Positions 1 to 64,000 of a stretch of 64,000 nucleotides of DNA are shown piece after piece; positions within the stretch are counted from its first letter, which is position 1; each line of letters begins with the position of its first letter. Below the pieces are notes generated by a model. It saw only the letters and a list, made by a program, of their open reading frames with translations, was not told where the DNA came from and made no database searches. Source of the stretch: Acetobacteraceae bacterium. Its GTDB lineage: Bacteria > Pseudomonadota > Alphaproteobacteria > Acetobacterales > Acetobacteraceae. Both the position numbers and the translations under genes were made by a program. The DNA lies in assembly GCA_003164135.1 (NCBI GenBank), contig PLSD01000018.1, forward strand, positions 61,068-125,067. Direction: 5' to 3'.

Positions 1-95
1 GAGTTCCCCCTCCCGCCAAGACCCTCATTAATGCCGATCGAAGGGCGCGGCCCTTCGCGGGGGTCCAGGGGGCAGAGCCCCCTGGCCTTACTGTG
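1..95. repeat. Copy of a dispersed double-hairpin repeat
   Basis: This stretch holds two tight hairpins in a row. Stem one is 39-46 with 50-57 (8 bp, 3-nt loop); stem two is 65-73 with 77-85 (9 bp, 3-nt loop). The same layout, preceded by the same CCTCATTAA block (here 22-30), occurs twice as inverted arms inside fliP at about 30945-31140. It lies just past the stop of the leftward sulfotransferase gene, so it could also act as a transcript end or RNA-stabilising structure, although no T-run follows. The repeat identity is seen directly; any function is inferred. Confidence 0.75.
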
Positions 96-126
96 CCCTC
101 AGCCCCACACACCCTGGCCATCCCCG

Positions 127-3100
127 TCATTCGGCGGCGCTCCGCAGGGCGGGGTGGTCGAGGGTGGTCCAGGGGGGTGGGGCGGATTCGGTGGCGGGCA
201 GGGCTAGGGCGGCGGCGCGGGCGCGGGCGCCGTGGGCGAGGGTGGCTGTGAGGTCGTGGATGGCGGTTGTGAGCGCGGTTTTCCAAGTATCGGCGCGGTT
301 TGTCAGCTGGATAGCGCCGAGGGTGGCGGGGGTGTCGAGGCGGTCGTCGATGAGGAGGTGGCAGCCGGCGGCGGCGGCGATGAGGGTTTTGTAGTGGTCG
401 GCGCTGGTGTCGTGGCCGGCGGGGCGGACCAGGATTTGCGGGGCGAGTTCGGCCATGGCCTGGGCCCAGGCGAATTCGGAGGGTTGCGGCGAGATGCGGG
501 CAACCGCGCCGGAGTAGGTGGAGCCGGGGCGTTCCACGACGATCCAGGAGGCGATTTCCAACGTGCTGTTGATCAGGCCGGTGAACCAGGGCGGGGCGAT
601 GCCTTCGTCGACCCAGAGCACGCGGGGGCGGGTGTTGAGGCCGGTGCCGATTTTCAGGTCTTCCCAGATATGGGGGGACAAAGTGGGGCGCCAAAGCGTG
701 ACGGATTGGCCGGGGGCGGTGAACTGGCGGAGTTGTTTGACCAGCCCCGGCGAGGTGGCGAACAGGCGGGTGGCCACGGCGATGGCTGGTTTGGCGCTGG
801 GCGGCGGGGGGTTGGTGAATACCGCGCTGTAGGCGGGGCTGCCGGGTAAGGCGGCGGTGAGCGGGTTGACGCGGAGCCAGGCGCTGGGGGCGCGGCGGCC
901 GAGGTCGGCGGCGGTGAGGGGTTCGGGTGCCCAATCGGCCTCCAGCGCGCCGGTGCGGCGCAGGGCGCGGGCGGCGTTGAGGATTGCTTCGCCGGCAACG
1001 GGCGGGCCGCTGACCAGCAGGCTGATGGGGTCGGCCGGCTGGCTGCGGACCAGGCCGAGGCGTTGCTCGGAAACCAAGAGATCACCGTGCAGGGAGAGTG
1101 CCGGGTGGTGATATGGGTCTGACCAGGGCAGCGCGCGGGCGGCGGGGGTGCCCTGGCGGAAGGCGAATTGCGTATCCGGGCAGATGGTCTCGGCCGGGAT
1201 GATGAAGGAGACGTCCGGGGTCCAGGCAATCCGCCCGCCTTGGGCGCGGAGCTGGGCGCAGAGGTCGATCCAAAGGGCGTCGCCGGTGAGGCTGGGGAAT
1301 GTGCAGGCGGCCAGGGCGGCGGTGCGGACCATGATGGCGGGCGGTGCGGCGGCGCTGGCTTCCTGATCCACCATCAGCCAGCCGCCGGGGCCGGGGTCGT
1401 CGGACATGTGGCCGGCGCCGAGGCGGGTGTCGGCGCCGATGACGATGGGGCCTTGCACGGTGAACTGTTTGGGGTTGCCGGAGAGCGGCACCAGGGTACG
1501 GGCGGCAACCAGGGCAATGCCGGGGTCGATAAGGCGGGTGCGCAGGGCCTCGGCCCAATGCGGGGTGGCGGGGTGGGCGCGGGCGTCGATGATGGCGGTG
1601 TAAGGGGTGACGGCCAGGGCTGCTGCCTGGGCGAGGGCCTGCGCCGGGGTGAGTGTTGCGGTTGGCGGCACGGCGAGGACTTTGCCCTCAAGGGCGGCGG
1701 TTTGTTGGGTTACGGCGGTGAGATAGCTGGTCATGGCCGGGTTGAGGACCGTGCCGGCGAGGATGATCGGGCCGCTGAGTGCCGGGCCGCTGAGCAAAGT
1801 GGTGAGCCAATGGTCCAGGGCGGCGACCTCGGTGCCGTCGACCAGGAGGATGACCGAGGTGCCGGGGTCGGGCGCCAGGCGCAAATGGTGGAACAGGCCG
1901 AGGTGCTGGCGGTTCTGCACAGTGGCGGGGATGCCGGCGCGGGTGAGATGCGCGGTGACGGCTTCCGCCGCGCGGGCGCAGAAATCAGCGGCGGGGATGC
2001 TGTCGCGGCAGCTTTGCGCGCTGCGGGTGAACAGCGCCTCGGGCAGCCGCAGCACTTGCGCGCCGGTTTCGGCGAGGCGGAGCTGGTAGTCGTATTCCTC
2101 GGCACCGGCGCGGGCGGCATCGAAACCGCCCAGGGCAAGCAGGGTGTTGGCGCGGTACCAGACCCAGTCGCCCAGATAGGCGGACTGGCGCAGGCGGGTG
2201 ATGTCCCAGGCGGGTTTCTGGCGGACCCAGGGGCCGCCGTCGCGCGGGACGATTTCGTCGCAATAGATAAGGCCGGCGGGCGTGGTGGCGGCGGTGAGGG
2301 CGAAGCGCAGGATGGCGTCGGCGGCCAGGGTGTCGCCAGCGTTGAGGACGGCCACGTAGTCGGCGGTAGCGGCGGCGTGGTTGAGTTCGGCACAGAGTTG
2401 GCGGGAGAGGTCGCCGGGGGCGGGTGGCGAGGTGAGGGTGGTGTAGCCGGGGATGGCGAGGGCTTCGGTGGCAATGATTTTGACCGAGGCGGGCAGCTGC
2501 CACTGGCCGCGCAGGGATTCCAGGGTTTCCGTGACGGCGGCGGCGCGCCCGGCGGGAGCGGCGATGATGATGGCGAGGCGCGGCAGGTCTGGGGTGGCGG
2601 CGCGCAGGGCAAGCAGGCGGGCCTCGCCGCCTTCGTCCAGGCGTTCGGCCGGACGGAGGCTGGCGATGGTGCTGGGCGGGGCGTTGGCCACCGCCGCCAC
2701 CGGGCCGCCGAAGCTGGGGATCACGCGGCCGCGGCTGGCGCCGATTTCGGTGAGGAAGCCGACCATGTCGGCGGTTTCCTCGGCGAAACCGTCCCATACC
2801 GCAGGCATGAAGTTGCGGGCGAGAATAGCGTCCCAGGTGCGGGTGACGAGGTCGCGCAACGGGCGGGCGAGGTCTTCCTGCGGTGACGGTTCGCTGCGGT
2901 TGAGCTGGGAGGTGAGGTAGGCGGCGCCGTCCGCCATGCCGTTTGGTACCAGGTGGGAGAGCGCGATGCCGGTGTCCTGCTCGATGCGGTTGAGTTGTCC
3001 GGCGGGGTTGGCCAACAGGTCATGGTAGGTGAGCCAGCTGCGCGATAAATGCCGGGCTTGGCGCTCGCCGGAGGTGACGTAGCTCATCCATAGCAGCAGT

Positions 3101-3585
3101 GCGTGCGCGCGGGTGAGGCCGTTTTTGTGCTGCTGGCTGGAGGCGGCGGTCCAGGGGTCACGGAAAATATGCACGACATGGGGGTTGTGACCAGCCTGGA
3201 GGGCGGCGCGCTCGTACAACGGCAGGGTGCGGCAGAGGTGCGGGTGCTTCAGGCCCCAGACTGGATTAGCGACTGGATAAGCGACTGGATCAGCGGCGGT
3301 GAAGCGGCGGCGCAGGATGGCATCGAGGCGGGAGAGAAACGGTGCGAGGTCCGCACGGTCCGCCCAGCCGGTGGGCAGGCCGCGCACGTCGGTCCATTCC
3401 ACGCCGAGGCGGTTGAACAGGTCAACGTCGAACTCGATCAGCTCGGGGATTTCGTAGAAGCCGAGCGGGTTGTGCTCATTGGGGTCGGCCTCGTTGAAGA
3501 ATTTGACGCCCAGGCGTTGCAGCGCGCCGGAAAGTGCTGAGGTACCGCTGCGGTAATAGCCGACAATGAAAATGGCATCTGACAC
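127..3585 (-). CDS. Sulfotransferase-glycosyltransferase multidomain fusion
   Basis: This 1152-residue protein joins several transferase modules. Residues 1-270 form a PAPS-type sulfotransferase with the phosphosulfate loop GYYRSGTS (9-16) and the 3'-phosphate loop FRDPWTAASS (141-150). From about 330 to 560 is a family-2 glycosyltransferase-like region containing AVLNAGDT and a GGFD segment. A second, weaker GT2-like region spans about 570-800, and the C-terminal third resembles a GT1/GT4-type fold. The GTG start has AAGGAG 8 nt upstream. It lies 11 bp after flgL at the end of the fli operon, so modification of flagellin or other surface glycans is a reasonable inference, but the substrate is unknown. 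The first two domains are well supported; the C-terminal assignment is weak. Confidence 0.8.
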   Translation of the reverse strand: MSDAIFIVGYYRSGTSALSGALQRLGVKFFNEADPNEHNPLGFYEIPELIEFDVDLFNRLGVEWTDVRGLPTGWADRADLAPFLSRLDAILRRRFTAADPVAYPVANPVWGLKHPHLCRTLPLYERAALQAGHNPHVVHIFRDPWTAASSQQHKNGLTRAHALLLWMSYVTSGERQARHLSRSWLTYHDLLANPAGQLNRIEQDTGIALSHLVPNGMADGAAYLTSQLNRSEPSPQEDLARPLRDLVTRTWDAILARNFMPAVWDGFAEETADMVGFLTEIGASRGRVIPSFGGPVAAVANAPPSTIASLRPAERLDEGGEARLLALRAATPDLPRLAIIIAAPAGRAAAVTETLESLRGQWQLPASVKIIATEALAIPGYTTLTSPPAPGDLSRQLCAELNHAAATADYVAVLNAGDTLAADAILRFALTAATTPAGLIYCDEIVPRDGGPWVRQKPAWDITRLRQSAYLGDWVWYRANTLLALGGFDAARAGAEEYDYQLRLAETGAQVLRLPEALFTRSAQSCRDSIPAADFCARAAEAVTAHLTRAGIPATVQNRQHLGLFHHLRLAPDPGTSVILLVDGTEVAALDHWLTTLLSGPALSGPIILAGTVLNPAMTSYLTAVTQQTAALEGKVLAVPPTATLTPAQALAQAAALAVTPYTAIIDARAHPATPHWAEALRTRLIDPGIALVAARTLVPLSGNPKQFTVQGPIVIGADTRLGAGHMSDDPGPGGWLMVDQEASAAAPPAIMVRTAALAACTFPSLTGDALWIDLCAQLRAQGGRIAWTPDVSFIIPAETICPDTQFAFRQGTPAARALPWSDPYHHPALSLHGDLLVSEQRLGLVRSQPADPISLLVSGPPVAGEAILNAARALRRTGALEADWAPEPLTAADLGRRAPSAWLRVNPLTAALPGSPAYSAVFTNPPPPSAKPAIAVATRLFATSPGLVKQLRQFTAPGQSVTLWRPTLSPHIWEDLKIGTGLNTRPRVLWVDEGIAPPWFTGLINSTLEIASWIVVERPGSTYSGAVARISPQPSEFAWAQAMAELAPQILVRPAGHDTSADHYKTLIAAAAGCHLLIDDRLDTPATLGAIQLTNRADTWKTALTTAIHDLTATLAHGARARAAALALPATESAPPPWTTLDHPALRSAAE
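3259..3294. repeat. Three 12-bp tandem repeats in the sulfotransferase domain
   Basis: Three direct copies of GACTGGATNAGC lie end to end (3259-3270, 3271-3282, 3283-3294) and differ only at the ninth base. On the coding (minus) strand they encode a Pro-Val-Ala rich insert around residues 98-109 between the two cofactor loops. The 12-bp unit keeps the frame, so copy-number change would not disrupt the protein. Confidence 0.85.
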
Positions 3586-3596
3586 GGAAGCACTCC

Positions 3597-4814
3597 TTAA
3601 ACGTAGTTGAACAGGCTGAGGCTCTGCACGGTGCCAAATGTTTTCATGGCGGCCTGCAAGGCGGTGAGGGTTTGGTCCAGGCTGGCGATGGCGACCGGGG
3701 TATTAATGGCGGTCGCGTTCTGCACGCTGGTTTGGACCTGGGTGGATTGGTTGGTGTTGCTGGCGGCGGCGTTGGTGATGGCCTGCAAGGTGACGCCGTT
3801 CTGCGCCTGCGCGGTGACGACGTTCTGCTGGTACTGCCCGAGACTGGCGAGGCTCTGGTTGAGCACCTGGTTGGTCTGCGCCACCTGGGCCGGCGTGCTG
3901 CCCGCCGTGGATAGGGTTTGGTAAATGGTTTGCAGCAGGGCGAAGGCCGATTGCGGCCGGCTGGGCGCCAGCGTGAAACTGTCGCCCGAGGCGGGAGTGC
4001 CGGTGATCTGGTAGTCAACGCCGGCGAGCTGCACGGTGTTGCCCCCGGTGGTGGTGTTGCTGGAGAGCGTGCCGCTGGCCAGAGTGGTGCCGCCCTGGGA
4101 CGCGCTATAGCTGCCGCCGCTGCCGAAACTGACCGTGATCGCGGAGGTGCCGGACTGGAACGCCGCGGCCGCCGCCGCGTTGACCACGCCCTGCGGGATG
4201 ATCTGGCCGGAGCCGGTGTTGCTGCTGGCGGCGGCCACGCTGGCGGTGCCGTCCCCGGTGAGGCCGGAGACGAAAACCTCACCGTTGGCGATGGTGGAGG
4301 CGGTGGTGCCGGCGGTGATGGCTGCCTGGCTCTGTGCGCCGTCCCCCATGTAGACGATGGCGCCGCTGCCGCTGCTGGCGGTCTGGAAGGGGGCGACGCC
4401 GCCGCGCGAGCCGCCGAACAAATAGGTGCCGTTGGGCGCGGTGGTGTTGCCGATGGCCAGCAACTGCTTGGCCGCGGATTGCACCTGACCGGCCAGAGCG
4501 TTGAGGTTCTGCGAGCTGGTGGTGCCGTTCAATGCGGCCTCGACCACCGACTGCACGCTGTTCAGCAGGCTGCTGGTGGATTGGTAGGCGTTGCTGACGC
4601 TGCCGAGCTGCACCTGGATGGCGGCCTGGGTGTTGTTGTCGTTGGCGAGCGCGCTGATCTGGTCGTTGCCCAGGGCCGCGGTCTCGTAGGCCGCGGGGTT
4701 CTGGTCGGGCGTTTGCACCGCCAGACCAGTGGAGATCTGCTGCTGCAGCGTGTTGATCTGGGCTTCCTGCAGCGCCACGTTGGCATTGAAGTTGGTGTAG
4801 AATGAGAGGTCCAT
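3597..4814 (-). CDS. flgL: Flagellar hook-filament junction protein FlgL
   Basis: A 405-residue hook-associated protein (HAP3) that joins the hook to the flagellin filament. It has the flagellin-like N-terminal helix with LQQQISTGLAVQTPDQNP at about residues 25-42 and a C-terminal helix rich in Gln, Asn and Ala, with a low-complexity Ser/Gly/Thr middle. The frame is open much further upstream, to 5429, but that extension overlaps fliJ and fliI in another frame and is Arg/Pro-rich shadow. The true start at 4814 begins MDLSFYTNF and is preceded by GGAG. It follows fliJ after an 11-bp gap. Its partner FlgK is in the other operon at 28225-30156. Confidence 0.93.
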   Translation of the reverse strand: MDLSFYTNFNANVALQEAQINTLQQQISTGLAVQTPDQNPAAYETAALGNDQISALANDNNTQAAIQVQLGSVSNAYQSTSSLLNSVQSVVEAALNGTTSSQNLNALAGQVQSAAKQLLAIGNTTAPNGTYLFGGSRGGVAPFQTASSGSGAIVYMGDGAQSQAAITAGTTASTIANGEVFVSGLTGDGTASVAAASSNTGSGQIIPQGVVNAAAAAAFQSGTSAITVSFGSGGSYSASQGGTTLASGTLSSNTTTGGNTVQLAGVDYQITGTPASGDSFTLAPSRPQSAFALLQTIYQTLSTAGSTPAQVAQTNQVLNQSLASLGQYQQNVVTAQAQNGVTLQAITNAAASNTNQSTQVQTSVQNATAINTPVAIASLDQTLTALQAAMKTFGTVQSLSLFNYV

Positions 4815-4825
4815 TTTGGTCTCCT

Positions 4826-5248
4826 TCAGGTCCGGGGGGCGGCGGGCCGCCAGGGGCGGTCGCGTTCCAGGCGTTGTTCGGTTTCGCGCTCCACCGCCAG
4901 GGCGGCTTTGCGCAGGGCCTCGGCCAGGGCGCGGCGCTGCACTTTGACCTGGCTGAGCTTGGTGACGGCGGTTTCCAGCTGCGCGGCGGCGACGCCGGCG
5001 GCGTGCATGATTTGACCCTCGGCGCCGTGCGAGGCGGCGGAGAACTGGCCGGCGCGGCGGGCCTGGGATGCCGGGACGATGGCGCCGTCCTGCCAGCTTT
5101 GCGCGAGGCGGGTGCGGTAGGCGGCGAGGATGCCGCGCTGCTGTTCGGCTTGGTGCAGGGTGGCGTTGTGGCGGCGGATGGCCTCCAGCGCCTGGGTTTC
5201 CTGTTCGGCGGCCAGCATGGCCAGCCGGTTGAGGGTGCGGGGTTTCAT
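4826..5248 (-). CDS. fliJ: Flagellar export chaperone FliJ
   Basis: A 140-residue, almost entirely alpha-helical, charged coiled-coil protein. In the export apparatus FliJ sits in the centre of the FliI hexamer as a stalk, contacts FlhA and helps escort substrates. Sequence similarity in this family is low, so the call rests on size, the Arg/Glu/Gln-rich heptad pattern (residues 5-60 and 85-130) and position: its ATG overlaps the fliI stop as ATGA and flgL follows. Length matches the family (about 140-150). Confidence 0.85.
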   Translation of the reverse strand: MKPRTLNRLAMLAAEQETQALEAIRRHNATLHQAEQQRGILAAYRTRLAQSWQDGAIVPASQARRAGQFSAASHGAEGQIMHAAGVAAAQLETAVTKLSQVKVQRRALAEALRKAALAVERETEQRLERDRPWRPAAPRT

Positions 5249-6591
5249 GGTTGTTGCTCCGCCAAAGCGGTTTGCAATGCGGTGAGGCTGGCGGCGAGGT
5301 TGATGCCTTCGTGCATGTCCTGGCGCAGCACCGCTTCCATCGCGGGGGCGCGGCGCAGGGCTTCGTCGAGCAGCGGGTCGCGGCCGGTGGCGTAGGCGCC
5401 GAGGTCGATGATGTCCTGCTTTTCGGCACGGCGTGCCCAGAGCGCGCGGAAGCGCGAGGCGAGTTTTTGGTGCGCGGGGGTGACCAGGCTGGGCATGGGG
5501 CGCGAGAGGGAGGCGACGATGTCGATGGGCGGGTACATGGCGGCTTCGGCGAGGGCGCGGGAGAGTACGATGTGGCCGTCCAGCACGGAGCGGGCGGTGT
5601 CAGCTACCGGGTCGCCGACATGGTCGTCGCCTTCCACCAGCACGGTGTAGATGGCGGTGATGGAGCCCTGCGACGAGGTGCCGTTGCCGGCGCGCTCCAC
5701 ATAGGCGGCGAGCGCGCCGAAAACCGAGGGCGGGTAGCCCTTGGTGGCGGGGGGTTCGCCGACGGCGAGGCCGATTTCACGCAGGGCCATGGCGAGGCGG
5801 GTGAGGGAATCGACGACCAGGAGGACGTGGTTGCCTTGGTCCCGGAAGTATTCGGCGATTGCCGCCGCGCGGTAGGCGCCGTGCAGGCGGCCCAAGGCGG
5901 TGTCGTCCGCCGGGGAGGCGATGACGACGCTGCGGGGGCGGGCGTCGCCCAAATGTTCCTCGATGAATTCGCGGATTTCGCGGCCGCGTTCGCCGATCAT
6001 GCCGACGACGACAACATCGGCGCTGGCGTGGCGGGCCATCATGCCGAGCAGGGTGGTTTTGCCCACGCCGCTGCCGGCGAACAGGCCGATGCGCATGCCT
6101 CGGCCCATGGTGGCGAGCGCGTTGATGGCGCCGACGCCGACATCGAACACCTGGGAGATGCGGGTGCGGGCCATGGGGTTGAGCGGCACGCCAAGGAGCG
6201 GCCACGGCTGGGTGACATTGGGCGGAGGCAGATTGTCGAGCGGCTGGCCGCGCGCGTCGAGGATGCGGCCGAGCAAAGCGGGGCCCATCAGCGGGGCGGG
6301 GGCGCGGCTTTCGACGTGGACGCGGGCACCGCGGGTGACGCCGCGGGTGCCTTGTTCGGGCATGACCAGCAGGGCGCCTTGTTCAAAGCCGACAACTTCG
6401 GCGGAGAGCAGGTCCGTGCTGTTCTCGGTCTCGATAAGGCAGCGTGAGCCGATGGGGGCGCGGATGCCGCTGGCGTGCAGGACTTCGCCGTTGGAGCGGG
6501 TGATGCGGCCGAAGCGGCGGACGGGGTCGCGGGAAAGGGCTTCGCGCAGGCGCTCCTGGGCCAGGGCGCGGATATTGTCCATCTGGATCAT
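5245..6591 (-). CDS. fliI: Flagellum-specific ATPase FliI
   Basis: A 448-residue F1-beta-like ATPase that energises type III export of flagellar subunits at the inner membrane. The Walker A loop is AGSGVGKTT (172-180), Walker B ends at VLLVVD (Asp261), and the family signature PPIDIVASLSR lies near residue 360. The N-terminal beta-barrel domain covers about 25-95. The start at 6591 overlaps the fliH stop as ATGA; a second in-frame ATG (MDNI) lies three codons later. Full length for the family, with no missing catalytic motif. Confidence 0.97.
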   Translation of the reverse strand: MIQMDNIRALAQERLREALSRDPVRRFGRITRSNGEVLHASGIRAPIGSRCLIETENSTDLLSAEVVGFEQGALLVMPEQGTRGVTRGARVHVESRAPAPLMGPALLGRILDARGQPLDNLPPPNVTQPWPLLGVPLNPMARTRISQVFDVGVGAINALATMGRGMRIGLFAGSGVGKTTLLGMMARHASADVVVVGMIGERGREIREFIEEHLGDARPRSVVIASPADDTALGRLHGAYRAAAIAEYFRDQGNHVLLVVDSLTRLAMALREIGLAVGEPPATKGYPPSVFGALAAYVERAGNGTSSQGSITAIYTVLVEGDDHVGDPVADTARSVLDGHIVLSRALAEAAMYPPIDIVASLSRPMPSLVTPAHQKLASRFRALWARRAEKQDIIDLGAYATGRDPLLDEALRRAPAMEAVLRQDMHEGINLAASLTALQTALAEQQP

Positions 6592-7244
6592 GGCGCTTCA
6601 CCGCCGGGCAGAGTGAGGGCGGCGCGGATGCTTTCCAGGCGGCCGGTCAGGCTGGCGTCCCACTCGATTTTGTCGAGCGGGTCGCCGTCGGGGGCGATGA
6701 TTTCCACCAGCACGCCGCCTTGGGCAACGGCTTCATCGGCCAGCAGGCTCGCGGTTTCGGGCGAGATGAGCGGGAGCAGATGCGCGTGGTCGGCGGGGTT
6801 GAGGCGCAGCAGCAGGGTTTGGCGCGGGCCGCGCTCGGCGGCGGCTTCGCTGATGAGGCGGGTAACGAGGGATTGCAGGTTGGCGGGGTTGGTTGCGGCC
6901 TCGACGCCGGTGATGTGGCGGGCGAGCAGGAAGGAGAGTTCGGTGACGAGATCGGCGAGATCGCGCTCCTTTTGCGCCAGCGGGGCGGCGAGTTGCGCCC
7001 AGGCGGCTTGCAGCGCGGCGGCGGCGGATTGCAGGGCGGCTGCTTGCGGTTCCATGGCGGCGCGGATTTGCGCCTGGGCTTCGGCACGGGCCTCGGACTC
7101 GGCTTTTTCGCGCAGGCGGGAGATCTCCTGGCGGACGCGGCGGGCGATTTCGGCCTCGGTTTCGGCTAGGGTTGCGGTGTCCTGCGCCAAAACTGCCTGC
7201 ACGAAGGTTTTACCACGAGTGCGCGAGACAGTGACGAAGCTCAT
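6588..7244 (-). CDS. fliH: Flagellar export ATPase regulator FliH
   Basis: A 218-residue FliH/SctL-type protein that dimerises, binds FliI and links it to the C-ring. The N-terminal half (about 20-90) is a long charged helix rich in Ala, Glu, Arg and Gln; the C-terminal half resembles the peripheral-stalk delta-subunit domain, with RLNPADHAHL and a VLVEI strand. It overlaps fliI as ATGA and shares a 4-nt overlap with the small membrane protein upstream. The family is divergent, so order and architecture carry much of the weight. Confidence 0.88.
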   Translation of the reverse strand: MSFVTVSRTRGKTFVQAVLAQDTATLAETEAEIARRVRQEISRLREKAESEARAEAQAQIRAAMEPQAAALQSAAAALQAAWAQLAAPLAQKERDLADLVTELSFLLARHITGVEAATNPANLQSLVTRLISEAAAERGPRQTLLLRLNPADHAHLLPLISPETASLLADEAVAQGGVLVEIIAPDGDPLDKIEWDASLTGRLESIRAALTLPGGEAP

Positions 7245-7510
7245 AATTCAGCTCCGTGCTGCAGGTGTTGCATCGCCTGGGTGAAGATGGCGCCGAACAT
7301 GCCGAGTACCGGCGCGGCCAGGGCCAAAGCGGCGCGGGTGAGCAGGGCCACGGTGAGAGCGCCGAGCGCCCAGCCGGCGAGGCTGGCGGGGTCGAAGGCG
7401 GCGGGCTGGTGGCGGGCTGACCAAATGAACATCACGGCGAGGGTCAGCACCGCGGGTTTGAGCAGTTTCGGGGTATTTTTGCCGCGTTTGGCGGCGGATT
7501 CCTTGGCCAT
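7241..7510 (-). CDS. Small membrane protein of unknown function in the fli operon
   Basis: An 89-residue protein with a basic N-terminus (MAKESAAKRGKN), a first hydrophobic stretch at about 20-31 and a longer one at about 45-75. I do not recognise the family. It sits between motB (9-bp gap) and fliH (ATGA overlap), so it is almost certainly translated with them. Its size and two hydrophobic segments would suit an accessory inner-membrane factor of the stator or export gate, but nothing in the sequence proves this. Its overlap-coupled position is the main reason to regard it as real. Confidence 0.7.
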   Translation of the reverse strand: MAKESAAKRGKNTPKLLKPAVLTLAVMFIWSARHQPAAFDPASLAGWALGALTVALLTRAALALAAPVLGMFGAIFTQAMQHLQHGAEL

Positions 7511-7519
7511 GCGCGGCTC

Positions 7520-8326
7520 CTATTTCACGGTGGGGTCGGGGGCATGCACCACCACCACGACGCGGCGGTTTTGGGCGCGGCCGATTTCGTCAGTGTTTGG
7601 GGCGATGGGGGCGAACTGGCCGAAACCTTGCGCCGCGAGCTGGGTGCCGCTGACGCCGTCGCTGACAAAAAGCTGCACGACGCTGACCGCACGCTCGGCC
7701 GAGAGCGACCAGTTGGAGGGGAATTGCGGCGTGGCGATGGGTTTGTCGTCAGTGTAGCCCTGCACGACGATGGTGAAGGGGGCGGGCATGTTTTTAAGCC
7801 CGGCGCCGACCTGGTGAAGCAGGGTGACGGCCGCCGGTTTGAGCGTCGCCTGGCCGGAGGGGAACAGCACCGAGGCGTCGAGCTGGATGGTGAGGGTGAG
7901 CGGCTGGCTCTGGATCGAGACCTCGTGCTTGTCGATTAAAGGCTGCAACAGCGCGGTGAGTTTGAGTTGCAGCTGCTGCAGGGAGAGGACCTCCGCCGCG
8001 AGCTGGCGCGCCATTTCCTTGGGGAGTTTGGAATTGGCCGAGGCCGGGGCTTCAACCGGCTTGGGGATGGGCGACGGCTGGTGCTGCAATATGCCCCGGC
8101 TGGCACCGGAATTTTGCACGACCGAAGGCGGCGTGCCGTGGAAGGCGGTGACGAAACTGGCGGCAATTTCGTCCTCCTTGTGCTTGTTGCGCGAGGAAGA
8201 GGCATAGAGCACGACGAAGGTGGCGAGCAGCAGTGTGAGCAAATCGGCGTAGCTGATGACCCAGCGCTCGTGGTTGGCGGGTTTTTCCGGTTTTTTGCCG
8301 GAGCCGGGAATGGCGGTGCGGGACAT
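7520..8326 (-). CDS. motB: Flagellar stator protein MotB
   Basis: A 268-residue stator B subunit that couples ion flow to rotation and anchors the stator to peptidoglycan. The single membrane helix is ISYADLLTLLLATFVVLYA (about 25-43), with Asp28 as the expected ion-binding residue. The OmpA-like peptidoglycan-binding domain spans about 140-262, including NWSLSAERA and the AQNRRV motif. It follows motA by 2 bp. Whether protons or sodium drive the motor cannot be read safely from the sequence. Confidence 0.95.
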   Translation of the reverse strand: MSRTAIPGSGKKPEKPANHERWVISYADLLTLLLATFVVLYASSSRNKHKEDEIAASFVTAFHGTPPSVVQNSGASRGILQHQPSPIPKPVEAPASANSKLPKEMARQLAAEVLSLQQLQLKLTALLQPLIDKHEVSIQSQPLTLTIQLDASVLFPSGQATLKPAAVTLLHQVGAGLKNMPAPFTIVVQGYTDDKPIATPQFPSNWSLSAERAVSVVQLFVSDGVSGTQLAAQGFGQFAPIAPNTDEIGRAQNRRVVVVVHAPDPTVK

Positions 8327-8328
8327 GG

Positions 8329-9138
8329 TCAGGCTGCCTGTTCGGTTGCGGCGACGCGGTCATCAGCGGCGTCGGCCTTGGGTTTGGGTTTGGGTTTGCC
8401 CGCGTCCGTGAGGAAGCTTTGCAGGTTCTGGCGGATGAGGATGCCGGGTTTGCCCTCGGCCAGCAGGACAAAGCCCTGGATGACGACGTGGCGCTCGCGC
8501 TCCAGCTCGTGCGCGAGGTACTTGAGCCGGTTGCCTAGCGGCAGCGCGATGAGGTTGGCAAAGCCGACGCCGTAAATGGTGGCAACAAAGGCGGTAGCGA
8601 TGCCCTGACCCAGCTCCTCGGGGTGGTCGAGGCGCATCATGACGTGGATGAGGCCGAGCACGGCACCCATGACGCCGATGGTGGGCGAGTAGCCGCCGGC
8701 GGCTTCCCAGACTTCGGCCGGAGTTTCCTGGATACGGCCGGTGTTCTCGGCCAAGATGCCGAGGATGGCGGGCAGGTCCTCGGGCGAGGTGTTGTCGATG
8801 ATCATCTGCAGGCCCTGTTTCTGGAACGGATCTTTGACGTCGCCGACGACGTTCTCCAGCGCCAGGGTGCCCTGGCTGCGGGCCAGCGAGGACCATTCGG
8901 CGACCTGTTCGATGAATTTGCGCAGGTCAGTTTTTGGAGGGTTGGCCAGCCAGAAGATGCCTTGCATGCCGGTGAGCACGCGGGCGATGCCAAATTGCGT
9001 CAGCAGCGCCGCGAAGGAGCCGCCGATGACGATGATGACGGCGGTGAGGCTGCACAAGGAAGACAGCGGGTCGGAGTCCGACAGGGCGCCGCCGATGATG
9101 ACAAGAAAGCCGCAGAGCAATCCCAGCAGGCTCGTCAT
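8329..9138 (-). CDS. motA: Flagellar stator protein MotA (PomA-like length)
   Basis: A 269-residue MotA/TolQ/ExbB-family stator A subunit. Two N-terminal membrane helices (about 3-20 and 30-50), a cytoplasmic loop with conserved Arg/Glu around SSLARSQGTLALE, and the C-terminal pair with GVMGAVLGLIHVM and TIYGVGFANLIALP match the PomA/MotA short class. The open frame extends upstream to 9576, but the ATG at 9138 begins MTSLLGLLCGF and overlaps the fliA stop as ATGA; the upstream part is a shadow of fliA. The C-terminal tail is Lys/Pro-rich. Confidence 0.95.
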   Translation of the reverse strand: MTSLLGLLCGFLVIIGGALSDSDPLSSLCSLTAVIIVIGGSFAALLTQFGIARVLTGMQGIFWLANPPKTDLRKFIEQVAEWSSLARSQGTLALENVVGDVKDPFQKQGLQMIIDNTSPEDLPAILGILAENTGRIQETPAEVWEAAGGYSPTIGVMGAVLGLIHVMMRLDHPEELGQGIATAFVATIYGVGFANLIALPLGNRLKYLAHELERERHVVIQGFVLLAEGKPGILIRQNLQSFLTDAGKPKPKPKADAADDRVAATEQAA

Positions 9139-9707
9139 GATACGGTTTCTCCCTTCAAGGCGGCATTCATGTGGATCGCCAGACTTTCCAGCGCGCGCTT
9201 GCGGATTCGCGAAGCGTAGCCCTCGCTCAGGTCGAGAATGGCAGCGACCTCGCGGTTGTTCATTTCGTCGTAGAAATGCAGGGCCAGCACCTGGTATTCG
9301 AGTGCCGGCAAGGTTTTGAGGGCCTCGACCAGGAGGTGGCGGGCGTCGGCGCGCAGCAGCAGGGCAAGCGGGTCGTCGGGCGAGGTGCCCCCCATGAAGG
9401 CGGCCGTGTCCACGGCGTCGGCGTCGAGCATGAACTCGCCGCGCCGCTGCGTACCGTCGCGGCGAAGGCCGTCGATCATGGCGCCACGGATGCGCCTTGC
9501 GGCGAAGGCTTCGAAGGCGACGCCGTGGGTGCGGTCGAAGCGGCCCATCGCCTCCAGCATGCCGATGGCGCCCCATTGCAGCAGCTCGTCAAACTCGGCC
9601 CAGGGCATGCGTGATTTGAGCATGAGCGCGGTGCGCTTGATCCAGCCGCCGTAGAGCGCGGTTAGATGCGGCTGGTCCGGAGTGAGGGTGGCAGGGCCGT
9701 TATCCAT
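9135..9707 (-). CDS. fliA: Flagellar sigma factor FliA (sigma-28), shortened form
   Basis: A 190-residue sigma-70-family factor for late flagellar promoters. Region 2 is clear (DELLQWGAIGMLEAMGRFD, then RIRGAMIDGLRR), and region 4 is clear (LPALEYQVLALHFYDEMN, then a helix-turn-helix with SEGYASRIRKRAL). The stretch between them is only about 26 residues, whereas E. coli FliA has about 80, so most of region 3 is missing. The start at 9707 (MDNGPATL) overlaps the flhA end by a few bases; the open frame upstream to 9797 lies inside flhA. motA follows with an ATGA overlap. Confidence 0.85.
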   Translation of the reverse strand: MDNGPATLTPDQPHLTALYGGWIKRTALMLKSRMPWAEFDELLQWGAIGMLEAMGRFDRTHGVAFEAFAARRIRGAMIDGLRRDGTQRRGEFMLDADAVDTAAFMGGTSPDDPLALLLRADARHLLVEALKTLPALEYQVLALHFYDEMNNREVAAILDLSEGYASRIRKRALESLAIHMNAALKGETVS

Positions 9708-11796
9708 TGGCGGCGCCCGGCTCGGCGGTGTGGACGACCTGCAGGGGCAGGGTTTCGGGAATTTCCTCCAGCGCGAGGACGGGGATGATGCCGCCAATGG
9801 CGCGCGCGATGGCGCGGCGGATGACGCCTTGCACGACCAGCACGGGTTTCAGGCCGCGCAGGCGCATGGCGCGGGCGGCGTTTTCGGCGGCCTGGCGCAG
9901 ATGCGTGGCGGTTTCGGCTTCCACCTCCGGGCCGAGGCCACTCTCGCGCCCGGTGCGCAGGGATTTGGCGACCAGCTCCTCCAGACGCTGTTGCAGCACG
10001 GCGACGCGCAAAGTTGGCTCAGCGCCCGCGACCTGGGTAACGATGAAGCGGCCGAGGCGCAGGCGCACGGCGGCGAGGAGTTTTTCGATGTCCTTGGTGC
10101 CGCCGTCGGCGGCTTCGACCAGGGCCTCGCCGATGCGCTCGAAGTCGCGGATCGGCACTTCCTCGGCCAGCAGGCCCTGCAGCACCTGGCGGATGAGGCC
10201 GATGGAGAGGTTGGTGCGCAAATCTTCCGCGAGGCGGGGGGTGGTTTCGGCGAGGCGGGTCATCAGGCCCTCGACCTGCGGGCGGCCGAGCAGTTCGGCG
10301 CCGTGGCGTTTGAGGATTTCCGCGAAATGCGTGGCCATGGCGCTGGGGGCGTCGACCACGGTGTAGCCGAGGTCTTCGGCGGCGGGGATGCCGCCCTGGG
10401 GGATCCAGACCGCGGCCTGGCCGAAGGCGGGGTCTTTGACGATGCGGCCGATGCTGAGTTTTTCGGTGACCATCGGGCCTTCGATGGCGAGCCATTGGCC
10501 GGGCCATGCTTCCCCACCGCCGATGGAGGCGCCGCGCAAGGTGAAACGGTAGCCGTGCGCGGGGAGATCCGAGGAGTCCCGGATATGCACGGCGGGGACC
10601 AGGAAGCCCATGGCGCGGCCGTAGCGCTGGCGCACGGCGGTGAGGCGGTTGAGTAGACGCCCCTCCCCCGGCCCAACCAGCGGTGCCAGCGCGAAGCCGA
10701 TGTTCATGCCCAGCGGGTCAACGCCGGTGACGTCGATCAGGGAGTCGGTTTTGACCTCGTTGTTCTGCGCGGCAGCGGGGGCAATGCCGGCGGCGGCCGC
10801 TTCGTCCTGGGCTTTGGCGGTCTGCGACAGGCGCCAGGCGGCGGTGCCCAGGGCGGCGGCGAAGATGAGGAAGGGGACGTGCGCCATTTGGGGCACGAGG
10901 CCGATGGCGCCCATGATGGCGGCGGCGATGGCCAAAGCCTGCGGGTATTTGCTGAGCTGGGATTTGATCTGCTGGCCGATGTCCTCGCCGGTGGCGACGC
11001 GGGTGACGACGAGGCCGGCGGCAACGGAAATGGTGAGCGAGGGGATTTGCGCGGCAAGGCCGTCCCCCACCGTGAGCAGCGTGTAGGTGCGGGCGGCGTC
11101 GGCCAAAGGCAGGCCGTCCTGCAGGGTGCCGATGACGAGGCCGCCGAGCATGTTGACTACCAGGATGATCATGGCTGCAACGACGTCCCCCCGGACGAAT
11201 TTGGAGGCACCGTCCATGGCGCCGAAGAAATCGGCTTCGCGGCGCAAATTGTCGCGGCGGCGCTCGGCGGCTTGCGGGCTAAGGATGCCGGCGTTGATTT
11301 CGGCGTCGATGGCCATTTGGCGGCCGGGCAGAGAGTCCAGCATGAAGCGGGCGGAGACTTCCGCGACGCGGCTGGCGCCCTTGGTGACGACCATGAAGTT
11401 GATGATGATGAGAATGACGAAAATGATGCCGCCGACGACGAAGTTACCGCCGACGGCGAACTGGCCGAAGGATTCGATGACGCGGCCGGCCGCACCGGGG
11501 CCGGTGTAGCCGTTGAGCAGGATGGCGCGCGCGGTGGCGACGTTGAGGGCCAGACGCATGAGCGTGGTGGCGAGCAGCACGGAGGGGAAGGAGGAGAATT
11601 CCGACGGCGAGGGAATGTAGAGGCTGGCGCCGAGGATGACGAGGCCGGCGGAGATGTTGAGCGCGAACAGGAAGGAGATGGCTGCCGGGGGCAGCGGCAC
11701 CACGAGCATCGCCAGCACCAGCAGGATGACGATGGGGCCGGAGAGCTGGGTGGCGCTGAGCGAGCCGGGGCGCGGCAGGATGGCGGCTTCAGCCAT
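9700..11796 (-). CDS. flhA: Flagellar export gate protein FlhA
   Basis: A 698-residue inner-membrane export gate component. About eight membrane helices occupy residues 15-325; the cytoplasmic FHIPEP-family signature lies around 120-165, with GGNFVVGGIIFVILIIIN and SARFMLDSLPGRQM. The C-terminal half is the soluble ring that docks chaperone-substrate complexes and forms the nonamer. Length equals that of other FlhA proteins. It overlaps fliQ by 8 nt and fliA at its 3' end. In this operon it is separated from fliR and flhB, which lie at 32-34 kb. Confidence 0.97.
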   Translation of the reverse strand: MAEAAILPRPGSLSATQLSGPIVILLVLAMLVVPLPPAAISFLFALNISAGLVILGASLYIPSPSEFSSFPSVLLATTLMRLALNVATARAILLNGYTGPGAAGRVIESFGQFAVGGNFVVGGIIFVILIIINFMVVTKGASRVAEVSARFMLDSLPGRQMAIDAEINAGILSPQAAERRRDNLRREADFFGAMDGASKFVRGDVVAAMIILVVNMLGGLVIGTLQDGLPLADAARTYTLLTVGDGLAAQIPSLTISVAAGLVVTRVATGEDIGQQIKSQLSKYPQALAIAAAIMGAIGLVPQMAHVPFLIFAAALGTAAWRLSQTAKAQDEAAAAGIAPAAAQNNEVKTDSLIDVTGVDPLGMNIGFALAPLVGPGEGRLLNRLTAVRQRYGRAMGFLVPAVHIRDSSDLPAHGYRFTLRGASIGGGEAWPGQWLAIEGPMVTEKLSIGRIVKDPAFGQAAVWIPQGGIPAAEDLGYTVVDAPSAMATHFAEILKRHGAELLGRPQVEGLMTRLAETTPRLAEDLRTNLSIGLIRQVLQGLLAEEVPIRDFERIGEALVEAADGGTKDIEKLLAAVRLRLGRFIVTQVAGAEPTLRVAVLQQRLEELVAKSLRTGRESGLGPEVEAETATHLRQAAENAARAMRLRGLKPVLVVQGVIRRAIARAIGGIIPVLALEEIPETLPLQVVHTAEPGAANG

Positions 11797-12052
11797 GGAT
11801 CAGCCCCGGAATCGCGTGGAAGAGGTCGATGGCGTAGTGCTCGACGCCGCCCAGCATGAGCGGGCCGGCGGTGGTGGTGAGTGCGGCCATGCCGGCGAGT
11901 TTGAGCACGAAGGGGATCGAGGCTTCACGGATCTGCGTGGCGGTTTGCAGGATGCCCGCACCCAGGCCGATGATGAGCATGAGCAGCAGCACCGGCCCCG
12001 CGAGTTCCGCGAAAGCCGTCCACGCGCCGATGCTGACACCGTTTGAGGTCAT
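11789..12052 (-). CDS. fliQ: FliQ-family export gate protein, first copy
   Basis: An 87-residue protein with two membrane helices around a conserved FliQ core: VLLLMLIIGLGAGILQTATQ and then IREASIPFVLK. FliQ forms part of the FliP-FliQ-FliR export channel. Its ATG overlaps the fliM/N stop (ATGA) and its end overlaps flhA by 8 nt. A second, clearly different FliQ (31868-32143) sits in its usual place between fliP and fliR, so this is a paralogue. Which copy works in the channel, or whether both do, cannot be told from the sequence. Confidence 0.88.
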   Translation of the reverse strand: MTSNGVSIGAWTAFAELAGPVLLLMLIIGLGAGILQTATQIREASIPFVLKLAGMAALTTTAGPLMLGGVEHYAIDLFHAIPGLIHG

Positions 12053-12426
12053 GCCCCGGCCTCGTTCGCGGCGTCCATGTCCTCAGCCAAGGCGGTGACG
12101 CGCACGCCGTAGCGGTCGTTGGCGACGGCGACGACTTCGCCGTAGGCAAGTTTTTGGCCGTTGGCGAAAATGGTGAGGGGTTCGCCAACCATTTGGTCGA
12201 GCGTGACGACCTGACCGTGGCGGAGCTGGCGCAGGTCTTTGACCGTGATCTGGGTGCGGCCGAGTTCGACGGTGAGCGCGACCTGCACGCGGTCCAACAC
12301 GTTTTTTCCGGTGATGGCGGGGGCGCCGCGGGTTTGCGGCTGGATGCGCTCCAGCTCGACACGCTCGTGTTCGGGGGCCATGTTTTTTTCGCCCGCCGTG
12401 GTGGTGCGTTCTTTCTGGTCGGCCAT
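12049..12426 (-). CDS. fliN: FliN made from an internal start within fliM/N
   Basis: Translation from the in-frame ATG at 12426 would give a 125-residue protein starting MADQKERTTT, close to normal FliN length (about 110-140). It ends with a full SpoA domain that forms the lower part of the C-ring. The start has AAGGAG at a spacing of 8 nt, as good as any in the operon. A strict fusion gives FliM and FliN at 1:1, while known C-rings contain about three FliN per FliM, so an extra free FliN would make sense. Internal initiation itself is inference. Confidence 0.65.
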   Translation of the reverse strand: MADQKERTTTAGEKNMAPEHERVELERIQPQTRGAPAITGKNVLDRVQVALTVELGRTQITVKDLRQLRHGQVVTLDQMVGEPLTIFANGQKLAYGEVVAVANDRYGVRVTALAEDMDAANEAGA

Positions 12427-13323
12427 GGATGCGTCTCCTTCAGTGGGGCCGTCCGCCTTCACGCGGCAGCAAACGTAGCCGTCGTTCTGGCCGTACTCGG
12501 CGTGGAACAGGTCGATGCCGCCGGAGACGGCGATTGCCTCCGGGGACAGAGCGAACGGCAGGATTTTGCCGGGATGCAGGGCTTCGAACACGGCCAGCGG
12601 CACGGTGACGCGGGCAAGTTCGAAGCAGATGTCCACCGGCGTGGTTTCGGCGAGGGTCTCGATGGCCGCGGCCCAGCCGGCGTCGGCGCCGCGCTGGCCG
12701 AGCAGGCCCGATTGCGAGGCGACCTTGGCCTCCAAAGGTTCGAACCCTGCATAGGGGGCAATGAGCTTGATGGTGCCGGTGCCGAGCGCGGTTTCGAAAA
12801 TACCGGTGACGCAGATCATCCAGTCCTGGCCGTCGGCGATGGCGAGCATGCCGGTGGCATTTTCATAAGCAATGGGGGTGAGGTTGAGCTGGGCCAGGGG
12901 GCTTAACGTTTCCTGGATGGTCGCCAGGGAGAGGTCGATCATCTGCTTGCCGATGCGCGCTTCCAGGGCGGAGAGCTCGTAACGCTCGAACGGGTGGGAG
13001 GCGGTGGCGCCGCACATGGCGTCGACCACGGCGCCGATGAGGTCACCGTCAATCGCCAGGAGCATGCGGCCGCGTAAGGGGGCGAGTTCGCTGACGCCGG
13101 CGAGCATGACCTCGGGCAGTTGCGACATCGCGGCTTCGTGGCTGGTGACGCCGTTGATGCAGCTGAGCAGCTGTACGCTGTGGCGCATGCGCTGGAACAG
13201 GGCGAAGGCGATCTGGCGCATGAAACGGTCGGAAAGGTTTTCCATGAGCAGCGAGCGCAGCTGCGGGGCGCGCATGGAATCCAGCAGGTCGAGGGCTTCG
13301 ACGTCCTGCGGTTGTTCAAGCAT
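12049..13323 (-). CDS. fliM: Flagellar motor switch protein: FliM-FliN fusion
   Basis: A 424-residue open frame containing both C-ring switch proteins. Residues 1-299 are FliM: a short acidic N-terminus (DVEALDLLD, reminiscent of the CheY-binding EIDALL motif), a CheC-like middle domain, and a SpoA domain at about 225-287. After a linker (KADGPTEGD), residues 300-424 match a whole FliN with its SpoA domain (VQVALTVELGRTQITVKDL). There is no stop between them. A Shine-Dalgarno and an ATG stand exactly at the junction, so a separate FliN is probably made too. It overlaps fliK by 8 nt and fliQ as ATGA. Confidence 0.9.
   Translation of the reverse strand: MLEQPQDVEALDLLDSMRAPQLRSLLMENLSDRFMRQIAFALFQRMRHSVQLLSCINGVTSHEAAMSQLPEVMLAGVSELAPLRGRMLLAIDGDLIGAVVDAMCGATASHPFERYELSALEARIGKQMIDLSLATIQETLSPLAQLNLTPIAYENATGMLAIADGQDWMICVTGIFETALGTGTIKLIAPYAGFEPLEAKVASQSGLLGQRGADAGWAAAIETLAETTPVDICFELARVTVPLAVFEALHPGKILPFALSPEAIAVSGGIDLFHAEYGQNDGYVCCRVKADGPTEGDASMADQKERTTTAGEKNMAPEHERVELERIQPQTRGAPAITGKNVLDRVQVALTVELGRTQITVKDLRQLRHGQVVTLDQMVGEPLTIFANGQKLAYGEVVAVANDRYGVRVTALAEDMDAANEAGA
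12435..12440 (-). promoter_or_regulatory. Internal ribosome binding site for FliN
   Basis: AAGGAG on the minus strand, 8 nt before the internal ATG at 12426, inside the fliM/N open frame. A perfect site at exactly the domain boundary is unlikely to be chance and decides the proposed separate FliN start. Confidence 0.65.
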
Positions 13324-14683
13324 AGGCGCTTACCCCGCTGGGAGTGGCGGCAGCGGGGGTGACGGCTGCCACGGGGGATGGGGTGGAGGTGGTGGCGCGC
13401 TGGTTGTTGGCGCCGTGCTGGCCGGGGTTTTGCGCGCCGCCGCCACTGACACCCGCCTGGCCGAGGGTGAGGCCGGTGGCGGCCATGGCTTGGCGCAGGC
13501 CGTCCATGCCCGCGTTGAGGAGCTGGGCGGTTTGCGGGGTGCTGGGCACGAAGAGGACGTTGACATGGCCGTTTTGGCCGAGGGCGAGGTGGACGGAGAG
13601 ATTGCCGAGGCCGGGAGGGTCCAGCTGGAGCACCGCGGTGGTTTGGCTGGCGTGGTGCATGGCGGTGACGGTGGCGGCCAGGGCGGCGGGGGTGGCAGCG
13701 GTGGGCGGCGTGGTGGGGGTGACGGCGGGCGCGGCGGTGACCGGCGCGGGGGGGCTGGGGGCGGTGGGGGCGAGCGTGGGCTGGGCGGCGAATGCGGGCG
13801 CGGTGGGGGTGGTGAGGGTGGTGAGGGTGGCAGGAGCCGGAGAGGTGATTGCGGGGGTGAGGCTGGTGGATTTTTTGTCGCCAAGGGCCGCCGCGCGGGG
13901 GGCGACGCTGACTGCGGCTGACACCGAGGCAACCGGGGGGGCGGCCAGGGGCGCGGTGAGCGCGGCTGGGGATTTGGCGGCGGGCTGGGGCGCGGTGGCG
14001 GCCAGCGCGGCGGCGGCGCTGGCCGGGGCCTGGGGGGTTGGCGCGATGGTGGCCACGGGCGCGTTGACGGCGGGGGTGACTGGCGGCGCGGCCGTGGTGC
14101 TGGCGGCGGCCGGCGTGGCGAGGCTGCCGTGTGCTGGGGCGGCCTGGGGGGGCGGAAATTGCGCCGGGGTGGGGGAGGATGCGTCCGCGGCGGCGGCGGA
14201 TGTGGTTGGGACGGTGGTTGGGGTGGTGGTTGGCTGGACCGGCGCGGCTTGGGATGAGGGCGGCGCGGTATCCGGCGCGGCGGGTTCCGCCGTGATGGCG
14301 CCGGGGACGGCCGGGATGGCCGTGCCAAGTGTGCCGGGGGGCGCTTTGGCGGCGGCGGCAGTGATGCCGGTGGGGGGGGGTGCCGCGGGGCTGGCCGGTG
14401 CATGGGCTGGGGTAGCGGCAGGGGTGGCGGCGCTGAGAAGCATGGCGGCAAAGGGGCTGAGGCCGGGCTGGGCGGGGTCGGTGTGTTTGCGCGGCGCGGT
14501 AGCCGCAACCGTGGCGGCGGCGGCGGATTTGGTGTTGTCCGGGGTGGCTTTGGCGGGGGCGGGTGCCGCGCCGGCCTCGGCAAGGGCGCTCGACCATGCC
14601 GCCGGGTTGGCGGATTGGGGGGTGGATGTGCTGGGGGTGGCAGCAGTGGGCGCGGCTTGGATGGGAGCGGTAGCGGCGGTCAC
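13316..14683 (-). CDS. fliK: Flagellar hook-length control protein FliK
   Basis: A 455-residue protein with a long low-complexity Ala/Pro/Thr-rich N-terminal two thirds, typical of the exported ruler part, and a C-terminal FliK domain at about 325-430: TTAVLQLDPPGLGNLSVHLA, then LRQAMAATGLTL. FliK measures the hook and switches FlhB specificity through this domain. It overlaps fliG as ATGA and fliM/N by 8 nt. The composition makes long opposite-strand open frames (for example 13344-14705 plus) that are only shadows. Confidence 0.87.
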   Translation of the reverse strand: MTAATAPIQAAPTAATPSTSTPQSANPAAWSSALAEAGAAPAPAKATPDNTKSAAAATVAATAPRKHTDPAQPGLSPFAAMLLSAATPAATPAHAPASPAAPPPTGITAAAAKAPPGTLGTAIPAVPGAITAEPAAPDTAPPSSQAAPVQPTTTPTTVPTTSAAAADASSPTPAQFPPPQAAPAHGSLATPAAASTTAAPPVTPAVNAPVATIAPTPQAPASAAAALAATAPQPAAKSPAALTAPLAAPPVASVSAAVSVAPRAAALGDKKSTSLTPAITSPAPATLTTLTTPTAPAFAAQPTLAPTAPSPPAPVTAAPAVTPTTPPTAATPAALAATVTAMHHASQTTAVLQLDPPGLGNLSVHLALGQNGHVNVLFVPSTPQTAQLLNAGMDGLRQAMAATGLTLGQAGVSGGGAQNPGQHGANNQRATTSTPSPVAAVTPAAATPSGVSAYA

Positions 14684-15702
14684 ACCATTTCCTCCGTGGC
14701 GCTGATGGTGATGCGGCCTTCGCCGGACAGGCGCAGGGCGACTTCCACCACCTCGGACTGCGCGGCCAGGGCGTCGGCGCGGCGCATGGGGGGGCCGCTG
14801 CGCAGTTCTTCCTTGAGGACTTCGACCTGGCGGGCGGAAAGATTCTGGAAGAAGCGGGCGCGCAGGGATTCGTCGACCAGGCGCAGCGCGGGGGCAAGTT
14901 TGTCGCCGGGGACCTCGCGCAACAGGATTTGCAGCGAACGGTCGGTGAGTTTGCCGAGGTCGAGGAAGGTGAACAGGTTTTCGCGGATTTTCTCTGCGGT
15001 TTTGGTGTCGCGCGCGTCAATGGCGCCGAGCACCATATCCGACATGCCGGTTTGCAGGTGGTTGAGGATGTCAGCGGTTTGCTTGGCGCCGCCGAGGTTG
15101 CCGACGCGGCGGCCGCCGGTGGCGCTATTGCTCATCAGCTCTTCGAGCATGTCGCGCAGCTCGATGACGGCACCGGGGGAGACCACGTCCAGCGTCGAGA
15201 AACGGTAGAGGGATTCGGCGGCCAGGGGCTCGGGCAAAAAGGTAAGCAGGTTGGCGCCGATTTCGTGCGGGATGTGGGCCAGCAACAGCGCGATGGTCTG
15301 CGGGCGCTCGTGGACCATTTGCATGGCGAGCGTGCGCGGGTCGGCGTTGGCGGGCAGGTGAAAGGCGGAGCGGCGCTCGGAGCGGCTGAGGCGGTCGAGG
15401 ATTTCGCGCGCCTGCGTTTCACCCAGGGCGGAGACCAGCACGCGGTTGAGGAATTTCATGCCGTCGCCGCCGACGCCGGTGATGCCGAGGTCGCTGGCGA
15501 AGGCGAGCATGATGTCCTCACGCACGGCCGGTGGGGTGGCTTTGAGTGTGGTCATGGCAAGGGAGATGCGGTTGACCGCGGCTTCGTCCATTTCGCGCAG
15601 TACAGCGGCTGCGGTTTCCTCGCCCAATTCGCGCAGGACCATGGCGGCGCGCTCGGCCCCGCTTAGCTGCGGGGCGGCGAGTTGCTTGGGAGTGTCATTC
15701 AT
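14680..15702 (-). CDS. fliG: Flagellar motor switch protein FliG
   Basis: A 340-residue C-ring rotor protein that meets the MotA stator. N-terminal, middle and C-terminal armadillo-like domains are all recognisable: GAERAAMVLRELGEE near residue 15, HERPQTIALLLAHI near 130, and the torque-helix region with LFTFLDLGKLTDRSLQILLR near 245. Length is standard. The start at 15702 (MNDTPKQL) overlaps the fliF stop by 8 nt; the open frame further upstream lies in fliF. Its end overlaps fliK as ATGA. Confidence 0.96.
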   Translation of the reverse strand: MNDTPKQLAAPQLSGAERAAMVLRELGEETAAAVLREMDEAAVNRISLAMTTLKATPPAVREDIMLAFASDLGITGVGGDGMKFLNRVLVSALGETQAREILDRLSRSERRSAFHLPANADPRTLAMQMVHERPQTIALLLAHIPHEIGANLLTFLPEPLAAESLYRFSTLDVVSPGAVIELRDMLEELMSNSATGGRRVGNLGGAKQTADILNHLQTGMSDMVLGAIDARDTKTAEKIRENLFTFLDLGKLTDRSLQILLREVPGDKLAPALRLVDESLRARFFQNLSARQVEVLKEELRSGPPMRRADALAAQSEVVEVALRLSGEGRITISATEEMV

Positions 15703-17194
15703 TGTCTTCGGCCCAGGTTTGCAGGAGGCGGGCGACGCCGGGGATGTTGCCGCCGGCCTGTTCACGCAGGTCCGAGAAGTCTCGCGGCGGCAGCGCCACG
15801 GGCATGGAGCGCTGCGGCGGGGGCGGTAGGAGGGCTTGGATGTTGATGGTGCCGATGCGCCGCCCGACCGGCAGAGCCAAGCCGAACAGCAGGGCGGCGG
15901 CGGCGAGGAGTTCCAGCAGCCCTTGGGTGAGAGGTGCCGCGGCCTGGGCCATGACGCCGGAGGACAGGCTGGTGGCGGGTTTCTGGAAGGAGGCGGCAAG
16001 GACGTTGACCGTGACCTGCGGGTAAGCAAAGGCGCCGGCGATGGCAGCTTTCACCTGCTCAGTGGTGACGGCGCCGAGTGCGGCTTTATTCAGGACGACG
16101 GAGACGGCGACGGATTTTACCGTCCAATCGGGGTTGGTGATGTCGCTCTCGCTCTGGTCGGTAACGTAGGTCTGGTCGAGGTTGCTGCTGGTTTGCTGCG
16201 GCTGCGCCGGAGTTGCGGGCGGTGCACTGGTGGCGCCGGGGGTTGGGGGCGTGGCTGTGGTGGGGGATGGCGGCTCGTTGGAAAGGGCGCCGGGGATGCC
16301 GATGGCCGCCATGGAAGCGCCGTACTGGCTGGACTGCGCGCTGACCTGATGCGTGACCAGATGCGAGGGGCCGTAGGATATTTGGTGGATATGCTCCTGG
16401 GTGAAGTCCAGGTTGGCGGCGACGTCCGTTTGGAAGTTGCCCGCGCCGACCAAGGGGATAAGCAGGCCCGCGATGCGCGCGGCGGCGCTGGTTTCAACCT
16501 GCGCGACGGTGGCGAACTGGGTGCCGGTGGTCATGTTGTCCCCCGCCGGATAGACGGCGACACCGGAGGTGGTTTCCACCGTGACCTGGTTGGCGGACAG
16601 GCCGGGGACGGCGCCGGCGACCAGGTTTGCGATGGCTTCGCCTTGCGATTGCGCGGTGGCGTCGTCCGCCTGGATGACGACGGAGCCGGTGGGCTTGGGT
16701 TGGTCGGCGAGGAAGGGCGTGTCCGGGGGCAACGCGAGGAAGACCTGGGCGCTGTGGATGCCGTTGAGGCTTTGGATGGATTGTTGCAGCGAGAGTTCCA
16801 GCGCCTGCACCGCCATGGTGGATTGCGCGAGGTCCGAGGCGGTCATCGGCGCATTTTCCAGCTGCGCCCAGGCGGTGGAGACATCTGAGCCGGGCACCTG
16901 GGCCTCGCCCAGTTGCAGACGCGCCTGTGCCAATTGCGGCTCCGGGACAAGAATGATGTTGCCGGCGGCTTGCAACTGATAGGGGATGCCGAGTTTTTGC
17001 AGCTGGGCGATAACCTTGCCGCCGTCGGCGGGGGAAAGGCCTTCATCCAGAACGACGTAGGGCGGGCCTGCCATTTCCAGCCAGACCACCACGGCGAAGG
17101 ACACCGCGATGACGCCACCGGCCGCCCAAAAGATTTTGGGCAGACGCGCGGCTTGCGCCCGGACCTGATGGAGAAGTTCCCGGCCGGATTGCAT
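15695..17194 (-). CDS. fliF: Flagellar MS-ring protein FliF
   Basis: A 499-residue MS-ring protein. An N-terminal membrane helix (about 20-42), a periplasmic ring-building motif of the YscJ/FliF type, a Thr/Pro-rich loop around 310-335, and a second membrane helix near 435-455 are all visible. The C-terminal cytoplasmic tail, which binds FliG, is about 45 residues. It is slightly shorter than enterobacterial FliF (about 550). The ATG overlaps the fliE stop by one base (TAATG) and the end overlaps fliG by 8 nt, so the ring and switch are translated together. Confidence 0.96.
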   Translation of the reverse strand: MQSGRELLHQVRAQAARLPKIFWAAGGVIAVSFAVVVWLEMAGPPYVVLDEGLSPADGGKVIAQLQKLGIPYQLQAAGNIILVPEPQLAQARLQLGEAQVPGSDVSTAWAQLENAPMTASDLAQSTMAVQALELSLQQSIQSLNGIHSAQVFLALPPDTPFLADQPKPTGSVVIQADDATAQSQGEAIANLVAGAVPGLSANQVTVETTSGVAVYPAGDNMTTGTQFATVAQVETSAAARIAGLLIPLVGAGNFQTDVAANLDFTQEHIHQISYGPSHLVTHQVSAQSSQYGASMAAIGIPGALSNEPPSPTTATPPTPGATSAPPATPAQPQQTSSNLDQTYVTDQSESDITNPDWTVKSVAVSVVLNKAALGAVTTEQVKAAIAGAFAYPQVTVNVLAASFQKPATSLSSGVMAQAAAPLTQGLLELLAAAALLFGLALPVGRRIGTINIQALLPPPPQRSMPVALPPRDFSDLREQAGGNIPGVARLLQTWAEDNE

Positions 17195-17499
17195 TAGAAC
17201 TGCATGTTCATGATGGATTGATAGGCGGAGACGACCTCGTTACGCACAGCCACGGTGGCGTTCCATGCAACCTGGGCGCGGTCGTTCGCGACCACGGCCT
17301 TGCCGAGCGTGGCGCCGGGAACGCCGGCGGTGAAACCGGCCTCGGCGGTGGCGGCGGAGCCTTGCGTGGCACTGACGTTTTGCAGGGCGGTGTTGATGAG
17401 GTCCAGGAAGTTACCCTGCGGTGACGCGGGGTTTGTGGTTGAGGGAGCCGCCGCGGAGAGCAGGGGGCTGGCAACTTGTAGAAGCGCGTTGGTTAACAT
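17194..17499 (-). CDS. fliE: Flagellar hook-basal body protein FliE
   Basis: A 101-residue protein that links the MS-ring to the rod. The conserved C-terminal half, including VAWNATVAVRNEVVSAYQSI followed by MNMQF at the very end, is diagnostic. It is the first gene of the leftward fli operon; FliF follows with a one-base overlap. Upstream is a gene-free gap towards the chemotaxis set, which must hold the operon promoter, although I could not pick a convincing one. Confidence 0.94.
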   Translation of the reverse strand: MLTNALLQVASPLLSAAAPSTTNPASPQGNFLDLINTALQNVSATQGSAATAEAGFTAGVPGATLGKAVVANDRAQVAWNATVAVRNEVVSAYQSIMNMQF

Positions 17500-18023
17500 G
17501 CCGTGGTTCCCACTAACAAAAATGAAGGGATGTGAAAGGAAAAATTTGGAACAAAATGGGGCTCATTTATCACTCGTTCCTTAACGGTTTTCTAAGACCC
17601 CGTTATGCGCGGTGGCGTTTCGGTCCGGGTGCATGGCGAAGAGGATGGTCATGGGGATGGGGATAGCGGGGGGAGGTTGCTGGAATGTTAAAATGACGAC
17701 GTGGGAGTAAAATAGTTAAGCCGGAACGTGGTAAGGTGATGCACGCCGGGAGTGCCGGGGCTGCGTATAGATTGGTTTTTTGCTGGTTTATGCTGGCCAA
17801 ATATAAATCATCGTGAATTTCAGCGGACGTAAGCTTTTTTTCATAACTGTTTGCCATAAGCAGGCGTATTGCGCAGCGTGCTGGCAGCATGCCGGAGATG
17901 CCGCGCAACGGACCGACAGCCTGTCCAGGTTGGAGGATCGCAACACATTGCAGGCTTCAGGGAGAGGGCACATGGCTGGGATTGAAGCAGAAGCGCCTGA
18001 ATTCCTCCGCGCCGCGGTAGCTG
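17500..18023. other. Divergent intergenic region between fliE and the chemotaxis genes
   Basis: About 520 bp lie between the leftward fli operon and the rightward HEAT-cheR genes, and are more AT-rich than the flanks. They hold a possible sigma-70-type promoter (17780-17807, plus) and a possible 20-codon leader (17972-18034). Just before the fliE ATG, at 17504-17514, GTGG-GAA-CCAC on the minus strand can fold over the likely ribosome binding site. I found no clear sigma-54 or sigma-28 consensus for fliE. The longer open frames here have no coding character. Confidence 0.5.
17780..17807 (+). promoter_or_regulatory. Possible sigma-70-type promoter
   Basis: TTGCTG (17780-17785), then 16 bp, then TATAAA (17802-17807), in an AT-rich patch upstream of the HEAT-cheR-response regulator genes. 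Spacing and hexamers are acceptable, but this is pattern matching only. Confidence 0.3.
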
Positions 18024-18034
18024 GTGCGGGCTGA
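17972..18034 (+). CDS. Possible 20-codon leader peptide before the HEAT-repeat gene
   Basis: An ATG at 17972, preceded by GGGAGAGG, opens a 20-residue frame (MAGIEAEAPEFLRAAVAGAG). Its TGA (18032-18034) is one base from the ATG of the HEAT-repeat gene at 18036. That gene has no good ribosome binding site of its own, so the leader could supply translation by coupling. The evidence is only the ribosome binding site and the stop-start arrangement; it could be chance. Confidence 0.3.
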   Translation: MAGIEAEAPEFLRAAVAGAG

Positions 18035-18035
18035 T

Positions 18036-18644
18036 ATGCCGCTTGTAAGAGGCGGGGTGGCAACCTCGCCCGGTGGTGTACCGCGCGAGCAGCTTGATAG
18101 TACGGATGCGGGGCAGCGAAGGCGCGCGGCGAAAGCCCTGGCGGGAGGGCGCGGCAATGCGCCGCTGCTGGTGTCGTGCCTGGGTGTGGAGACGGATGCC
18201 AATGTGCGCGCCGCGTTGTTTGCCGGGCTTGTTAGCATTGGTGGCGAGGCCGTGGCGGCGCGGATTGCTGCGCTGTTGCGCATTGGCGATCCGGGCTTGC
18301 GGGGCGGGGCGGTCAAGGCGCTACAGCAATTGGGCGACGCGGCGGAGCCCGTGGTTGATGCGCTGTTGCGCGACGTGGATGCGGATTTGCGGCTGCTGGC
18401 GGTTGAGGTGACGCGCGCCTGGCCGGCGGAGGTTGCGGCAGTGCGCCTGCTGCGGGTTATCGAGGATGATACGCATGTGAATGTCTGCGCCGCGGCGGTG
18501 GATGTTGCCGCCGAAGTGGGCACGCCGGCGTTGCTGGGCGCGCTCGCGCGGTTGCGGCTGCGCTTTGCCGGCGAGCCGTTTCTGGCGTTTGCCGCCGAGG
18601 TCGCGCGGGCACGGATCAGGGCCTCGGACCGGCGGCTGCCATGA
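18036..18644 (+). CDS. HEAT-repeat protein next to cheR
   Basis: A 202-residue Ala/Leu/Arg/Val-rich protein made of repeated helical pairs of the HEAT/PBS type, for example VRAALFAGLVSIGGEAVAAR, LRGGAVKALQQLGDAAEPVV and DLRLLAVEVTRAWPAEVAAV, about 31 residues apart. HEAT scaffolds bind other proteins; no catalytic residues are visible. Its end overlaps the cheR start (ATGA), so the two are coupled. A GTG at 18024 is an alternative start. A role as a scaffold or regulator of the chemotaxis proteins is inferred from position only. Confidence 0.7.
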   Translation: MPLVRGGVATSPGGVPREQLDSTDAGQRRRAAKALAGGRGNAPLLVSCLGVETDANVRAALFAGLVSIGGEAVAARIAALLRIGDPGLRGGAVKALQQLGDAAEPVVDALLRDVDADLRLLAVEVTRAWPAEVAAVRLLRVIEDDTHVNVCAAAVDVAAEVGTPALLGALARLRLRFAGEPFLAFAAEVARARIRASDRRLP

Positions 18645-19495
18645 CGGCCGGGGCGGATTGTATCGCGATTTCGGAATTCGAGTTCCAGAAATTCCGCGAC
18701 TTTTTTTACCGGCGGACGGGTATATCGTTTGGTGACAGCAAGCGATATTACGTTGACAAGCGGCTGCTGGAACGGATCGGCAAATCCGGCATGGAGAGTT
18801 TCGAGCGGTATTTCGCGCGGTTGCGCCATGATGTGGGCGGCGAGATCGAGCAGCTTATTAGTCTGTTTACCGTGAACGAGACCTATTTCTACCGCGAAGA
18901 GCATCAATTCGACTGTCTGGCGAACCATATTCTGCCCGAGCTGACCTCCCATTTGCCGCATGGGGCGCGGATACGCATTTGGTCGCTGCCGTGCTCGACC
19001 GGTGAGGAGCCTTATTCGATCGCGCTTTACCTGTTGGAGAACTGGCCGGAGATCGAGGATTATGAGGTGGAGTTGCTGGCCTCCGACATTGATACCGCGG
19101 CGCTGGCCGCCGCGCGGACGGGGATTTATACCGCGCGCGCACTGCACAGGTTGCCGCGCGATGTGGTACAGCGGTATTTTTCCAAGCTGGACGCGGATCG
19201 TTTCCGGCTGTCCAACACCATCCGCCAGGCGGTGAATTTTTCGCAGGTGAACGCCAGCGACCCGCACGCAATGCAGCCGTTTGCCGAAATCGACGTGATT
19301 TTCTGCCGCAATATGCTGATTTATTTTGATGACCGCTCGCGCCAGGGCACGGTGGACGCATTTTACGAGAGCCTGTGCGAGGGCGGCTTTGTATGCGTCG
19401 GGCATTCCGAATCCATGAGCCGCATTTCATCGCTGTTCAGGGTGCGGCGGTTTCCGCAGGGCGTGGTGTATCAAAAGCCGGGAGACTACCGGTGA
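18641..19495 (+). CDS. cheR: Chemotaxis protein methyltransferase CheR
   Basis: A 284-residue SAM-dependent methyltransferase that methylates glutamates of chemoreceptors. The all-helical CheR N-domain is at about 10-80. The catalytic domain has the loop VNETYFYRE, the SAM-binding motif WSLPCSTGEEPYSIA (about 111-125), LLASDIDTAALAAA, and the FCRNMLIYFD motif near 225. It is complete. It overlaps the HEAT gene upstream and the response regulator downstream (GTGA). No cheB, cheA or cheW is nearby, so the receptor pathway must be completed elsewhere. Confidence 0.95.
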   Translation: MTAGADCIAISEFEFQKFRDFFYRRTGISFGDSKRYYVDKRLLERIGKSGMESFERYFARLRHDVGGEIEQLISLFTVNETYFYREEHQFDCLANHILPELTSHLPHGARIRIWSLPCSTGEEPYSIALYLLENWPEIEDYEVELLASDIDTAALAAARTGIYTARALHRLPRDVVQRYFSKLDADRFRLSNTIRQAVNFSQVNASDPHAMQPFAEIDVIFCRNMLIYFDDRSRQGTVDAFYESLCEGGFVCVGHSESMSRISSLFRVRRFPQGVVYQKPGDYR

Positions 19496-19914
19496 ATATG
19501 GACATCATTCCTAGCACCCCGTGGCGCCCCGGGAATGAGCGGGCGTGGATTCTCGTGGTCGAGGACTCCATGGTGGTGCGATTATATTACCGGCATCTGC
19601 TTGAGCGCGAGGGGTATGGCGTGGATGAGGCGATCAACGGCATTGAGGGGTTGGAGAAGGCGTTTCGTACACGGTTCAGCCTGTGCATTGTTGATGTGAA
19701 CATGCCCGTGATGGATGGGCACCGGTTTTTGCAGGCATTGCGGCACGAGCCCATGACCCGGGTATTGCCCGCCCTGGTGACGACCACTCAGGCCGGCGAA
19801 GGGGACCGCCGGGCCGCGATGGCGGCAGGGGCCAATGCCTATTTGGTGAAGCCGGTACCGGGCGAGCTGCTGACCTTGCAAGTGGCGGCTTTGCTGGGCC
19901 GGGCGGCACGATAA
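19492..19914 (+). CDS. CheY-like single-domain response regulator
   Basis: A 140-residue receiver domain with an N-terminal extension of about 18 residues. The acidic pair Glu24-Asp25 (LVVEDS), phosphoacceptor Asp68 (IVDVNMPVMDG), conserved Thr in VTTTQ and Lys in LVKP are all present. The GTG at 19492 overlaps the cheR stop and has GGGAG 7 nt before it; the next ATG (19498) is further from the ribosome binding site. No output domain is present, so it should act by protein binding, as CheY does. Confidence 0.9.
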   Translation: MNMDIIPSTPWRPGNERAWILVVEDSMVVRLYYRHLLEREGYGVDEAINGIEGLEKAFRTRFSLCIVDVNMPVMDGHRFLQALRHEPMTRVLPALVTTTQAGEGDRRAAMAAGANAYLVKPVPGELLTLQVAALLGRAAR

Positions 19915-20028
19915 AGGTAAATTGCGGGGGTGGGAGCGACCGGAAGAGTTTCTTAACTGGGCCTCAATACTTGGGGTCCACGATACAAAAATCCCGACCG
20001 AAAATCAGCCGAATGGAGCCTTAAGTAA

Positions 20029-20400
20029 ATGTCAGTTATTCTTGTTCTCGACGACTCTGCCACAATGGTCATGAGCCTGTCGCATATTCTGAAGGGCGCT
20101 GGTTATGAGGTGGAAACCGGCATGAATGGCCGCGAGGGCATTAATAAGTTGGGAGAAGGCATCAAGCCTTCGGTGATTCTCACCGATCTCAACATGCCCG
20201 AGCTCGATGGTATCGGGTTTATCAAGGAGGCGCGCAAGATTGCCGCGACACGATTCACGCCTATTATCGTGCTGACCACGGAATCCGGTGGGCGCAAACG
20301 CGATGAGGCACGCGCGGCCGGTGCTTCCGGCTGGCTGACCAAGCCGGCGGAGCCGAGCCAGTTGCTTTCGGTCGTTAAGCAGCTCTGCCCGGCGAAATAG
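20029..20400 (+). CDS. cheY: Chemotaxis response regulator CheY
   Basis: A 123-residue receiver domain: Asp8-Asp9 (LDDS), phosphoacceptor Asp53 (LTDLNMPELDG), Thr in VLTTES and Lys in WLTKP. This is the length and make-up of a stand-alone CheY that binds FliM when phosphorylated. The start has GGAG 10 nt upstream. It is the second receiver of this cluster, 114 bp after the first, and is followed 11 bp later by a helical protein that might dephosphorylate it. Confidence 0.92.
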   Translation: MSVILVLDDSATMVMSLSHILKGAGYEVETGMNGREGINKLGEGIKPSVILTDLNMPELDGIGFIKEARKIAATRFTPIIVLTTESGGRKRDEARAAGASGWLTKPAEPSQLLSVVKQLCPAK

Positions 20401-20411
20401 GCGGGCGGGCC

Positions 20412-20858
20412 ATGGCCGATACGACGGAAGCCAATGAACGGTTGGTATGCGCCATTCTGGCGGAGCAGGTTTCGACCCTGCGCGACCGTATGGATGCGAG
20501 TACCGCGTTTGATCTGCTGTGGCGTACCTCGGCCTTGCTCTCCTGGCTTTCTGGCCTGCTGGGGGATTTGTCCCGGCATAACGCCAACACCACCCCGGTG
20601 CTGGAGCGCGAGCGGGCGGAGGCGATTGCGGAAGTGGCAGAAATTCGGGGAGAGCTCGATAAATTAGCCTTTTTTCAGGCACAGCGTCAGGATTTTGCGC
20701 GGCAGATTGCCGATTGCGTGGTGACCGCGCTAGAGCGCATGGCGGTGGCGGAAATGCCGGCGGGGACCAGTTTTTCCTCCGGCGACCTGGCTGCCCTTTA
20801 TGTCAGCGATGACCAGCGCAAACTGCATGATGCCGTGGTGCAGCGGTTGAGCAGTTAA
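20412..20858 (+). CDS. Helical protein after cheY, possible CheZ-like phosphatase
   Basis: A 148-residue, mainly helical protein that I do not recognise by overall similarity. Residues 85-112 form a long amphipathic helix containing QRQDFARQIAD, in which Asp94 and Gln98 make the D-x-x-x-Q pattern that carries the catalytic Gln of CheZ. A short C-terminal segment (YVSDDQRKLHDAVV) could be a CheY-binding tail, as in CheZ. It follows cheY by 11 bp and precedes a terminator. Length is shorter than CheZ (214). The phosphatase idea is inference from motif and position. Confidence 0.55.
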   Translation: MADTTEANERLVCAILAEQVSTLRDRMDASTAFDLLWRTSALLSWLSGLLGDLSRHNANTTPVLERERAEAIAEVAEIRGELDKLAFFQAQRQDFARQIADCVVTALERMAVAEMPAGTSFSSGDLAALYVSDDQRKLHDAVVQRLSS

Positions 20859-20911
20859 ACCCGCTTTTCAAAGTGACACGCCTGGTATTTCGTGCCCGGC
20901 CAGATCGCCAT

Positions 20912-20938
20912 AGCCCCCTGGTAGCAGGGGGCTTTTTT
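20912..20938 (+). terminator. Rho-independent terminator after the chemotaxis genes
   Basis: A perfect 9-bp GC-rich stem (20912-20920 with 20925-20933), a 4-nt loop (GTAG) and six T residues (20933-20938). It ends the HEAT-cheR-cheY transcript and separates it from the flgB operon. Confidence 0.93.
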
Positions 20939-21260
20939 ATGGCTTCCTGATGCCGGGCTGTTGCTGTTGGGGGTTAATTTTTGATTAAGAAACAAAACGG
21001 GGACGGATAATTTAAGGCCTCGGCGGCTGTACGCTCACGCTGCGATCATACTCTGTGATGAATATCACTACGATTATTCTAACTCATAAAAATGATGATG
21101 GGTGCAGTTGTTCATATTTTAATTTACGAAATTTTAAGTCCGGTGGTTTAAGGAGGGGATGTGGTTGTGTTTGGTAACAATCAGCGTTTGGGACGCTCCC
21201 GCCGGCGATCTGTTTGGGAGTTACCCGAGAAATTCTTGGTAAAATGCAAGGCAGGACGCG
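20939..21260. other. Intergenic region upstream of flgB
   Basis: About 320 bp without a gene between the chemotaxis terminator and flgB. The centre (21040-21140) is AT-rich and holds a CRP/FNR-like palindrome (21054-21069). It must contain the promoter of the long flgB-flhB operon, but I see no confident sigma-54 or sigma-28 consensus. A purine-rich patch (TTAAGGAGGGGATG, about 21148-21161) resembles a ribosome binding site but precedes no long frame. Confidence 0.5.
21054..21069. promoter_or_regulatory. CRP/FNR-like palindrome upstream of flgB
   Basis: TGTGA-N6-TCACT, with perfect half-sites GTGAT and ATCAC separated by 4 bp. This is close to the CRP consensus (TGTGA-N6-TCACA) and similar in layout to FNR sites. 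It lies about 190 bp before the flgB ATG. Regulator and role are inferred. Confidence 0.35.
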
Positions 21261-21608
21261 ATGCAAGTGGGGTTTCTGGATTTTTATGGCAGTCTTCTGA
21301 ATGTGCAGCAGCAACGCTCTGACCTGATCGCCAATAATATTGCCAATGCCGACACGCCTAATTTCAAGGCCATGGATGTGCCGTTCGATACCGCCTTGGC
21401 TGCACAGCTTGGTGACGCAAGCACTGGCGCCGCGCCGCAATACCGCGCGGATGGCACGGTGGGGCTGAATGGCAATGATGTGTCTCTGGATAGCGAGCGT
21501 GTGGAAGCGGCCGCGAATGGTGAGCAGATGATGGGCGCCACGGCATTCTTGCATCAGGCGACCGCTGATCTGGTGACGGCGCTGCGGCCAAATCCGAGTG
21601 GGATTTGA
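21261..21608 (+). CDS. flgB: Flagellar proximal rod protein FlgB
   Basis: A 115-residue rod protein and the first gene of the rod-hook-export operon. The conserved rod motif is RSDLIANNIANADTPNFKAM near residues 20-39, followed by a short core and the C-terminal helix. It is a little shorter than enteric FlgB (138). flgC follows after 46 bp. Confidence 0.94.
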   Translation: MQVGFLDFYGSLLNVQQQRSDLIANNIANADTPNFKAMDVPFDTALAAQLGDASTGAAPQYRADGTVGLNGNDVSLDSERVEAAANGEQMMGATAFLHQATADLVTALRPNPSGI

Positions 21609-21654
21609 AGAGTGTTGCAGGCAGAGAAATGTACAAGCAAAAGCGGAGGGCGGC

Positions 21655-22071
21655 ATGAGCGGTTCTGATATTTTTGGTATTGTCGGCAGTGCGCTGGATG
21701 CGCAAAACGCTCGCATGGGAGCGATTGCCTCTAACCTTGCCAATGTGGATTCTATCACGCCGCCGGGGGCGACGCCTTATCATGCGCATGAGGTGGTATT
21801 TGAGGCGGCGCCGGTGACTGGTGCAGCCTCGGACATGGGCGTGCAGGTGGCGGGGACGGTGCAAAGCAATGCGCCGGCGGTGCAGAAATATGACCCCGGC
21901 AGCCCGTATGCGAATGCGCAAGGTTATGTAACTGGCTCGAATGTTAGCCAGGTGAGTGAAATGGTGGACCTGATCGACAGTTCCAACAGCTATGCCGCTT
22001 CCGTTGCCGTGCTGCAGCAAGCCAGCCGGATCGACCAGCAAATGCTTGCCAGCTTTCAGGTGTCAGCATGA
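21655..22071 (+). CDS. flgC: Flagellar proximal rod protein FlgC
   Basis: A 138-residue rod protein with the N-terminal motif NARMGAIASNLANVDSITPP and the C-terminal helix VSEMVDLIDSSNSYAASVAV. The frame is open upstream to 21598, but the ATG at 21655 (MSGSDIFG) has GGAGGG close before it and gives normal length. It ends in an ATGA overlap with flgD. Confidence 0.95.
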   Translation: MSGSDIFGIVGSALDAQNARMGAIASNLANVDSITPPGATPYHAHEVVFEAAPVTGAASDMGVQVAGTVQSNAPAVQKYDPGSPYANAQGYVTGSNVSQVSEMVDLIDSSNSYAASVAVLQQASRIDQQMLASFQVSA

Positions 22072-22769
22072 CCAATCTTGCCGTTTCCAGTTCCGCCAGT
22101 GCCGCCGCGAATGCGGCAGCCGTGGCGGCTTCGACCACCGCGACGAAGGCGGCATCCGCAGGGGCGGGGTCCGCGTCTTCACTCACGCAGGCAAATTTTT
22201 TGCAATTGTTGACGGCGCAGTTGAAATACCAGACGCCGACGACGCCGGCGAATCCAACGCAGATGGCGCAGGAATTCGCGGCGATTTCCACGGTGGACGG
22301 CATTAATCAGGTGAACACGCAGCTGGCCTCCATGCAAAGCAGCACGGCGGCGGCGCAGATGGCGCAGGCCTCCGGGCTGGTGGGCAAGCAGGTGGCGGTG
22401 GCGGGTGATACGCTGACCGCCAATGCGGCGGCCAAAGCGGAAGGCGCGTTTAATCTGGCCAACGCGGCGCAGAGTGTGAACGTGAGTGTGGTGAACCCGA
22501 ACGGGACCGTCGCGGATACGATTAATCTGGGGTCGCTTGCCGCCGGGCAGCAGAGTTTTGCCTGGGCCAATGGCACGCCGGGCACGCAATATACCTATCA
22601 GGTTAACGCCACGGATGCCGCGGGCAATGCCGTGAGTGCCACGCCTTACAGTGTTTACACCGTCGAGGGCGTGAACGTTTCCGGCTCCTCGCCGACGCTG
22701 AACGTACAAGGTTCGGCGGCCACCCTCCCCGTCTCCTCTATTCAAACCGTTCTTGGAGCTTCCTCATGA
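22068..22769 (+). CDS. flgD: Hook assembly scaffold FlgD
   Basis: A 233-residue hook-capping protein. The N-terminal conserved part is FLQLLTAQLKYQTPTTPANP near 44-63, followed by QEFAAISTVDGINQVN. The C-terminal half has the FlgD FlgI-like/Tudor-like domain with GQQSFAWANG and YQVNATDAAGNAVS. FlgD is needed for hook polymerisation and then lost. ATGA overlaps couple it to flgC and flgE. Confidence 0.94.
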   Translation: MTNLAVSSSASAAANAAAVAASTTATKAASAGAGSASSLTQANFLQLLTAQLKYQTPTTPANPTQMAQEFAAISTVDGINQVNTQLASMQSSTAAAQMAQASGLVGKQVAVAGDTLTANAAAKAEGAFNLANAAQSVNVSVVNPNGTVADTINLGSLAAGQQSFAWANGTPGTQYTYQVNATDAAGNAVSATPYSVYTVEGVNVSGSSPTLNVQGSAATLPVSSIQTVLGASS

Positions 22770-23992
22770 CAATGCAAACCGCCCTGTCCGGCCTGACCGG
22801 CGCCCAGACAGGTCTCAATACTGTATCTAACGATCTGGCCAACGCGAGCACCACGGCGTTCAAAAGCCAATCAGCGTTGTTTGAGGATATTTATCCGGCC
22901 GGCGCGGGCAAGCTGCCGGGTATCGGCACCGGGCTGGAGGGGATATCCTCCGACCTGACGCAGGGGGCGCTGACCGCCACTGGTAATCCGCTGGACGCGG
23001 CGATTCAGGGCAATGGTTATTTCGTGACCGAGAATAACGGCGCGCAGCAGTATACGCGTGATGGAGCGTTTCAGCTGAATTCCAACGGGCAGCTGGTGAG
23101 CGCCAACGGGTCGAACGTGCTGGGATATGCGCAGACTGCGAGCGGCTCACTCGGTAGCACGCTAGGGCCGATTACCATCAATACGGGATCAATGGGGGCG
23201 AGTGCCACGGGGAATCTTGGGCTGACGCTGAGCCTGAATTCCGGCGATGCGGTGATCCCTTCCACCACGGCGTTCAGCGCCACCAATCCGGCCTCGTACG
23301 ATCAATCGACCTCGGTGGTAACGTATGACTCGCTGGGCAATGCCAACCGGGTCGGACTGTATTTCGTGCAGAATCCGGCAGCGAGCGCAGGGGCGGTGCC
23401 GGGCTGGACGGTATATGCGCAGCCGCAGCTGGCCAATGGTACCAATGCGGGGACACCGCAGACGCTGACCACGCTTGGTTTCACCTCGGCCGGTGCCTTG
23501 AGCAGCGGCAGCCCGGCGACGCTGAATGTGAACTGGGGGAATGGCGCCGCGAATTCGGCCATTGCGTTTAATCTGGCTGGCACCACGCTGGCGGCGCAAA
23601 GTTTCTCGGTGGCCGGGATTACCAATGATGGCTACGCGCCGGGAAGCTACAGCGGCACGACGATTGGCACCAATGGCGCAGTGCAGTCCACCTACTCCAA
23701 TGGGCAGACGGTCAGCGCAGGGACGCTGGGGCTGGCGAATTTTATCAACCAGGAAGGGCTGACGCCAGTTACCGGGAATCTCTATTCTGCATCGGCAACC
23801 TCCGGGCAGGCAGTCCTCGGCACGCCGGGCACTGGGCTGGCGGGAACGTTGAGCGGGGGCAATCTGGAGGCGTCGAATGCGTCGACGTCCTCGCTACTGG
23901 TGTCGCTGATCCAGTACCAGCAGGCGTATCAGGCGAATACGTCGGTCATCCAGACCGAGCAGCAGGACAGCCAGCGGCTGGTGCAGATTTAA
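22766..23992 (+). CDS. flgE: Flagellar hook protein FlgE
   Basis: A 408-residue hook protein. N-terminal rod/hook motif TVSNDLANASTTAFKSQSAL near 19-38, the TQGALTATGNPLDAAIQGNG segment near 72-91, and the C-terminal QYQQAYQANTSVIQTEQQ helix. Length is normal. The start overlaps the flgD stop (ATGA) and flgF follows after 3 bp. Confidence 0.96.
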   Translation: MTMQTALSGLTGAQTGLNTVSNDLANASTTAFKSQSALFEDIYPAGAGKLPGIGTGLEGISSDLTQGALTATGNPLDAAIQGNGYFVTENNGAQQYTRDGAFQLNSNGQLVSANGSNVLGYAQTASGSLGSTLGPITINTGSMGASATGNLGLTLSLNSGDAVIPSTTAFSATNPASYDQSTSVVTYDSLGNANRVGLYFVQNPAASAGAVPGWTVYAQPQLANGTNAGTPQTLTTLGFTSAGALSSGSPATLNVNWGNGAANSAIAFNLAGTTLAAQSFSVAGITNDGYAPGSYSGTTIGTNGAVQSTYSNGQTVSAGTLGLANFINQEGLTPVTGNLYSASATSGQAVLGTPGTGLAGTLSGGNLEASNASTSSLLVSLIQYQQAYQANTSVIQTEQQDSQRLVQI

Positions 23993-23995
23993 GCC

Positions 23996-24739
23996 ATGCA
24001 AAGCAATTCCCTTTACACCAGCATGGCGGGGCTGCAGGCGATTAACGCGCAAATGCAGGCTGTGGCATCCAACCTCGCCAACCAGCAGACGCCGGGTTAC
24101 GCGGCGGTGCAGGCAATGACGGAAGCGGCAAACTACCGGGGCAGTAATGCGCCCGCTGGAGCGGATGCAGTGGCGCTGACGCCGGGGCCGGATCTGACGC
24201 AGGGCACTTTGAACCATACCGGCGACCCGATGAACGTGGCGCTGGGCGGGGATGCGTGGCTGGAGGTGCAGACTGGTGCCGGGCCGGCATTGACGCGCAA
24301 TGGCTCGCTTAGTGTCTCCAGTGCCGGGATATTGACGGATACGGCCGGGAATCCGGTGCTGGGCGCGGGGGGGCAGCCGATCAGCCTGCCGAACCTGGCC
24401 AAGCTCGAAATTGGCTCGGACGGTACAGTGTCCGGCGTGCCCGCGAGTTCTCCGGGTGGGCCGGCACAGGTTTATGGGCAGATTAATTTAGTGGGCACAC
24501 CTGCGGGCACGCTGACGCCGCTGAGTGGCACGCTGTACAGCCCGCCGGCCGGGGCCACGCTGAGTGCGGCCACGAATGGTTCGCTGCATCAGGGGTATCT
24601 GAACGACAGCAACGTGAATGTGACGCAGAGCATGATGCAGATGATCGCGGACAGCCGCTCCTACCAGTTGCAGACAGATATGATGAAGTCTCAAGGCAGC
24701 AGCGCTGGGGATCTCAATGCGCTGGTTGCGCAAGGATAA
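23996..24739 (+). CDS. flgF: Flagellar proximal rod protein FlgF
   Basis: A 247-residue rod protein of the FlgF/FlgG family: MAGLQAINAQMQAVASNLAN near the N-terminus, LTQGTLNHTGDPMNVALGGD near 64-83, and the C-terminal MQMIADSRSYQLQTDMMK helix. It is shorter than FlgG and begins with the FlgF-type SLYTSMAG. flgG starts 6 bp later. Confidence 0.94.
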   Translation: MQSNSLYTSMAGLQAINAQMQAVASNLANQQTPGYAAVQAMTEAANYRGSNAPAGADAVALTPGPDLTQGTLNHTGDPMNVALGGDAWLEVQTGAGPALTRNGSLSVSSAGILTDTAGNPVLGAGGQPISLPNLAKLEIGSDGTVSGVPASSPGGPAQVYGQINLVGTPAGTLTPLSGTLYSPPAGATLSAATNGSLHQGYLNDSNVNVTQSMMQMIADSRSYQLQTDMMKSQGSSAGDLNALVAQG

Positions 24740-24745
24740 GCAAAA

Positions 24746-25540
24746 ATGAATCACACACTCGATACGATCGCCACGGGGCTGGAAGCCAGCCAGACGATGA
24801 TGGACACGATCGCGGATAATCTTTCCAACGTGAATACCACGGGATTTAAGTCGGAGACGCCGGAGTTTCAGTCGTTACTGTATCAGGACGGGATTCAGCC
24901 TGGGGCGAATTCGACCGGGACCACCGTGTATCCCTCCGGGCTGGAGGTTGGCACTGGGGTGAAGGTTGCCTCGATCAAAGATACGCTGACGCAGGGGACG
25001 CTGACCAGCACAGGCAACCCGATGGATCTGGCGATTAACGGCAACGGGTATTTTCAGATTTTGCAGCCGGATGGCCAGACGGCTTATACGCGTGACGGCT
25101 CGTTCCAGTTGAACCAGAGCGGCCAGATGGTGAATTCCAGCGGGTATCAGGTGCTGCCGAGCGTGACGATTCCGGCCAATGCGACGAGCGTGACCATCGG
25201 CACGGATGGGACGGTTTCCATCACCACACCGGGGTCCTCGGCGGCGACGCAGGTGGGGCAGATTCAGATGGCGAATTTTGTTAATCCGCAGGGGTTGCAG
25301 CCGCTGGGCGGGAATTTGTTTGCGAGCACAACTTCCAGCGGCACCGCGATTGCCGGGGCGCCGCAGAGCAATGGGTTGGGGTCGGTGAACCAGAGCTATC
25401 TGGAATCCTCCAATGTGGATGTGGTGCAGGCGATGGTGAATATGATTTCCGCTGAGCGAGCCTATCAGCTTGGTACGCAGGCGGCATCAGCGGTGGATAA
25501 CCAGTTGAACTATCTCGCGCAGGCGGCCGCCGGGGCATGA
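24746..25540 (+). CDS. flgG: Flagellar distal rod protein FlgG
   Basis: A 264-residue distal rod protein: MDTIADNLSNVNTTGFKSET near 20-39, TLTQGTLTSTGNPMDLAING near 80-99, and the C-terminal motif DVVQAMVNMISAERAYQLGT. It matches FlgG in length and motifs. It runs straight into flgH with an ATGA overlap; in many Alphaproteobacteria flgA lies here, but it is absent. Confidence 0.96.
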   Translation: MNHTLDTIATGLEASQTMMDTIADNLSNVNTTGFKSETPEFQSLLYQDGIQPGANSTGTTVYPSGLEVGTGVKVASIKDTLTQGTLTSTGNPMDLAINGNGYFQILQPDGQTAYTRDGSFQLNQSGQMVNSSGYQVLPSVTIPANATSVTIGTDGTVSITTPGSSAATQVGQIQMANFVNPQGLQPLGGNLFASTTSSGTAIAGAPQSNGLGSVNQSYLESSNVDVVQAMVNMISAERAYQLGTQAASAVDNQLNYLAQAAAGA

Positions 25541-26241
25541 GGCAGAAACGCGCCATGTTCGGGAGGGTTTTGCTGTTGGCGGGACTGTGCCTTCCGGCCG
25601 GGTGCGCGACCAAGCCGCCGGTGGCGGCGGCGCTGGTGGAGCCTGCGGCGTTTCCTATCGACGTGCAGCCGCAGCAGCAGGCGATGGATGGCTCGGTGTT
25701 TCCGGCGTCCACCTCTGGTTCGCTGTATGAGCCACGGCGGGACTGGCGGCCGGGAGATTTGGTGACGATTAACATTGTGACCAGCGCCACCGCGGATAAT
25801 TCTGATAATGCGGCGCTGAAGCGGACGGGGACGATCAATGATTCGATGACCAGCTTCATGGGCGTGCCGCTGAGTTTTGGAAAAGTGGATGGCGCCAGCA
25901 TTTCACCCAATATCGGCGCGACATCGGATCAGGAATATGCCGGGGCGGGGACGGCGGCGGCGTCCAACAACATATCCGGCCAGGTGGAGGCGGTGATTAC
26001 GCATGTTGACCCCAACGGCACGCTGGCGCTGGCGGGGCGGACCAATGTGAATATCAACGGCAATGTCACCAGCATAGTGGTGACCGGCTATGCCAGCCCG
26101 GATGATATTGCTGCCAACACGACAATTAGTTCCAATAACGTGGCGGATATGAATGTGCAGTACGTCGGCAACGGGCCGATCAACGGGGCGCACCAGGTGC
26201 CGTGGTTGCAGCAGATTCTTACCAAGGTCTCGCCGTTTTGA
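25537..26241 (+). CDS. flgH: Flagellar L-ring lipoprotein FlgH
   Basis: A 234-residue outer-membrane L-ring protein. The signal peptide ends in the lipobox LPAGC (Cys at about residue 23). The conserved FlgH segments are DWRPGDLVTINI near 70 and ALAGRTNVNINGNVTSIVVTG near the C-terminus. The ATG overlaps the flgG stop; an alternative Met (MFGRVLLL) lies six codons in. flgI overlaps its stop. Confidence 0.95.
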   Translation: MRQKRAMFGRVLLLAGLCLPAGCATKPPVAAALVEPAAFPIDVQPQQQAMDGSVFPASTSGSLYEPRRDWRPGDLVTINIVTSATADNSDNAALKRTGTINDSMTSFMGVPLSFGKVDGASISPNIGATSDQEYAGAGTAAASNNISGQVEAVITHVDPNGTLALAGRTNVNINGNVTSIVVTGYASPDDIAANTTISSNNVADMNVQYVGNGPINGAHQVPWLQQILTKVSPF

Positions 26242-27341
26242 GGCAGGTGCGGGCATGGTGGTGTGTGCCGGTGGTGGTGCTGTTTGCCGCCACGGCGCAT
26301 GCGGATACCACGACGATTGACCAGCTGGTGACTGTGGCGGGGGCGCCGACCAATCAGCTTTATGGCTATGGACTGGTCGTGGGGTTGCCGGGTACGGGCG
26401 ACCAGACGACCGAGGTGCCGTATACGCAGCAATCCATTTTGAACATGCTGCGAAACATGGGTATTTCGCTGCCGAATGTGACTTCGATGCAGCCCAACGA
26501 TGTCGCCTCGGTGATGGTGACGGCGGAAGTGCCGGCTTTTGCGCATGCCGGGCAGCGGGTGGATGTGACGGTTTCAGCCGTGGGCAATGCGGCCTCACTC
26601 GCCGGAGGTGTGCTGCTGCCGACGCCGATGCGCGGCGGCAACGGCGTGGTGTATGCACAGGCGCAGGGGCCGCTGCTGGTAAGCGGGTTTGCCAGCAGTG
26701 CTGGCGGAACTTCCACCAGTGTGAACGTGCCGACCGTGGGTGCGCTGCCTGGCGGAGCGATGCTCGCCAATACCATCCCGGCGGACTACACCGTGAACGG
26801 CACGAGCGCGTTGTTGCTGGACACTCCGAGTTTTCAGACCGCGCAGCAAATTACCGATGTGATCAACGCCAGTTATGGCGGCGGCACGGCGACGGCGGCA
26901 TCACCTGGGGAAGTGGATTTGGCGGCGCAGGGGGTGAACCCGATGCGCTTTATGGCCGGGGTGCTCTCCTTGCCGATTACACCACCGGCGCAGGCACCCA
27001 CGATTATTGTGGATGCGCAGAGCGGCACGATTGTGATGAATGCCGGGGTCACGCTGGGGCCAGCCGTGGTGAGCCATGGCGATCTGACTGTGAACATTCA
27101 GACCACTACGGGGGTAAGCCAGCCTGGGCCGTTCAGTAACGGCGCAACCGTGGCGGTGCAGAACACCGCAGTGAGCGCCAAGCAGCCGAAGGCGGATGTT
27201 ATCAGCCTGCCGCGCGCCGCGACATTGCAGGATGTGGCGGCCGCGCTAAATGCGGTGGGGGCGACGCCTTCCGACCTGATCGCGATTATCGAGGCGCTGA
27301 AGCAGGCTGGGGCGATCAACGGCACGATCAAGGTGATCTGA
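26238..27341 (+). CDS. flgI: Flagellar P-ring protein FlgI
   Basis: A 367-residue periplasmic P-ring protein with a signal peptide (WWCVPVVVLFAATAHA). Diagnostic FlgI segments are YGYGLVVGLPGTGDQT near 35 and RNMGISLPNVTSMQPNDVAS. The start is uncertain: no ATG is available near the signal peptide. TTG at 26238 overlaps the flgH stop (TTGA) and GTG at 26247 is the other choice. It ends one base into flgJ. Confidence 0.94.
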   Translation: MRQVRAWWCVPVVVLFAATAHADTTTIDQLVTVAGAPTNQLYGYGLVVGLPGTGDQTTEVPYTQQSILNMLRNMGISLPNVTSMQPNDVASVMVTAEVPAFAHAGQRVDVTVSAVGNAASLAGGVLLPTPMRGGNGVVYAQAQGPLLVSGFASSAGGTSTSVNVPTVGALPGGAMLANTIPADYTVNGTSALLLDTPSFQTAQQITDVINASYGGGTATAASPGEVDLAAQGVNPMRFMAGVLSLPITPPAQAPTIIVDAQSGTIVMNAGVTLGPAVVSHGDLTVNIQTTTGVSQPGPFSNGATVAVQNTAVSAKQPKADVISLPRAATLQDVAAALNAVGATPSDLIAIIEALKQAGAINGTIKVI

Positions 27342-28228
27342 TGACGCTGGTGACCAATATGGGGCATGCCGCCTTGAACAATGCCGCACCGCAGCCTGGG
27401 TTGAGCACGGCGGTGAAGCATATGGCCGGCATGCTGTGGTATGAAATGTTCTCCGAACTGAACAAGAGCGGGATGAGTGCGGATACGCTCGGCACCGGGG
27501 GCGATGACTTCCAGGGCATGTTTATGTGGAACATCGCGCAGAATGACTTTGGCAAATACGATAGCGCACTGGCGGCGGCAGCAATGCGGCAGGTGGGCGG
27601 GGATACGGCGCCGGCCGAAGCGGTGGCGGCAATGCCGGTGCTGGCGGCCGAGCCGGGCAGCGACTTGGCGCAGGCAGTGGCGGTGTCCGCAGCGCCGGAG
27701 GTGACCCGGCAGACGGGGGATCTGGTAAGTCAGGCCAAGAGTTTTGCGAAAGCCGTGTGGCCGCAGATTCAGGCGGCGGCGGCGCAGCTGGGCGTGCCCC
27801 CGGTGGCCGTGCTGGCGCAGACGGCGCTGGAAACCGGCTGGGGCACGGCGGCGCCGGGGAATAATCTGTTTGGGATAAAAGCCGTGGATGGTGAAAGCGG
27901 CACCAGCCGGGCAACCCATGAGGTAGTGGATGGGGTGCTGACGCCCCAGACCGCCGCGTTCCGCGATTATGCCAGCACCGGATCCAGTGTTTCCGATTAT
28001 GTTGGGCAGATACAGTCCGGGTTCCAAGGGGCCGTGGGGCAAAGCACAGTGGCGGGCTTTGCCGGGGCGCTGCAACAGTCCGGTTATGCAACTGATACGA
28101 ATTATGCCGCCAAGATCGTCAATATAGCGCAGTCGCCGTTAATGGCGCAGGTGCTGCAAGCGGTCGGCGGAACTACCCAGGGCGCGGGGGATGCGCCACA
28201 AAGCCAGAACAAGACAGGTGTGTTATGA
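27341..28228 (+). CDS. flgJ: Flagellar rod assembly protein FlgJ with muramidase domain
   Basis: A 295-residue two-domain protein. The N-terminal rod-binding domain covers about 20-85 (HMAGMLWYEMFSELNKS). The C-terminal glucosaminidase-type domain covers about 135-275, with the catalytic Glu in LAQTALETGWG and the NNLFGIKA motif. It opens peptidoglycan for the rod. Many Alphaproteobacteria have a rod-binding domain only, so the fused hydrolase is worth noting. It overlaps flgK as ATGA. Confidence 0.93.
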   Translation: MTLVTNMGHAALNNAAPQPGLSTAVKHMAGMLWYEMFSELNKSGMSADTLGTGGDDFQGMFMWNIAQNDFGKYDSALAAAAMRQVGGDTAPAEAVAAMPVLAAEPGSDLAQAVAVSAAPEVTRQTGDLVSQAKSFAKAVWPQIQAAAAQLGVPPVAVLAQTALETGWGTAAPGNNLFGIKAVDGESGTSRATHEVVDGVLTPQTAAFRDYASTGSSVSDYVGQIQSGFQGAVGQSTVAGFAGALQQSGYATDTNYAAKIVNIAQSPLMAQVLQAVGGTTQGAGDAPQSQNKTGVL

Positions 28229-30156
28229 GCGGAATCACGGGTGCTATGAATACGGCGCTGAGCGGGCTGAAGCTATTTGAAGCCGGGATAAGTTCTGTTT
28301 CGAACAATCTGGCAAATGCCACCACTGCTGGGTATGCGGTCGAAAATGTAATTGCCAGCACCGCCGCCGGGGCCTTCGGGCAAGCGGGAAATGGCGTGCA
28401 GGCGCCGCAGATATTGCGCGCCGCCAGCGGGTTTGCCGCCGGGTTGCTGCGTACGGCAAATAGTGCGTCGCAGGCGGCGAGTAACCAGGCTGCATCGCTC
28501 ACCACCATTTCCAACGGGCTGACCAATAATGGCAATGTGCAGACCTCCATCAACCAATTTTTCCAGGATGTGAGTACGCTGGCCGCTAACCCGACGAGTG
28601 CCGCGCAACGGCAGACCGTGCTGGCGGATGCGCAGATGGTGACGGGATCGTTCCAGAGTGCGGCAGGGGTTATTAACGGAGCCGTCAGCGGGGCGGGAGC
28701 GGTGTTGCAGCAGAGTGTGTTCTCGGCAAATAATTTGCTGGGGCAGCTTGCGGTGATTAACAAAAGCCTGATTTCCGCGCCGAATGATCCCAGCCTGCTT
28801 GACCAGCAGCAGGCGGCGCTGAACTCACTCTCCGGCCTGATTTCCGTGAACGTGCTGCCGCAACCGAATGGCTCGGTGATTGTGGCCACCGGCGGGACTG
28901 TGTTGCTCGACCAAAGCGGAGCGCAGAGTCTGGCCGTTACCAACAACGGTTCCGTACCAAGCCTCGCAGCCGGGAATGACGCAACGCCGGTGAGCGTGAG
29001 CGGGGCGGACGGGGCGATTGGCGCCAGTGTGAGCACGTATCAGGCCGGCGGCGCGGCGTTGCAAAGTCTGGGGACGATTGCGGCTATTTTTGTCAGCAGT
29101 GTGAATGCGGTGCAGGCGCAGGGGTTAACGCCTGGCGGGGCGCAGGGTGGGGCGATATTCTCCGTGCCCGCGCCCAGTGTGACCGCGAATGCCAGCAATA
29201 CCGGTACTGCCAGCATCACGGCGCAGATTACCAACAGCAGCGCGCTACCGGCGGATGGCGGACCTTTTCAGCTGAGTTACAGCAGTACGGCGGGATGGAC
29301 CGCGACGGACCAGGCGAGCGGACAGAGTTTTACGCCCACCGGGACGCCGCCCGCGTTCGCCGGAATGACACTGGCGATAACCGGCACGCCGGCGAATGGC
29401 GACCAATTCACGCTCAACCCCGCGCCGAATGCGGCGACTGGAATTGCCGTGACGGCAACCAACCCGAATGATATTGCCGCGGCGGATCCGTATGCGGCCA
29501 CGCCGGGAACTTTGCAGAGTGATGGCTCGATCCTGAATTCCAATGGTGGCAGCATAAGTACCGGCGCGGATATGGTGACGAGTACGCCGGCCGGTAATGC
29601 AGCTGTGATTCCGGCGAGTTATTTTGGGCAAAATTTGCAGGTCACGTTTACCTCGGCGACCGCTTATACGGTGGCGGCGGCCGCGAGTCCTGGTACGGCG
29701 ATTGCCAGTGGTGCGCTGGGCGGTTCGGGAGGGAATCTGGCCGTGGCTTATCCGGCGGGGGCGGCTTCCGGGCAATATTGGCAACTGCCGGTTACCGGCT
29801 CACCAGTGGCGGGCGATACACTGACGTTAACGGCAGGCAGCGGTGCCAGTGGCAGTAACACCGCGCGCATGGCGGCACTGTGGACGGCTTCCGGGACCAC
29901 CGTATCCGGCACGTTGCAGCAGACCGTTGTGGGATTTGGCACGGCGCTTGGCGCCAATGCGCAGGCGGCGCAGCAGCTCAGCACCGCAACCGCCGGGCAA
30001 GTGACCACCGCGACGACGAATTTGCAGACGGTGGCGGGAGTGAATACCGACCAGCAGGCGGTGACGTTGACCAATTACCAGCAGGCGTACCAGGCGGCGG
30101 CGCAGGCGATCAGTGCCGCGCATACGATGTTCGAATCACTGCTGACGTCGGTTTAG
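28225..30156 (+). CDS. flgK: Hook-filament junction protein FlgK
   Basis: A 643-residue HAP1. The N-terminal motif GISSVSNNLANATTAGYAVE (about 23-42), a coiled region with QQAALNSLSGLISVNVLPQP, a large Ala/Gly/Thr-rich surface middle, and the C-terminal motif QAVTLTNYQQAYQAAAQAIS are all present. Its partner FlgL lies in the leftward operon. The ATG overlaps the flgJ stop. Confidence 0.95.
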   Translation: MSGITGAMNTALSGLKLFEAGISSVSNNLANATTAGYAVENVIASTAAGAFGQAGNGVQAPQILRAASGFAAGLLRTANSASQAASNQAASLTTISNGLTNNGNVQTSINQFFQDVSTLAANPTSAAQRQTVLADAQMVTGSFQSAAGVINGAVSGAGAVLQQSVFSANNLLGQLAVINKSLISAPNDPSLLDQQQAALNSLSGLISVNVLPQPNGSVIVATGGTVLLDQSGAQSLAVTNNGSVPSLAAGNDATPVSVSGADGAIGASVSTYQAGGAALQSLGTIAAIFVSSVNAVQAQGLTPGGAQGGAIFSVPAPSVTANASNTGTASITAQITNSSALPADGGPFQLSYSSTAGWTATDQASGQSFTPTGTPPAFAGMTLAITGTPANGDQFTLNPAPNAATGIAVTATNPNDIAAADPYAATPGTLQSDGSILNSNGGSISTGADMVTSTPAGNAAVIPASYFGQNLQVTFTSATAYTVAAAASPGTAIASGALGGSGGNLAVAYPAGAASGQYWQLPVTGSPVAGDTLTLTAGSGASGSNTARMAALWTASGTTVSGTLQQTVVGFGTALGANAQAAQQLSTATAGQVTTATTNLQTVAGVNTDQQAVTLTNYQQAYQAAAQAISAAHTMFESLLTSV

Positions 30157-30180
30157 TTCGATTTGTTTTTGGGAGATTTC

Positions 30181-30651
30181 ATGGGCCTTAAAAAAATTCT
30201 GATTTTTGGTGGGATCGCGGTGGTGGTTATTGGCGGCGGGATTGGCGGGGCGGTGGTATATCTGCACCACGGCGCGCCAGCGGCGGCGAATAAACCCGTG
30301 GTGGTCGTGCCTAAGCCGATTTATTTTGCTCAGTTGGATAATGTAGTGGTGAGTATCCCCGCCGATGCGGGCGATCCGGCGACTTCGTATGTGCAGTTTG
30401 GCATTCAGTTCGCCACTACCGAACCGAATGCGGTGACGGAATTTACGTCGCTGCAGCCGATTATAAAAGCTGACGTTATCAATTTGATGATGAACGAGAC
30501 ACAGAAAACGTTACAGGACCCCGCAGCGCGGGTGGCACTGACGAAGAGCTGCCTGGGGATTTCCAACAGCGTGCTGTCTGCGAGCGCGAATTATACACCA
30601 GCGAACCCGTTCACGGCGGCATATATTACCAATCTTGTCGTGCAGGACTAG
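30181..30651 (+). CDS. fliL: Flagellar basal body-associated protein FliL
   Basis: A 156-residue inner-membrane protein that surrounds the stator. It has a Gly-rich membrane helix (about 5-28), a linker, and a periplasmic FliL domain with VVVSIPADAG and YVQFGIQFATTEPNAVTEFT. The start at 30181 has GGGAG 7 nt upstream; six extra upstream codons are open but unlikely. fliO overlaps or abuts its end. Confidence 0.9.
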   Translation: MGLKKILIFGGIAVVVIGGGIGGAVVYLHHGAPAAANKPVVVVPKPIYFAQLDNVVVSIPADAGDPATSYVQFGIQFATTEPNAVTEFTSLQPIIKADVINLMMNETQKTLQDPAARVALTKSCLGISNSVLSASANYTPANPFTAAYITNLVVQD

Positions 30652-30655
30652 GGGG

Positions 30656-30931
30656 TTGGATAGTTCAGGCATCCAGCTTGCGGCTTCGTCCCTGGTCTCT
30701 CTCAGCGTTATTCTCGGCGTGCTTGCCGGGGCTACGCTTTTACTCCGCCGGTTGCGGGGTACAGCATGGGGGCAACGGACCGTGAGCCAGTCGCCGATTA
30801 AAATTACTGCGTCACGTGCGCTGGGCGGACAGAATACGCTGATTATCGCCGAGGTCGAAGGACGGCGGTTTCTTATCGGCGTCGGCCGCGCAGGCATAGC
30901 GGCCATTGGCAGGATTGATGGCCATGAATAG
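30656..30931 (+). CDS. fliO: Flagellar biosynthesis protein FliO
   Basis: A short FliO (about 91 residues from this start): one membrane helix (SLVSLSVILGVLAGATLLLR) and a cytoplasmic tail with SPIKITASRALGGQNTLIIA then EVEGRRFLIGV, the usual FliO core. It helps assemble the FliP ring. The start is unsure: the frame opens at TTG 30635 within fliL, and TTG 30656 lies right after the fliL stop. No ATG is available. Its end overlaps the fliP start. Confidence 0.8.
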   Translation: MDSSGIQLAASSLVSLSVILGVLAGATLLLRRLRGTAWGQRTVSQSPIKITASRALGGQNTLIIAEVEGRRFLIGVGRAGIAAIGRIDGHE

Positions 30932-31160
30932 TGTTAAGGCAAACAAGGCCAAGGGGCTCCGCCCCCTGGACCCCAGCGAAGGGCCCCGCCCTTCGAACGC
31001 GTTAATGAGGTTTTTGAGAGGGGCTCGCTCAAGCCGCTCCAAATCCCGTGCGGCGAGCCCCTCTCAAAAACCTCAGTTAATGGATTCCAAAGGCGAGCCT
31101 TTGGCGGGGTTCCAAGGGGCAGCGCCCCTTGGCCTTGCTTGCTTAACCCTGTTCCTGGCC
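30920..31160. repeat. Palindromic repeat element inside the fliP leader
   Basis: A long imperfect inverted repeat. The centre is perfect: 31006-31028 (23 bp) is the reverse complement of 31053-31075, around a 24-bp spacer. Further out, each arm carries the same two-hairpin module: left, 30949-30957/30961-30969 and 30977-30984/30988-30995; right, about 31087-31104 and 31112-31132. The similarity continues to about 30920 and 31160. The module also occurs at 1-95. The frame stays open through it on both strands. Confidence 0.85.
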
Positions 31161-31868
31161 GCCGGTCCTGCTCATGCGGCAGCGCCGGGGGGGCTGACGT
31201 TAATGAGTGAGGCGGTGGGTGCGGGTGGCGGGGCGGCGTATTCGTTGAACGTGCAGACGTTGCTGGTGATTACCGGGCTGGCGTTTTTGCCCGGCATTTT
31301 GCTGCTGATGACGGGGTTTACGCGAATTATTATTGTGCTTTCGGTATTGCGGCAGGCGCTGGGATTGCAGACGACGCCGCCTAACATGGTGTTGTCAGCG
31401 CTGGCGTTGGCGTTGACGGTGTTTGTGATGCAAGGGGTGATCCAGCAGGAGCAGAGGCTGGCGATTGATCCGTATCTGGCAGGGCAGATCAGTTTTAACC
31501 AGGCCGTGGCGGCGGCCGAGCCGCCGGAGCAGGATTTCATGCTGGCGCAGACGCGCAAGGCACCGTTGCATTTGTTCGTGGATTTAAGCGGCGGGCATTA
31601 TGCGACACCGAAGGATGTGCCGCTGACGGTGCTGGTGCCGGCGTTTGCGACTTCGGAGCTGGAGACCGCGTTTCAGATCAGTTTTCTGATTTATGTGCCG
31701 TTTGTACTGATCGATCTGGCGGTGGCGTCGGTGTTGATGTCGCTGGGCATGATTATGGTGTCGCCGACGCTGATTTCGCTGCCGTTGAAGTTGCTGATGT
31801 TTGTTTCCATTCACGGCTGGGTGCTCGTGCTGGGCACGCTGGCAAATAGTTTCGTGCTGCCGCCGTAA
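30924..31868 (+). CDS. fliP: Flagellar export gate protein FliP with a repeat-invaded leader
   Basis: A 314-residue FliP from this start, against about 245 in E. coli. The mature part is normal: FLPGILLLMTGFTRIIIVLS, the QTRKAPLHLF segment and the final helices with SLGMIMVSPTLISLPLKLL. A signal peptide ending FLAAGPAHA precedes it. The first 65 or so residues are encoded by a palindromic repeat and look unnatural (Arg/Ser/Pro-rich). ATG 30924 has GGCAGGA upstream; an internal ATG (31080) would give a more normal precursor of about 262 residues. It forms the export channel with FliQ and FliR. Confidence 0.9.
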   Translation: MNSVKANKAKGLRPLDPSEGPRPSNALMRFLRGARSSRSKSRAASPSQKPQLMDSKGEPLAGFQGAAPLGLACLTLFLAAGPAHAAAPGGLTLMSEAVGAGGGAAYSLNVQTLLVITGLAFLPGILLLMTGFTRIIIVLSVLRQALGLQTTPPNMVLSALALALTVFVMQGVIQQEQRLAIDPYLAGQISFNQAVAAAEPPEQDFMLAQTRKAPLHLFVDLSGGHYATPKDVPLTVLVPAFATSELETAFQISFLIYVPFVLIDLAVASVLMSLGMIMVSPTLISLPLKLLMFVSIHGWVLVLGTLANSFVLPP

Positions 31869-32143
31869 TGCCGCTTTACTTGCAACTGCTGCACATGGCG
31901 CTGGCCACGGAGCTGGAGGCGGTGACGCCGATTGTGGTGGTGTTGCTAGTGATTGGCCTGGCGACGGCGATTTTTCAATCGGCGTTGCAGATTGAGGATG
32001 CGACGTTCAGCCTGTTGCCGAAGGTTTTTGCGATGATCGCGATCGGGCTAACCGGCGGGTTTGGCGCGCTGCAGGTATTTGAGCATTTCGCGGTGCTGTT
32101 CATTTCCCATGCGCCGATGCTGGTGCACCAAACGTGGTCCTGA
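31868..32143 (+). CDS. fliQ: FliQ-family export gate protein, second copy
   Basis: A 91-residue protein with two membrane helices and the FliQ core: PIVVVLLVIGLATAIFQSAL then QIEDATFSLLPK. Position between fliP and fliR is the canonical place of fliQ, which makes this the more conventional copy. It differs over most positions from the copy at 11789-12052, so the two are not a recent duplication. fliP overlaps its start by one base; fliR starts 10 nt before its end. Confidence 0.9.
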   Translation: MPLYLQLLHMALATELEAVTPIVVVLLVIGLATAIFQSALQIEDATFSLLPKVFAMIAIGLTGGFGALQVFEHFAVLFISHAPMLVHQTWS

Positions 32144-32901
32144 GCCAGGCGCAGGTGATGCTGTGGCTTGGTCAATTTCTGTGGCCATTTCTGCGCATTA
32201 CCGGGTTGATGCTGACGGCGCCGATTTATGGGTCCTCGATGGTGCCGGCTACTGTGAAAGCGGCGCTGGCAGCGGCACTGGCGGCGGCGTTGGCGCTTTG
32301 GCTGCCAGGGCTGCCGGCGTTTCCGGGGGATCCGCTCAGCGCGATTTATACCGGGGTGGTGCAGATCGCGTTTGGCGCGATGCTGGGCATGGTGATGCAG
32401 ATTGTGATTTCCGCCGTCGCGAGTGCCGGCGAAATTGCCGGGCTGGCGATGGGGCTGAGTTTCGCGGAGTTGCAATTCCGGGAATCACCCGGGGTAACCC
32501 CGGTACTTTACGACATCATGCTTTGGGCTGGCATGCTGGGGTATATGGCGGCGGGCGGGCCGGTGTGGCTGTTCGCGGCGCTGGCGCATTCGTTTCAGCA
32601 CGGCGTGGGGGTTGGTGGCATTGCCAGCTGGAGTGAGCTGGCGGCACTGGGCGGCACGTTGCTGAGTTCGGCGGTGTGTTTGGCGATGCCGGTGCTGGCG
32701 GTGTCGCTCTGCGTCAACCTGACCGTCGGCCTGACCACGGTGTTCGCGCCGCAGATGAATTTGCTGACCATCGGCTTTCCACTGCTGATACTGGCCGGGC
32801 TGTGGGTGCTGGGGGGTTCGGTGTTCTACCTGGGCCACAACATGGCGCAGCTGATGAGCGTGGGCACGGATGCGCTGACCGGCATGCTCGGCCATGGCTG
32901 A
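32134..32901 (+). CDS. fliR: Flagellar export gate protein FliR
   Basis: A 255-residue membrane protein with about six helices, full length for FliR. The conserved SFAELQFRESPGVTPVLYDI-like segment lies near 109-128, where typical FliR has a phenylalanine-rich motif, and the last third has NLTVGLTTVFAPQMNLLTIG then FPLLI. The GTG start at 32134 overlaps the fliQ end. Its stop overlaps flhB by 8 nt. Confidence 0.94.
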   Translation: MVLSQAQVMLWLGQFLWPFLRITGLMLTAPIYGSSMVPATVKAALAAALAAALALWLPGLPAFPGDPLSAIYTGVVQIAFGAMLGMVMQIVISAVASAGEIAGLAMGLSFAELQFRESPGVTPVLYDIMLWAGMLGYMAAGGPVWLFAALAHSFQHGVGVGGIASWSELAALGGTLLSSAVCLAMPVLAVSLCVNLTVGLTTVFAPQMNLLTIGFPLLILAGLWVLGGSVFYLGHNMAQLMSVGTDALTGMLGHG

Positions 32902-34006
32902 GGGGGCAGGCGAGGAAAAGCGCCACGGCCCCTCCGAGCGCCGGCTGAACCAGGCAGCGGAGCGGGGGGATGTCGGGCGGTCAACTGATTTACCGAAGGC
33001 GGCGGTGGTGGTGATTGTGACCACGCTGGCGCTTGGGGCCGCGGCGGGAATTGGGGTGCGGTTGCAGGATGATTGCGCCGCCTGGCTGGGCGCGGCGGGG
33101 ACCGCGCAGCCGGCGGCGGCGGCGGCGTGGAGCGTGACGATGGGGGCGGAAATTGGCCCGCTGCTGGTATTGATCGCGGGAATTGCGATGGTCGCGACCG
33201 TGTTTTCCGGCGGCTGGGTGTTCAGTGTGCACTTGCTCAAGCCGGATTTGTCCAAGCTGATGCCCGCACACGGGCTGGGGCAACTGTTTTCTAAATCCGG
33301 GATGACGGAGACCGCGAAGTCGCTGGTGAAATTCATCGTCATCGGCGGCGTTGGCGCGGAAATGATTGTGGCGCGGGAACCCGCCCTCGCGGCGCTGGCG
33401 GCGAGCCCGCACCCCAGCGCCGGACCGGTGGTGATGCTGTGCATGCAGGTGATCACGGCGATCTGCGCGGTGATTACCGTGCTGGCGGGCGCGGATATGG
33501 GGCTGCAATACTGGCTGCACCGCCAAAAACTGCGCATGTCCGACAACGAGGTGCGCGAGGAGATGAAGGATGCGGCGGGCAACCCGCAGGTGCGCAACCG
33601 GCAGCGGATGCTGGCGCGCAAGCTGGCACGGGCGCGGCAGATGAAGCGTATCCCCGAGGCGTCGGTGATTGTGGTGAACCCAACGCATTATGCCGTGGCG
33701 ATACGTTACCGCCGGGGCGTGGACCGCACGCCGTTGCTGCTGGCGAAAGGCGTGGGGCTGCTGGCGGAGGAGATTATCAGCCGGGGACGGGGATTGGGGA
33801 TTCCGGTGGTGGAGGCGCCGCCGCTGGCCCGTGCCGTGTACCGCCATGTGGAGCCGGGCGAGCCGGTGCCGGTGGCACTGTACCGCGCCACCGCCGAGGT
33901 GCTCGCCTATGTGTGGAAGATGCAAAGGTGGCGCGCCCAGGGCGGGCAGCGGCCAATACCGCCGCAGGTGCGGGAGGGGGAGATCGAGGTGCCGCGCGGG
34001 CGGTAG
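32894..34006 (+). CDS. flhB: Flagellar export switch protein FlhB
   Basis: A 370-residue membrane protein that changes export specificity from hook to filament. The N-terminal motif EEKRHGPSERRLNQA replaces the usual EKTEKPT-type start; four membrane helices cover about 35-215; the self-cleaving site is Asn262-Pro263-Thr264-His265. The cytoplasmic C-domain (VNPTHYAVAIRY, then LARAVYRHVEPGEPVP) is complete. It is the last gene of the rightward operon; the SOUL gene is convergent 1 bp later. Confidence 0.96.
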   Translation: MAEGAGEEKRHGPSERRLNQAAERGDVGRSTDLPKAAVVVIVTTLALGAAAGIGVRLQDDCAAWLGAAGTAQPAAAAAWSVTMGAEIGPLLVLIAGIAMVATVFSGGWVFSVHLLKPDLSKLMPAHGLGQLFSKSGMTETAKSLVKFIVIGGVGAEMIVAREPALAALAASPHPSAGPVVMLCMQVITAICAVITVLAGADMGLQYWLHRQKLRMSDNEVREEMKDAAGNPQVRNRQRMLARKLARARQMKRIPEASVIVVNPTHYAVAIRYRRGVDRTPLLLAKGVGLLAEEIISRGRGLGIPVVEAPPLARAVYRHVEPGEPVPVALYRATAEVLAYVWKMQRWRAQGGQRPIPPQVREGEIEVPRGR

Positions 34007-34007
34007 C

Positions 34008-34691
34008 TCAGGTGCGCGGCGTTACCGCTACGGTGACCTCGTTGCGGCGCAGCCAGGGCAGTGTCCAGGGTGGATCGTAGAACTGGGCCGCTGGTTCACC
34101 CGCCGCAACCCATGCGGAACCGGCCAGGTGCTGAGCCAGAATCGCCTGCGCGCTGGCCACCGCTGCCGCCGTGGGCGTGCCGGAGAAGCGGTAGACCGCC
34201 TCAGTCTCTGCCCCCACCTCATGCAGGCGGATTTGCGGGTTCAGCGGGTGGGGTAATGTTGCCCGCGTATAGCTGGAAGGCATGTAGAATGTGACCACCC
34301 ACGCGCCTGCGGGGTCCTTGGCTTGCGCCACCGGAGCGGTCATCGCGATTGCGGTGGCGGCCTGCGCCACCTGTTTGTTGGTGGCCTGCGCCACCGGGGC
34401 GGTCATGCCGATGGAAGCGCTGGCGGTATTGGCGCCAAAAATATACCTGGCGAGCATACGGAAGCCCGCCGAGCGCGCCGCGATTTCATCGCCCTGTACG
34501 CTCACGCTGGCGGCAAGGCGCGGGGCGTATTGGCGTATCTCCACCGGACCCAAGGTGGCGATAGACTGATAGCGCGGCTCTTCGGTATTGCCGCGCAGGC
34601 CGAAAACGAGGCCGGCCGCTTGGAAAAATGCCCTGGCAGACTGTAGAAATTTCAATTCCCCCGCTCCGTCATTCTTCTGTTCCCGGCTCAC
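34008..34691 (-). CDS. SOUL-family haem-binding protein
   Basis: A 227-residue SOUL/HEBP protein. Typical features are YQSIATLGPVEIRQYAPRLA near 41-60, two copies of the IGMTAPVAQ/IAMTAPVAQ motif, FYMPSSYTRATLPHPLNP, and RLHEVGAETEAVYRFSGTPT. Members bind haem or porphyrin; their bacterial role is unclear. The GTG at 34691 lacks a good ribosome binding site; TTG at 34655 after GGAGCGGGG is an alternative. It is convergent with flhB. Confidence 0.88.
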   Translation of the reverse strand: MSREQKNDGAGELKFLQSARAFFQAAGLVFGLRGNTEEPRYQSIATLGPVEIRQYAPRLAASVSVQGDEIAARSAGFRMLARYIFGANTASASIGMTAPVAQATNKQVAQAATAIAMTAPVAQAKDPAGAWVVTFYMPSSYTRATLPHPLNPQIRLHEVGAETEAVYRFSGTPTAAAVASAQAILAQHLAGSAWVAAGEPAAQFYDPPWTLPWLRRNEVTVAVTPRT

Positions 34692-34842
34692 CGGCCGCCC
34701 GCGCGGTGGCCTTGAGGGCCCTCCTGGGATATGGGACCAAGGTCCGGATTGTAAAGCCCGCGGCCACGATTTGCCCCTCGCCGCCTTGTTTTAGAGCCCG
34801 GCACCGGTTACGGAACGGAAAACCTGGAGCTAGCGTTTTACC

Positions 34843-36093
34843 ATGAGTGAAAAACACGCAGATGTCGTTATCGTCGGTGCCAGCCATGCCGGCAGCGAAG
34901 TTTCCTCCCGCCTGCGCCAGGGCGGCTTTACCGGCAGCATCGCGCTGATCGGTGCGGAGCCTTACCTGCCCTACCAGCGCCCACCGCTCTCCAAAGCCTT
35001 CCTCGCCGGCGAAATGAGCGTCGACCAGCTGCTGATCCGCTCCGCCGAGAGCTACACCAAGGCCGGGATCGACTGGTACCCGTCCACCACCGTGGAATCG
35101 ATCGACCGCGCGACGCATAGCCTGCGCCTGAGCAATGGCGAGGTGTTCGGCTACGGCAAGCTGGTGCTCGCCACCGGCGGGCGGCCGCGCCAGCTCACGA
35201 TTCCGGGCTCCGAACTGCAGGGGCTGCATTACATGCGCTCAATCGCCGATGTGGACGCGCTACGCCCTGGATTTGTCGCCGGGGCCAAGCTGGTCATCGT
35301 CGGCGGCGGCTATATCGGGCTGGAAGTGGCGGCGGTTGCCGTGAAGCACGGGCTGGATGTGGAAATCGTGGAATTCGCGCCGCGCGCGCTCGCCCGCGTG
35401 GCCGGGCCAGAGCTTTCGGCCTTCTACGAGACCGCGCATCGGGCTGCCGGGGTGAAGCTGCGTCTTTCCACCGGGGTTGAAGGTTTCGACCCCTCCCCCA
35501 CCAAAATCGGCCATGTCGGCGCCGTGCGCTGCTCGGATGGTACGGTGCTGCCGGCGGACCTGGTGCTGGTGGCCGTAGGCTTGGTGCCAAATATAGAGCT
35601 GGCGAAGGACGCCGGACTGGCCATGGGCAACGGCATCGTGGTTGACGAATTCACCCAGACCTCCGACCCGGACATTCTGGCGATCGGCGACTGCACGGAG
35701 CACCCGCTGCCGTTCCTGGATGGCCAGCGCGTCCGCCTGGAATCAGTCCCCAACGCGGTGGAGCAAGCGCGCGTGGCGGCCTCGGTGCTCAACGGCCAGC
35801 CGAAGGCCTATGCCGCTGTGCCCTGGTTCTGGTCGGACCAGTATAACCTGAAACTGCAGTCGGTGGGCTTAAGCCACGGGCACGACCGGGTGGTGATCCG
35901 CCCGGCACGCACCCCGGAAGGGTTTGTTGCCTTCTACCTGAAAGACGGCCGCATGATCGCCGCGGATTGCGTGAATTCGATCACCGAATTCACCGTCGCC
36001 AAGCGGCTGGTCACGGAAAAGACCATCGTGGACCCGGTGGCGCTGGCCGACCTGGCGGTCGAAATGAAGTCCCTACTGGCGCCGAAGGCTTAA
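34843..36093 (+). CDS. FAD-dependent ferredoxin reductase (putidaredoxin/rhodocoxin reductase type)
   Basis: A 416-residue two-dinucleotide-fold flavoprotein. The FAD motif is VIVGASHAGSEVS (about 9-21), the NAD-binding motif VIVGGGYIGLEVA (about 149-161), and the second FAD motif DPDILAIGDCTEHP near 275. The C-terminal reductase domain has WFWSDQYNLKLQ. Such enzymes pass electrons from NADH to a 2Fe-2S ferredoxin for P450 or other oxygenases. No ferredoxin or P450 gene is next to it. The 150 bp upstream hold no other gene. Confidence 0.92.
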   Translation: MSEKHADVVIVGASHAGSEVSSRLRQGGFTGSIALIGAEPYLPYQRPPLSKAFLAGEMSVDQLLIRSAESYTKAGIDWYPSTTVESIDRATHSLRLSNGEVFGYGKLVLATGGRPRQLTIPGSELQGLHYMRSIADVDALRPGFVAGAKLVIVGGGYIGLEVAAVAVKHGLDVEIVEFAPRALARVAGPELSAFYETAHRAAGVKLRLSTGVEGFDPSPTKIGHVGAVRCSDGTVLPADLVLVAVGLVPNIELAKDAGLAMGNGIVVDEFTQTSDPDILAIGDCTEHPLPFLDGQRVRLESVPNAVEQARVAASVLNGQPKAYAAVPWFWSDQYNLKLQSVGLSHGHDRVVIRPARTPEGFVAFYLKDGRMIAADCVNSITEFTVAKRLVTEKTIVDPVALADLAVEMKSLLAPKA

Positions 36094-36140
36094 TACCCCC
36101 TGGTTTAGGGCTTCAAACCCCAATCCCCCCAGTACGGACG

Positions 36141-37037
36141 CTACCGCGGCAGAAAGGCTGCGTCCGGCTCGGGAGTGGGGCGGCGGATGATACGGTGACG
36201 TTCCCGCGCGGCCTGGAGCATGGCAGTGAAGCATTTGCGCACGGCGGCTGGCTGCCCGGTGCGGCGGTCCAGGGCGCGCAGGCAAAACTGCACGTGGGCC
36301 ATGTTCTGGTAGTAGCGGGTGAACGCGTAGTTGAGCGCGGCGCCGGTAAACGCCCCAGCGACAGGGACTGCCTGAACGAGGAGCTTCTCGGACAAGACCA
36401 TGCCAAAGCGGCCGGCAGCGGATTTTATCAGCAGGTTGAGGGAAAGGTGGCTAAGGCCGAGGCGGGCTGTCCAATAGCCGGTCTCCGTATCGTCATCCGC
36501 AGCGCTGGGGCCGCCAAAGGCGAGAACTTCCAGGCAGGCCCGGCGGGTGTCCTCGGTCGCCAAATCCTCACCCGCGTCACGGGCGACCTGCGCGATGGAG
36601 CGCAAAATAGCGGTGGTGGTAAAGGGAATGTCGAACAATACGCCCGGCAGGCCGATGAAGCCGGAGGCAGCGCCACTTGCGGCAGTGACCAAGCGGTGCG
36701 CGCTGTTGCCCTTAGGGCGGTGCGGGCGCGCGAAGGAGGGCGCAATGCTAAGACCGAATGTGGCGAGGTTGTAACTGCCCCACAGCGTGTCTTCGACCAT
36801 TTGCTCAGCGCGTTGGGAAAGGTCCGCCCAGGCCGCGCCGCCAAAGCGGCCGCCTGTTTTCGCGAGCCGGCCGCGCAGGGCCTCGACGCGCCGACCGAAC
36901 AGGGAGGTGAGGCGCATGAGCAGGCCGCGCGAATCGGCCATAATAATAGCCGCGCGCCAAAGTTCATCGCGTTCATGCGGGGTGAGGAAGGTGGCGGTGT
37001 CCGCCAGGTAGTCAGGTAGGGGGGGTAAAATTTTCAT
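36141..37037 (-). CDS. EcsC-family protein
   Basis: A 298-residue protein of the EcsC family. It has TLWGSYNLATFGLSIAPSFA, a Gly-rich helical part (AASGAASGFIGLPGVLFDIP), and the central TTTAILRSIAQVARDAGEDL segment that marks the family. The function is not established; the name comes from a Bacillus ABC-transporter operon. The start at 37037 (MKILPPLP) is chosen over the further-upstream Met residues. It is convergent with the ferredoxin reductase, with 47 bp between. Confidence 0.85.
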   Translation of the reverse strand: MKILPPLPDYLADTATFLTPHERDELWRAAIIMADSRGLLMRLTSLFGRRVEALRGRLAKTGGRFGGAAWADLSQRAEQMVEDTLWGSYNLATFGLSIAPSFARPHRPKGNSAHRLVTAASGAASGFIGLPGVLFDIPFTTTAILRSIAQVARDAGEDLATEDTRRACLEVLAFGGPSAADDDTETGYWTARLGLSHLSLNLLIKSAAGRFGMVLSEKLLVQAVPVAGAFTGAALNYAFTRYYQNMAHVQFCLRALDRRTGQPAAVRKCFTAMLQAARERHRIIRRPTPEPDAAFLPR

Positions 37038-37086
37038 GTCCAGCCAGAACATGTGCTCCGGCTGGACACGAAACAAGTGCGGATGA

Positions 37087-37449
37087 TTATTCCGCGGCGC
37101 CGACGGCCTTAACGGCCTGGACGATTTCCGCGAAAGCGGCGGAATCGTCGAACGCGATGGCGGCCAGAACCTTACGGTCCAGCTCCAGCCCAGCCTGCTT
37201 GAGGCCGAAGATGAACTGGCTGTAGGTCAGGCCATGCTCGCGCACGGCGGCATTGATGCGCTGGATCCAGAGCGAGCGGAACTCGCGCTTTTTGACCCGG
37301 CGGTCACGGTAGGCATAGCGCAGGGCCTTTTCGAGGCGCTCCAGCGCGATGCGGTAGTTGGTGGACGAGCGGCCGACGAAACCCTTCGACTGCTCAAGAA
37401 CTTTTTTGTGACGGGCGTGGGTGGTAACGCCCCGTTTTACACGTGCCAT
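37087..37449 (-). CDS. rplT: 50S ribosomal protein L20
   Basis: A 120-residue very basic protein that binds 23S rRNA early in 50S assembly and, in many bacteria, represses its own operon. The conserved [20 protein letters not shown] start and [18 protein letters not shown]-like segment are clear. It follows rpmI after 15 bp. infC, often first in this operon, is not in this window. Confidence 0.98.
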
Positions 37450-37464
37450 TTTTCTGCCTCTCCC

Positions 37465-37668
37465 TTACGCGATGCCGTACGGCGCCCACTGCTTAACGGT
37501 GATGCCGTCAGCGTGGGTGAGGGTCTGGCTGCCACGGTTTGCCCGCTTGGACTTCTGGCTGCGGGCCATCAGGTTGTGGCGCTTCTTGCCGGGACCGGCG
37601 AGAACCTTGCCGGTGGCGGTGATCTTGAAGCGCTTTTTGACCGATGACTTGGTCTTTAACTTCGGCAT
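37465..37668 (-). CDS. rpmI: 50S ribosomal protein L35
   Basis: A 67-residue Lys-rich protein: [20 protein letters not shown], then [16 protein letters not shown]. It is the standard L35. The ATG at 37668 has AGGAG 6 nt upstream. It is first in the visible rpmI-rplT pair; the promoter should lie in 37669-37870, which it shares divergently with recX, but I could not choose one. Confidence 0.98.
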
Positions 37669-37872
37669 TTTGGTCTCCTATCGCATATCCCTGGGTGAGC
37701 AGGGCTCCCGAACATCGGGGCGGCGGCCGGGCATGCCTATGGCCCAAGCGCGCACGCATCACGTTTTACGGTGAAGCGCGGCCTATATAGGGTGCGGGGG
37801 AAAGTGACAAGGGTCGAAAAGGAGGAGCCGCCCCGCTTGTCAGCCGGCAGCATTGGCGCAAGACTCACCGGT

Positions 37873-38415
37873 ATGGCGAGCAAACCCCCGGACGGGGCAA
37901 AATTATATGAGGCGGCGCTGAATCATCTGGCCCGCTATGCGGCGACCGAGACTGGGTTGGCGCGGGTGCTGGTGCGCAAGCTGGAGCGCTGGGGCCGGTT
38001 GTATGCGGAGGAGGACGCGGATGGCGAGGCTGCCGCCGCCGAGGTGCGCCGGGCTAAGGCGGCCATTCCTGGGGTAATTACCCGGTTGCGGGAGGCCGGG
38101 GTGCTCAACGACACCGCCTTTGCCGCCTCGCGCGCCAAGCGGTTGACCCGGCAGGGCAAATCCCGCCGTGCGACGCTGGCACATTTGATGGCCAAGGGCG
38201 TAGCCGCACCCGTGCTGGTGGAAGACCCGCAACGTGAGCTGGCGGCTGCCTGCGCATACCTGCGGCGCAAACGGGCCGGACCATTCGGAGAGGCGCCAGA
38301 GCTGAAAGTTCTGGCGGCGATGGCGCGGGGCGGATTTACCCAGGAGATGGCGCGCCGGGCGCTGCGGCTGGACCGCGAGGAGGCGGAGGCGCTGATAAAG
38401 GGGCTGCAAGAATAG
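37873..38415 (+). CDS. recX: Regulatory protein RecX
   Basis: A 180-residue RecX-family inhibitor of RecA filaments. The three-helix repeats are visible: ALNHLARYAATETGLARVLV, then LREAGVLNDTAFAASRAKRL and the TRQGKSRRATLAHLMAKGV segment. The ATG at 37873 has no clear ribosome binding site; a GTG 34 codons upstream (37771) is open but sits in the likely promoter region. No recA is nearby. Its stop is one base from the end of the convergent prophage gene at 38417. Confidence 0.85.
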   Translation: MASKPPDGAKLYEAALNHLARYAATETGLARVLVRKLERWGRLYAEEDADGEAAAAEVRRAKAAIPGVITRLREAGVLNDTAFAASRAKRLTRQGKSRRATLAHLMAKGVAAPVLVEDPQRELAAACAYLRRKRAGPFGEAPELKVLAAMARGGFTQEMARRALRLDREEAEALIKGLQE

Positions 38416-38416
38416 G

Positions 38417-39196
38417 CTAAGTGGCCCCCAACCCAAGCACGCCGCCCAGTTCGGCGATATGCTCATCAAGCTGCGCCATGGTCAGGCCCGAAGGCGAGCG
38501 CATATTATCACGCAACCAGGTCCGGCGCAGCAAAGCGAACCCCTCATCCATATACTTGCGCACCCAGGCGCTGGAAGCACGCTGATAACGGTCCCAGGTG
38601 GCAATGATGAACCAGTCCGGCCCATCGAAATCCACCACGCACACGTCATGCCCCAGGCTCGGCGCGCCGCTGGTATCGGTCCACGGCCGACCCGCGGCGA
38701 ACACGTCCTCGGCGTCCGCCGGCATACCCAGCCCCAGTTCCGCGCCACCGAAATTGGCGATGACATGGCGCAGCGTCGCCAGATCACCCGGCTCGATCGG
38801 GGCAAAGCCGTCCAGCCGGTCCAGGGCAGCGCGTTGGTTGATAATTAGCCCGTCACTCATCCAGCGCTTGTTCTTGTCCAGTATCACCGTGCCATTGTCA
38901 TCGGCGCCGGTGGCGATGTCGTAGCCGGTGTAGCGCGCATAGTTCTGCAAGGCGGAGGCCGTGTCCGGCACGATCGGCTGCCCGGCGTTGCCGGTGATCA
39001 CGCCGACAAAATGCAGGCTGGCGGCAAAGGCGCAGTCCCCTGCCCTGTCGTTGCCAAGCATCAGCACCATGGCGCAGGCCGCGCGCCAGTTGGTCGCAGC
39101 GGGCAAAGCCTCCAACGTGGCGCGGGCCAGCAGGCGGCGCGCCGAGGGCAGCCGGGGGTCATGCACCGCCGGCTGCTTGCCGCGAAACAACGGCAC
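38417..39196 (-). CDS. Putative papain-like cysteine peptidase at the prophage edge
   Basis: A 259-residue protein, the last gene of the prophage run. It has NDRAGDCAFAASLHF with Cys55 in a GDC motif, and later GHDVCVVDFDG and IATWDRYQ, giving a plausible Cys/His/Asp-Asn order as in C1/C39-like peptidases. I do not recognise a named family. No signal peptide is seen. A role in lysis, virion maturation or in modifying the host is possible. The peptidase call is inference from the spacing of the three motifs. Confidence 0.5.
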   Translation of the reverse strand: MPLFRGKQPAVHDPRLPSARRLLARATLEALPAATNWRAACAMVLMLGNDRAGDCAFAASLHFVGVITGNAGQPIVPDTASALQNYARYTGYDIATGADDNGTVILDKNKRWMSDGLIINQRAALDRLDGFAPIEPGDLATLRHVIANFGGAELGLGMPADAEDVFAAGRPWTDTSGAPSLGHDVCVVDFDGPDWFIIATWDRYQRASSAWVRKYMDEGFALLRRTWLRDNMRSPSGLTMAQLDEHIAELGGVLGLGAT

Positions 39197-39201
39197 CTAG
39201 C

Positions 39202-39669
39202 TCAAACCGCCGCCAGTACGGCGCGCGCCTGGTCCGGCGTCATACCGCCCGGCGCGGCACCCACCGGCACCGGCAGCCCAACCGCGACCTCAACCACCGG
39301 CAGCAGCACTTTCAGCGCGGTTAATGTGGTGGAGAACGCCGGCGGCAGCGGCAGGCCGGAGAGCATCGTCGCCGCCTCGTTGAAATACGTAACAACCTGC
39401 GTGACCACAGACTGCGCGGCCGTCGCGGTGATGCTGGCGGAAACGCCCTGCGCGGCTGCTACTGCCTTGCCGAACAGCGCGGACACGTTGGTCAATGTCG
39501 CGACCGGAATGCCCGTCACCGTGGCGAGTTCGGGAATCGCCGCATTGAGACCGTTCGCGACAAGCTGCATATCCTGTACGGCGCGGGAGGCAATCTGCTG
39601 CTCAGTAAGTCCCGCGCAGGCAGCTAACGGCGTGAGAGCACAAGCCGCGATAAGGGTACGACGCTTCAT
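39202..39669 (-). CDS. Prophage lipoprotein of unknown function
   Basis: A 155-residue protein with a twin-Arg-like basic start and lipobox (MKRRTLIAACALTPLAAC), so it should be anchored to a membrane through Cys18. The rest is Ala/Val-rich and probably helical. Its place in the lysis region, next to a holin candidate and an endolysin, would fit an outer-membrane spanin, but it is longer than usual. The start at 39669 was chosen over an upstream Met without signal peptide logic. Confidence 0.6.
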   Translation of the reverse strand: MKRRTLIAACALTPLAACAGLTEQQIASRAVQDMQLVANGLNAAIPELATVTGIPVATLTNVSALFGKAVAAAQGVSASITATAAQSVVTQVVTYFNEAATMLSGLPLPPAFSTTLTALKVLLPVVEVAVGLPVPVGAAPGGMTPDQARAVLAAV

Positions 39670-39694
39670 GTTGAAAACTCCGGTTGAATTGAAA

Positions 39695-40075
39695 TTAAGC
39701 CGCGGGCGCCACTGGTGCGGGCTGGCCAAGTAAAAGGCTGATTTTCACGATCAGCAGTTGCGTCACTTCGCTCTCGGTAATGCCGAGAGATTTGACGGCA
39801 GCCGGGGCCAGCTTCAGCACCAGCGCCACGGCGTTGCCCACCGGCCCGGCAGGCAAGTTTACGCCCACGTTGTGCGTGGCCAGGGAGCCGAGCGCCGCAA
39901 TGACTAGATTGACGCCATGCTCAAGCGCCTGGTCCAGGTCATCCGCCGCCGCCGAGCCCGACTGGATATGCAGCCGGGCGGCAACCGCGTGGGCCAAAGC
40001 CGACGCGGCAAATGTAAGAACCGGTGTGACGATGGCAATAATAATCGCCCACACCGTTGAAAGATCAACGTGCAT
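39695..40075 (-). CDS. Putative holin
   Basis: A 126-residue protein with an N-terminal membrane helix (VWAIIIAIVTPVLTFAASAL) followed by an amphipathic Ala/Val/Leu-rich part. This single-helix layout resembles LL-H-type phage holins. The ATG at 40075 has GGAG 6 nt upstream, better than the Met at 40087. It lies 28 bp after the endolysin gene. Holin function is inferred from topology and position. Confidence 0.5.
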   Translation of the reverse strand: MHVDLSTVWAIIIAIVTPVLTFAASALAHAVAARLHIQSGSAAADDLDQALEHGVNLVIAALGSLATHNVGVNLPAGPVGNAVALVLKLAPAAVKSLGITESEVTQLLIVKISLLLGQPAPVAPAA

Positions 40076-40103
40076 TGCAGTCTCCATTTTTGCTGTGGAA
40101 AGC

Positions 40104-40616
40104 TTAAGTCGCCAGTTCGCCCGCCAGCGCGATCACGCGCCGTGACCAGCCCAGACCAAAATTCGCCCACCCTGGCAGGCGCGCATAAAAATCAATCCGG
40201 CGGACAAGGGCTTCGCGCGCGACGCGTAAGGCATCGCCGGATTTTGCGGCCGCAATCGTTGCCGGCCCTAGCACGCCATCAGCCGTGCAACCGGCGGCTT
40301 GTTGCAGCCATAGTATGGCGTGGTGCAAGCCAGCATTCACAGCGGCATCGAAGGAAACAAGCGCCACCGGAAGCGGTAGCGTATCACCCTGCAATGGCTG
40401 CCAAAAATCCCGCCGATAAATATCCGCCGCCGCCGCTTCGGTCAGGTTTGCAATGTCGAGATTCGGATAAGCCGCGGCGCTCACGCCAAATTTCGTGCCG
40501 CGCAGTTCGCCTATGCCCGTCTGGCCCCCTGTCCAGTTTCCAGGGTCTGCTGGATTATCGCTATATCCCCCCTCAACCCCCAGAGTGAAGGCAAGGCAGT
40601 GCGCAAAATCATCCAT
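40104..40616 (-). CDS. Endolysin, glycoside hydrolase family 108 type
   Basis: A 170-residue peptidoglycan hydrolase. The N-terminal catalytic motif is LGVEGGYSDNPADPGNWTGG with the expected catalytic Glu, followed by TKFGVSAAAYP. The C-terminal part has a peptidoglycan-binding-like ADGVLGPATIAAA. It has no signal peptide, so a holin must let it out. It overlaps the upstream coiled-coil gene by 8 nt. Confidence 0.9.
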   Translation of the reverse strand: MDDFAHCLAFTLGVEGGYSDNPADPGNWTGGQTGIGELRGTKFGVSAAAYPNLDIANLTEAAAADIYRRDFWQPLQGDTLPLPVALVSFDAAVNAGLHHAILWLQQAAGCTADGVLGPATIAAAKSGDALRVAREALVRRIDFYARLPGWANFGLGWSRRVIALAGELAT

Positions 40617-40935
40617 GCAGCAAACTCGCAATCAGCCCGCCGCACGCAGCCGACAGCAGACTGATAATCGCAACACTCATACGGCGCTCGGCATCCCTCT
40701 CACCACGGATGCGCGATATATCAGCCCGCATGTCACTTAAACCGGCGACCAATTCATCAACTTTGGTAAATAGTTTGCCGATGATCTGATCTTCCTGCGC
40801 CAGATAACGAACCCGCCAGGATTCCAATGAATCTGCTTTGGCTTCAAGAACGCCGATATCCTGACGGATACCATTCACATCATTACGCAAGCTCGCTATA
40901 TCCGAGCGCAAAACGGCAACGGAATCCGAATCCAT
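40609..40935 (-). CDS. XhlA-like coiled-coil membrane protein
   Basis: A 108-residue protein: residues 5-80 form a coiled coil (LRSDIASLRNDVNGIRQDIG), and a single C-terminal membrane helix (VAIISLLSAACGGLIASLL) ends the protein. This matches the layout of XhlA-type lysis accessory proteins. It is directly followed by the endolysin with an 8-nt overlap. Confidence 0.65.
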   Translation of the reverse strand: MDSDSVAVLRSDIASLRNDVNGIRQDIGVLEAKADSLESWRVRYLAQEDQIIGKLFTKVDELVAGLSDMRADISRIRGERDAERRMSVAIISLLSAACGGLIASLLHG

Positions 40936-40944
40936 ATTAGCTCC

Positions 40945-43089
40945 TCAGTCCGGTGCATCAGAGAGGGTGATAGGGTAGGCTGTTGCCTGCAATGGAAAAT
41001 TCAAATTCCAGGCAGCGCCGAGATCATTGCCTATATTCCAGTTTGCTGGCGGCGTAAGGCTCGCGGCATTATCGGTCACGGCATCGCCACGGCCAATCTG
41101 CGTACTCCCATAGGGGTAGAAGAACGACACAGCAGCCGATGAGTTTGTGATAGCAGCTGAGAGTGTTACCGCGACATGTGTTGCATCAACGCGTGCAGCT
41201 GCAACGGCCGTGATGATGTTTCCGGGCGAGGAAACGCTACCTCCATCCATCACTGCAAACCCAGCGCCATTTGCCGCCTGCAATGGCACAACCAGGTCAT
41301 TGCCGGAATCATGTAAAATCGTGAGGATAAGCCTCGTACTTGAGGCACGATAAACATGAGTAATCCGCGGCCCACCTTGTACCGGCAGCCCGGTCGTAGG
41401 TAGTTCAGCCGCATAGATGGTATCACAAAGTCCTTGCGAAATCGCGGCATGCCCGGCAGCATGCGCGCCAATGCGGCCATAGCGCAGCAAATCAGGCTCA
41501 TCCCTGTGCTGTGGATCGCCGCCGGTAAACAGGCCCGTGGTCGGGTCGTAGGCCGAATTCAACGGGTTGGAGTCGGCCGTCTGTGCTGCGAAAATAACGA
41601 TGTTGTTAGCACTCACTGCCGCCAGGTCCGCAATGGACTCACGTACCATTTGTACACCGGCATTGGTCTCGTAGGGAATGGCATTCCACGCCAGCAGCGG
41701 CAGCGTAGCGGCGGTGCGGCCCAGCAAACTTCGCGTCAGGGCAAGCAACCGCAAAACCGCGCCTTTATACAGCGACTTGTTCGCGTACGGCATGGTGCTG
41801 TCCTGTTCCGACCAAGGCCAGATCAGGAACGCGATGTCGCTTTCATCAACAGCGGAAACAATTGCGGAACTACCCGCCAAGTACGCGGACAGCGCCGCAA
41901 AATCCGGCCCGCCGCTCCAGGTGGAAGGATCTGAACCATCGCCCGGGTTGGTCAGGAAGGTGCCATTGCCTGCCCCCGGCGGAAATAACGGCGCCGAGGA
42001 GTTGGAAATGGGATGACCTGAAATCACGGAATATCGGTCGGGCGAGAAATACGTACCCGACATTTCCGCCGTGAATGCATAAGCTGCCGCGCCCAGATAC
42101 CAGGCAACCCCCTGCGCCAGGGCAAGTGGCCCACCGGCATTCATAAACCAGGCTGCATTGGACTGGCCCATGAGCAACAGATTGACCCCCCGCCGCTGGC
42201 CTAGAACCCATCGGCCCTGTGCTGCAATCAGTGTGGAAATTTCCGTGACACTGAGCGCGCGCTCCCAGGTAGCGGCTTCATGGAACCAGCATTGCGCGGA
42301 ACCCTGAACACTCCCGTCATGCAGGAAAATAACCCGCGCATTAGCACTCGCAGCTAACGGGTTAACAATACCACTGGCAACCTGAACACCATCTAGCCAT
42401 GCATCCACCCCATCACCCGGCGTATTGCGCAGGATAATCGCATGACTATGCCGGCGCGCGAGCGTGGCGGAAAGCACAGTCTGACTCGCAGTCCCTGGGA
42501 ACAGCGTGAGATTGCTCCCTTCACTACTATCCGCCTGCAAAACCGTTGTACCTGCGCCGTAATTCGTATGGATCAACGGTATCGGGTCGCTGTTGACGTA
42601 GTACGTCCCTTGGCGCCAATTCGGACGTGTCCAAACCAGATAACGCGTCCAGGCCACCCCGGCACCGAGCTCAAAGCCGGAATGCGACAGGCCCCAATCC
42701 GCATCCAACGCCGGAGCATTGTTGGCTGCACCAGCGTCCGGCGCCCCAACAGCACCTAAATACCCATTGACGCGCGGCACCGCGATGGTGGCGGCTGGCG
42801 CCGTATCCCCGCTGATATGATACGGCTTAAGGCTGTTGCCATTTCCGGTTTTATCAACAACAGCACCAACCACCGCATTGCTCGCGGTCAGCGGCGCGCC
42901 AGTAACATCCTGCAACCCGCCTAACAAACCGGCATCCCACCAGCCGGAAAGGCCACTGATCGCGGACGGATATGGGCCGGCAAAAATACCCACCGGTGGC
43001 GTGCTACCGGCCGGCAACGGCCCAACCAGAACACGCTTTCCCAGCCCGGCCGCCAGCGGCGATCCGGGGTAGTTGAACAACATTGTCAT
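40945..43089 (-). CDS. Tail fibre with lectin-like and SGNH-hydrolase-like domains
   Basis: A 714-residue tail protein. Residues 45-300 look like a LamG/concanavalin-type module (ISGLSGWWDAGLLGG, GYLGAVG, WFHEAATWERALSVTEI). At about residue 305 an SGNH/GDSL-type block begins: VNLLLMGQSNAAWF, where GQSN carries the candidate nucleophile. A possible catalytic His lies in GRIGAHAAGHAAI near 555. The C-terminal 130 residues are a beta-rich module. It may deacetylate or cleave a surface sugar; the hydrolase role is inferred. Confidence 0.7.
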   Translation of the reverse strand: MTMLFNYPGSPLAAGLGKRVLVGPLPAGSTPPVGIFAGPYPSAISGLSGWWDAGLLGGLQDVTGAPLTASNAVVGAVVDKTGNGNSLKPYHISGDTAPAATIAVPRVNGYLGAVGAPDAGAANNAPALDADWGLSHSGFELGAGVAWTRYLVWTRPNWRQGTYYVNSDPIPLIHTNYGAGTTVLQADSSEGSNLTLFPGTASQTVLSATLARRHSHAIILRNTPGDGVDAWLDGVQVASGIVNPLAASANARVIFLHDGSVQGSAQCWFHEAATWERALSVTEISTLIAAQGRWVLGQRRGVNLLLMGQSNAAWFMNAGGPLALAQGVAWYLGAAAYAFTAEMSGTYFSPDRYSVISGHPISNSSAPLFPPGAGNGTFLTNPGDGSDPSTWSGGPDFAALSAYLAGSSAIVSAVDESDIAFLIWPWSEQDSTMPYANKSLYKGAVLRLLALTRSLLGRTAATLPLLAWNAIPYETNAGVQMVRESIADLAAVSANNIVIFAAQTADSNPLNSAYDPTTGLFTGGDPQHRDEPDLLRYGRIGAHAAGHAAISQGLCDTIYAAELPTTGLPVQGGPRITHVYRASSTRLILTILHDSGNDLVVPLQAANGAGFAVMDGGSVSSPGNIITAVAAARVDATHVAVTLSAAITNSSAAVSFFYPYGSTQIGRGDAVTDNAASLTPPANWNIGNDLGAAWNLNFPLQATAYPITLSDAPD

Positions 43090-43092
43090 GCT

Positions 43093-45249
43093 TCAGGTAA
43101 CCGTAATGCTAAAAGTGCTAACCGTGGGGCTGCCACCGCTAGCTGTTTCAACCCATACATAATAAGTCCCCGCCGTTGTTGGCGTAGAGTAATAAACTGC
43201 CCACAGCGAGTTGGAGTTGATAACAACCGCAGCTTCCCAGCCCGTAGTAGGAACAACCGTGTTGGACGTGGAAAGCGCGACCTGGGTGGCAACACTCTGG
43301 GCCGGCGTAACACTACCATTCAAACCGATGGTGCTGACCCCATGAACATAAGTACCACCGGGATTGTTGATGCCATATCCCACCGATGCGCCCACCGCCA
43401 CGGTTATGGCCGATGAAACCGCACTCAACCCAGTCGAGGCATCCTGCACCCAGACATAATAAGTTCCTGCGGCGGCTGGAGTAAGAGCGGCGCTGAAACT
43501 GCCCGATGTGTTGGCCGCCGCCGTCCAGCCGGAGGTTGGAGCCGCCGTATTCTGCGTCGCCAGTTGCACGCTAACAGCGTCAGTAGCCGGGCTGACGCTG
43601 CCCGTAACAGAAAGCGCGTCCCCCGCCGTACCGGTAGACGGCGCATTGACAGTCAGCGAAGCCGCAACCACGCTGATCGCACCCGAGACAATATTCACAG
43701 CGGGTGCCACTTGCTGCTTCGCCCAAACATAGGTCGTACCGGCAGCTGTGGGCGTCAGATTTGCCGTCCAGATACCATTACTAACGGCAGCGCTCACCCA
43801 TGCCGTGGGAGATGTGGTACTACTGGCAGAAAACCCAACTTGTATGGCATTACTGGCCGGTGACACCGTACCCGACAGCGCAATAACCTCACCCAGAGGT
43901 GCCGTACTTGGCAATGTAATCATACCTATGCTTGGCGCGATCACTGTAAAGCTGTTGGAAATTCCAATAACTGCAACATTGCCGTGGTCGCGTACACGGA
44001 TGGAATAAGTTCCGGCGCTAAGGCCCGCAACGGTAAAGCTGTACGCGTTCGCTGTGATCACCGGACTTGGCGCCGCAATCCAGGTCGAGCCGCCATTGGT
44101 CGAATAATCAAGCGCGATCGGCGCATCGTTAAATACGCCGCCACTGATCGTAAATGCCGTACCGGGCGCCGGGGCGGTAATCGAGCCGACGGTCAGCGTG
44201 GGCGCATTCGGCACAATGCCACTCCACCATACCAGTGAGCCACCGGAATAACTCAAGCCCAACAGGGTCGTAGCCGCACCAGGCGGCAGCGTCGTGCCAC
44301 CTGACCCAGAAGTAATACCTGTACCCATGGTAATCGACCCAGGCGCGAGATTAATCAGCGTACAGGAAAACCCCGGCCCCATATTGGCAAAATTAGCGGA
44401 GAGCGTAATGGCCGCACTGGCCACCAGAATACGGTTGTTATGCTGCGTTGAATCCAGCACCGTGTTGGTCGTGAGTTCAACAACGCCTTGTTGAACAATG
44501 GGCAATTTGTTTTCCACATAAGTCCAAATCGCACCAAAGCTCTGTACGCTGAGCATGTTGCTGCCCTGAGCCACCAACAGCTCATCGCCGTCCGCGGCCG
44601 GACCAGCGGCGGGCAGCTGATCAATGGTCTGACCGCCGAGAAATTGCCCATACGGCATCCAGGCAATCGCACCGTTCTGCCACAACGCCACATAGTCAGA
44701 GGCCCCAACGGAGCTTGCCGAATTACCCGCCGCCGGCCCACCAAGCCCCGGACTCGTCTGACCCGGGGCACCAGCAGGACCCGCGGGACCTACCGGTCCA
44801 CTAGGTCCCTGTGGGCCGGCAGGACCGGTAATTGAGGAGACCGTAACACCAATAACGCCATTGCCGTCGATCGAAACCCCGGTACCCGCCGAGAACAGCG
44901 CCCGTAACGCCGTCACCGGCAATAACCCCGGTACATTGCTGGTATTGATTACAATCTCGTCGGATAGCGACATCGCACTCTGCACCGGAAAACCCGCATG
45001 GTCAGCGCCATTTGCCGCCAGCGCGCCTGCGGTCAAAGCCAGGCCGGTGCCAACCGAGATAGGCTCAGGTCCACCTGCCCCGATACTATAGCGGCCAAGC
45101 AAATCCCCCGTGGACACGCTAATCACGGACTGTAAATTTGCCGTTAATTGCGACACGCTAACGGCGTACAGCAAACCGGCTTGCGAGAGTGGCAGCAAAT
45201 CGTTGGCCCCGACTGAAGTTACCGGCGGTAATTGGGCAATCGTTGTCAT
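43093..45249 (-). CDS. Tail fibre with collagen-like and Ig-like repeats
   Basis: A 718-residue fibre. The N-terminal 70 residues (TIAQLPPVTSVGANDLLPLS) resemble the start of the neighbouring spike. Residues 142-163 are collagen-like Gly-X-Y triplets. After a linker come four Ig-like beta modules of about 90 residues, each ending in a TYYVWV or TYSIRV type strand. Extended fibres like this usually bind the host surface. It lies 3 bp from the next fibre. Confidence 0.75.
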   Translation of the reverse strand: MTTIAQLPPVTSVGANDLLPLSQAGLLYAVSVSQLTANLQSVISVSTGDLLGRYSIGAGGPEPISVGTGLALTAGALAANGADHAGFPVQSAMSLSDEIVINTSNVPGLLPVTALRALFSAGTGVSIDGNGVIGVTVSSITGPAGPQGPSGPVGPAGPAGAPGQTSPGLGGPAAGNSASSVGASDYVALWQNGAIAWMPYGQFLGGQTIDQLPAAGPAADGDELLVAQGSNMLSVQSFGAIWTYVENKLPIVQQGVVELTTNTVLDSTQHNNRILVASAAITLSANFANMGPGFSCTLINLAPGSITMGTGITSGSGGTTLPPGAATTLLGLSYSGGSLVWWSGIVPNAPTLTVGSITAPAPGTAFTISGGVFNDAPIALDYSTNGGSTWIAAPSPVITANAYSFTVAGLSAGTYSIRVRDHGNVAVIGISNSFTVIAPSIGMITLPSTAPLGEVIALSGTVSPASNAIQVGFSASSTTSPTAWVSAAVSNGIWTANLTPTAAGTTYVWAKQQVAPAVNIVSGAISVVAASLTVNAPSTGTAGDALSVTGSVSPATDAVSVQLATQNTAAPTSGWTAAANTSGSFSAALTPAAAGTYYVWVQDASTGLSAVSSAITVAVGASVGYGINNPGGTYVHGVSTIGLNGSVTPAQSVATQVALSTSNTVVPTTGWEAAVVINSNSLWAVYYSTPTTAGTYYVWVETASGGSPTVSTFSITVT

Positions 45250-45304
45250 TGCACTGAGACTTTCATTTTAAACGCGCGATGCGATGAGCAAAACCCGAGA
45301 ACCC

Positions 45305-47863
45305 TCAGGCAACAGCGACCCAATTCCCCGATCCCGTTCCCTGGCTGACCCAGAACGTGTTCCCGACACCACCATTCAAGTTGCGGAATGTAGAACCCGC
45401 CGGCGCCGCAACGGAGTTTTGCGGCGACCCTCGACCGATCAACTCGACCGCACCCGTAGACTCAGTGTCGGAGACAATGCGTACTTTTCCGCCACCTGCC
45501 GGGTGCAGCGAAATATCGCCCAACTGCGTTTTTAGTGTTAAACTGCCATCCCCATTGGGTGACACATAATCACTCTGGGAAAATCTGGCCGCACGCCAGC
45601 CACCATTATTACCGATCCAGTCAATACTCGCACCCGCGGGAACTGTGATCGGCGCACCAGTCCAGTTACTCTGCGTCGGCGTGCTACCACTCGCAGCAAA
45701 AGTCACTGCTGCCATGCAATCAATGGTCAACTCCCGGTTCTGTAATACAGGCAGCCCCACCTGTGCCACCGCTGTGGCACCACCCCCATTGCCGGTAATT
45801 GTAACCGTTGTTCCCGCACCATAACCAGAACCAAAATTTGACATTTGGATGCCGATGATCCGGCCCTTGAAAATCCAGGGAAAAGCCGCGGCACCGGTGC
45901 CCGCGCCGCTGATGTTCACGGTTGCCGTGGTATAGCCAAGCCCCGCATTAAGTACCTTGATAAAGGTAATCTGACCTGCTGCAAGACTCGCCTGAGCCGT
46001 GACAATGCTCGTGATCGGCGCCGAAGACTGTGAAATACTCACCGCGTCGACGATATCCGGTACTGTTAATGTATAGACACCACCGACACTAACCGGATTT
46101 ACCTGCCAACGCGGCGTAAAGTTTAATAAATTACCCCGGACAATAACTGAGTCAGTATAGGCTGAAAACGCATTCGTCAGATTCGCGCCGGCATCAGCAA
46201 CAATAATATTGTCCATAACCAGAACATTCTGGGCAGCATCCCGGATTAAAATCCCAATCGTGCCACCACTATAATTAATCCAGTTGCCGATGATTGAGAG
46301 ATCCGTACAGGAAAGCGCAAAATTATCGCCGTTTCCGTCGGACTCCACATTCTGAACGGCAATCGAACTACCCGTGCAATCTTGAATGAAATTACTGCGT
46401 GCCGTACAATTCTGGCCCCCGCCAATATTCAGACCGATCAGTGCGCCGTTGATATAATTGCTGTCGACTTCAGTGTATATCGCCCCTCCGCAGTCAATTC
46501 CAAAAGCCGAGGCACCCGTGATCATATTACCCGTTACTTTACAATACCCCGTATCACACAGAATACCGGCGCCACCCATACCACTCGTACTATTGTTGGC
46601 ACATAGATTTCCCGATACCAGGATATTTCTACCCGATATATAAATGCCATACCAACGATTGTTATAACAGTTATTGCCTAAAATTACCGCCCCAAGAATA
46701 TCGGGGTTGGAGTTGCCATAGGTGAACGGGACCACAGGAATATTCGTTGCGTTGAAATTTCCGACAATAACGCCACATGTGTTATTCCAGCAAGTGTTAC
46801 CCATAACATGGACTTCGCGAACTTTCAGTCGGAATGTCAGGTCCTGACTATCTACATTTATGCCGTTCCCTCCATTATCATGTCCACGGCAGTTAGTGAT
46901 GCTAAGCGCATCTACCGCCTGTGCATAAAACCCATGCAGCGCATTTGCCCCAAATTCACAATCATTAATATGGTGCTGAGTAATCGCCGGGTCACTGGCC
47001 AGATAACATAGACCTGACCCATTGCCCGATCCCTTTGCATTCCTAAAGACACAACGTGTTATAAGAGATTTTGTGCAAGCCGGTTGGACAACGACCGAAA
47101 ATGTATTGGCTGTAATCGCTACGTTGGCATCAAAAATAATGCCGTCCATGAACAACGTTGTTGCTGCAAAACTGATCCAGGCAGGCGTAGCCGAGATACC
47201 TAGTCTCGATTGCGCCGGCCGTGTCAAAACGGTCAAGCCAGGCACGCCAAGCAACGTGCAGTTCGCACCGGTAATGTCGCACTCCCCGGCAATGGCATAG
47301 GCTTTAGCCCCAAATCGCACAGGGGCGCCGCTGGCAATCGCCGCTAGCAAGGCGGCGCTGTCATCCGTTACACCGTCCCCCTTGGCACCAAAATCCTCGA
47401 TGGAAACAGCATTGCTGGCTAATGCCGCGATCGTCCGCGCGTTGGTCGCGCCGCTGGCCGTCGCCACCAACGCGCCTCCCGGCAAACCCGGCACAGCCCC
47501 CATGCCGCCAAGAAAATTAGCGTAGGAAACACCGGCATTCGCACCAGCCTGGCCAATTGGCACGATGTCACTCACACCTGGCGGCGTCCCTGCAGGCAAT
47601 GCCGGAATTACAAAAGGGGTGGCAAGCGCCGACAAAGTCGTTCCAGACAGCGCCAGATTGGCACCAATTGTAATGGGGACAGGCACGGCAGTACCAGGCC
47701 CAACCCCACCCAGCAGGCTATTCTGGGGCAGCGTCAGCGTTTGCTGCACACCAGCCAGCACCTGTGCCCGCGTGGCAGACAAAGTCTGCCCATTCTGGAA
47801 AATCGCTAGCTCATCAGTATCAGAGACAGACGTCGCGGAAGGCAATTGTCCAATTGTCGGCAT
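45305..47863 (-). CDS. Tailspike with right-handed beta-helix
   Basis: An 852-residue protein. It starts with the same adaptor as the previous fibre (TIGQLPSATSVSDTDELAIF). Residues 155-260 begin with SIEDFGAKGDGVTDDSAALL, the pectate-lyase-3/tailspike start, and residues 230-570 form beta-helix coils rich in Asn/Gly/Ile. It is probably an enzyme or binder of surface polysaccharide; catalytic residues cannot be read out. Confidence 0.8.
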   Translation of the reverse strand: MPTIGQLPSATSVSDTDELAIFQNGQTLSATRAQVLAGVQQTLTLPQNSLLGGVGPGTAVPVPITIGANLALSGTTLSALATPFVIPALPAGTPPGVSDIVPIGQAGANAGVSYANFLGGMGAVPGLPGGALVATASGATNARTIAALASNAVSIEDFGAKGDGVTDDSAALLAAIASGAPVRFGAKAYAIAGECDITGANCTLLGVPGLTVLTRPAQSRLGISATPAWISFAATTLFMDGIIFDANVAITANTFSVVVQPACTKSLITRCVFRNAKGSGNGSGLCYLASDPAITQHHINDCEFGANALHGFYAQAVDALSITNCRGHDNGGNGINVDSQDLTFRLKVREVHVMGNTCWNNTCGVIVGNFNATNIPVVPFTYGNSNPDILGAVILGNNCYNNRWYGIYISGRNILVSGNLCANNSTSGMGGAGILCDTGYCKVTGNMITGASAFGIDCGGAIYTEVDSNYINGALIGLNIGGGQNCTARSNFIQDCTGSSIAVQNVESDGNGDNFALSCTDLSIIGNWINYSGGTIGILIRDAAQNVLVMDNIIVADAGANLTNAFSAYTDSVIVRGNLLNFTPRWQVNPVSVGGVYTLTVPDIVDAVSISQSSAPITSIVTAQASLAAGQITFIKVLNAGLGYTTATVNISGAGTGAAAFPWIFKGRIIGIQMSNFGSGYGAGTTVTITGNGGGATAVAQVGLPVLQNRELTIDCMAAVTFAASGSTPTQSNWTGAPITVPAGASIDWIGNNGGWRAARFSQSDYVSPNGDGSLTLKTQLGDISLHPAGGGKVRIVSDTESTGAVELIGRGSPQNSVAAPAGSTFRNLNGGVGNTFWVSQGTGSGNWVAVA

Positions 47864-47875
47864 GGGGCGGGGGCC

Positions 47876-48358
47876 TTAAAGAGTTGTCAGTGGGGTGCCA
47901 GTCGGATCCGTCAGGGCCTGGCCTGCCGGAGTTGTCAGCGCGTTCGCCGGCGCGGGCATGGAAGCCAACGAAACAACCGGCAAAGCAATGCTCCGCGCGA
48001 GCGTGCGGCCACCACTTGTAGTAATGTTGATGGTCACCGTATAAGTCGTCAGCGGTTGACCAGACGTTAGCCACAGTACCGCGCGTGGACCATCGGCTGA
48101 AGCCGTAACGAGCGCCAGATCTCCCGGATTAGCCGGACTTATCATGACATCCAACGTGCTGATGTTATCACCTGGATTGGCCGTTAATGCCGGCGCAACA
48201 TCAAATACATAATCCAGAGTGTCGCCTGGGTCCTTCGCCGGCCACGCCAACGCCACCGGCGGTGGAATTTGGGGCCCGCGCGGGATAGAAACAAAACCAT
48301 CGATCTGCACATAACGCGCATTCGAGGGACGCCATAAATGGTTGGCCGGCGTGCTCAT
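47876..48358 (-). CDS. Phage fibre-tail adaptor-like protein
   Basis: A 160-residue protein with a proline-rich start and a beta-rich core (LDYVFDVAPALTANPGDNIS, AVLWLTSGQPLTTYTVTINI). This is typical of small proteins that sit between fibre genes and are annotated as fibre-tail adaptors. It ends in a Thr/Pro-rich tail. It lies between the tailspike and the Gly-rich fibre. Confidence 0.55.
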   Translation of the reverse strand: MSTPANHLWRPSNARYVQIDGFVSIPRGPQIPPPVALAWPAKDPGDTLDYVFDVAPALTANPGDNISTLDVMISPANPGDLALVTASADGPRAVLWLTSGQPLTTYTVTINITTSGGRTLARSIALPVVSLASMPAPANALTTPAGQALTDPTGTPLTTL

Positions 48359-48369
48359 CCGCGCGCTCC

Positions 48370-49623
48370 TTAATATTCAACAATAACGAGGCCCGACGCA
48401 CCGGCGCCGCCCGCATATCCAGACGGGCTGGCACCAGTCGACGTGCCGCCACCACCGCCACCGCCACCATATCCAGGTGCGGGAATCCCCAACGCCGGCC
48501 CGCTCGCACCACGACCATTACCCGGCCCGCCGCCATCGCCGCCGCGGCACGCAACCACAATTGCATCCGTGCCCACCGAGCCGGTGATATTCACCTGTCC
48601 GCCCGAAGCCGTTCCCCCAGCCCCACCTGCGTTTGAAAAATTGGATACCGTACCGCCATTGCCACCAAATCCGCCATTGGCTGCCATGTACCCGCCAAAG
48701 CTCGATGCTCCGCCATTGGTGCCATTTCCGGGGTTGGCCAGAACCGCCCCCCCAGCCCCCACGGTCACAGCAATCGCCGCACCGGGGGTAAGGCCATTCA
48801 CAATCCCAATCGCCTGCCCCCCAGCGCCCCCACCGCCGCTTGGCATGGTGCTATGATACCCGCCCGCCCCACCGCCGCCGATCACCGTCACACGCCCGGC
48901 GGTTACGCCATTCGGTACCGTAAAGTTGCCGGATGCCGTAAATACCTGCATGGCCGAAAACCCAGGCCGCAACGCCGGCAATTTATAGGTCAGAAATGGC
49001 GCTCCCGGAGCAACGCTAATATTCGCAGCTGTAACAGCGGACTGACCATAATTCACAGTAATGATGTATAAGCCAACCCACCCGCTATCCACTGCTGGGG
49101 TTGTCTGAGTGCCCGCCGCCGCAGCAGCCCCCGGTTTTACCTGCAACTGAACACGCTGAATGCGTTGCGTGTTTTGTGCCGTGCCAGAGTTGTTTGGTCC
49201 GGAGTAAGGTTGGCTCGTATTCGCGGCGTTCACATAAGGCAACACCACCGGATTCGTATCCGTTTCCGAGAACGCGGCTTCAATAAGATAATTTATTGAC
49301 TGCCCCGAATTTACGGGTGCCGTAAGGGGAAAACTTGTTGCTTTTAGATTGATGCCTGTTTTTACAATCTGATCTGTAACATCCGCCGCCAAAGAACCAT
49401 AGCTGCTGGCATCAACCGCCGTAAGCTGGGTAATGCTTCCAGGACCGATACTCACGGTGAGCGACGCGGGCAACGTAGGTATGCAGGCCAGGCCGTCAAC
49501 AATCGTGTTGCTGCCAATCACAGCGGCGGTAAGTGCCGAAATCCCTACCATCGCGCTACGATTCGGCTGCAGGATATCAGTATCCAACGGGATGCTCCCA
49601 GGATAGACAATGTTACGGTCCAT
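48370..49623 (-). CDS. Tail fibre with glycine-rich tip domain
   Basis: A 417-residue tail protein. The N-terminal 230 residues are a regular structural domain. From about residue 235 (TASGNFTVPNGVTAGRVTVI) begins a glycine-rich domain with GGGGAGG runs to the end (GGAGASGLVIVEY). Such domains form polyglycine-II bundles at fibre tips in some phages and give adhesion specificity. Its high Gly content explains the GC-rich patch. Confidence 0.75.
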   Translation of the reverse strand: MDRNIVYPGSIPLDTDILQPNRSAMVGISALTAAVIGSNTIVDGLACIPTLPASLTVSIGPGSITQLTAVDASSYGSLAADVTDQIVKTGINLKATSFPLTAPVNSGQSINYLIEAAFSETDTNPVVLPYVNAANTSQPYSGPNNSGTAQNTQRIQRVQLQVKPGAAAAAGTQTTPAVDSGWVGLYIITVNYGQSAVTAANISVAPGAPFLTYKLPALRPGFSAMQVFTASGNFTVPNGVTAGRVTVIGGGGAGGYHSTMPSGGGGAGGQAIGIVNGLTPGAAIAVTVGAGGAVLANPGNGTNGGASSFGGYMAANGGFGGNGGTVSNFSNAGGAGGTASGGQVNITGSVGTDAIVVACRGGDGGGPGNGRGASGPALGIPAPGYGGGGGGGGTSTGASPSGYAGGAGASGLVIVEY

Positions 49624-49632
49624 GTATAATCC

Positions 49633-50295
49633 TTAGTTTGAGATATTGGTCCAGGCGATACTTGAGGTGGGCAGCACAGCTGCCACAGTCGCATAGATTT
49701 CCGCGTCACTTATCGTGCCCGCGAACTCGCTCACAGCAGCGTAAAACATCGGTGCGTCGTTATATCCACCCGGACCCACGCTATACCCGCCAGCGTTGCT
49801 GATCGGTGCATTATTCGGACGATAAGCCGTCAAGAAAAACTGATAGGGTAGATCAAGGCTGCCATAGCCACCGCTCGTATTGTAACCAGCATTTACATTA
49901 TACCCGCCGGTATCCAGCGCATTCAGCGGCTCAAAAATAACAGGCTCTCTCCCAGTCAATTCTGTAAGCGCCTGCACCACCCCTGCCCTCGTCCCACGCG
50001 GACGGACAAGATTATTGCGTACCCTCGCACTATAAGCAGCATCCCCCTCACCCGGACGGCGCGGCAGGCTTCCACCCAAATAATCTTCCGATGCAATGTC
50101 CAAAAATATCCCGCTTGCCGAGGCGACGCGCGTTTGCGCCTGCACGTAGCCAAGCAATGAGTACAGGCCACTCCATGCACGCGCCAGACCAGTCAATAAT
50201 GCGTCCAGAACCGGCGTGGTATCGGAAAACCATCGCGCCGGCAGCGTCATCTTCAACCGGGCCAACATGTCAGTAGTATCACCAATCATGTTCAA
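49633..50295 (-). CDS. Baseplate/tail protein I-like
   Basis: A 220-residue protein. It begins with MLARLKMTLPARWFSDTTP and has FLDIASEDYLGGSLPRRPGE and GDAAYSARVRNNLVRPRGTR, resembling the I-type baseplate proteins that follow J. The C-terminal half is Gly/Tyr/Asn-rich and may dock fibres. It overlaps the J gene by 4 nt. Confidence 0.6.
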   Translation of the reverse strand: MNMIGDTTDMLARLKMTLPARWFSDTTPVLDALLTGLARAWSGLYSLLGYVQAQTRVASASGIFLDIASEDYLGGSLPRRPGEGDAAYSARVRNNLVRPRGTRAGVVQALTELTGREPVIFEPLNALDTGGYNVNAGYNTSGGYGSLDLPYQFFLTAYRPNNAPISNAGGYSVGPGGYNDAPMFYAAVSEFAGTISDAEIYATVAAVLPTSSIAWTNISN

Positions 50296-51416
50296 GTCAC
50301 CGTCACGGTGCCGGCGCGAACTACGCCGAAAGGCGAAGGCACCAGGTCCGCGGTACTATTATTCAGCAGCAGGCCGGAAAGGTTGGTAACTGCGCCAGAG
50401 GCATCGTACCCAAGTTGTGCCAGACGTGTATAACTGAGCTTGGCGCCAACGGGTAAACTCGCGATATAGGCTTCAATAGCGGCAGAAACCGCCGCCACGG
50501 CACCAGTATGCGAAGTACTCGCTGAGGTCGTAAGAGTGAGCGAGACATTGGCCAGAGAAACAACCGGCCCCTGCACAGCAAAATTGGTTCCAACCGGCCG
50601 GATTGCATTCACAGTCTGCTGTACGGTAGCAAGCAAGCTCGCTGAAGGATTGCCCGACCCATCATCGACAGTCACCACAAAAAATCCCATTTGCGTAGCA
50701 CCGGCCTGATTTACATTCTCGCTAATCGCAAAGCTGAGTCCCTGTTGAATGCCGGCAATCGCTGAACCAATAGCCACATTTGTGGCACGCGAGAGGCTCG
50801 CGAGGAAATTACCAAACCGGGCACGGAAGGCAGAGTCACTCTCCGCATCAATGCCGCCAGTCAAAGCAGCCGTATTGGTGACGGTATCAACCCCCGGAAT
50901 CGCCGAACTTAGTAAGCTAATTGCGTTTGGCTGGATATTTCCATTATTGCCGGCCACGTTCGCGACGATGGCAACATTCAAACTGGCCACACCTGCAGCC
51001 AGCGTAAATCCGTCATCGGCGGCACTATAGGCCGGGTTAGCCATGTCTCCAATCACCAAAAAACTCTGTGTGTTAGCCGCGGTCGAAACCACCGTCCCTG
51101 CGGGAACGAAGGCGGATATACTCGGCGTGAACCGCGCAAACGTGACGGCGCCTGATGCCGCGACCGCCGGTAACCGGACAAAGCCAAAATCCCCACCAAA
51201 ACTATCACAATCGATGCCCGTACTGGTGGCAAGCCGTGTCGTCGCCAGGCATTGTACAATTAGCCATTGCAACCACAGCGCAATCGATGCATTTGCCTCC
51301 AAAATCGCGCGCAATACCGAGCCAACTGTCATATCCAACAAGCTTTGCGCCGCGCCTTGCACAGAGGCGGCCATCCTCTCCACCAGGGTGGAAAAGTTCT
51401 GCAGCGATAATTGCAT
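50292..51416 (-). CDS. Baseplate protein J
   Basis: A 374-residue baseplate wedge protein of the gpJ/Mu gp47 family. It has SLLDMTVGSVLRAILEANAS near 26-45, the EASASDSAFRARF-like segment GGIDAESDSAFRARFGNF near 200, and a C-terminal VGAKLSYTRLAQLGYDASGA. It is the best marker of a contractile tail baseplate together with the sheath. Confidence 0.88.
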   Translation of the reverse strand: MQLSLQNFSTLVERMAASVQGAAQSLLDMTVGSVLRAILEANASIALWLQWLIVQCLATTRLATSTGIDCDSFGGDFGFVRLPAVAASGAVTFARFTPSISAFVPAGTVVSTAANTQSFLVIGDMANPAYSAADDGFTLAAGVASLNVAIVANVAGNNGNIQPNAISLLSSAIPGVDTVTNTAALTGGIDAESDSAFRARFGNFLASLSRATNVAIGSAIAGIQQGLSFAISENVNQAGATQMGFFVVTVDDGSGNPSASLLATVQQTVNAIRPVGTNFAVQGPVVSLANVSLTLTTSASTSHTGAVAAVSAAIEAYIASLPVGAKLSYTRLAQLGYDASGAVTNLSGLLLNNSTADLVPSPFGVVRAGTVTVT

Positions 51417-51422
51417 AAAAAC

Positions 51423-51785
51423 CTACAATGAAAATGAGAGGAGGGAAGTCTGTTCGCTTGCCGCGTTAGTATAGTTCAATAAGAGGGTAACGGTATTATC
51501 ATCGCCAACGAGGGTACTTACTACTGGTGCTGGCGTGGGTGCTACGGCGGATTCCAGCAACATTTGCGCACGCGCAACCCCAGTAATTGCCGCGGCTACG
51601 CCCGGCTGGCCAATAAATTGCGCAAGCCCAGCTCCATAGCTAAGTTGCCAAATGTAATCACCAGGATTTGTAAGCAAGCGTCGCATTACGCGCTGCTGGG
51701 TGAGTACGTCATTGTCCGCCAAAAGCAAATCACCTGTCTGGCTAACCGCTAAGTCTCCGCTAAACTGTAGTCCAAGATCCGCCAT
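51423..51785 (-). CDS. Baseplate wedge protein, gpW/gp25-like
   Basis: A 120-residue protein with DLGLQFSGDLAVSQTGDLLL and LTQQRVMRRLLTNPGDYIWQ, typical of the gp25/gpW-like family that connects baseplate and sheath. It sits between the V-type spike and J, the usual order. The one-base overlap with the spike gene supports co-translation. Confidence 0.8.
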   Translation of the reverse strand: MADLGLQFSGDLAVSQTGDLLLADNDVLTQQRVMRRLLTNPGDYIWQLSYGAGLAQFIGQPGVAAAITGVARAQMLLESAVAPTPAPVVSTLVGDDNTVTLLLNYTNAASEQTSLLSFSL

Positions 51786-52330
51786 TATACCGTCACCGAG
51801 GGCAGGCCGGACACACCACCCTGCGGGTCAGCATGGGTATGCGTATCATACGCATTCCGCAACGCGCCAACCGTGTTATGTACGCCATTCTGGTCGGAAA
51901 TATTCCCGCTTACTACTAAGTTTCCGGAAATGTTTACCGTCGGCGCCGTCAACGAGATTGTTCCATCATTATGCAATTTTAAAAAGCTCCCGCTTTGATG
52001 TTGCAACCATAACTCCCCCGCTGGCGCGGCCAAAGGTCGATCCACAGTTGACCATACAGCACCGATAATCACACCGTGCTCAGCATCGCCTTCCTGTGCA
52101 ATCACCAACACCTGGGCTCCCGGCATGAGGGGCGCCGCCAAGCCCCAACCAGCACCAACCCAGGCAGACACAATCGGCAACCAGCCGCTCAGAACATTTT
52201 CCGGCTGAATCAAAACCTTGGCGGCATAAGCATCTGGATCAAAACTTGAAACCAGCCCAAAACGCGCCACCCCGGCAAGGCCATCCAAGCCGCCGGCCTG
52301 GGCCTTCACCATATTCCAGAACTGATCCAT
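51785..52330 (-). CDS. Baseplate spike protein, gpV-like
   Basis: A 181-residue spike protein. The OB-fold N-terminal part has VSSFDPDAYAAKVLIQPENV and GAQVLVIAQEGDAEHGVIIG; after it comes a beta-prism segment (DGTISLTAPTVNISGNLVVS), and a HTHADPQGG motif near the end fits an iron-binding HxH tip. It punctures the outer membrane at sheath contraction. Confidence 0.85.
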   Translation of the reverse strand: MDQFWNMVKAQAGGLDGLAGVARFGLVSSFDPDAYAAKVLIQPENVLSGWLPIVSAWVGAGWGLAAPLMPGAQVLVIAQEGDAEHGVIIGAVWSTVDRPLAAPAGELWLQHQSGSFLKLHNDGTISLTAPTVNISGNLVVSGNISDQNGVHNTVGALRNAYDTHTHADPQGGVSGLPSVTV

Positions 52331-52339
52331 AGTTATCCT

Positions 52340-53338
52340 TTAAGAAATAGCGTAGGCTCTAACTGTCTGTACAAAGCCGGATCGCGCATCCAACATTCTG
52401 GATATTTTTGCAATTATGTAGTTCTGATCAAGGTCAGAATTGGTTCCTGCAAGACTCATTTGCATACCCGGCACCATGGCCACATCCGCTGGCATCGTTC
52501 CAATCAAAACTGTACCGTGTTGGCTAAGCACTGCCAAATGGCCCGCGGCAATTTGTTCGACCTGTACTTGCGTCAGATTAGGACGGATAATCGTCGTCGT
52601 AAGGCCGGTACCTTCACTTTGGGAAAAGACGGCTTTGTTCCGGCTATTCCATGATTTCACGATCGTCCCACCCGGCAAGTTAGTCGCTATATCGAGTGTC
52701 AACTCAATAAAGCTTCCCGGCCCCACAAACACCGGCATACTCAATACGGGCGGCCCAAAGTTTAGTACCGTTCCAACCACAGAAAGTTCAAAATTTTCCA
52801 CCTGTGCCAAAGAGGAGAGGAGATTCCATTCCGTGGTCGTGCGAGAATTTACCCCCAAAGTGCTCCGCGCGTGATCGAGTTCATAGTATTGTCCTACCGG
52901 CGTGGTTGTGACCGTAACGTTTGCCGTCAGTTGATGCCGGCTTGCGATCACTTCCGCAATCTGACTTGCCGTATGATTAACAAATGTCTCGGAACTCTCC
53001 GCGTCGATTAGTCTTGCCGAGAGATCTCGGCCAGTCAACGTAGCTGTATTCGCTAAAATATCGATCCGTACATTATCAATCTGTCCGATCAACAAGTTTG
53101 TGAATCCAAACCCATTCAACGTGACATCAATCGTTATTGTTTGGTTCCCTAATTTGACAAAATATGCCACCGAGGTAAACTCGGCAACTCCCATCGCAAA
53201 ACGGATCCAAAATCTATCTGCCGCAAAATACGCCACAGATTCGATCTCAAATGCGATGGCACCTGGAACAAGTGCATCGCCAATGCTTATCCGCAACGAC
53301 GGCTGTTTAAGCGGCAACGCCACCGCCTGCCGACGCAT
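52340..53338 (-). CDS. Baseplate hub protein, gpD-like
   Basis: A 332-residue protein of the late control D/gp27-like hub family: IEVIASRHQLTANVTVTTTP-like segment near 120, STLGVNSRTTTEWNLLSSLA near 155 and IARPNLTQVQVEQIAAG-like segment near 240. The hub carries the spike. The ATG at 53338 overlaps the X gene by 32 nt, more than usual; a later start is possible. Confidence 0.75.
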   Translation of the reverse strand: MRRQAVALPLKQPSLRISIGDALVPGAIAFEIESVAYFAADRFWIRFAMGVAEFTSVAYFVKLGNQTITIDVTLNGFGFTNLLIGQIDNVRIDILANTATLTGRDLSARLIDAESSETFVNHTASQIAEVIASRHQLTANVTVTTTPVGQYYELDHARSTLGVNSRTTTEWNLLSSLAQVENFELSVVGTVLNFGPPVLSMPVFVGPGSFIELTLDIATNLPGGTIVKSWNSRNKAVFSQSEGTGLTTTIIRPNLTQVQVEQIAAGHLAVLSQHGTVLIGTMPADVAMVPGMQMSLAGTNSDLDQNYIIAKISRMLDARSGFVQTVRAYAIS

Positions 53339-53495
53339 TCACTGGCGGTATTACAACCGTGTTTACGCCCTGTAGAACAGGATCAGATAGATTATTCGCC
53401 TGTGCAATCCGAATCCACTGTGTTGCGTCATTGAGATATTTGGCACCAAGCGCAAATAAATTCTCGCCGGCTACACTGATTATCAGATTACTCAT
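53307..53495 (-). CDS. Tail protein X (LysM-like)
   Basis: A 62-residue LysM-like domain: SVAGENLFALGAKYLNDATQ, then WIRIAQANNLSDP. Small X proteins of this kind are part of the baseplate hub in P2- and Mu-like tails. It overlaps the U-like gene upstream by 4 nt and the D gene downstream. Confidence 0.8.
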   Translation of the reverse strand: MSNLIISVAGENLFALGAKYLNDATQWIRIAQANNLSDPVLQGVNTVVIPPVNASAGGGVAA

Positions 53496-54190
53496 AATAC
53501 CTCACTCACCAAATTTTTAGCCACACGCTTAACATACCCACTCGCGGCAGTTGCCACTGCCAACTGCGAAGATTGAATGCCGATCTGATTCACTGCAGAC
53601 ACACCTGAGCCCGGATCTCCGCCACTGTTCAGCATCGATGTTGCCTCACTCAACGCCACACCACTCGTTCCAACAACTGTGGCCATTTTACCTTGAATAG
53701 CTTTAATTCCCCCGACGCTCGCTGCACTCACACCATCGAGCGAGATTCCAGCGTGGCCACTAAACGCACTAATCATGGTCAAGTCATTGCTAATCAGGTT
53801 TGCCGCTGGCGCCGCCATCGCCACAAGCGATGCCAGCGGGTCACTCACAACCACACAAGTAATAGCGAATGGAATCAAATTTGACTTGCGATACTCTGCA
53901 CAAAATTCTTCGATAATGACCGTATAAAAAAAACCATCCCAGACTAGTGGCAATGAGGCTCCTAACGCACGCGCGGCATCCAGCATCTGCGTCCGGCGGA
54001 CCGCATCACTTCCCGAAAAAATCCCCGAAAACGATATTTTGCCGTCATCCAGCCCGAGCGCCTCAACAACTCTTCCCCCGCCAATAAGTTTTTGGACCAC
54101 CACGTTCTGGCGCCCACCAAAGGAAATTTTTTCCGGCACTTCCATATCCTGAAACGGCACACCGCCCAGGGTTAAAATCACTTGGCTCAT
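53492..54190 (-). CDS. Tail/baseplate initiator protein, gpU-like
   Basis: A 232-residue protein. The first 120 residues fit the U-type or DNA-circularisation N-domain family of tail proteins: VILTLGGVPFQDMEVPEKIS, GGRVVEALGLDDGKISFSGI and FSGSDAVRRTQMLDAARALG. The C-terminal part is Ala/Ser-rich and probably helical. It lies between the tape-measure position and tail X. Confidence 0.65.
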   Translation of the reverse strand: MSQVILTLGGVPFQDMEVPEKISFGGRQNVVVQKLIGGGRVVEALGLDDGKISFSGIFSGSDAVRRTQMLDAARALGASLPLVWDGFFYTVIIEEFCAEYRKSNLIPFAITCVVVSDPLASLVAMAAPAANLISNDLTMISAFSGHAGISLDGVSAASVGGIKAIQGKMATVVGTSGVALSEATSMLNSGGDPGSGVSAVNQIGIQSSQLAVATAASGYVKRVAKNLVSEVL

Positions 54191-54197
54191 GTTAACC

Positions 54198-55175
54198 TCA
54201 CATGGGGATTTTTAAGCCTGCCCAGGCCGGAGTAACTCGCGGGTCAAATGCGGTCGCGCCAGACGGCGGTAACCGCGCCTGCCGCATAAAGTACTCATCC
54301 AATTCGCGTAACAGATTATTTGGTAGAGCTGTTTTTGCCGTCAATGACTCGGGCTCTGAAAATCCCCTTCCTAACCCAGAAGATGCAGCCGCCCATGAAG
54401 CCAAATAGTTGGCAGGCTTGACCTCCGAAGCATGACGCGGAAATCTGTCAATCCGTTGGTCAGATAATTTGCTATTGTCAACGCGACGCGCCCTCGTTGG
54501 TGCAACGCTCACAGCGGTTACGCTGGAGCGAATGGCAATATCCAGTTTGCGTGGGCTTTTCGTCCTACTGCTCGGGAAAGGTTTCCGCGCGTCTTTAATC
54601 TGATGAACCTCGACAAGACCAGGGAATTTTGATGCCAAATTAGCAGTCCATGATTCTTTCGAAATTTGGGGGAACAAGGACGTAATCGCCTGGCTTGCCT
54701 TTCCAGCATCATTTCGACAAGACGTCCTTTCTTTCGTCGAGCTGTTCCGGCCTAAAGCTCTCACGCCCGGCCTAGCAATTGCCCATTCGCCTCCCATCAT
54801 TCCCACATGTTGCCCTCTATTTTTATGTATTTTTGCTAGCCCGGAGCGTCCTTCAGCCGGCGCAAATGAATGCACCTTGCGCCGAGCATGAACGTTTAGC
54901 TTTTTGCCCGGGGCTTGAATGGGACCCGGCCGATGTGCCACTCTATGGCCAACCCTCGCACTTCGTTCTGCCTCAACAACTGGAGAGGCGTTCTGTGCGG
55001 CTGGCGCATCGATACATTTTTCCAGCAACCCCTGAGCGGCATCAACCTGCGTGTCTATAAGGGTGTATTCTTTCACGTTCCGGCCTACCTTACCATAGCC
55101 ATCGGTAGATTTTTCCAGCCTGATGGCTATCACCGGATTCCGTGAATTTATTGTATCACCCCGTATATCCGGCAT
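54198..55175 (-). CDS. Short basic protein in the tape-measure position
   Basis: A 325-residue protein of unknown family. It has no membrane helices and no long coiled coil, and is strongly basic, with many Arg, Lys, Ser and Pro residues. This is unlike a normal tape measure, although it sits exactly between the tail chaperone and the U-like gene, where that gene lies. The C-terminal end, LLRELDEYFMRQARLPPSGA then FDPRVTPAWAGLKIP, looks conserved in style. The ATG at 55175 has GAGGA 6 nt upstream. Short tape measure, remnant or replacement are all possible. Confidence 0.6.
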   Translation of the reverse strand: MPDIRGDTINSRNPVIAIRLEKSTDGYGKVGRNVKEYTLIDTQVDAAQGLLEKCIDAPAAQNASPVVEAERSARVGHRVAHRPGPIQAPGKKLNVHARRKVHSFAPAEGRSGLAKIHKNRGQHVGMMGGEWAIARPGVRALGRNSSTKERTSCRNDAGKASQAITSLFPQISKESWTANLASKFPGLVEVHQIKDARKPFPSSRTKSPRKLDIAIRSSVTAVSVAPTRARRVDNSKLSDQRIDRFPRHASEVKPANYLASWAAASSGLGRGFSEPESLTAKTALPNNLLRELDEYFMRQARLPPSGATAFDPRVTPAWAGLKIPM

Positions 55176-55373
55176 GTTTTTCCTCGCAAGTTGAGAGATC
55201 GAAATCACTTTTTACGCACATGCATCCCGGTAATGTTCATAGAATATCATGCCACACGTACCAGACACAGTGCTGTTTTGCTTTTCGTTGCAGCGCCAGA
55301 ACTACCAAATGCACAATTTTGAACGACAACATCTCGTCGAGTTTGAACCTATGCTACCCACAAGCGACGGTCG
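55176..55373. other. Gap between tail chaperone and tape-measure position
   Basis: About 200 bp with no convincing gene. A 31-codon minus-strand frame (MLSFKIVHLV..., roughly 55237-55332) is present but has a weak ribosome binding site and no recognisable features. In this otherwise gap-free prophage the space is notable and may be what is left of a larger gene. Confidence 0.4.
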
Positions 55374-55843
55374 CTAACTGCCCTTCCATCGCATTGCATT
55401 CCAGTCAAAATCTAAGCCCTCAAAGCCTCCAAAAATGACTAGATATGCCAATCTTTCCGCCGCATCCAAATCCAGCGCAATATCATAAGGCACCCCGCAT
55501 CGGACCAAATATAAACAATCCCTCAATGCCGGGTGCCGTGCTAGTTTCCCGCTTCGCTTACCACCATGCCCTGCGACTGCACAGGAAGTGCTGCGTCTAT
55601 TGCTGTGACACCATCAGTGCCGAGCTTTTCCAGAAGCGCTTCTAAGCTTGCTTCGCTGATCGGAAATGGGACGGGAATGTCGTCGATCATCGTAACCGAC
55701 GCGGCGATAATCGCCAGGTCCATATATGGATCATTTAATGATAACTCGGGTCCCAGAGCCTTAAACAATCGCAACTGTTGCACTACGCCAATCCGCCGCA
55801 GTTGTAGTTTTCGTCCGGCTTTATCGGTTACAATTTCGGTCAT
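55374..55843 (-). CDS. Tail assembly chaperone, frameshift-extended form (G-T type)
   Basis: After -1 slippage at 55544-55550 the ribosome bypasses the TAG at 55541 and reads 56 more codons to the TAG at 55374-55376, giving a 156-residue product. The extension reads LARHPALRDCLYLVRCGVPY, DIALDLDAAERLAYLVIFGG, then FEGLDFDWNAMRWKGS. The ERLA and FDW-x-MRW ending is typical of the T part of phage G-GT chaperones. The open frame and slippery site are seen; the frameshift itself is inferred from how such phages work. Confidence 0.75.
55541..55843 (-). CDS. Tail assembly chaperone (G type)
   Basis: A 100-residue protein between the tail tube and the tape-measure position: TEIVTDKAGRKLQLRRIGVV, then LRLFKALGPEL, and a C-terminal EALLEKLGTDGVTAIDAA. 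Its make-up and location fit the short form of phage tail chaperones, which hold the tape measure before tube assembly. The start shares one base with the tube stop (TAATG). The last codons GCG-GGA-AAC-TAG hold the slippery site. Confidence 0.8.
   Translation of the reverse strand: MTEIVTDKAGRKLQLRRIGVVQQLRLFKALGPELSLNDPYMDLAIIAASVTMIDDIPVPFPISEASLEALLEKLGTDGVTAIDAALPVQSQGMVVSEAGN
55544..55550 (-). promoter_or_regulatory. -1 ribosomal frameshift site
   Basis: G-GGA-AAC in the zero frame, directly before the TAG of the chaperone. It fits the X-XXY-YYZ rule and differs from the lambda G-T site (G-GGA-AAG) only in the last base. Slippage joins the chaperone to the 56-codon extension. Confidence 0.8.
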
Positions 55844-56271
55844 TAAACTCTCGTCCGGCCAGAGGCATAAAAATCCAAACGCTGCGTCACAGGTGCATCA
55901 CCCTTATACACGCCGGCGGACGTAAGCTTGAACACCACGCCATTGAACTGATAGGTCGAAGTTGAACCATCCGGCTCATTAACATACTGATATAACGTTC
56001 CGGCATTAATCGTCTGCCCCGCCAGATATGCCGTCTCAATCTGGGAAATAAAATCATCCACCGCGGATGAACCACGATCTAGCGAAAACCCGCCTGCCCA
56101 TCCCTTCGGTAGCTCAGCCCCCAATTGCACGCCATCCAAACGGTCCACACGCACGGCAACCGTCAACTGGTGCGACTCGAAACCCGTAACGTGCGCCAGA
56201 TCGACCCGGCCAAACGGTCCCATCACCACAACCTGGCAATCGCTGCCAACTGAAAATGTATTATACGGCAT
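55843..56271 (-). CDS. Tail tube protein
   Basis: A 142-residue tube protein: MPYNTFSVGSDCQVVVMGPF, FESHQLTVAVRVDRLDGVQL, and the YQFNGVVFKLTSAGVYKGDA then VTQRLDFYASGR C-terminus, typical of tube subunits in contractile tails. The ATG at 56271 gives normal length; the upstream Met at 56316 lies in the sheath gene. It follows the sheath after 16 bp. Confidence 0.85.
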   Translation of the reverse strand: MPYNTFSVGSDCQVVVMGPFGRVDLAHVTGFESHQLTVAVRVDRLDGVQLGAELPKGWAGGFSLDRGSSAVDDFISQIETAYLAGQTINAGTLYQYVNEPDGSTSTYQFNGVVFKLTSAGVYKGDAPVTQRLDFYASGRTRV

Positions 56272-56287
56272 TATCTGCTCTCCTGCC

Positions 56288-57841
56288 TTAAGCGTTCGCC
56301 GGAATCGCCTGCACACTTACCTGTACAGTCTGTCCACCTTGAACATTCACGATGAACTTTTCATTGATCGCCTGATACTGCACCTGCACATCAGCCTGCA
56401 CATAGCCCAGGCCCGTCCGGCTTGCCGGATTGTTACTAGTGTCGCACACCACCGCAAAAGGTACCGCATTCGCGGTGCGGCCCAGCATTCCCTGTGACAG
56501 CAATCCATTCAGAAATGCCAACAGCGTCGAGCGAATATTCTGGAACAACGATGCATTTACCAACTGTCCCACATACGCCCCCATGCCGCTGGCCAGTGTG
56601 GTTGAAATATAGTTCGTCAACCTGGTATAATGATCGCCATTCGTTGCGGCGTTCGACGAAGAATTATGCCCGCCACGAACCCCCCAATAAGCACCACCGG
56701 GTTGTGGGTTTGCAATCACATCAATGCCTGCACTCAGCAATGCCGCCAGGTCTGCCGTCGCATACGTCGTCGCCGTCCCAACGCCCGGCTGTCCGGATTT
56801 CTGCGTGCCAATGACACCATAAAGTGGCTTGTTCAGTGAAGACTGCTCAGGTGACAAATTCGCAAGCCGGCCAGCAACAAACCCCTGCGGCGAAACCAAG
56901 CGGATCACCGCATTCGCCTGGTCAGACCAATAGACCCAGTCGCCGAACATCAACTTCACAGCATAGCTATCTACACCGGCTTCTGCCTTAATCGTCACCG
57001 CATTGGCAATATTATCGCCCGCCGGCCCGGTCAGAATCATATAAACACTCTCGGCAAGACCAAACTCCGTCTGCACAATCCACTGTGTCGGATCATCCGC
57101 ATCCGCAAGCAGCGCAATCGCGCAGCCCTGCGCTCTCAGGGCATACATTCCCAGTCGCGGCAGGGAGTCACTCCCCACTAAAGTCACCGCCGTAACGCTG
57201 TTGGCGCCGTCTGTACCCGGTGTTCCAGTACTGAAAGGAAATACGCCCGCGACTGGTGACGTTGCCGGCCCCATAACAGTGGCGGCCACCAGTTGCGACG
57301 CCCCTCTCAGCACTCCACTTCCATTATTCACTGCATTCGCGAGGTTGCTCCAGAAAAGGGCGCCCGTCCCCTTGATGTTGTCATAAACTTCTGGGTTTAA
57401 ACCAGGTAAAGCCACCATAAGCCGCCAACTGCTTGCCGCGGAACCGGGCGAGAGCGTGACGCTAAGTTGCGTTCCCAAGCTACCAGTGTAGAGCGCAGTA
57501 AATGCAATTGCACCAAGCACGGTGAACGTGGCCGCCGTATCCGTGCCATCCGTAACGCGGACACAAACAAAATTCCCCGCCCCTTGTTGCACGGCCGTGG
57601 CAACCTGGGTACCCATATCAAATTTTCGCGGCATAACCGCGCCAAACCGGGCCGCATAATCTCCCATGGTGCCAATAATCGTCGGCTCGCCGACAGGACC
57701 CCAGCTCGCCGTCCCAACCACCCCTAAACCATCCGTAGGCACACCGTTCAGCAACAGCGTCTGCGGCGGTACAATCTGCACATACAAATCGGGGACTATC
57801 AAAGCCGTTGTATTCAGGGCTCCTTGCTGCACAATCGGCAT
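56288..57841 (-). CDS. Tail sheath protein
   Basis: A 517-residue sheath protein. It has GVVGTASWGPVGEPTIIGTM near 40-59, the tail-specific YWSDQANAVIRLVSPQGFVA near 308, PGGAYWGVRGGHNSSSN near 385, and the C-terminal QAINEKFIVNVQGGQTVQVS. It surrounds the tube and contracts. This defines the particle as a myovirus-type tail. Confidence 0.93.
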   Translation of the reverse strand: MPIVQQGALNTTALIVPDLYVQIVPPQTLLLNGVPTDGLGVVGTASWGPVGEPTIIGTMGDYAARFGAVMPRKFDMGTQVATAVQQGAGNFVCVRVTDGTDTAATFTVLGAIAFTALYTGSLGTQLSVTLSPGSAASSWRLMVALPGLNPEVYDNIKGTGALFWSNLANAVNNGSGVLRGASQLVAATVMGPATSPVAGVFPFSTGTPGTDGANSVTAVTLVGSDSLPRLGMYALRAQGCAIALLADADDPTQWIVQTEFGLAESVYMILTGPAGDNIANAVTIKAEAGVDSYAVKLMFGDWVYWSDQANAVIRLVSPQGFVAGRLANLSPEQSSLNKPLYGVIGTQKSGQPGVGTATTYATADLAALLSAGIDVIANPQPGGAYWGVRGGHNSSSNAATNGDHYTRLTNYISTTLASGMGAYVGQLVNASLFQNIRSTLLAFLNGLLSQGMLGRTANAVPFAVVCDTSNNPASRTGLGYVQADVQVQYQAINEKFIVNVQGGQTVQVSVQAIPANA

Positions 57842-57844
57842 AGC

Positions 57845-57985
57845 TCAGCCCTCCTTCGGCATAATACGAACAACGAAACTTGCTTGTGGACCCGCGAGAA
57901 TCTGTTCAACCATCTCGGCATCCGTAATCAGGTCACCGCGGCTGTAGCCCGCAAATGGCTTCAACACCACCAAGTGAAATAGCAT
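57845..57985 (-). CDS. Small tail protein before the sheath gene
   Basis: A 46-residue frame starting MLFHLVVLKPFAGYSRGDLI and ending VRIMPKEG. The ATG has AAAGGA 7 nt upstream, a strong site. It lies just upstream of the sheath gene, where Mu-like phages encode a small DUF2635-type protein, and the KPF-x-GY-x-x-GD-x-I pattern is similar. Short length makes the family call uncertain, but translation is likely. Confidence 0.65.
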   Translation of the reverse strand: MLFHLVVLKPFAGYSRGDLITDAEMVEQILAGPQASFVVRIMPKEG

Positions 57986-57996
57986 AATGATTTCCT

Positions 57997-58827
57997 TTAA
58001 GATTGAATATTTGCTACGAGAGCAGTATTGGCGGTAACGCTCATTGAGCCGAACAACATGGCCGGCGTCACCTGCGCCAAAGTAGTTGGATACTCCGCGC
58101 TATATGTCAGGTCGCGCCGGTACAACGTCGCATCCGCCGCATTGTCCTGCGCGGTACTTCCCGCGAAAACCAAATGTGCATAAGATCCATCTGCTAAGGG
58201 TATAAACTTCAGCCCCGCCAGCATCTGATCAATCACAGGTGTCACCGCATCACGTGCGGCCGGGTCCGGGCACCACAAGCTGATCTTAAAGTCCTGAATC
58301 TGGCGCTTGATTTCCTGCAAGGACCCCGCTCCGCTCACAACCGTTGCCGTGAACTCATCCGCCCCAGGCACGCCGAGTGTAGTACCCGCATAGTCAACCA
58401 CCCACCCGGCCATGCGCAGCAGCGCCACCAGGTTGCTCGCCACCGTCGCCGGACTATCATTAACCTGCACCGCATACGGATAAACCACGCCGTTCACCTG
58501 AATGCCCGCGAGTTGTCCCGCCGCACAGTCACCCGAAAATGTTGCCGCCTGCTGTGCAACAGCAACCCTCAACTCTTGCTTCACCGGCGCAACGGCAATC
58601 CATCGCCGGGGATAACGCGTAACATTCTTTACCGTGCCGTCCGTAGCCGCGACAGATATATTGACGACTCCAGACGCAAGATCGGCATCCAGCGCGGCGG
58701 CATTGGGAAACCCGCGATAAATCCGGCAAACATGACCCGTTACACTTGGCACACCAATACCCTTTGGATACAGCGCATTCGCAACAATCGCCGCCAGCGC
58801 GGTCTCGACATCCGCCTGATCAGCCAT
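57997..58827 (-). CDS. Neck/tail-completion protein, family uncertain
   Basis: A 276-residue protein. ADQADVETALAAIVANALYP near the start and VNVPVTRYPRRWIAV-like segment near 85 resemble tail-terminator or gp37-like tail-completion proteins; later parts (SLQEIKRQIQDFKISLWCPD, AYAHLVFAG-like) are also in that style. The ATG at 58827 is preferred over the upstream Met. It shares one base with the next gene upstream and precedes the small tail gene and sheath. Confidence 0.55.
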   Translation of the reverse strand: MADQADVETALAAIVANALYPKGIGVPSVTGHVCRIYRGFPNAAALDADLASGVVNISVAATDGTVKNVTRYPRRWIAVAPVKQELRVAVAQQAATFSGDCAAGQLAGIQVNGVVYPYAVQVNDSPATVASNLVALLRMAGWVVDYAGTTLGVPGADEFTATVVSGAGSLQEIKRQIQDFKISLWCPDPAARDAVTPVIDQMLAGLKFIPLADGSYAHLVFAGSTAQDNAADATLYRRDLTYSAEYPTTLAQVTPAMLFGSMSVTANTALVANIQS

Positions 58828-59471
58828 CAGCCCACCTCCTGCACAAGCGACAAACGCCATACCGCCGCAACCTGCTCAACCGCCGTCACAATAAAGCGCT
58901 CGCCACGTTCCGTGTTCAAAATATCCGCGACATGCGGCTGCACACCGGCTACCACCGGCAACAACGCACTGAACCCCGGCACTTTCGTATCGTCAGGCAA
59001 CCCCGCCCTGGTCCTGTCACCAATACCACCCACCAGCAGGCTTGCCGGAAACCCCGCTAGCAGCATCGTCTGCGTGCCCGGCAGCACGGCGCCATATCCG
59101 TTCAACCCCGCCAGCACCGGCGCCGCCGGCCGCGCCAGACTCACGACCGCATTCGTCATCACCACCAGCATCGGCTTCGGCGGCTCAATCGCAGCCACAA
59201 AAACCGTACCTTCCTGCCCCGCCAGATAGTCACCAGCCTGCAAATAGCTCCAATCCGCCCAAGCCTGCCGGAACGGCACACCAAAGCCACTGGGCGCCGC
59301 CACAGACCCACCAGGCAGCACGAAGGCAACGCACAAGCGCAAAAACCGCTTATCCAGGTCCACCGGCGCCACGGGCCCATCTGGCCGGTAGGCATCATGC
59401 AAAAACCCTACCCGCCGCGCCGCGCAACCCGCCCCGTAGGCAAGCCGGTCCGCCAATCGCACACCATCCAT
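58827..59471 (-). CDS. Phage structural protein of unknown role
   Basis: A 214-residue protein: FRQAWADWSYLQAGDYLAGQ near 68-87 and GTVFVAAIEPPKPMLVVMTN, followed by AVVSLARP. I recognise the style from phage neck regions but not a named family. The position between the connector-like gene and the tail-completion gene suggests a head-tail joining role. Confidence 0.5.
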   Translation of the reverse strand: MDGVRLADRLAYGAGCAARRVGFLHDAYRPDGPVAPVDLDKRFLRLCVAFVLPGGSVAAPSGFGVPFRQAWADWSYLQAGDYLAGQEGTVFVAAIEPPKPMLVVMTNAVVSLARPAAPVLAGLNGYGAVLPGTQTMLLAGFPASLLVGGIGDRTRAGLPDDTKVPGFSALLPVVAGVQPHVADILNTERGERFIVTAVEQVAAVWRLSLVQEVG

Positions 59472-59472
59472 G

Positions 59473-59868
59473 TCACACCACCAACGTAACGCCGGCCTGC
59501 GCCAATGCCGGCCCCGGCGGCACGCCTAAAAATCCACAAAGCCGCCGCCGCCAGTTGTCGAACAAGTTAGTCCGGTCCCGCATCTCATCGGCATTATGCG
59601 TCCACGCCGTGGCACTTTCGGTGTCCAGATTTTCCGAGGTCTTAGGCACTGCCACTTCCAGTGTCGCCAGCGTCGAGATATACTGCAACGTGACTGCAAC
59701 CTCCGCAGGCGCCAGATTATTCATCCGGTACTCCAGGGTCCCATACCCCTGAAAGAACCGCCAGGAACTAAACCCGGCAGCCCCGGCGCCATAAGCCGGA
59801 TACCCGCAGAACCTGCGAATATCCGCCTTCTGGCCATCAGTGAAACACGGCGCCACGCTTCCCGGCAT
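59473..59868 (-). CDS. Probable head-tail connector
   Basis: A 131-residue protein with a gp6/gp15-like helical pattern: FTDGQKADIRRFCGYPAYGA then FQGYGTLEYRMNNLAPAEVA, ending with RDRTNLFDNWRRRLCGFLGV. The ATG at 59868 is 2 bp after the stop of the upstream gene; two earlier in-frame Met codons lie in that gene. A connector role is inferred from position. Confidence 0.55.
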   Translation of the reverse strand: MPGSVAPCFTDGQKADIRRFCGYPAYGAGAAGFSSWRFFQGYGTLEYRMNNLAPAEVAVTLQYISTLATLEVAVPKTSENLDTESATAWTHNADEMRDRTNLFDNWRRRLCGFLGVPPGPALAQAGVTLVV

Positions 59869-59869
59869 G

Positions 59870-60178
59870 TCAGTATGTATCCCCATCGCCCAGCGTGAAA
59901 TACACCGTGCCACTACCAGAACTCAGCAGCACGGCCGCATGATTAACAAACGGGCCACCACCCACCAGCATCCTGCCACCCGCCGGCACCGGCGTATCAT
60001 TCACAGTCGCCGTCAATCCGCTCGCCCCACCGAGACGGAAAAATGCCGTCGAGGCCGCGGAGTTATAGATCAGAACCGCATTCCCGCCCCCTACCAGCGC
60101 AATCGAACTAACGCTGTTCGTGGCGGCGGCACTGGCGGTGCCAGCGGGCCGGAATGGTTGCGTCGAACCTGTTGACAT
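59870..60178 (-). CDS. Small capsid-associated protein, possible head decoration
   Basis: A 102-residue beta-rich protein: ATNSVSSIALVGGGNAVLIY, FFRLGGASGLTATV, then GSGTVYFTLGDGDTY. Such small Gly/Ser/Thr-rich proteins after the capsid gene are often decoration or fibre-like capsid proteins. It starts 12 bp after the major capsid protein. Confidence 0.5.
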   Translation of the reverse strand: MSTGSTQPFRPAGTASAAATNSVSSIALVGGGNAVLIYNSAASTAFFRLGGASGLTATVNDTPVPAGGRMLVGGGPFVNHAAVLLSSGSGTVYFTLGDGDTY

Positions 60179-60190
60179 TATTCTCGCCCC

Positions 60191-61513
60191 TTAACCAATA
60201 TGCTCGATCATCACGGCGCGCTTGTAATTCGCATTCGTTGCGGTCGGCACCGTTGTGGGTGTCGTGGTAGTATCGGAGGGTGCACAGAATCCTCCAATCC
60301 AGTACCAGCTCTGCGCGATAATCTGTTGCAAGCGGTCAATCGGCTCACGCGTCACCATCGCCACGTTATCGATCACATTCACCAGGCTGTCCTTCGGCGC
60401 CACGTCATCGGCCGCCATGCCCGCGAAATCACCCTCGATCAGCGCGCCCTGACCACAAACAATCGGCCGCCGCACAAACAGATTGGAAATGCTCGGATGG
60501 TTCTGCACATACGCTTCGGTCGTGGTAATAAACCGCAGACCGAGGAAATCACTTACCATCCCCTGGCGGAACACCGGATTAGACGACGTCGCGCCCTGGA
60601 ACAACTGCTTGAAATCTGGATCGGAGAACAACTGCCGTGCCGAAACCGGATCAAGATAACAATTGTAAACACCATCAACCAGCGGTACCGCATTCCGGCG
60701 CAGCAATGCCACGGCGTCAAGCAGATTACCCATGCTCAACGTATCGGTCGCCTGCAACGCAGCGGTCGTGTTCCGGCTGGCCGGCCGCACAATGGAACTC
60801 GCCGTCGCCGCCTGCACCGCATTGCCCACGGTCCCGTCGGCAACCGTCACATTACCCGAAAACAGCAACTGCCCGGAAATGCCATTCGGCGCCGTCGACA
60901 CATTGGTCGCATCCGGCGTCACACCCACAACAGTGTACAGGTTAGAGCCCACAGTTACTGCAAGCGGATAGGTGGCCGATACCGTCTGCTGCACACCGCT
61001 GGAAAATGCCGTTTGGAAACCGCGGACGTCATCAACTTCGACACTGGCGCCAGCCGAACCAAGCGTCGTAATCACGCGCGTATTGCCGCCAAAATACGGG
61101 GCAAACAGCGCATTCCGCGCCAGTTCATCCAAGCTGCGCGCCGCCTGCTCACCATTCGTTGCGGCATTCTGGAGAAACAGACTGGCGATACCGACGCGGC
61201 TCGTCACCATGTTCAAATCTTGCGTCGCCGCATAAAAATTCAGGGAAATGGTGTACTGCTCAACCCCCCAGTTGGTCGAAGTCAGGCCATTGTCGAGATT
61301 CGTATTCGTCGAAGCAGCCAACGGCACCGTCACACTTGGCTTCAGGCCGGCACGCGTCTTTGTCAACGTCTCGCCAATGCCAACGGAAAACTCTTCACGG
61401 TCAGCAATCAGCCGGTAGCCCAACCGCGACTTCAGCGCAGTCTCAAACTCTCGTTCCAGAAAACCCTGCTGAATAATCGGCTGCAATGCGGCGGGAAAAT
61501 TTTGGATGCCCAT
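60191..61513 (-). CDS. Major capsid protein
   Basis: A 440-residue protein, the largest in the head section. LQPIIQQGFLEREFETALKS near the start, DTLSMGNLLDAVALLRRNAV near 255, CYLDPVSARQLFSDPDFKQL near 281 and the N-terminal IGETLTKTRAGLKPSVTVPL fit HK97-fold capsid proteins of the N4-gp56-like sort. No N-terminal protease or scaffold is fused. It follows the scaffold-like gene after a 103-bp gap with a hairpin. Confidence 0.8.
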   Translation of the reverse strand: MGIQNFPAALQPIIQQGFLEREFETALKSRLGYRLIADREEFSVGIGETLTKTRAGLKPSVTVPLAASTNTNLDNGLTSTNWGVEQYTISLNFYAATQDLNMVTSRVGIASLFLQNAATNGEQAARSLDELARNALFAPYFGGNTRVITTLGSAGASVEVDDVRGFQTAFSSGVQQTVSATYPLAVTVGSNLYTVVGVTPDATNVSTAPNGISGQLLFSGNVTVADGTVGNAVQAATASSIVRPASRNTTAALQATDTLSMGNLLDAVALLRRNAVPLVDGVYNCYLDPVSARQLFSDPDFKQLFQGATSSNPVFRQGMVSDFLGLRFITTTEAYVQNHPSISNLFVRRPIVCGQGALIEGDFAGMAADDVAPKDSLVNVIDNVAMVTREPIDRLQQIIAQSWYWIGGFCAPSDTTTTPTTVPTATNANYKRAVMIEHIG

Positions 61514-61581
61514 GGGCAGATATTCCTTATGTTATGGCGTGATTTATCAACAACCAAAGGGCACGGCCCAATGGATGCTCT

Positions 61582-61600
61582 GCAAGGGAAAAACCCTTGC
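61582..61600. other. Perfect hairpin upstream of the capsid gene
   Basis: GCAAGGG-N5-CCCTTGC, a perfect 7-bp stem with a 5-nt A loop (plus strand), in the 103-bp gap before the capsid start. On the transcribed minus strand no T-run follows, so a terminator is unlikely; mRNA processing or stability of the capsid message is a possibility. Confidence 0.55.
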
Positions 61601-61616
61601 GCCCGAGTAATTCAGT

Positions 61617-62006
61617 TCAGCGGCGGCGCAGCAACGCGGTCCGCGCGGCAAGCCATTCTTCGTGGCTCAGATCATTGGCATGGCGCGTCCGCGGCGGTTC
61701 CGGCCGCGGCGGATTAGCCGCGGCCGATGACGAGTTTGCCGCACCGAACAACCAAGGCTTTGCCCGTTTCAGCCTAGCCAGCAGCGCCGGCGCATCCGCG
61801 ACTTCACCACTATCAGTCAACCGCACGTCAGCCATATCCAGCAACTTCAACCCGTCGAGATCAACCATCCCGGCGCGCAGCGCTTCCGCCTTCAGTTCGG
61901 CCCGGATCAACCTTGCATCCGTGTCCATCTGTACCCGGCTCAAGGCCGCCTCCGCGGTCTCTGCTCGGGTCTGCCAGTCCTCTACGCTATTCGTCTCATC
62001 TGTCAT
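61617..62006 (-). CDS. Scaffold-like protein
   Basis: A 129-residue protein with a helical first half (DWQTRAETAEAALSRVQMDT) and a Pro/Arg-rich C-terminal part (PPRPEPPRTRH then EEWLAARTALLRRR). Location between portal and capsid and the charged helical make-up fit a capsid scaffold. It overlaps the portal stop by 4 nt. Confidence 0.6.
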   Translation of the reverse strand: MTDETNSVEDWQTRAETAEAALSRVQMDTDARLIRAELKAEALRAGMVDLDGLKLLDMADVRLTDSGEVADAPALLARLKRAKPWLFGAANSSSAAANPPRPEPPRTRHANDLSHEEWLAARTALLRRR

Positions 62007-63397
62007 GGAGTATCCTGATCAATAGCATTTAATTCGGCGGCGACATCGGTAATGCTATGCGATGCCGCGATCGTCTTCACCGCCGTCTCGCGGGAAAGCT
62101 GTCCGGCATTCGTCAAGGTCGCAATGGCCTGCGCCTCCTTCAACCGGTCATCGGCCGAAAGCGGATACCAGCGGGGCCACCGCAAAGTGAGCCTTTGCCC
62201 CGAATCCAGCGGTGGTACTGTTTCACCCATCACGGTCAATGGGAAAACCTGCGATGCCCGCAGCACCATTTTCATCAACGCCAAAATTCCGCCGTCGCCG
62301 TAGGAAATTCTCAAATTATCCGCGAGCCAGATCAGCCCCTGGTTCATCAGCTCCAATGCGCGGCCGGATTGCGCGGCCGTCAGCCTCTCGGCACTGGCCC
62401 GGTTCCCATGAACACTCTCCAATGCAAACTCGCGCAAAGTCCGCACGTAGGAGATTACCGCCTCACACGCCGTACCGCCAATTTCCAGTAGCTTCGCATC
62501 ACCCTTTTCTGAGACCACCAGTGCGTTCCCCGCACCTTTCACGATTTCGGAGTCACTCGTCGCAGGCTCCTTGATCAACAACGTTGGATCGGAACTATAC
62601 TTCAGCCCCCTCCCCGCCTGGCTCAGCTGATAATCAATCTCGATATTTGTCTCGATCGCCGCCCTGAACGTACAAGCCCCATCCACCCCATCCCCGCCAG
62701 GCAGATTGCGTATCCACACCAGCGGCACAAATCCAAGACCATGCTTAACACTGCGCACATCATCGCGCACCGGCTGTCCACTCGGATCGTTCACCAGCCA
62801 AGGCAAACACCAGGTCTCCGCCTCACTATCCCAGGTCCGCTGAAACCAATACACCGCACTCACGTCGATATTTTGATAATCCTGCCCGGCCAGATCAGCG
62901 CCAGTCACTTTATATTTCTCTGTCACCCGGCTTAACGTGTCAGGTGCCTGCACATTCCACACCGGCGTCAAATACTGGCTTTCCAGCACGGTAAAAAATA
63001 TTCGCCCCTTTAGCACACGCAATAAAATCGCGACCGATCCAACAGACCCTCGGATTGCCGCGTCAATCATCACCTCATTCAGGCGGCTCTCCGAGATAAT
63101 GTCGCTTAAAACCCTGGCGAGTGCGGAATCAGCGCATTCCACCACCGGGAAATGCCCCGCACTGAACAACAGCGCCACAGAATCCTCAACCACAATCCGG
63201 CTCAGCCCATAGCGCACGGAAGGACGCCGCAAGCGCAAAGGTACATATTCCCCCGCGCCATTACGCTCTTCATGAAACTGATACGGAAGATTGTCGTAGA
63301 TCGTCCCATCCAGCACCCGGCGCAAAATATCCAGCCGTGCCACGCGTGCCGGCATCCCAGCGTCGGTTGGCACCGTGTCGCAAATCGTCTCGAACAT
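62003..63397 (-). CDS. Portal protein
   Basis: A 464-residue portal of the SPP1 gp6-like group. YRLGRIVVEDSV-like (GLSRIVVEDSVALLFSAGHF) lies near 64-83; ALAEIDYQLSQ-like (ETNIEIDYQLSQAGRGLKYS) near 250; and TLRWPRWYPLSADDRLKEAQ near 415, ending in the helical SRETAVKTIA. The ring takes DNA into the head and binds the terminase encoded just upstream (24 bp). Confidence 0.85.
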   Translation of the reverse strand: MFETICDTVPTDAGMPARVARLDILRRVLDGTIYDNLPYQFHEERNGAGEYVPLRLRRPSVRYGLSRIVVEDSVALLFSAGHFPVVECADSALARVLSDIISESRLNEVMIDAAIRGSVGSVAILLRVLKGRIFFTVLESQYLTPVWNVQAPDTLSRVTEKYKVTGADLAGQDYQNIDVSAVYWFQRTWDSEAETWCLPWLVNDPSGQPVRDDVRSVKHGLGFVPLVWIRNLPGGDGVDGACTFRAAIETNIEIDYQLSQAGRGLKYSSDPTLLIKEPATSDSEIVKGAGNALVVSEKGDAKLLEIGGTACEAVISYVRTLREFALESVHGNRASAERLTAAQSGRALELMNQGLIWLADNLRISYGDGGILALMKMVLRASQVFPLTVMGETVPPLDSGQRLTLRWPRWYPLSADDRLKEAQAIATLTNAGQLSRETAVKTIAASHSITDVAAELNAIDQDTP

Positions 63398-63421
63398 GCA
63401 ACCTCACAGTTTAATGTATCA

Positions 63422-64000
63422 TCAGCGCCCCAGCAGCGGCACATTCACCCGCCGCGCCGCCTGGGCAGTCGTTGTCGCCAGCGTATTCACGGCGCGCGAG
63501 AGTGCATCAACCTGATCGTCTTTTTTTGAATCAGGAAACGCCGCTATCTCACTTAAAAAATTTTCATTCCACGGCGCTGCCAGCAGCGCCAGTTTCCCGG
63601 CGTCAACCTGTGTCGCCGCCGGCATCGCCCGCATAATCTTCGCCCCCGTCTCGGGCGAAGCAACCACTTGAAATCCACTCAGGCTTCTCGTCAGCATGGC
63701 AACCTGCGCCGCGCCCGCTTGCCCAGGATCCTGCGGCAAAGCCAAAATCGTACTCACACCATCGGCCTTCGCCGTCGCATGAATCCTTGCCTCAACCTGT
63801 GCCGGCGAGCCTTGAAATCTTATCACATCCAGTACAACAAGCAGGCCATCCGCCGCCAACCCCAGCTTCAACCCCACCGTATAATCCGGATTCCGCCCAA
63901 TCCCCGGCAAACTCGAAGCCAAATCCCACGCCCGCACCGTACGCATAATCCCCGGCGCCTCAGCCAAAACCCGTATCGCCTCCGCCTTAAACAACGCCGC
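63422..64000 (-). CDS. Large terminase subunit, C-terminal part (cut by the window edge)
   Basis: The last 190 or so residues of a large terminase. The RNase H-like nuclease domain is visible: VRAWDLASS carries the first metal-binding Asp, LLVVLDVIRFQGS the second strand, and DDQVDALSRAV the last acidic motif. The ATPase part lies beyond 64000 in the same open frame. It packages DNA into the head. Confidence 0.88.
   Translation of the reverse strand, partial: AALFKAEAIRVLAEAPGIMRTVRAWDLASSLPGIGRNPDYTVGLKLGLAADGLLVVLDVIRFQGSPAQVEARIHATAKADGVSTILALPQDPGQAGAAQVAMLTRSLSGFQVVASPETGAKIMRAMPAATQVDAGKLALLAAPWNENFLSEIAAFPDSKKDDQVDALSRAVNTLATTTAQAARRVNVPLLGR

Follow-up and report, generated by a model that had tools for sequence, protein, structure and literature searches.

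A fliM-fliN fusion gene in the flagellar operon of the Acidocella group, with a conserved internal start that probably yields free FliN

The window, the whole stretch of 64,000 nucleotides analysed here, carries an operon-like run of flagellar genes in the order fliE-fliF-fliG-fliK-fliMN-fliQ-flhA-fliA-motA-motB, in which fliM and fliN form a single frame (12049..13323, minus strand). The fused gene sits among flagellar genes, with fliK and fliQ adjoining it. fliK (13316..14683, minus strand), assigned by its Flg_hook family match, overlaps the start of the fused gene by 8 bases, and fliQ (11789..12052, minus strand), assigned by PF01313, overlaps its end by 4 bases. fliG (14680..15702), fliF (15695..17194) and flhA (9700..11796), all on the minus strand, were assigned by position and translation and by comparison with related operons, where homologues stand in the same order around fliG. 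The names fliE, fliF, fliG, fliA, flhA, motA and motB were given by recognition rather than from a family search. Elsewhere in the window are fliH, fliI (named by an ATPase match and its position), flgD-flgK, fliP, fliR and flhB. Among the other frames, one of 610 aa at 3597-5429 (minus strand) matches the flagellin N-terminal family only at residues 212-341 and adjoins a 1152-aa frame at 127-3585 with a weak sulfotransferase match; another, of 714 aa at 40945-43089 (minus strand), has no Pfam match at E<=0.001, and a beta-helix protein is encoded nearby at 45305-47863. The genome to which the window belongs has three CheW matches.

In the original prediction, FliM and FliN were described as a single stop-free frame of 424 residues, with AAGGAG, 8 nt and an ATG at the boundary of the two parts, from which a free FliN of 125 residues could be read. 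Codon reading of 12049..13323 agrees in all these particulars and puts the frame on the minus strand, which the prediction had left unstated. The frame starts with the ATG at 13323, ends with the stop at 12051-12049 and is stop-free inside over 424 codons. The putative internal Shine-Dalgarno sequence (SD) AAGGAG lies at 12435-12440 on the minus strand; the A of the internal ATG (12424..12426, minus strand) is at 12426, in codon 300 (Met300), and counting from this codon gives 125 aa for the proposed free FliN reading frame (12049..12426, minus strand). Four parts of the fused protein were delimited on the minus strand: the FliM middle (CheC-like) domain (residues 21-200, 12724..13263), the SpoA1 or FliM C-terminal domain (residues about 229-288, 12460..12639), a disordered inter-domain linker holding the internal start signal (residues 292-338, 12310..12450) and the SpoA2 or FliN domain (residues 343-412, 12088..12297). 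In Pfam searches, PF02154 (FliM) matched residues 21-200 with 63 bits against a cut-off of 27, and the FliMN_C/SpoA family PF01052 matched two stretches, the best at 343-412 and the second in the SpoA1 region. The free FliN part alone scored 77.8 bits with PF01052, against a cut-off of 23.8.

An AlphaFold2 model of the fused protein (mean pLDDT 74.2, pTM 0.47) was used for the folds of the domains and not for the pairing of SpoA1 with SpoA2, given a pLDDT of 74 and a pTM of 0.47. It contains a FliM middle domain resembling the known structures of that domain, SpoA1 strands near 229-288, a disordered stretch at 292-338 with pLDDT below 50, and SpoA2 near 347-412. The internal ATG is carried by the disordered linker, so a second chain can begin there without cutting a fold. 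The top PDB matches of the model in Foldseek were chains of the flagellar C-ring structures 8wiw, 8umd, 8umx and 8vid, assigned as FliM by length and coverage; structures 4yxb and 4yxc of the engineered FliM(SPOA)::FliN fusion were within the ten best, at 28-30% identity. The FliM N-terminus (13263-13323, minus strand) is short, with residues 1-20 predicted to be disordered; they include EALDLLD, which by eye bears only a loose likeness to the CheY-binding motif.

The NCBI models of FliM and FliN both score the protein under their cut-offs. The FliM equivalog model TIGR01397 gave 134.5 bits on the fused protein, below its cut-off of 219.6, and by this measure the FliM part appears to be a divergent FliM. 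The FliN domain model TIGR02480 gave 78.5 bits on the whole protein, slightly under its cut-off of 84.05. FliY is similar in that a SpoA domain of the FliN type comes after a CheC-like fold, but the present protein has two SpoA domains, and FliY models fall far below cut-off: PRK08119 gave 66.3 bits against 218, in a match confined to the C-terminal part.

The expectation that no separate fliN would be found elsewhere in the genome was upheld. Four FliMN_C matches were obtained at E<=1 in the window's genome; the two that exceed the cut-off both lie inside the fused gene, and the profile search found no separate fliN above it.

A comparison of related genomes for separate or fused fliM and fliN, proposed along with the original prediction, revealed the fused frame in 33 genomes and adjacent separate genes in G221, G253, G309 and G357, all four in flagellar operons. 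The fusion occurs in 31 of the 38 genomes of the window's genus, which includes Acidocella aquatica and A. aromatica, the named nearest relatives (90% and 78% identity, respectively, in the best segment). A second genus of five genomes has two with the fusion, one with a 351-aa protein (G130) and two with nothing; the G130 protein, which has two SpoA matches in one frame, was rejected as a fusion since by eye it looks like SctQ. The 33 genomes hold 35 fused genes, with two copies each in G187 and G399, where every copy adjoins its own fliQ and flhA and has an internal start. The genus count includes G402, in which a 248-aa fragment at a contig end still covers the junction; this fragment is absent from the FliM trees and from alignment A1 (34 of the 35 fused genes) and present in the GGA and 5-nt SD counts given below. 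A sequencing error hiding a stop or frameshift near the junction, which had been named as a possible flaw, is excluded, since the frame is open in all 33 genomes.

Seven genomes of the genus are without the fusion. G397 has separate fliM and fliN, and only a separate fliM was found in G413; the two were rejected as fusion bearers, their FliM of 334 aa being ordinary by eye. No FliMN_C match was present in G398, G407, G410, G415 and G418, among which a flhA match occurred only in G415. The flhA of G415, a genome 85% complete in 380 contigs, is of the Acidocella type. In a family sample of 397 genomes, at least 16 had a one-frame stop-free match over most of the query, 14 in the window's genus and 2 in the second genus. 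In profile searches of a class sample (385 genomes) and a phylum sample (398 genomes), no full-length one-frame fusion beyond the window's own was among the matches listed; the profile was made from 34 fused genes of this group, so that distant fusions may be missed, and the class and phylum samples overlap. Long FliN/FliM frames in G988, G1057, G777 and G1129 proved on reading to be separate genes or overlapping frames. Within this scope, the suggestion that a flagellar fusion of this kind would be unusual is sustained.

The junctions of the 35 fused genes were read and sorted by us into 29 start-bearing genes, in which a linker ATG is preceded by an SD-like stretch, and 6 start-less genes (G053, G179, G283, G368, G420 and G325). 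A match of 5 nt to the SD consensus, 4-11 nt before the junction ATG, is present in 26 of the 29 start-bearing and 0 of the 6 start-less genes. Control ATGs were internal and in-frame, taken from past codon 40 of the open frame with the linker excluded; such a match precedes 0 of 278 of them in the start-bearing genes and 2 of 101 in the start-less genes. With a 4-nt rule the junction ATG is preceded by an SD in 29/29 start-bearing and 0/6 start-less genes, and the control ATGs in 29/278 and 9/101, respectively. Three of the 29 genes (G068, G140 and G187b) have only the 4-nt match. The fused genes of A. aquatica NBRC 112502 and A. aromatica DSM 27026 are among those with the start signal. When synonymous codons were shuffled within genes 500 times, an average of 7.6 of the 29 genes, and never more than 14, had a 5-nt SD, against the 26 observed. 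Some linker ATG, free of an SD, is also found in five of the six start-less genes.

The conservation extends to the level of the codon. The glycine of the SD is encoded by GGA in 23 of the 23 core genes having this glycine and in 25 of 26 across the wider set of 29. GGA makes up 8.2% of all glycine codons in 24 core genes, and reaches 17% at most at 25 other conserved glycine columns. On the codon tree of the 23 core genes, no synonymous change was counted at the SD glycine column, compared with 1-10 at the 25 others. Since 12 of 234 conserved degenerate columns are likewise without synonymous change, invariance alone is not unique; the invariance of a rare codon is. The signal is kept while the junction peptide varies (EGDASM, QGDMDM, SGDDAM, EEESEM, NEGPSM, GGTDM), and the SD persists where the glycine is lost (G187a, GAGGAGGAG) and where the glutamate is lost (G411, G409 and G419). 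Counted against windows of the same gene, so that the composition of the linker may contribute, the start-site windows are less structured than most: 20% or fewer of the gene's windows are equally open in 25 of 26 genes, and 44% in G256. A conserved in-frame internal start with an SD before SpoA2, as in dual-product genes of the SctQ type, is thus present.

Single-gene synonymous tests at the junction were not significant (p 0.11-0.77 across the 29 genes), because the peptide Glu-Gly-Asp alone often spells an SD, and the case therefore rests on the joint pattern. In two predictions, made with differing settings, the internal SD did not come out as clearly stronger than the SD of the main start; a 2:1 excess of free FliN is hence not predicted by SD strength. 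The window and its closest relatives have an out-of-frame TGA immediately ahead of the SD, which hinted at a recent loss of a stop; this origin was dropped since the TGA is missing in other clades.

The occurrence of standalone fliN is reciprocal to that of the internal start. Outside the fused genes, no other FliMN_C match at E<=0.01 was found in any of 27 genomes with a start-bearing fusion, 8 of which are under 90% complete. Five of the six genomes with a start-less fusion have a standalone fliN, located between fliK and fliQ, the place occupied by the fusion in start-bearing genomes. The start-less fusions themselves stand elsewhere: none of the window's other nine operon genes was detected in their surroundings (7 to 14 kb, six genomes). 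At a distance of about 3-5 kb from the start-less fusion, G283:C62, G368:C66, G325:C13, G179:C2 and G053:C68 have CheW-domain genes whose size suggests cheW and cheA; the search covered these five of the six start-less genomes. The sixth start-less genome, G325, seems to have lost this flagellum, as it contains neither a standalone fliN nor a match to flhA; rated 100% complete, it retains the fused gene at G325:C13:769-1983, with the CheW-domain genes near. The motif ERVELE is present in 5/5 standalone FliN and 0/6 start-less fusions, and is exact or near in most start-bearing fusions, those of G140, G256 and G187b being more divergent. Such a pattern would be expected if two jobs had been divided between the copies after a duplication. 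The prediction of a short FliN product is supported on two counts: the SD is conserved down to its codons, and standalone fliN and the internal start occur reciprocally. That both proteins would be made and needed, as in SctQ-type genes, has indirect support from the standalone fliN of the start-less relatives.

With six unfused relatives as the root, the FliM tree unites all six start-less genes in a single clade (FastTree 0.93, IQ-TREE ultrafast bootstrap 98). This clade joins the start-bearing G399b (0.97, 93), with the remaining start-bearing lineages outside; in an outgroup-free tree the same two nodes have 0.79 and 0.60, and the other deep nodes of the FliM tree are weak. The nesting of the start-less clade in start-bearing lineages suggests that the fusion with its internal start is most likely the older state. 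As the start-less genes form one clade, the five of six with a standalone fliN are best counted as one event and not as five independent cases. All fused genes stand apart from the six unfused relatives with support of 1.0 and 100, in a tree whose sequences do not include SctQ. With four of these relatives in flagellar operons, the arrangement looks independently evolved. The FlhA tree does not group the standalone-fliN operons, the nodes separating them having only 0.30-0.35 as printed after re-rooting. In the FliN tree the standalone FliN fall with the FliN halves of G399a and G399b (0.96), and the FliN halves of the start-less fusions have long branches.

These results suggest that one gene of the flagellar operon makes two proteins, a FliM-FliN fusion and, by internal initiation, a free FliN; the probability of this is put at about 0.9. 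Were the fusion instead strictly 1:1, with one FliN per FliM in the C-ring, the SD and ATG would be a relic from a time when the genes were separate. In related systems, separate fliM and fliN do stand side by side (G221, G253, G309 and G357), and a relic would be expected just after fusion; yet it would decay, and here a rare codon has been kept in all 23 core genes over deep divergence. The separate fliN in five of the six genomes whose fusion is without the signal speaks against a strict 1:1 fusion as well, which makes it an improbable account. Free FliN could also be released by post-translational cleavage of the linker, in keeping with the predicted disorder of residues 292-338. Cleavage leaves the conserved synonymous positions and the ATG unexplained, however, and the linker peptide itself is poorly conserved, so that this route is very improbable.

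If FliN were made from a short transcript of its own, begun at a promoter within fliM, the same SD and ATG would be used, and their conservation is consequently not against this route. No sigma-70-type site was found in 11800-13600, which is a weak argument as the scan was of the sigma-70 type only; such a transcript has a small chance of being the source of FliN. That the gene belongs to an injectisome as SctQ, and not to a flagellum, is hardly credible: it does match the SctQ equivalog TIGR02551 with 78.4 bits, but this is under the cut-off of 100.8, a FliM middle domain is present, and the genes around it are flagellar. The small N-terminal domain, not CheC-like, that is expected of SctQ is absent, and the CheC-like FliM middle domain stands in its place (PF02154, Foldseek). 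Internal initiation from the fused gene is thus retained as the preferred reading, and the gene very probably works with two products as first proposed. Beyond that proposal, the comparison of genes points to selection at the codon level, a reciprocal standalone fliN and a derived clade with two genes.

Translation from 13323 would give the 424-residue FliM-FliN fusion, in which SpoA1 and SpoA2 would pair within one chain. Ribosomes would also start at ATG 12426, guided by the AAGGAG in the linker, and produce the free FliN of 125 residues. With about two free FliN added to every fusion, a C-ring unit would contain three SpoA2 domains for one SpoA1, the composition of other flagella. We infer the making of the short protein, its amount, the SpoA1-SpoA2 pairing and the stoichiometry from the pattern of the genes. 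In the derived clade the gene was seemingly duplicated: one copy would have moved out of the operon and lost the internal start, and the other, remaining in the operon, would have been reduced to a plain fliN by loss of the FliM half.

Dual products of this kind are described for injectisomes. In the available text of PMC4832279, the Spa33, YscQ and SsaQ genes each give two products, one full-length and one C-terminal, which in the case of Spa33 are described as forming a 1:2 complex, and SctQ is proposed to be equivalent to a FliM-FliN fusion; the available text of PMC4443714 reports an internal start in SpaO and a crystal structure of FliM(SPOA)::FliN. The analogy with SctQ drawn in the original prediction is backed by these two sources, and internal initiation of free FliN is, on the best reading of the sequences, convergent with it. 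As in SctQ (Spa33, YscQ, SsaQ, SpaO, HrcQ), one gene is proposed here to yield a SpoA1-SpoA2 chain and, by an internal start, a SpoA2-only chain; unlike in SctQ, the protein carries a true FliM middle domain in its N-terminal part and the neighbours are flagellar. The argument that C-rings hold three FliN per FliM likewise finds backing, in the 1:3 ratio given in PMC4832279 and the building block of one FliM and three FliN in PMC11087270, as far as their available text goes; ratios of 1:3 and 1:4 were measured in different studies (PMC4832279, PMC4443714).

The separate FliM and FliN of Salmonella and Thermotoga have the same domains and folds and the same SpoA1:SpoA2 ratio as is proposed here, but are encoded by two genes with a stop between them, and not in one frame. 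A Salmonella FliM-FliN fusion mutant (Kihara 1996, via the available text of PMC4832279) had few, fragmented C-rings and was complemented by FliN. The domain order of that mutant and of the engineered 4yxb construct is the same as here, where, unlike in either as far as they are described, the fusion is the natural state in a genus and has an internal start. The nearest flagellar precedents found, both in the available text of PMC4832279, are preliminary indications that Thermotoga fliY may be expressed in alternative ways and the mention of an alternative start site inside E. coli fliN. No report of a natural flagellar FliM-FliN fusion or of an internal FliN start was found in the literature searched, which covered few subscription journals, and the listed matches to a search on Acidocella, flagella and FliM contained nothing on a fusion or an internal start; the review PMC12471899, whose wording seemed to fit, concerns other proteins.

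The two-product gene would be a flagellar parallel to SctQ and supports the published idea that SctQ is equivalent to a FliM-FliN fusion. One FliN fixed to FliM, together with a source of free FliN that can be mutated silently, would make the number of free FliN needed testable by tuning one start site. It is fairly probable, on the trees and the distribution of genes, that the Acidocella group evolved the SctQ solution independently, as a natural FliM-FliN fusion with an internal start for free FliN, and that in one descendant clade, where a gene with two products seems to have given way to two genes with one product each, the two jobs were split between them, the FliM-fixed FliN and the free FliN becoming different proteins. 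If this is true, the FliN places of the C-ring unit would be non-equivalent and genetically distinguishable.
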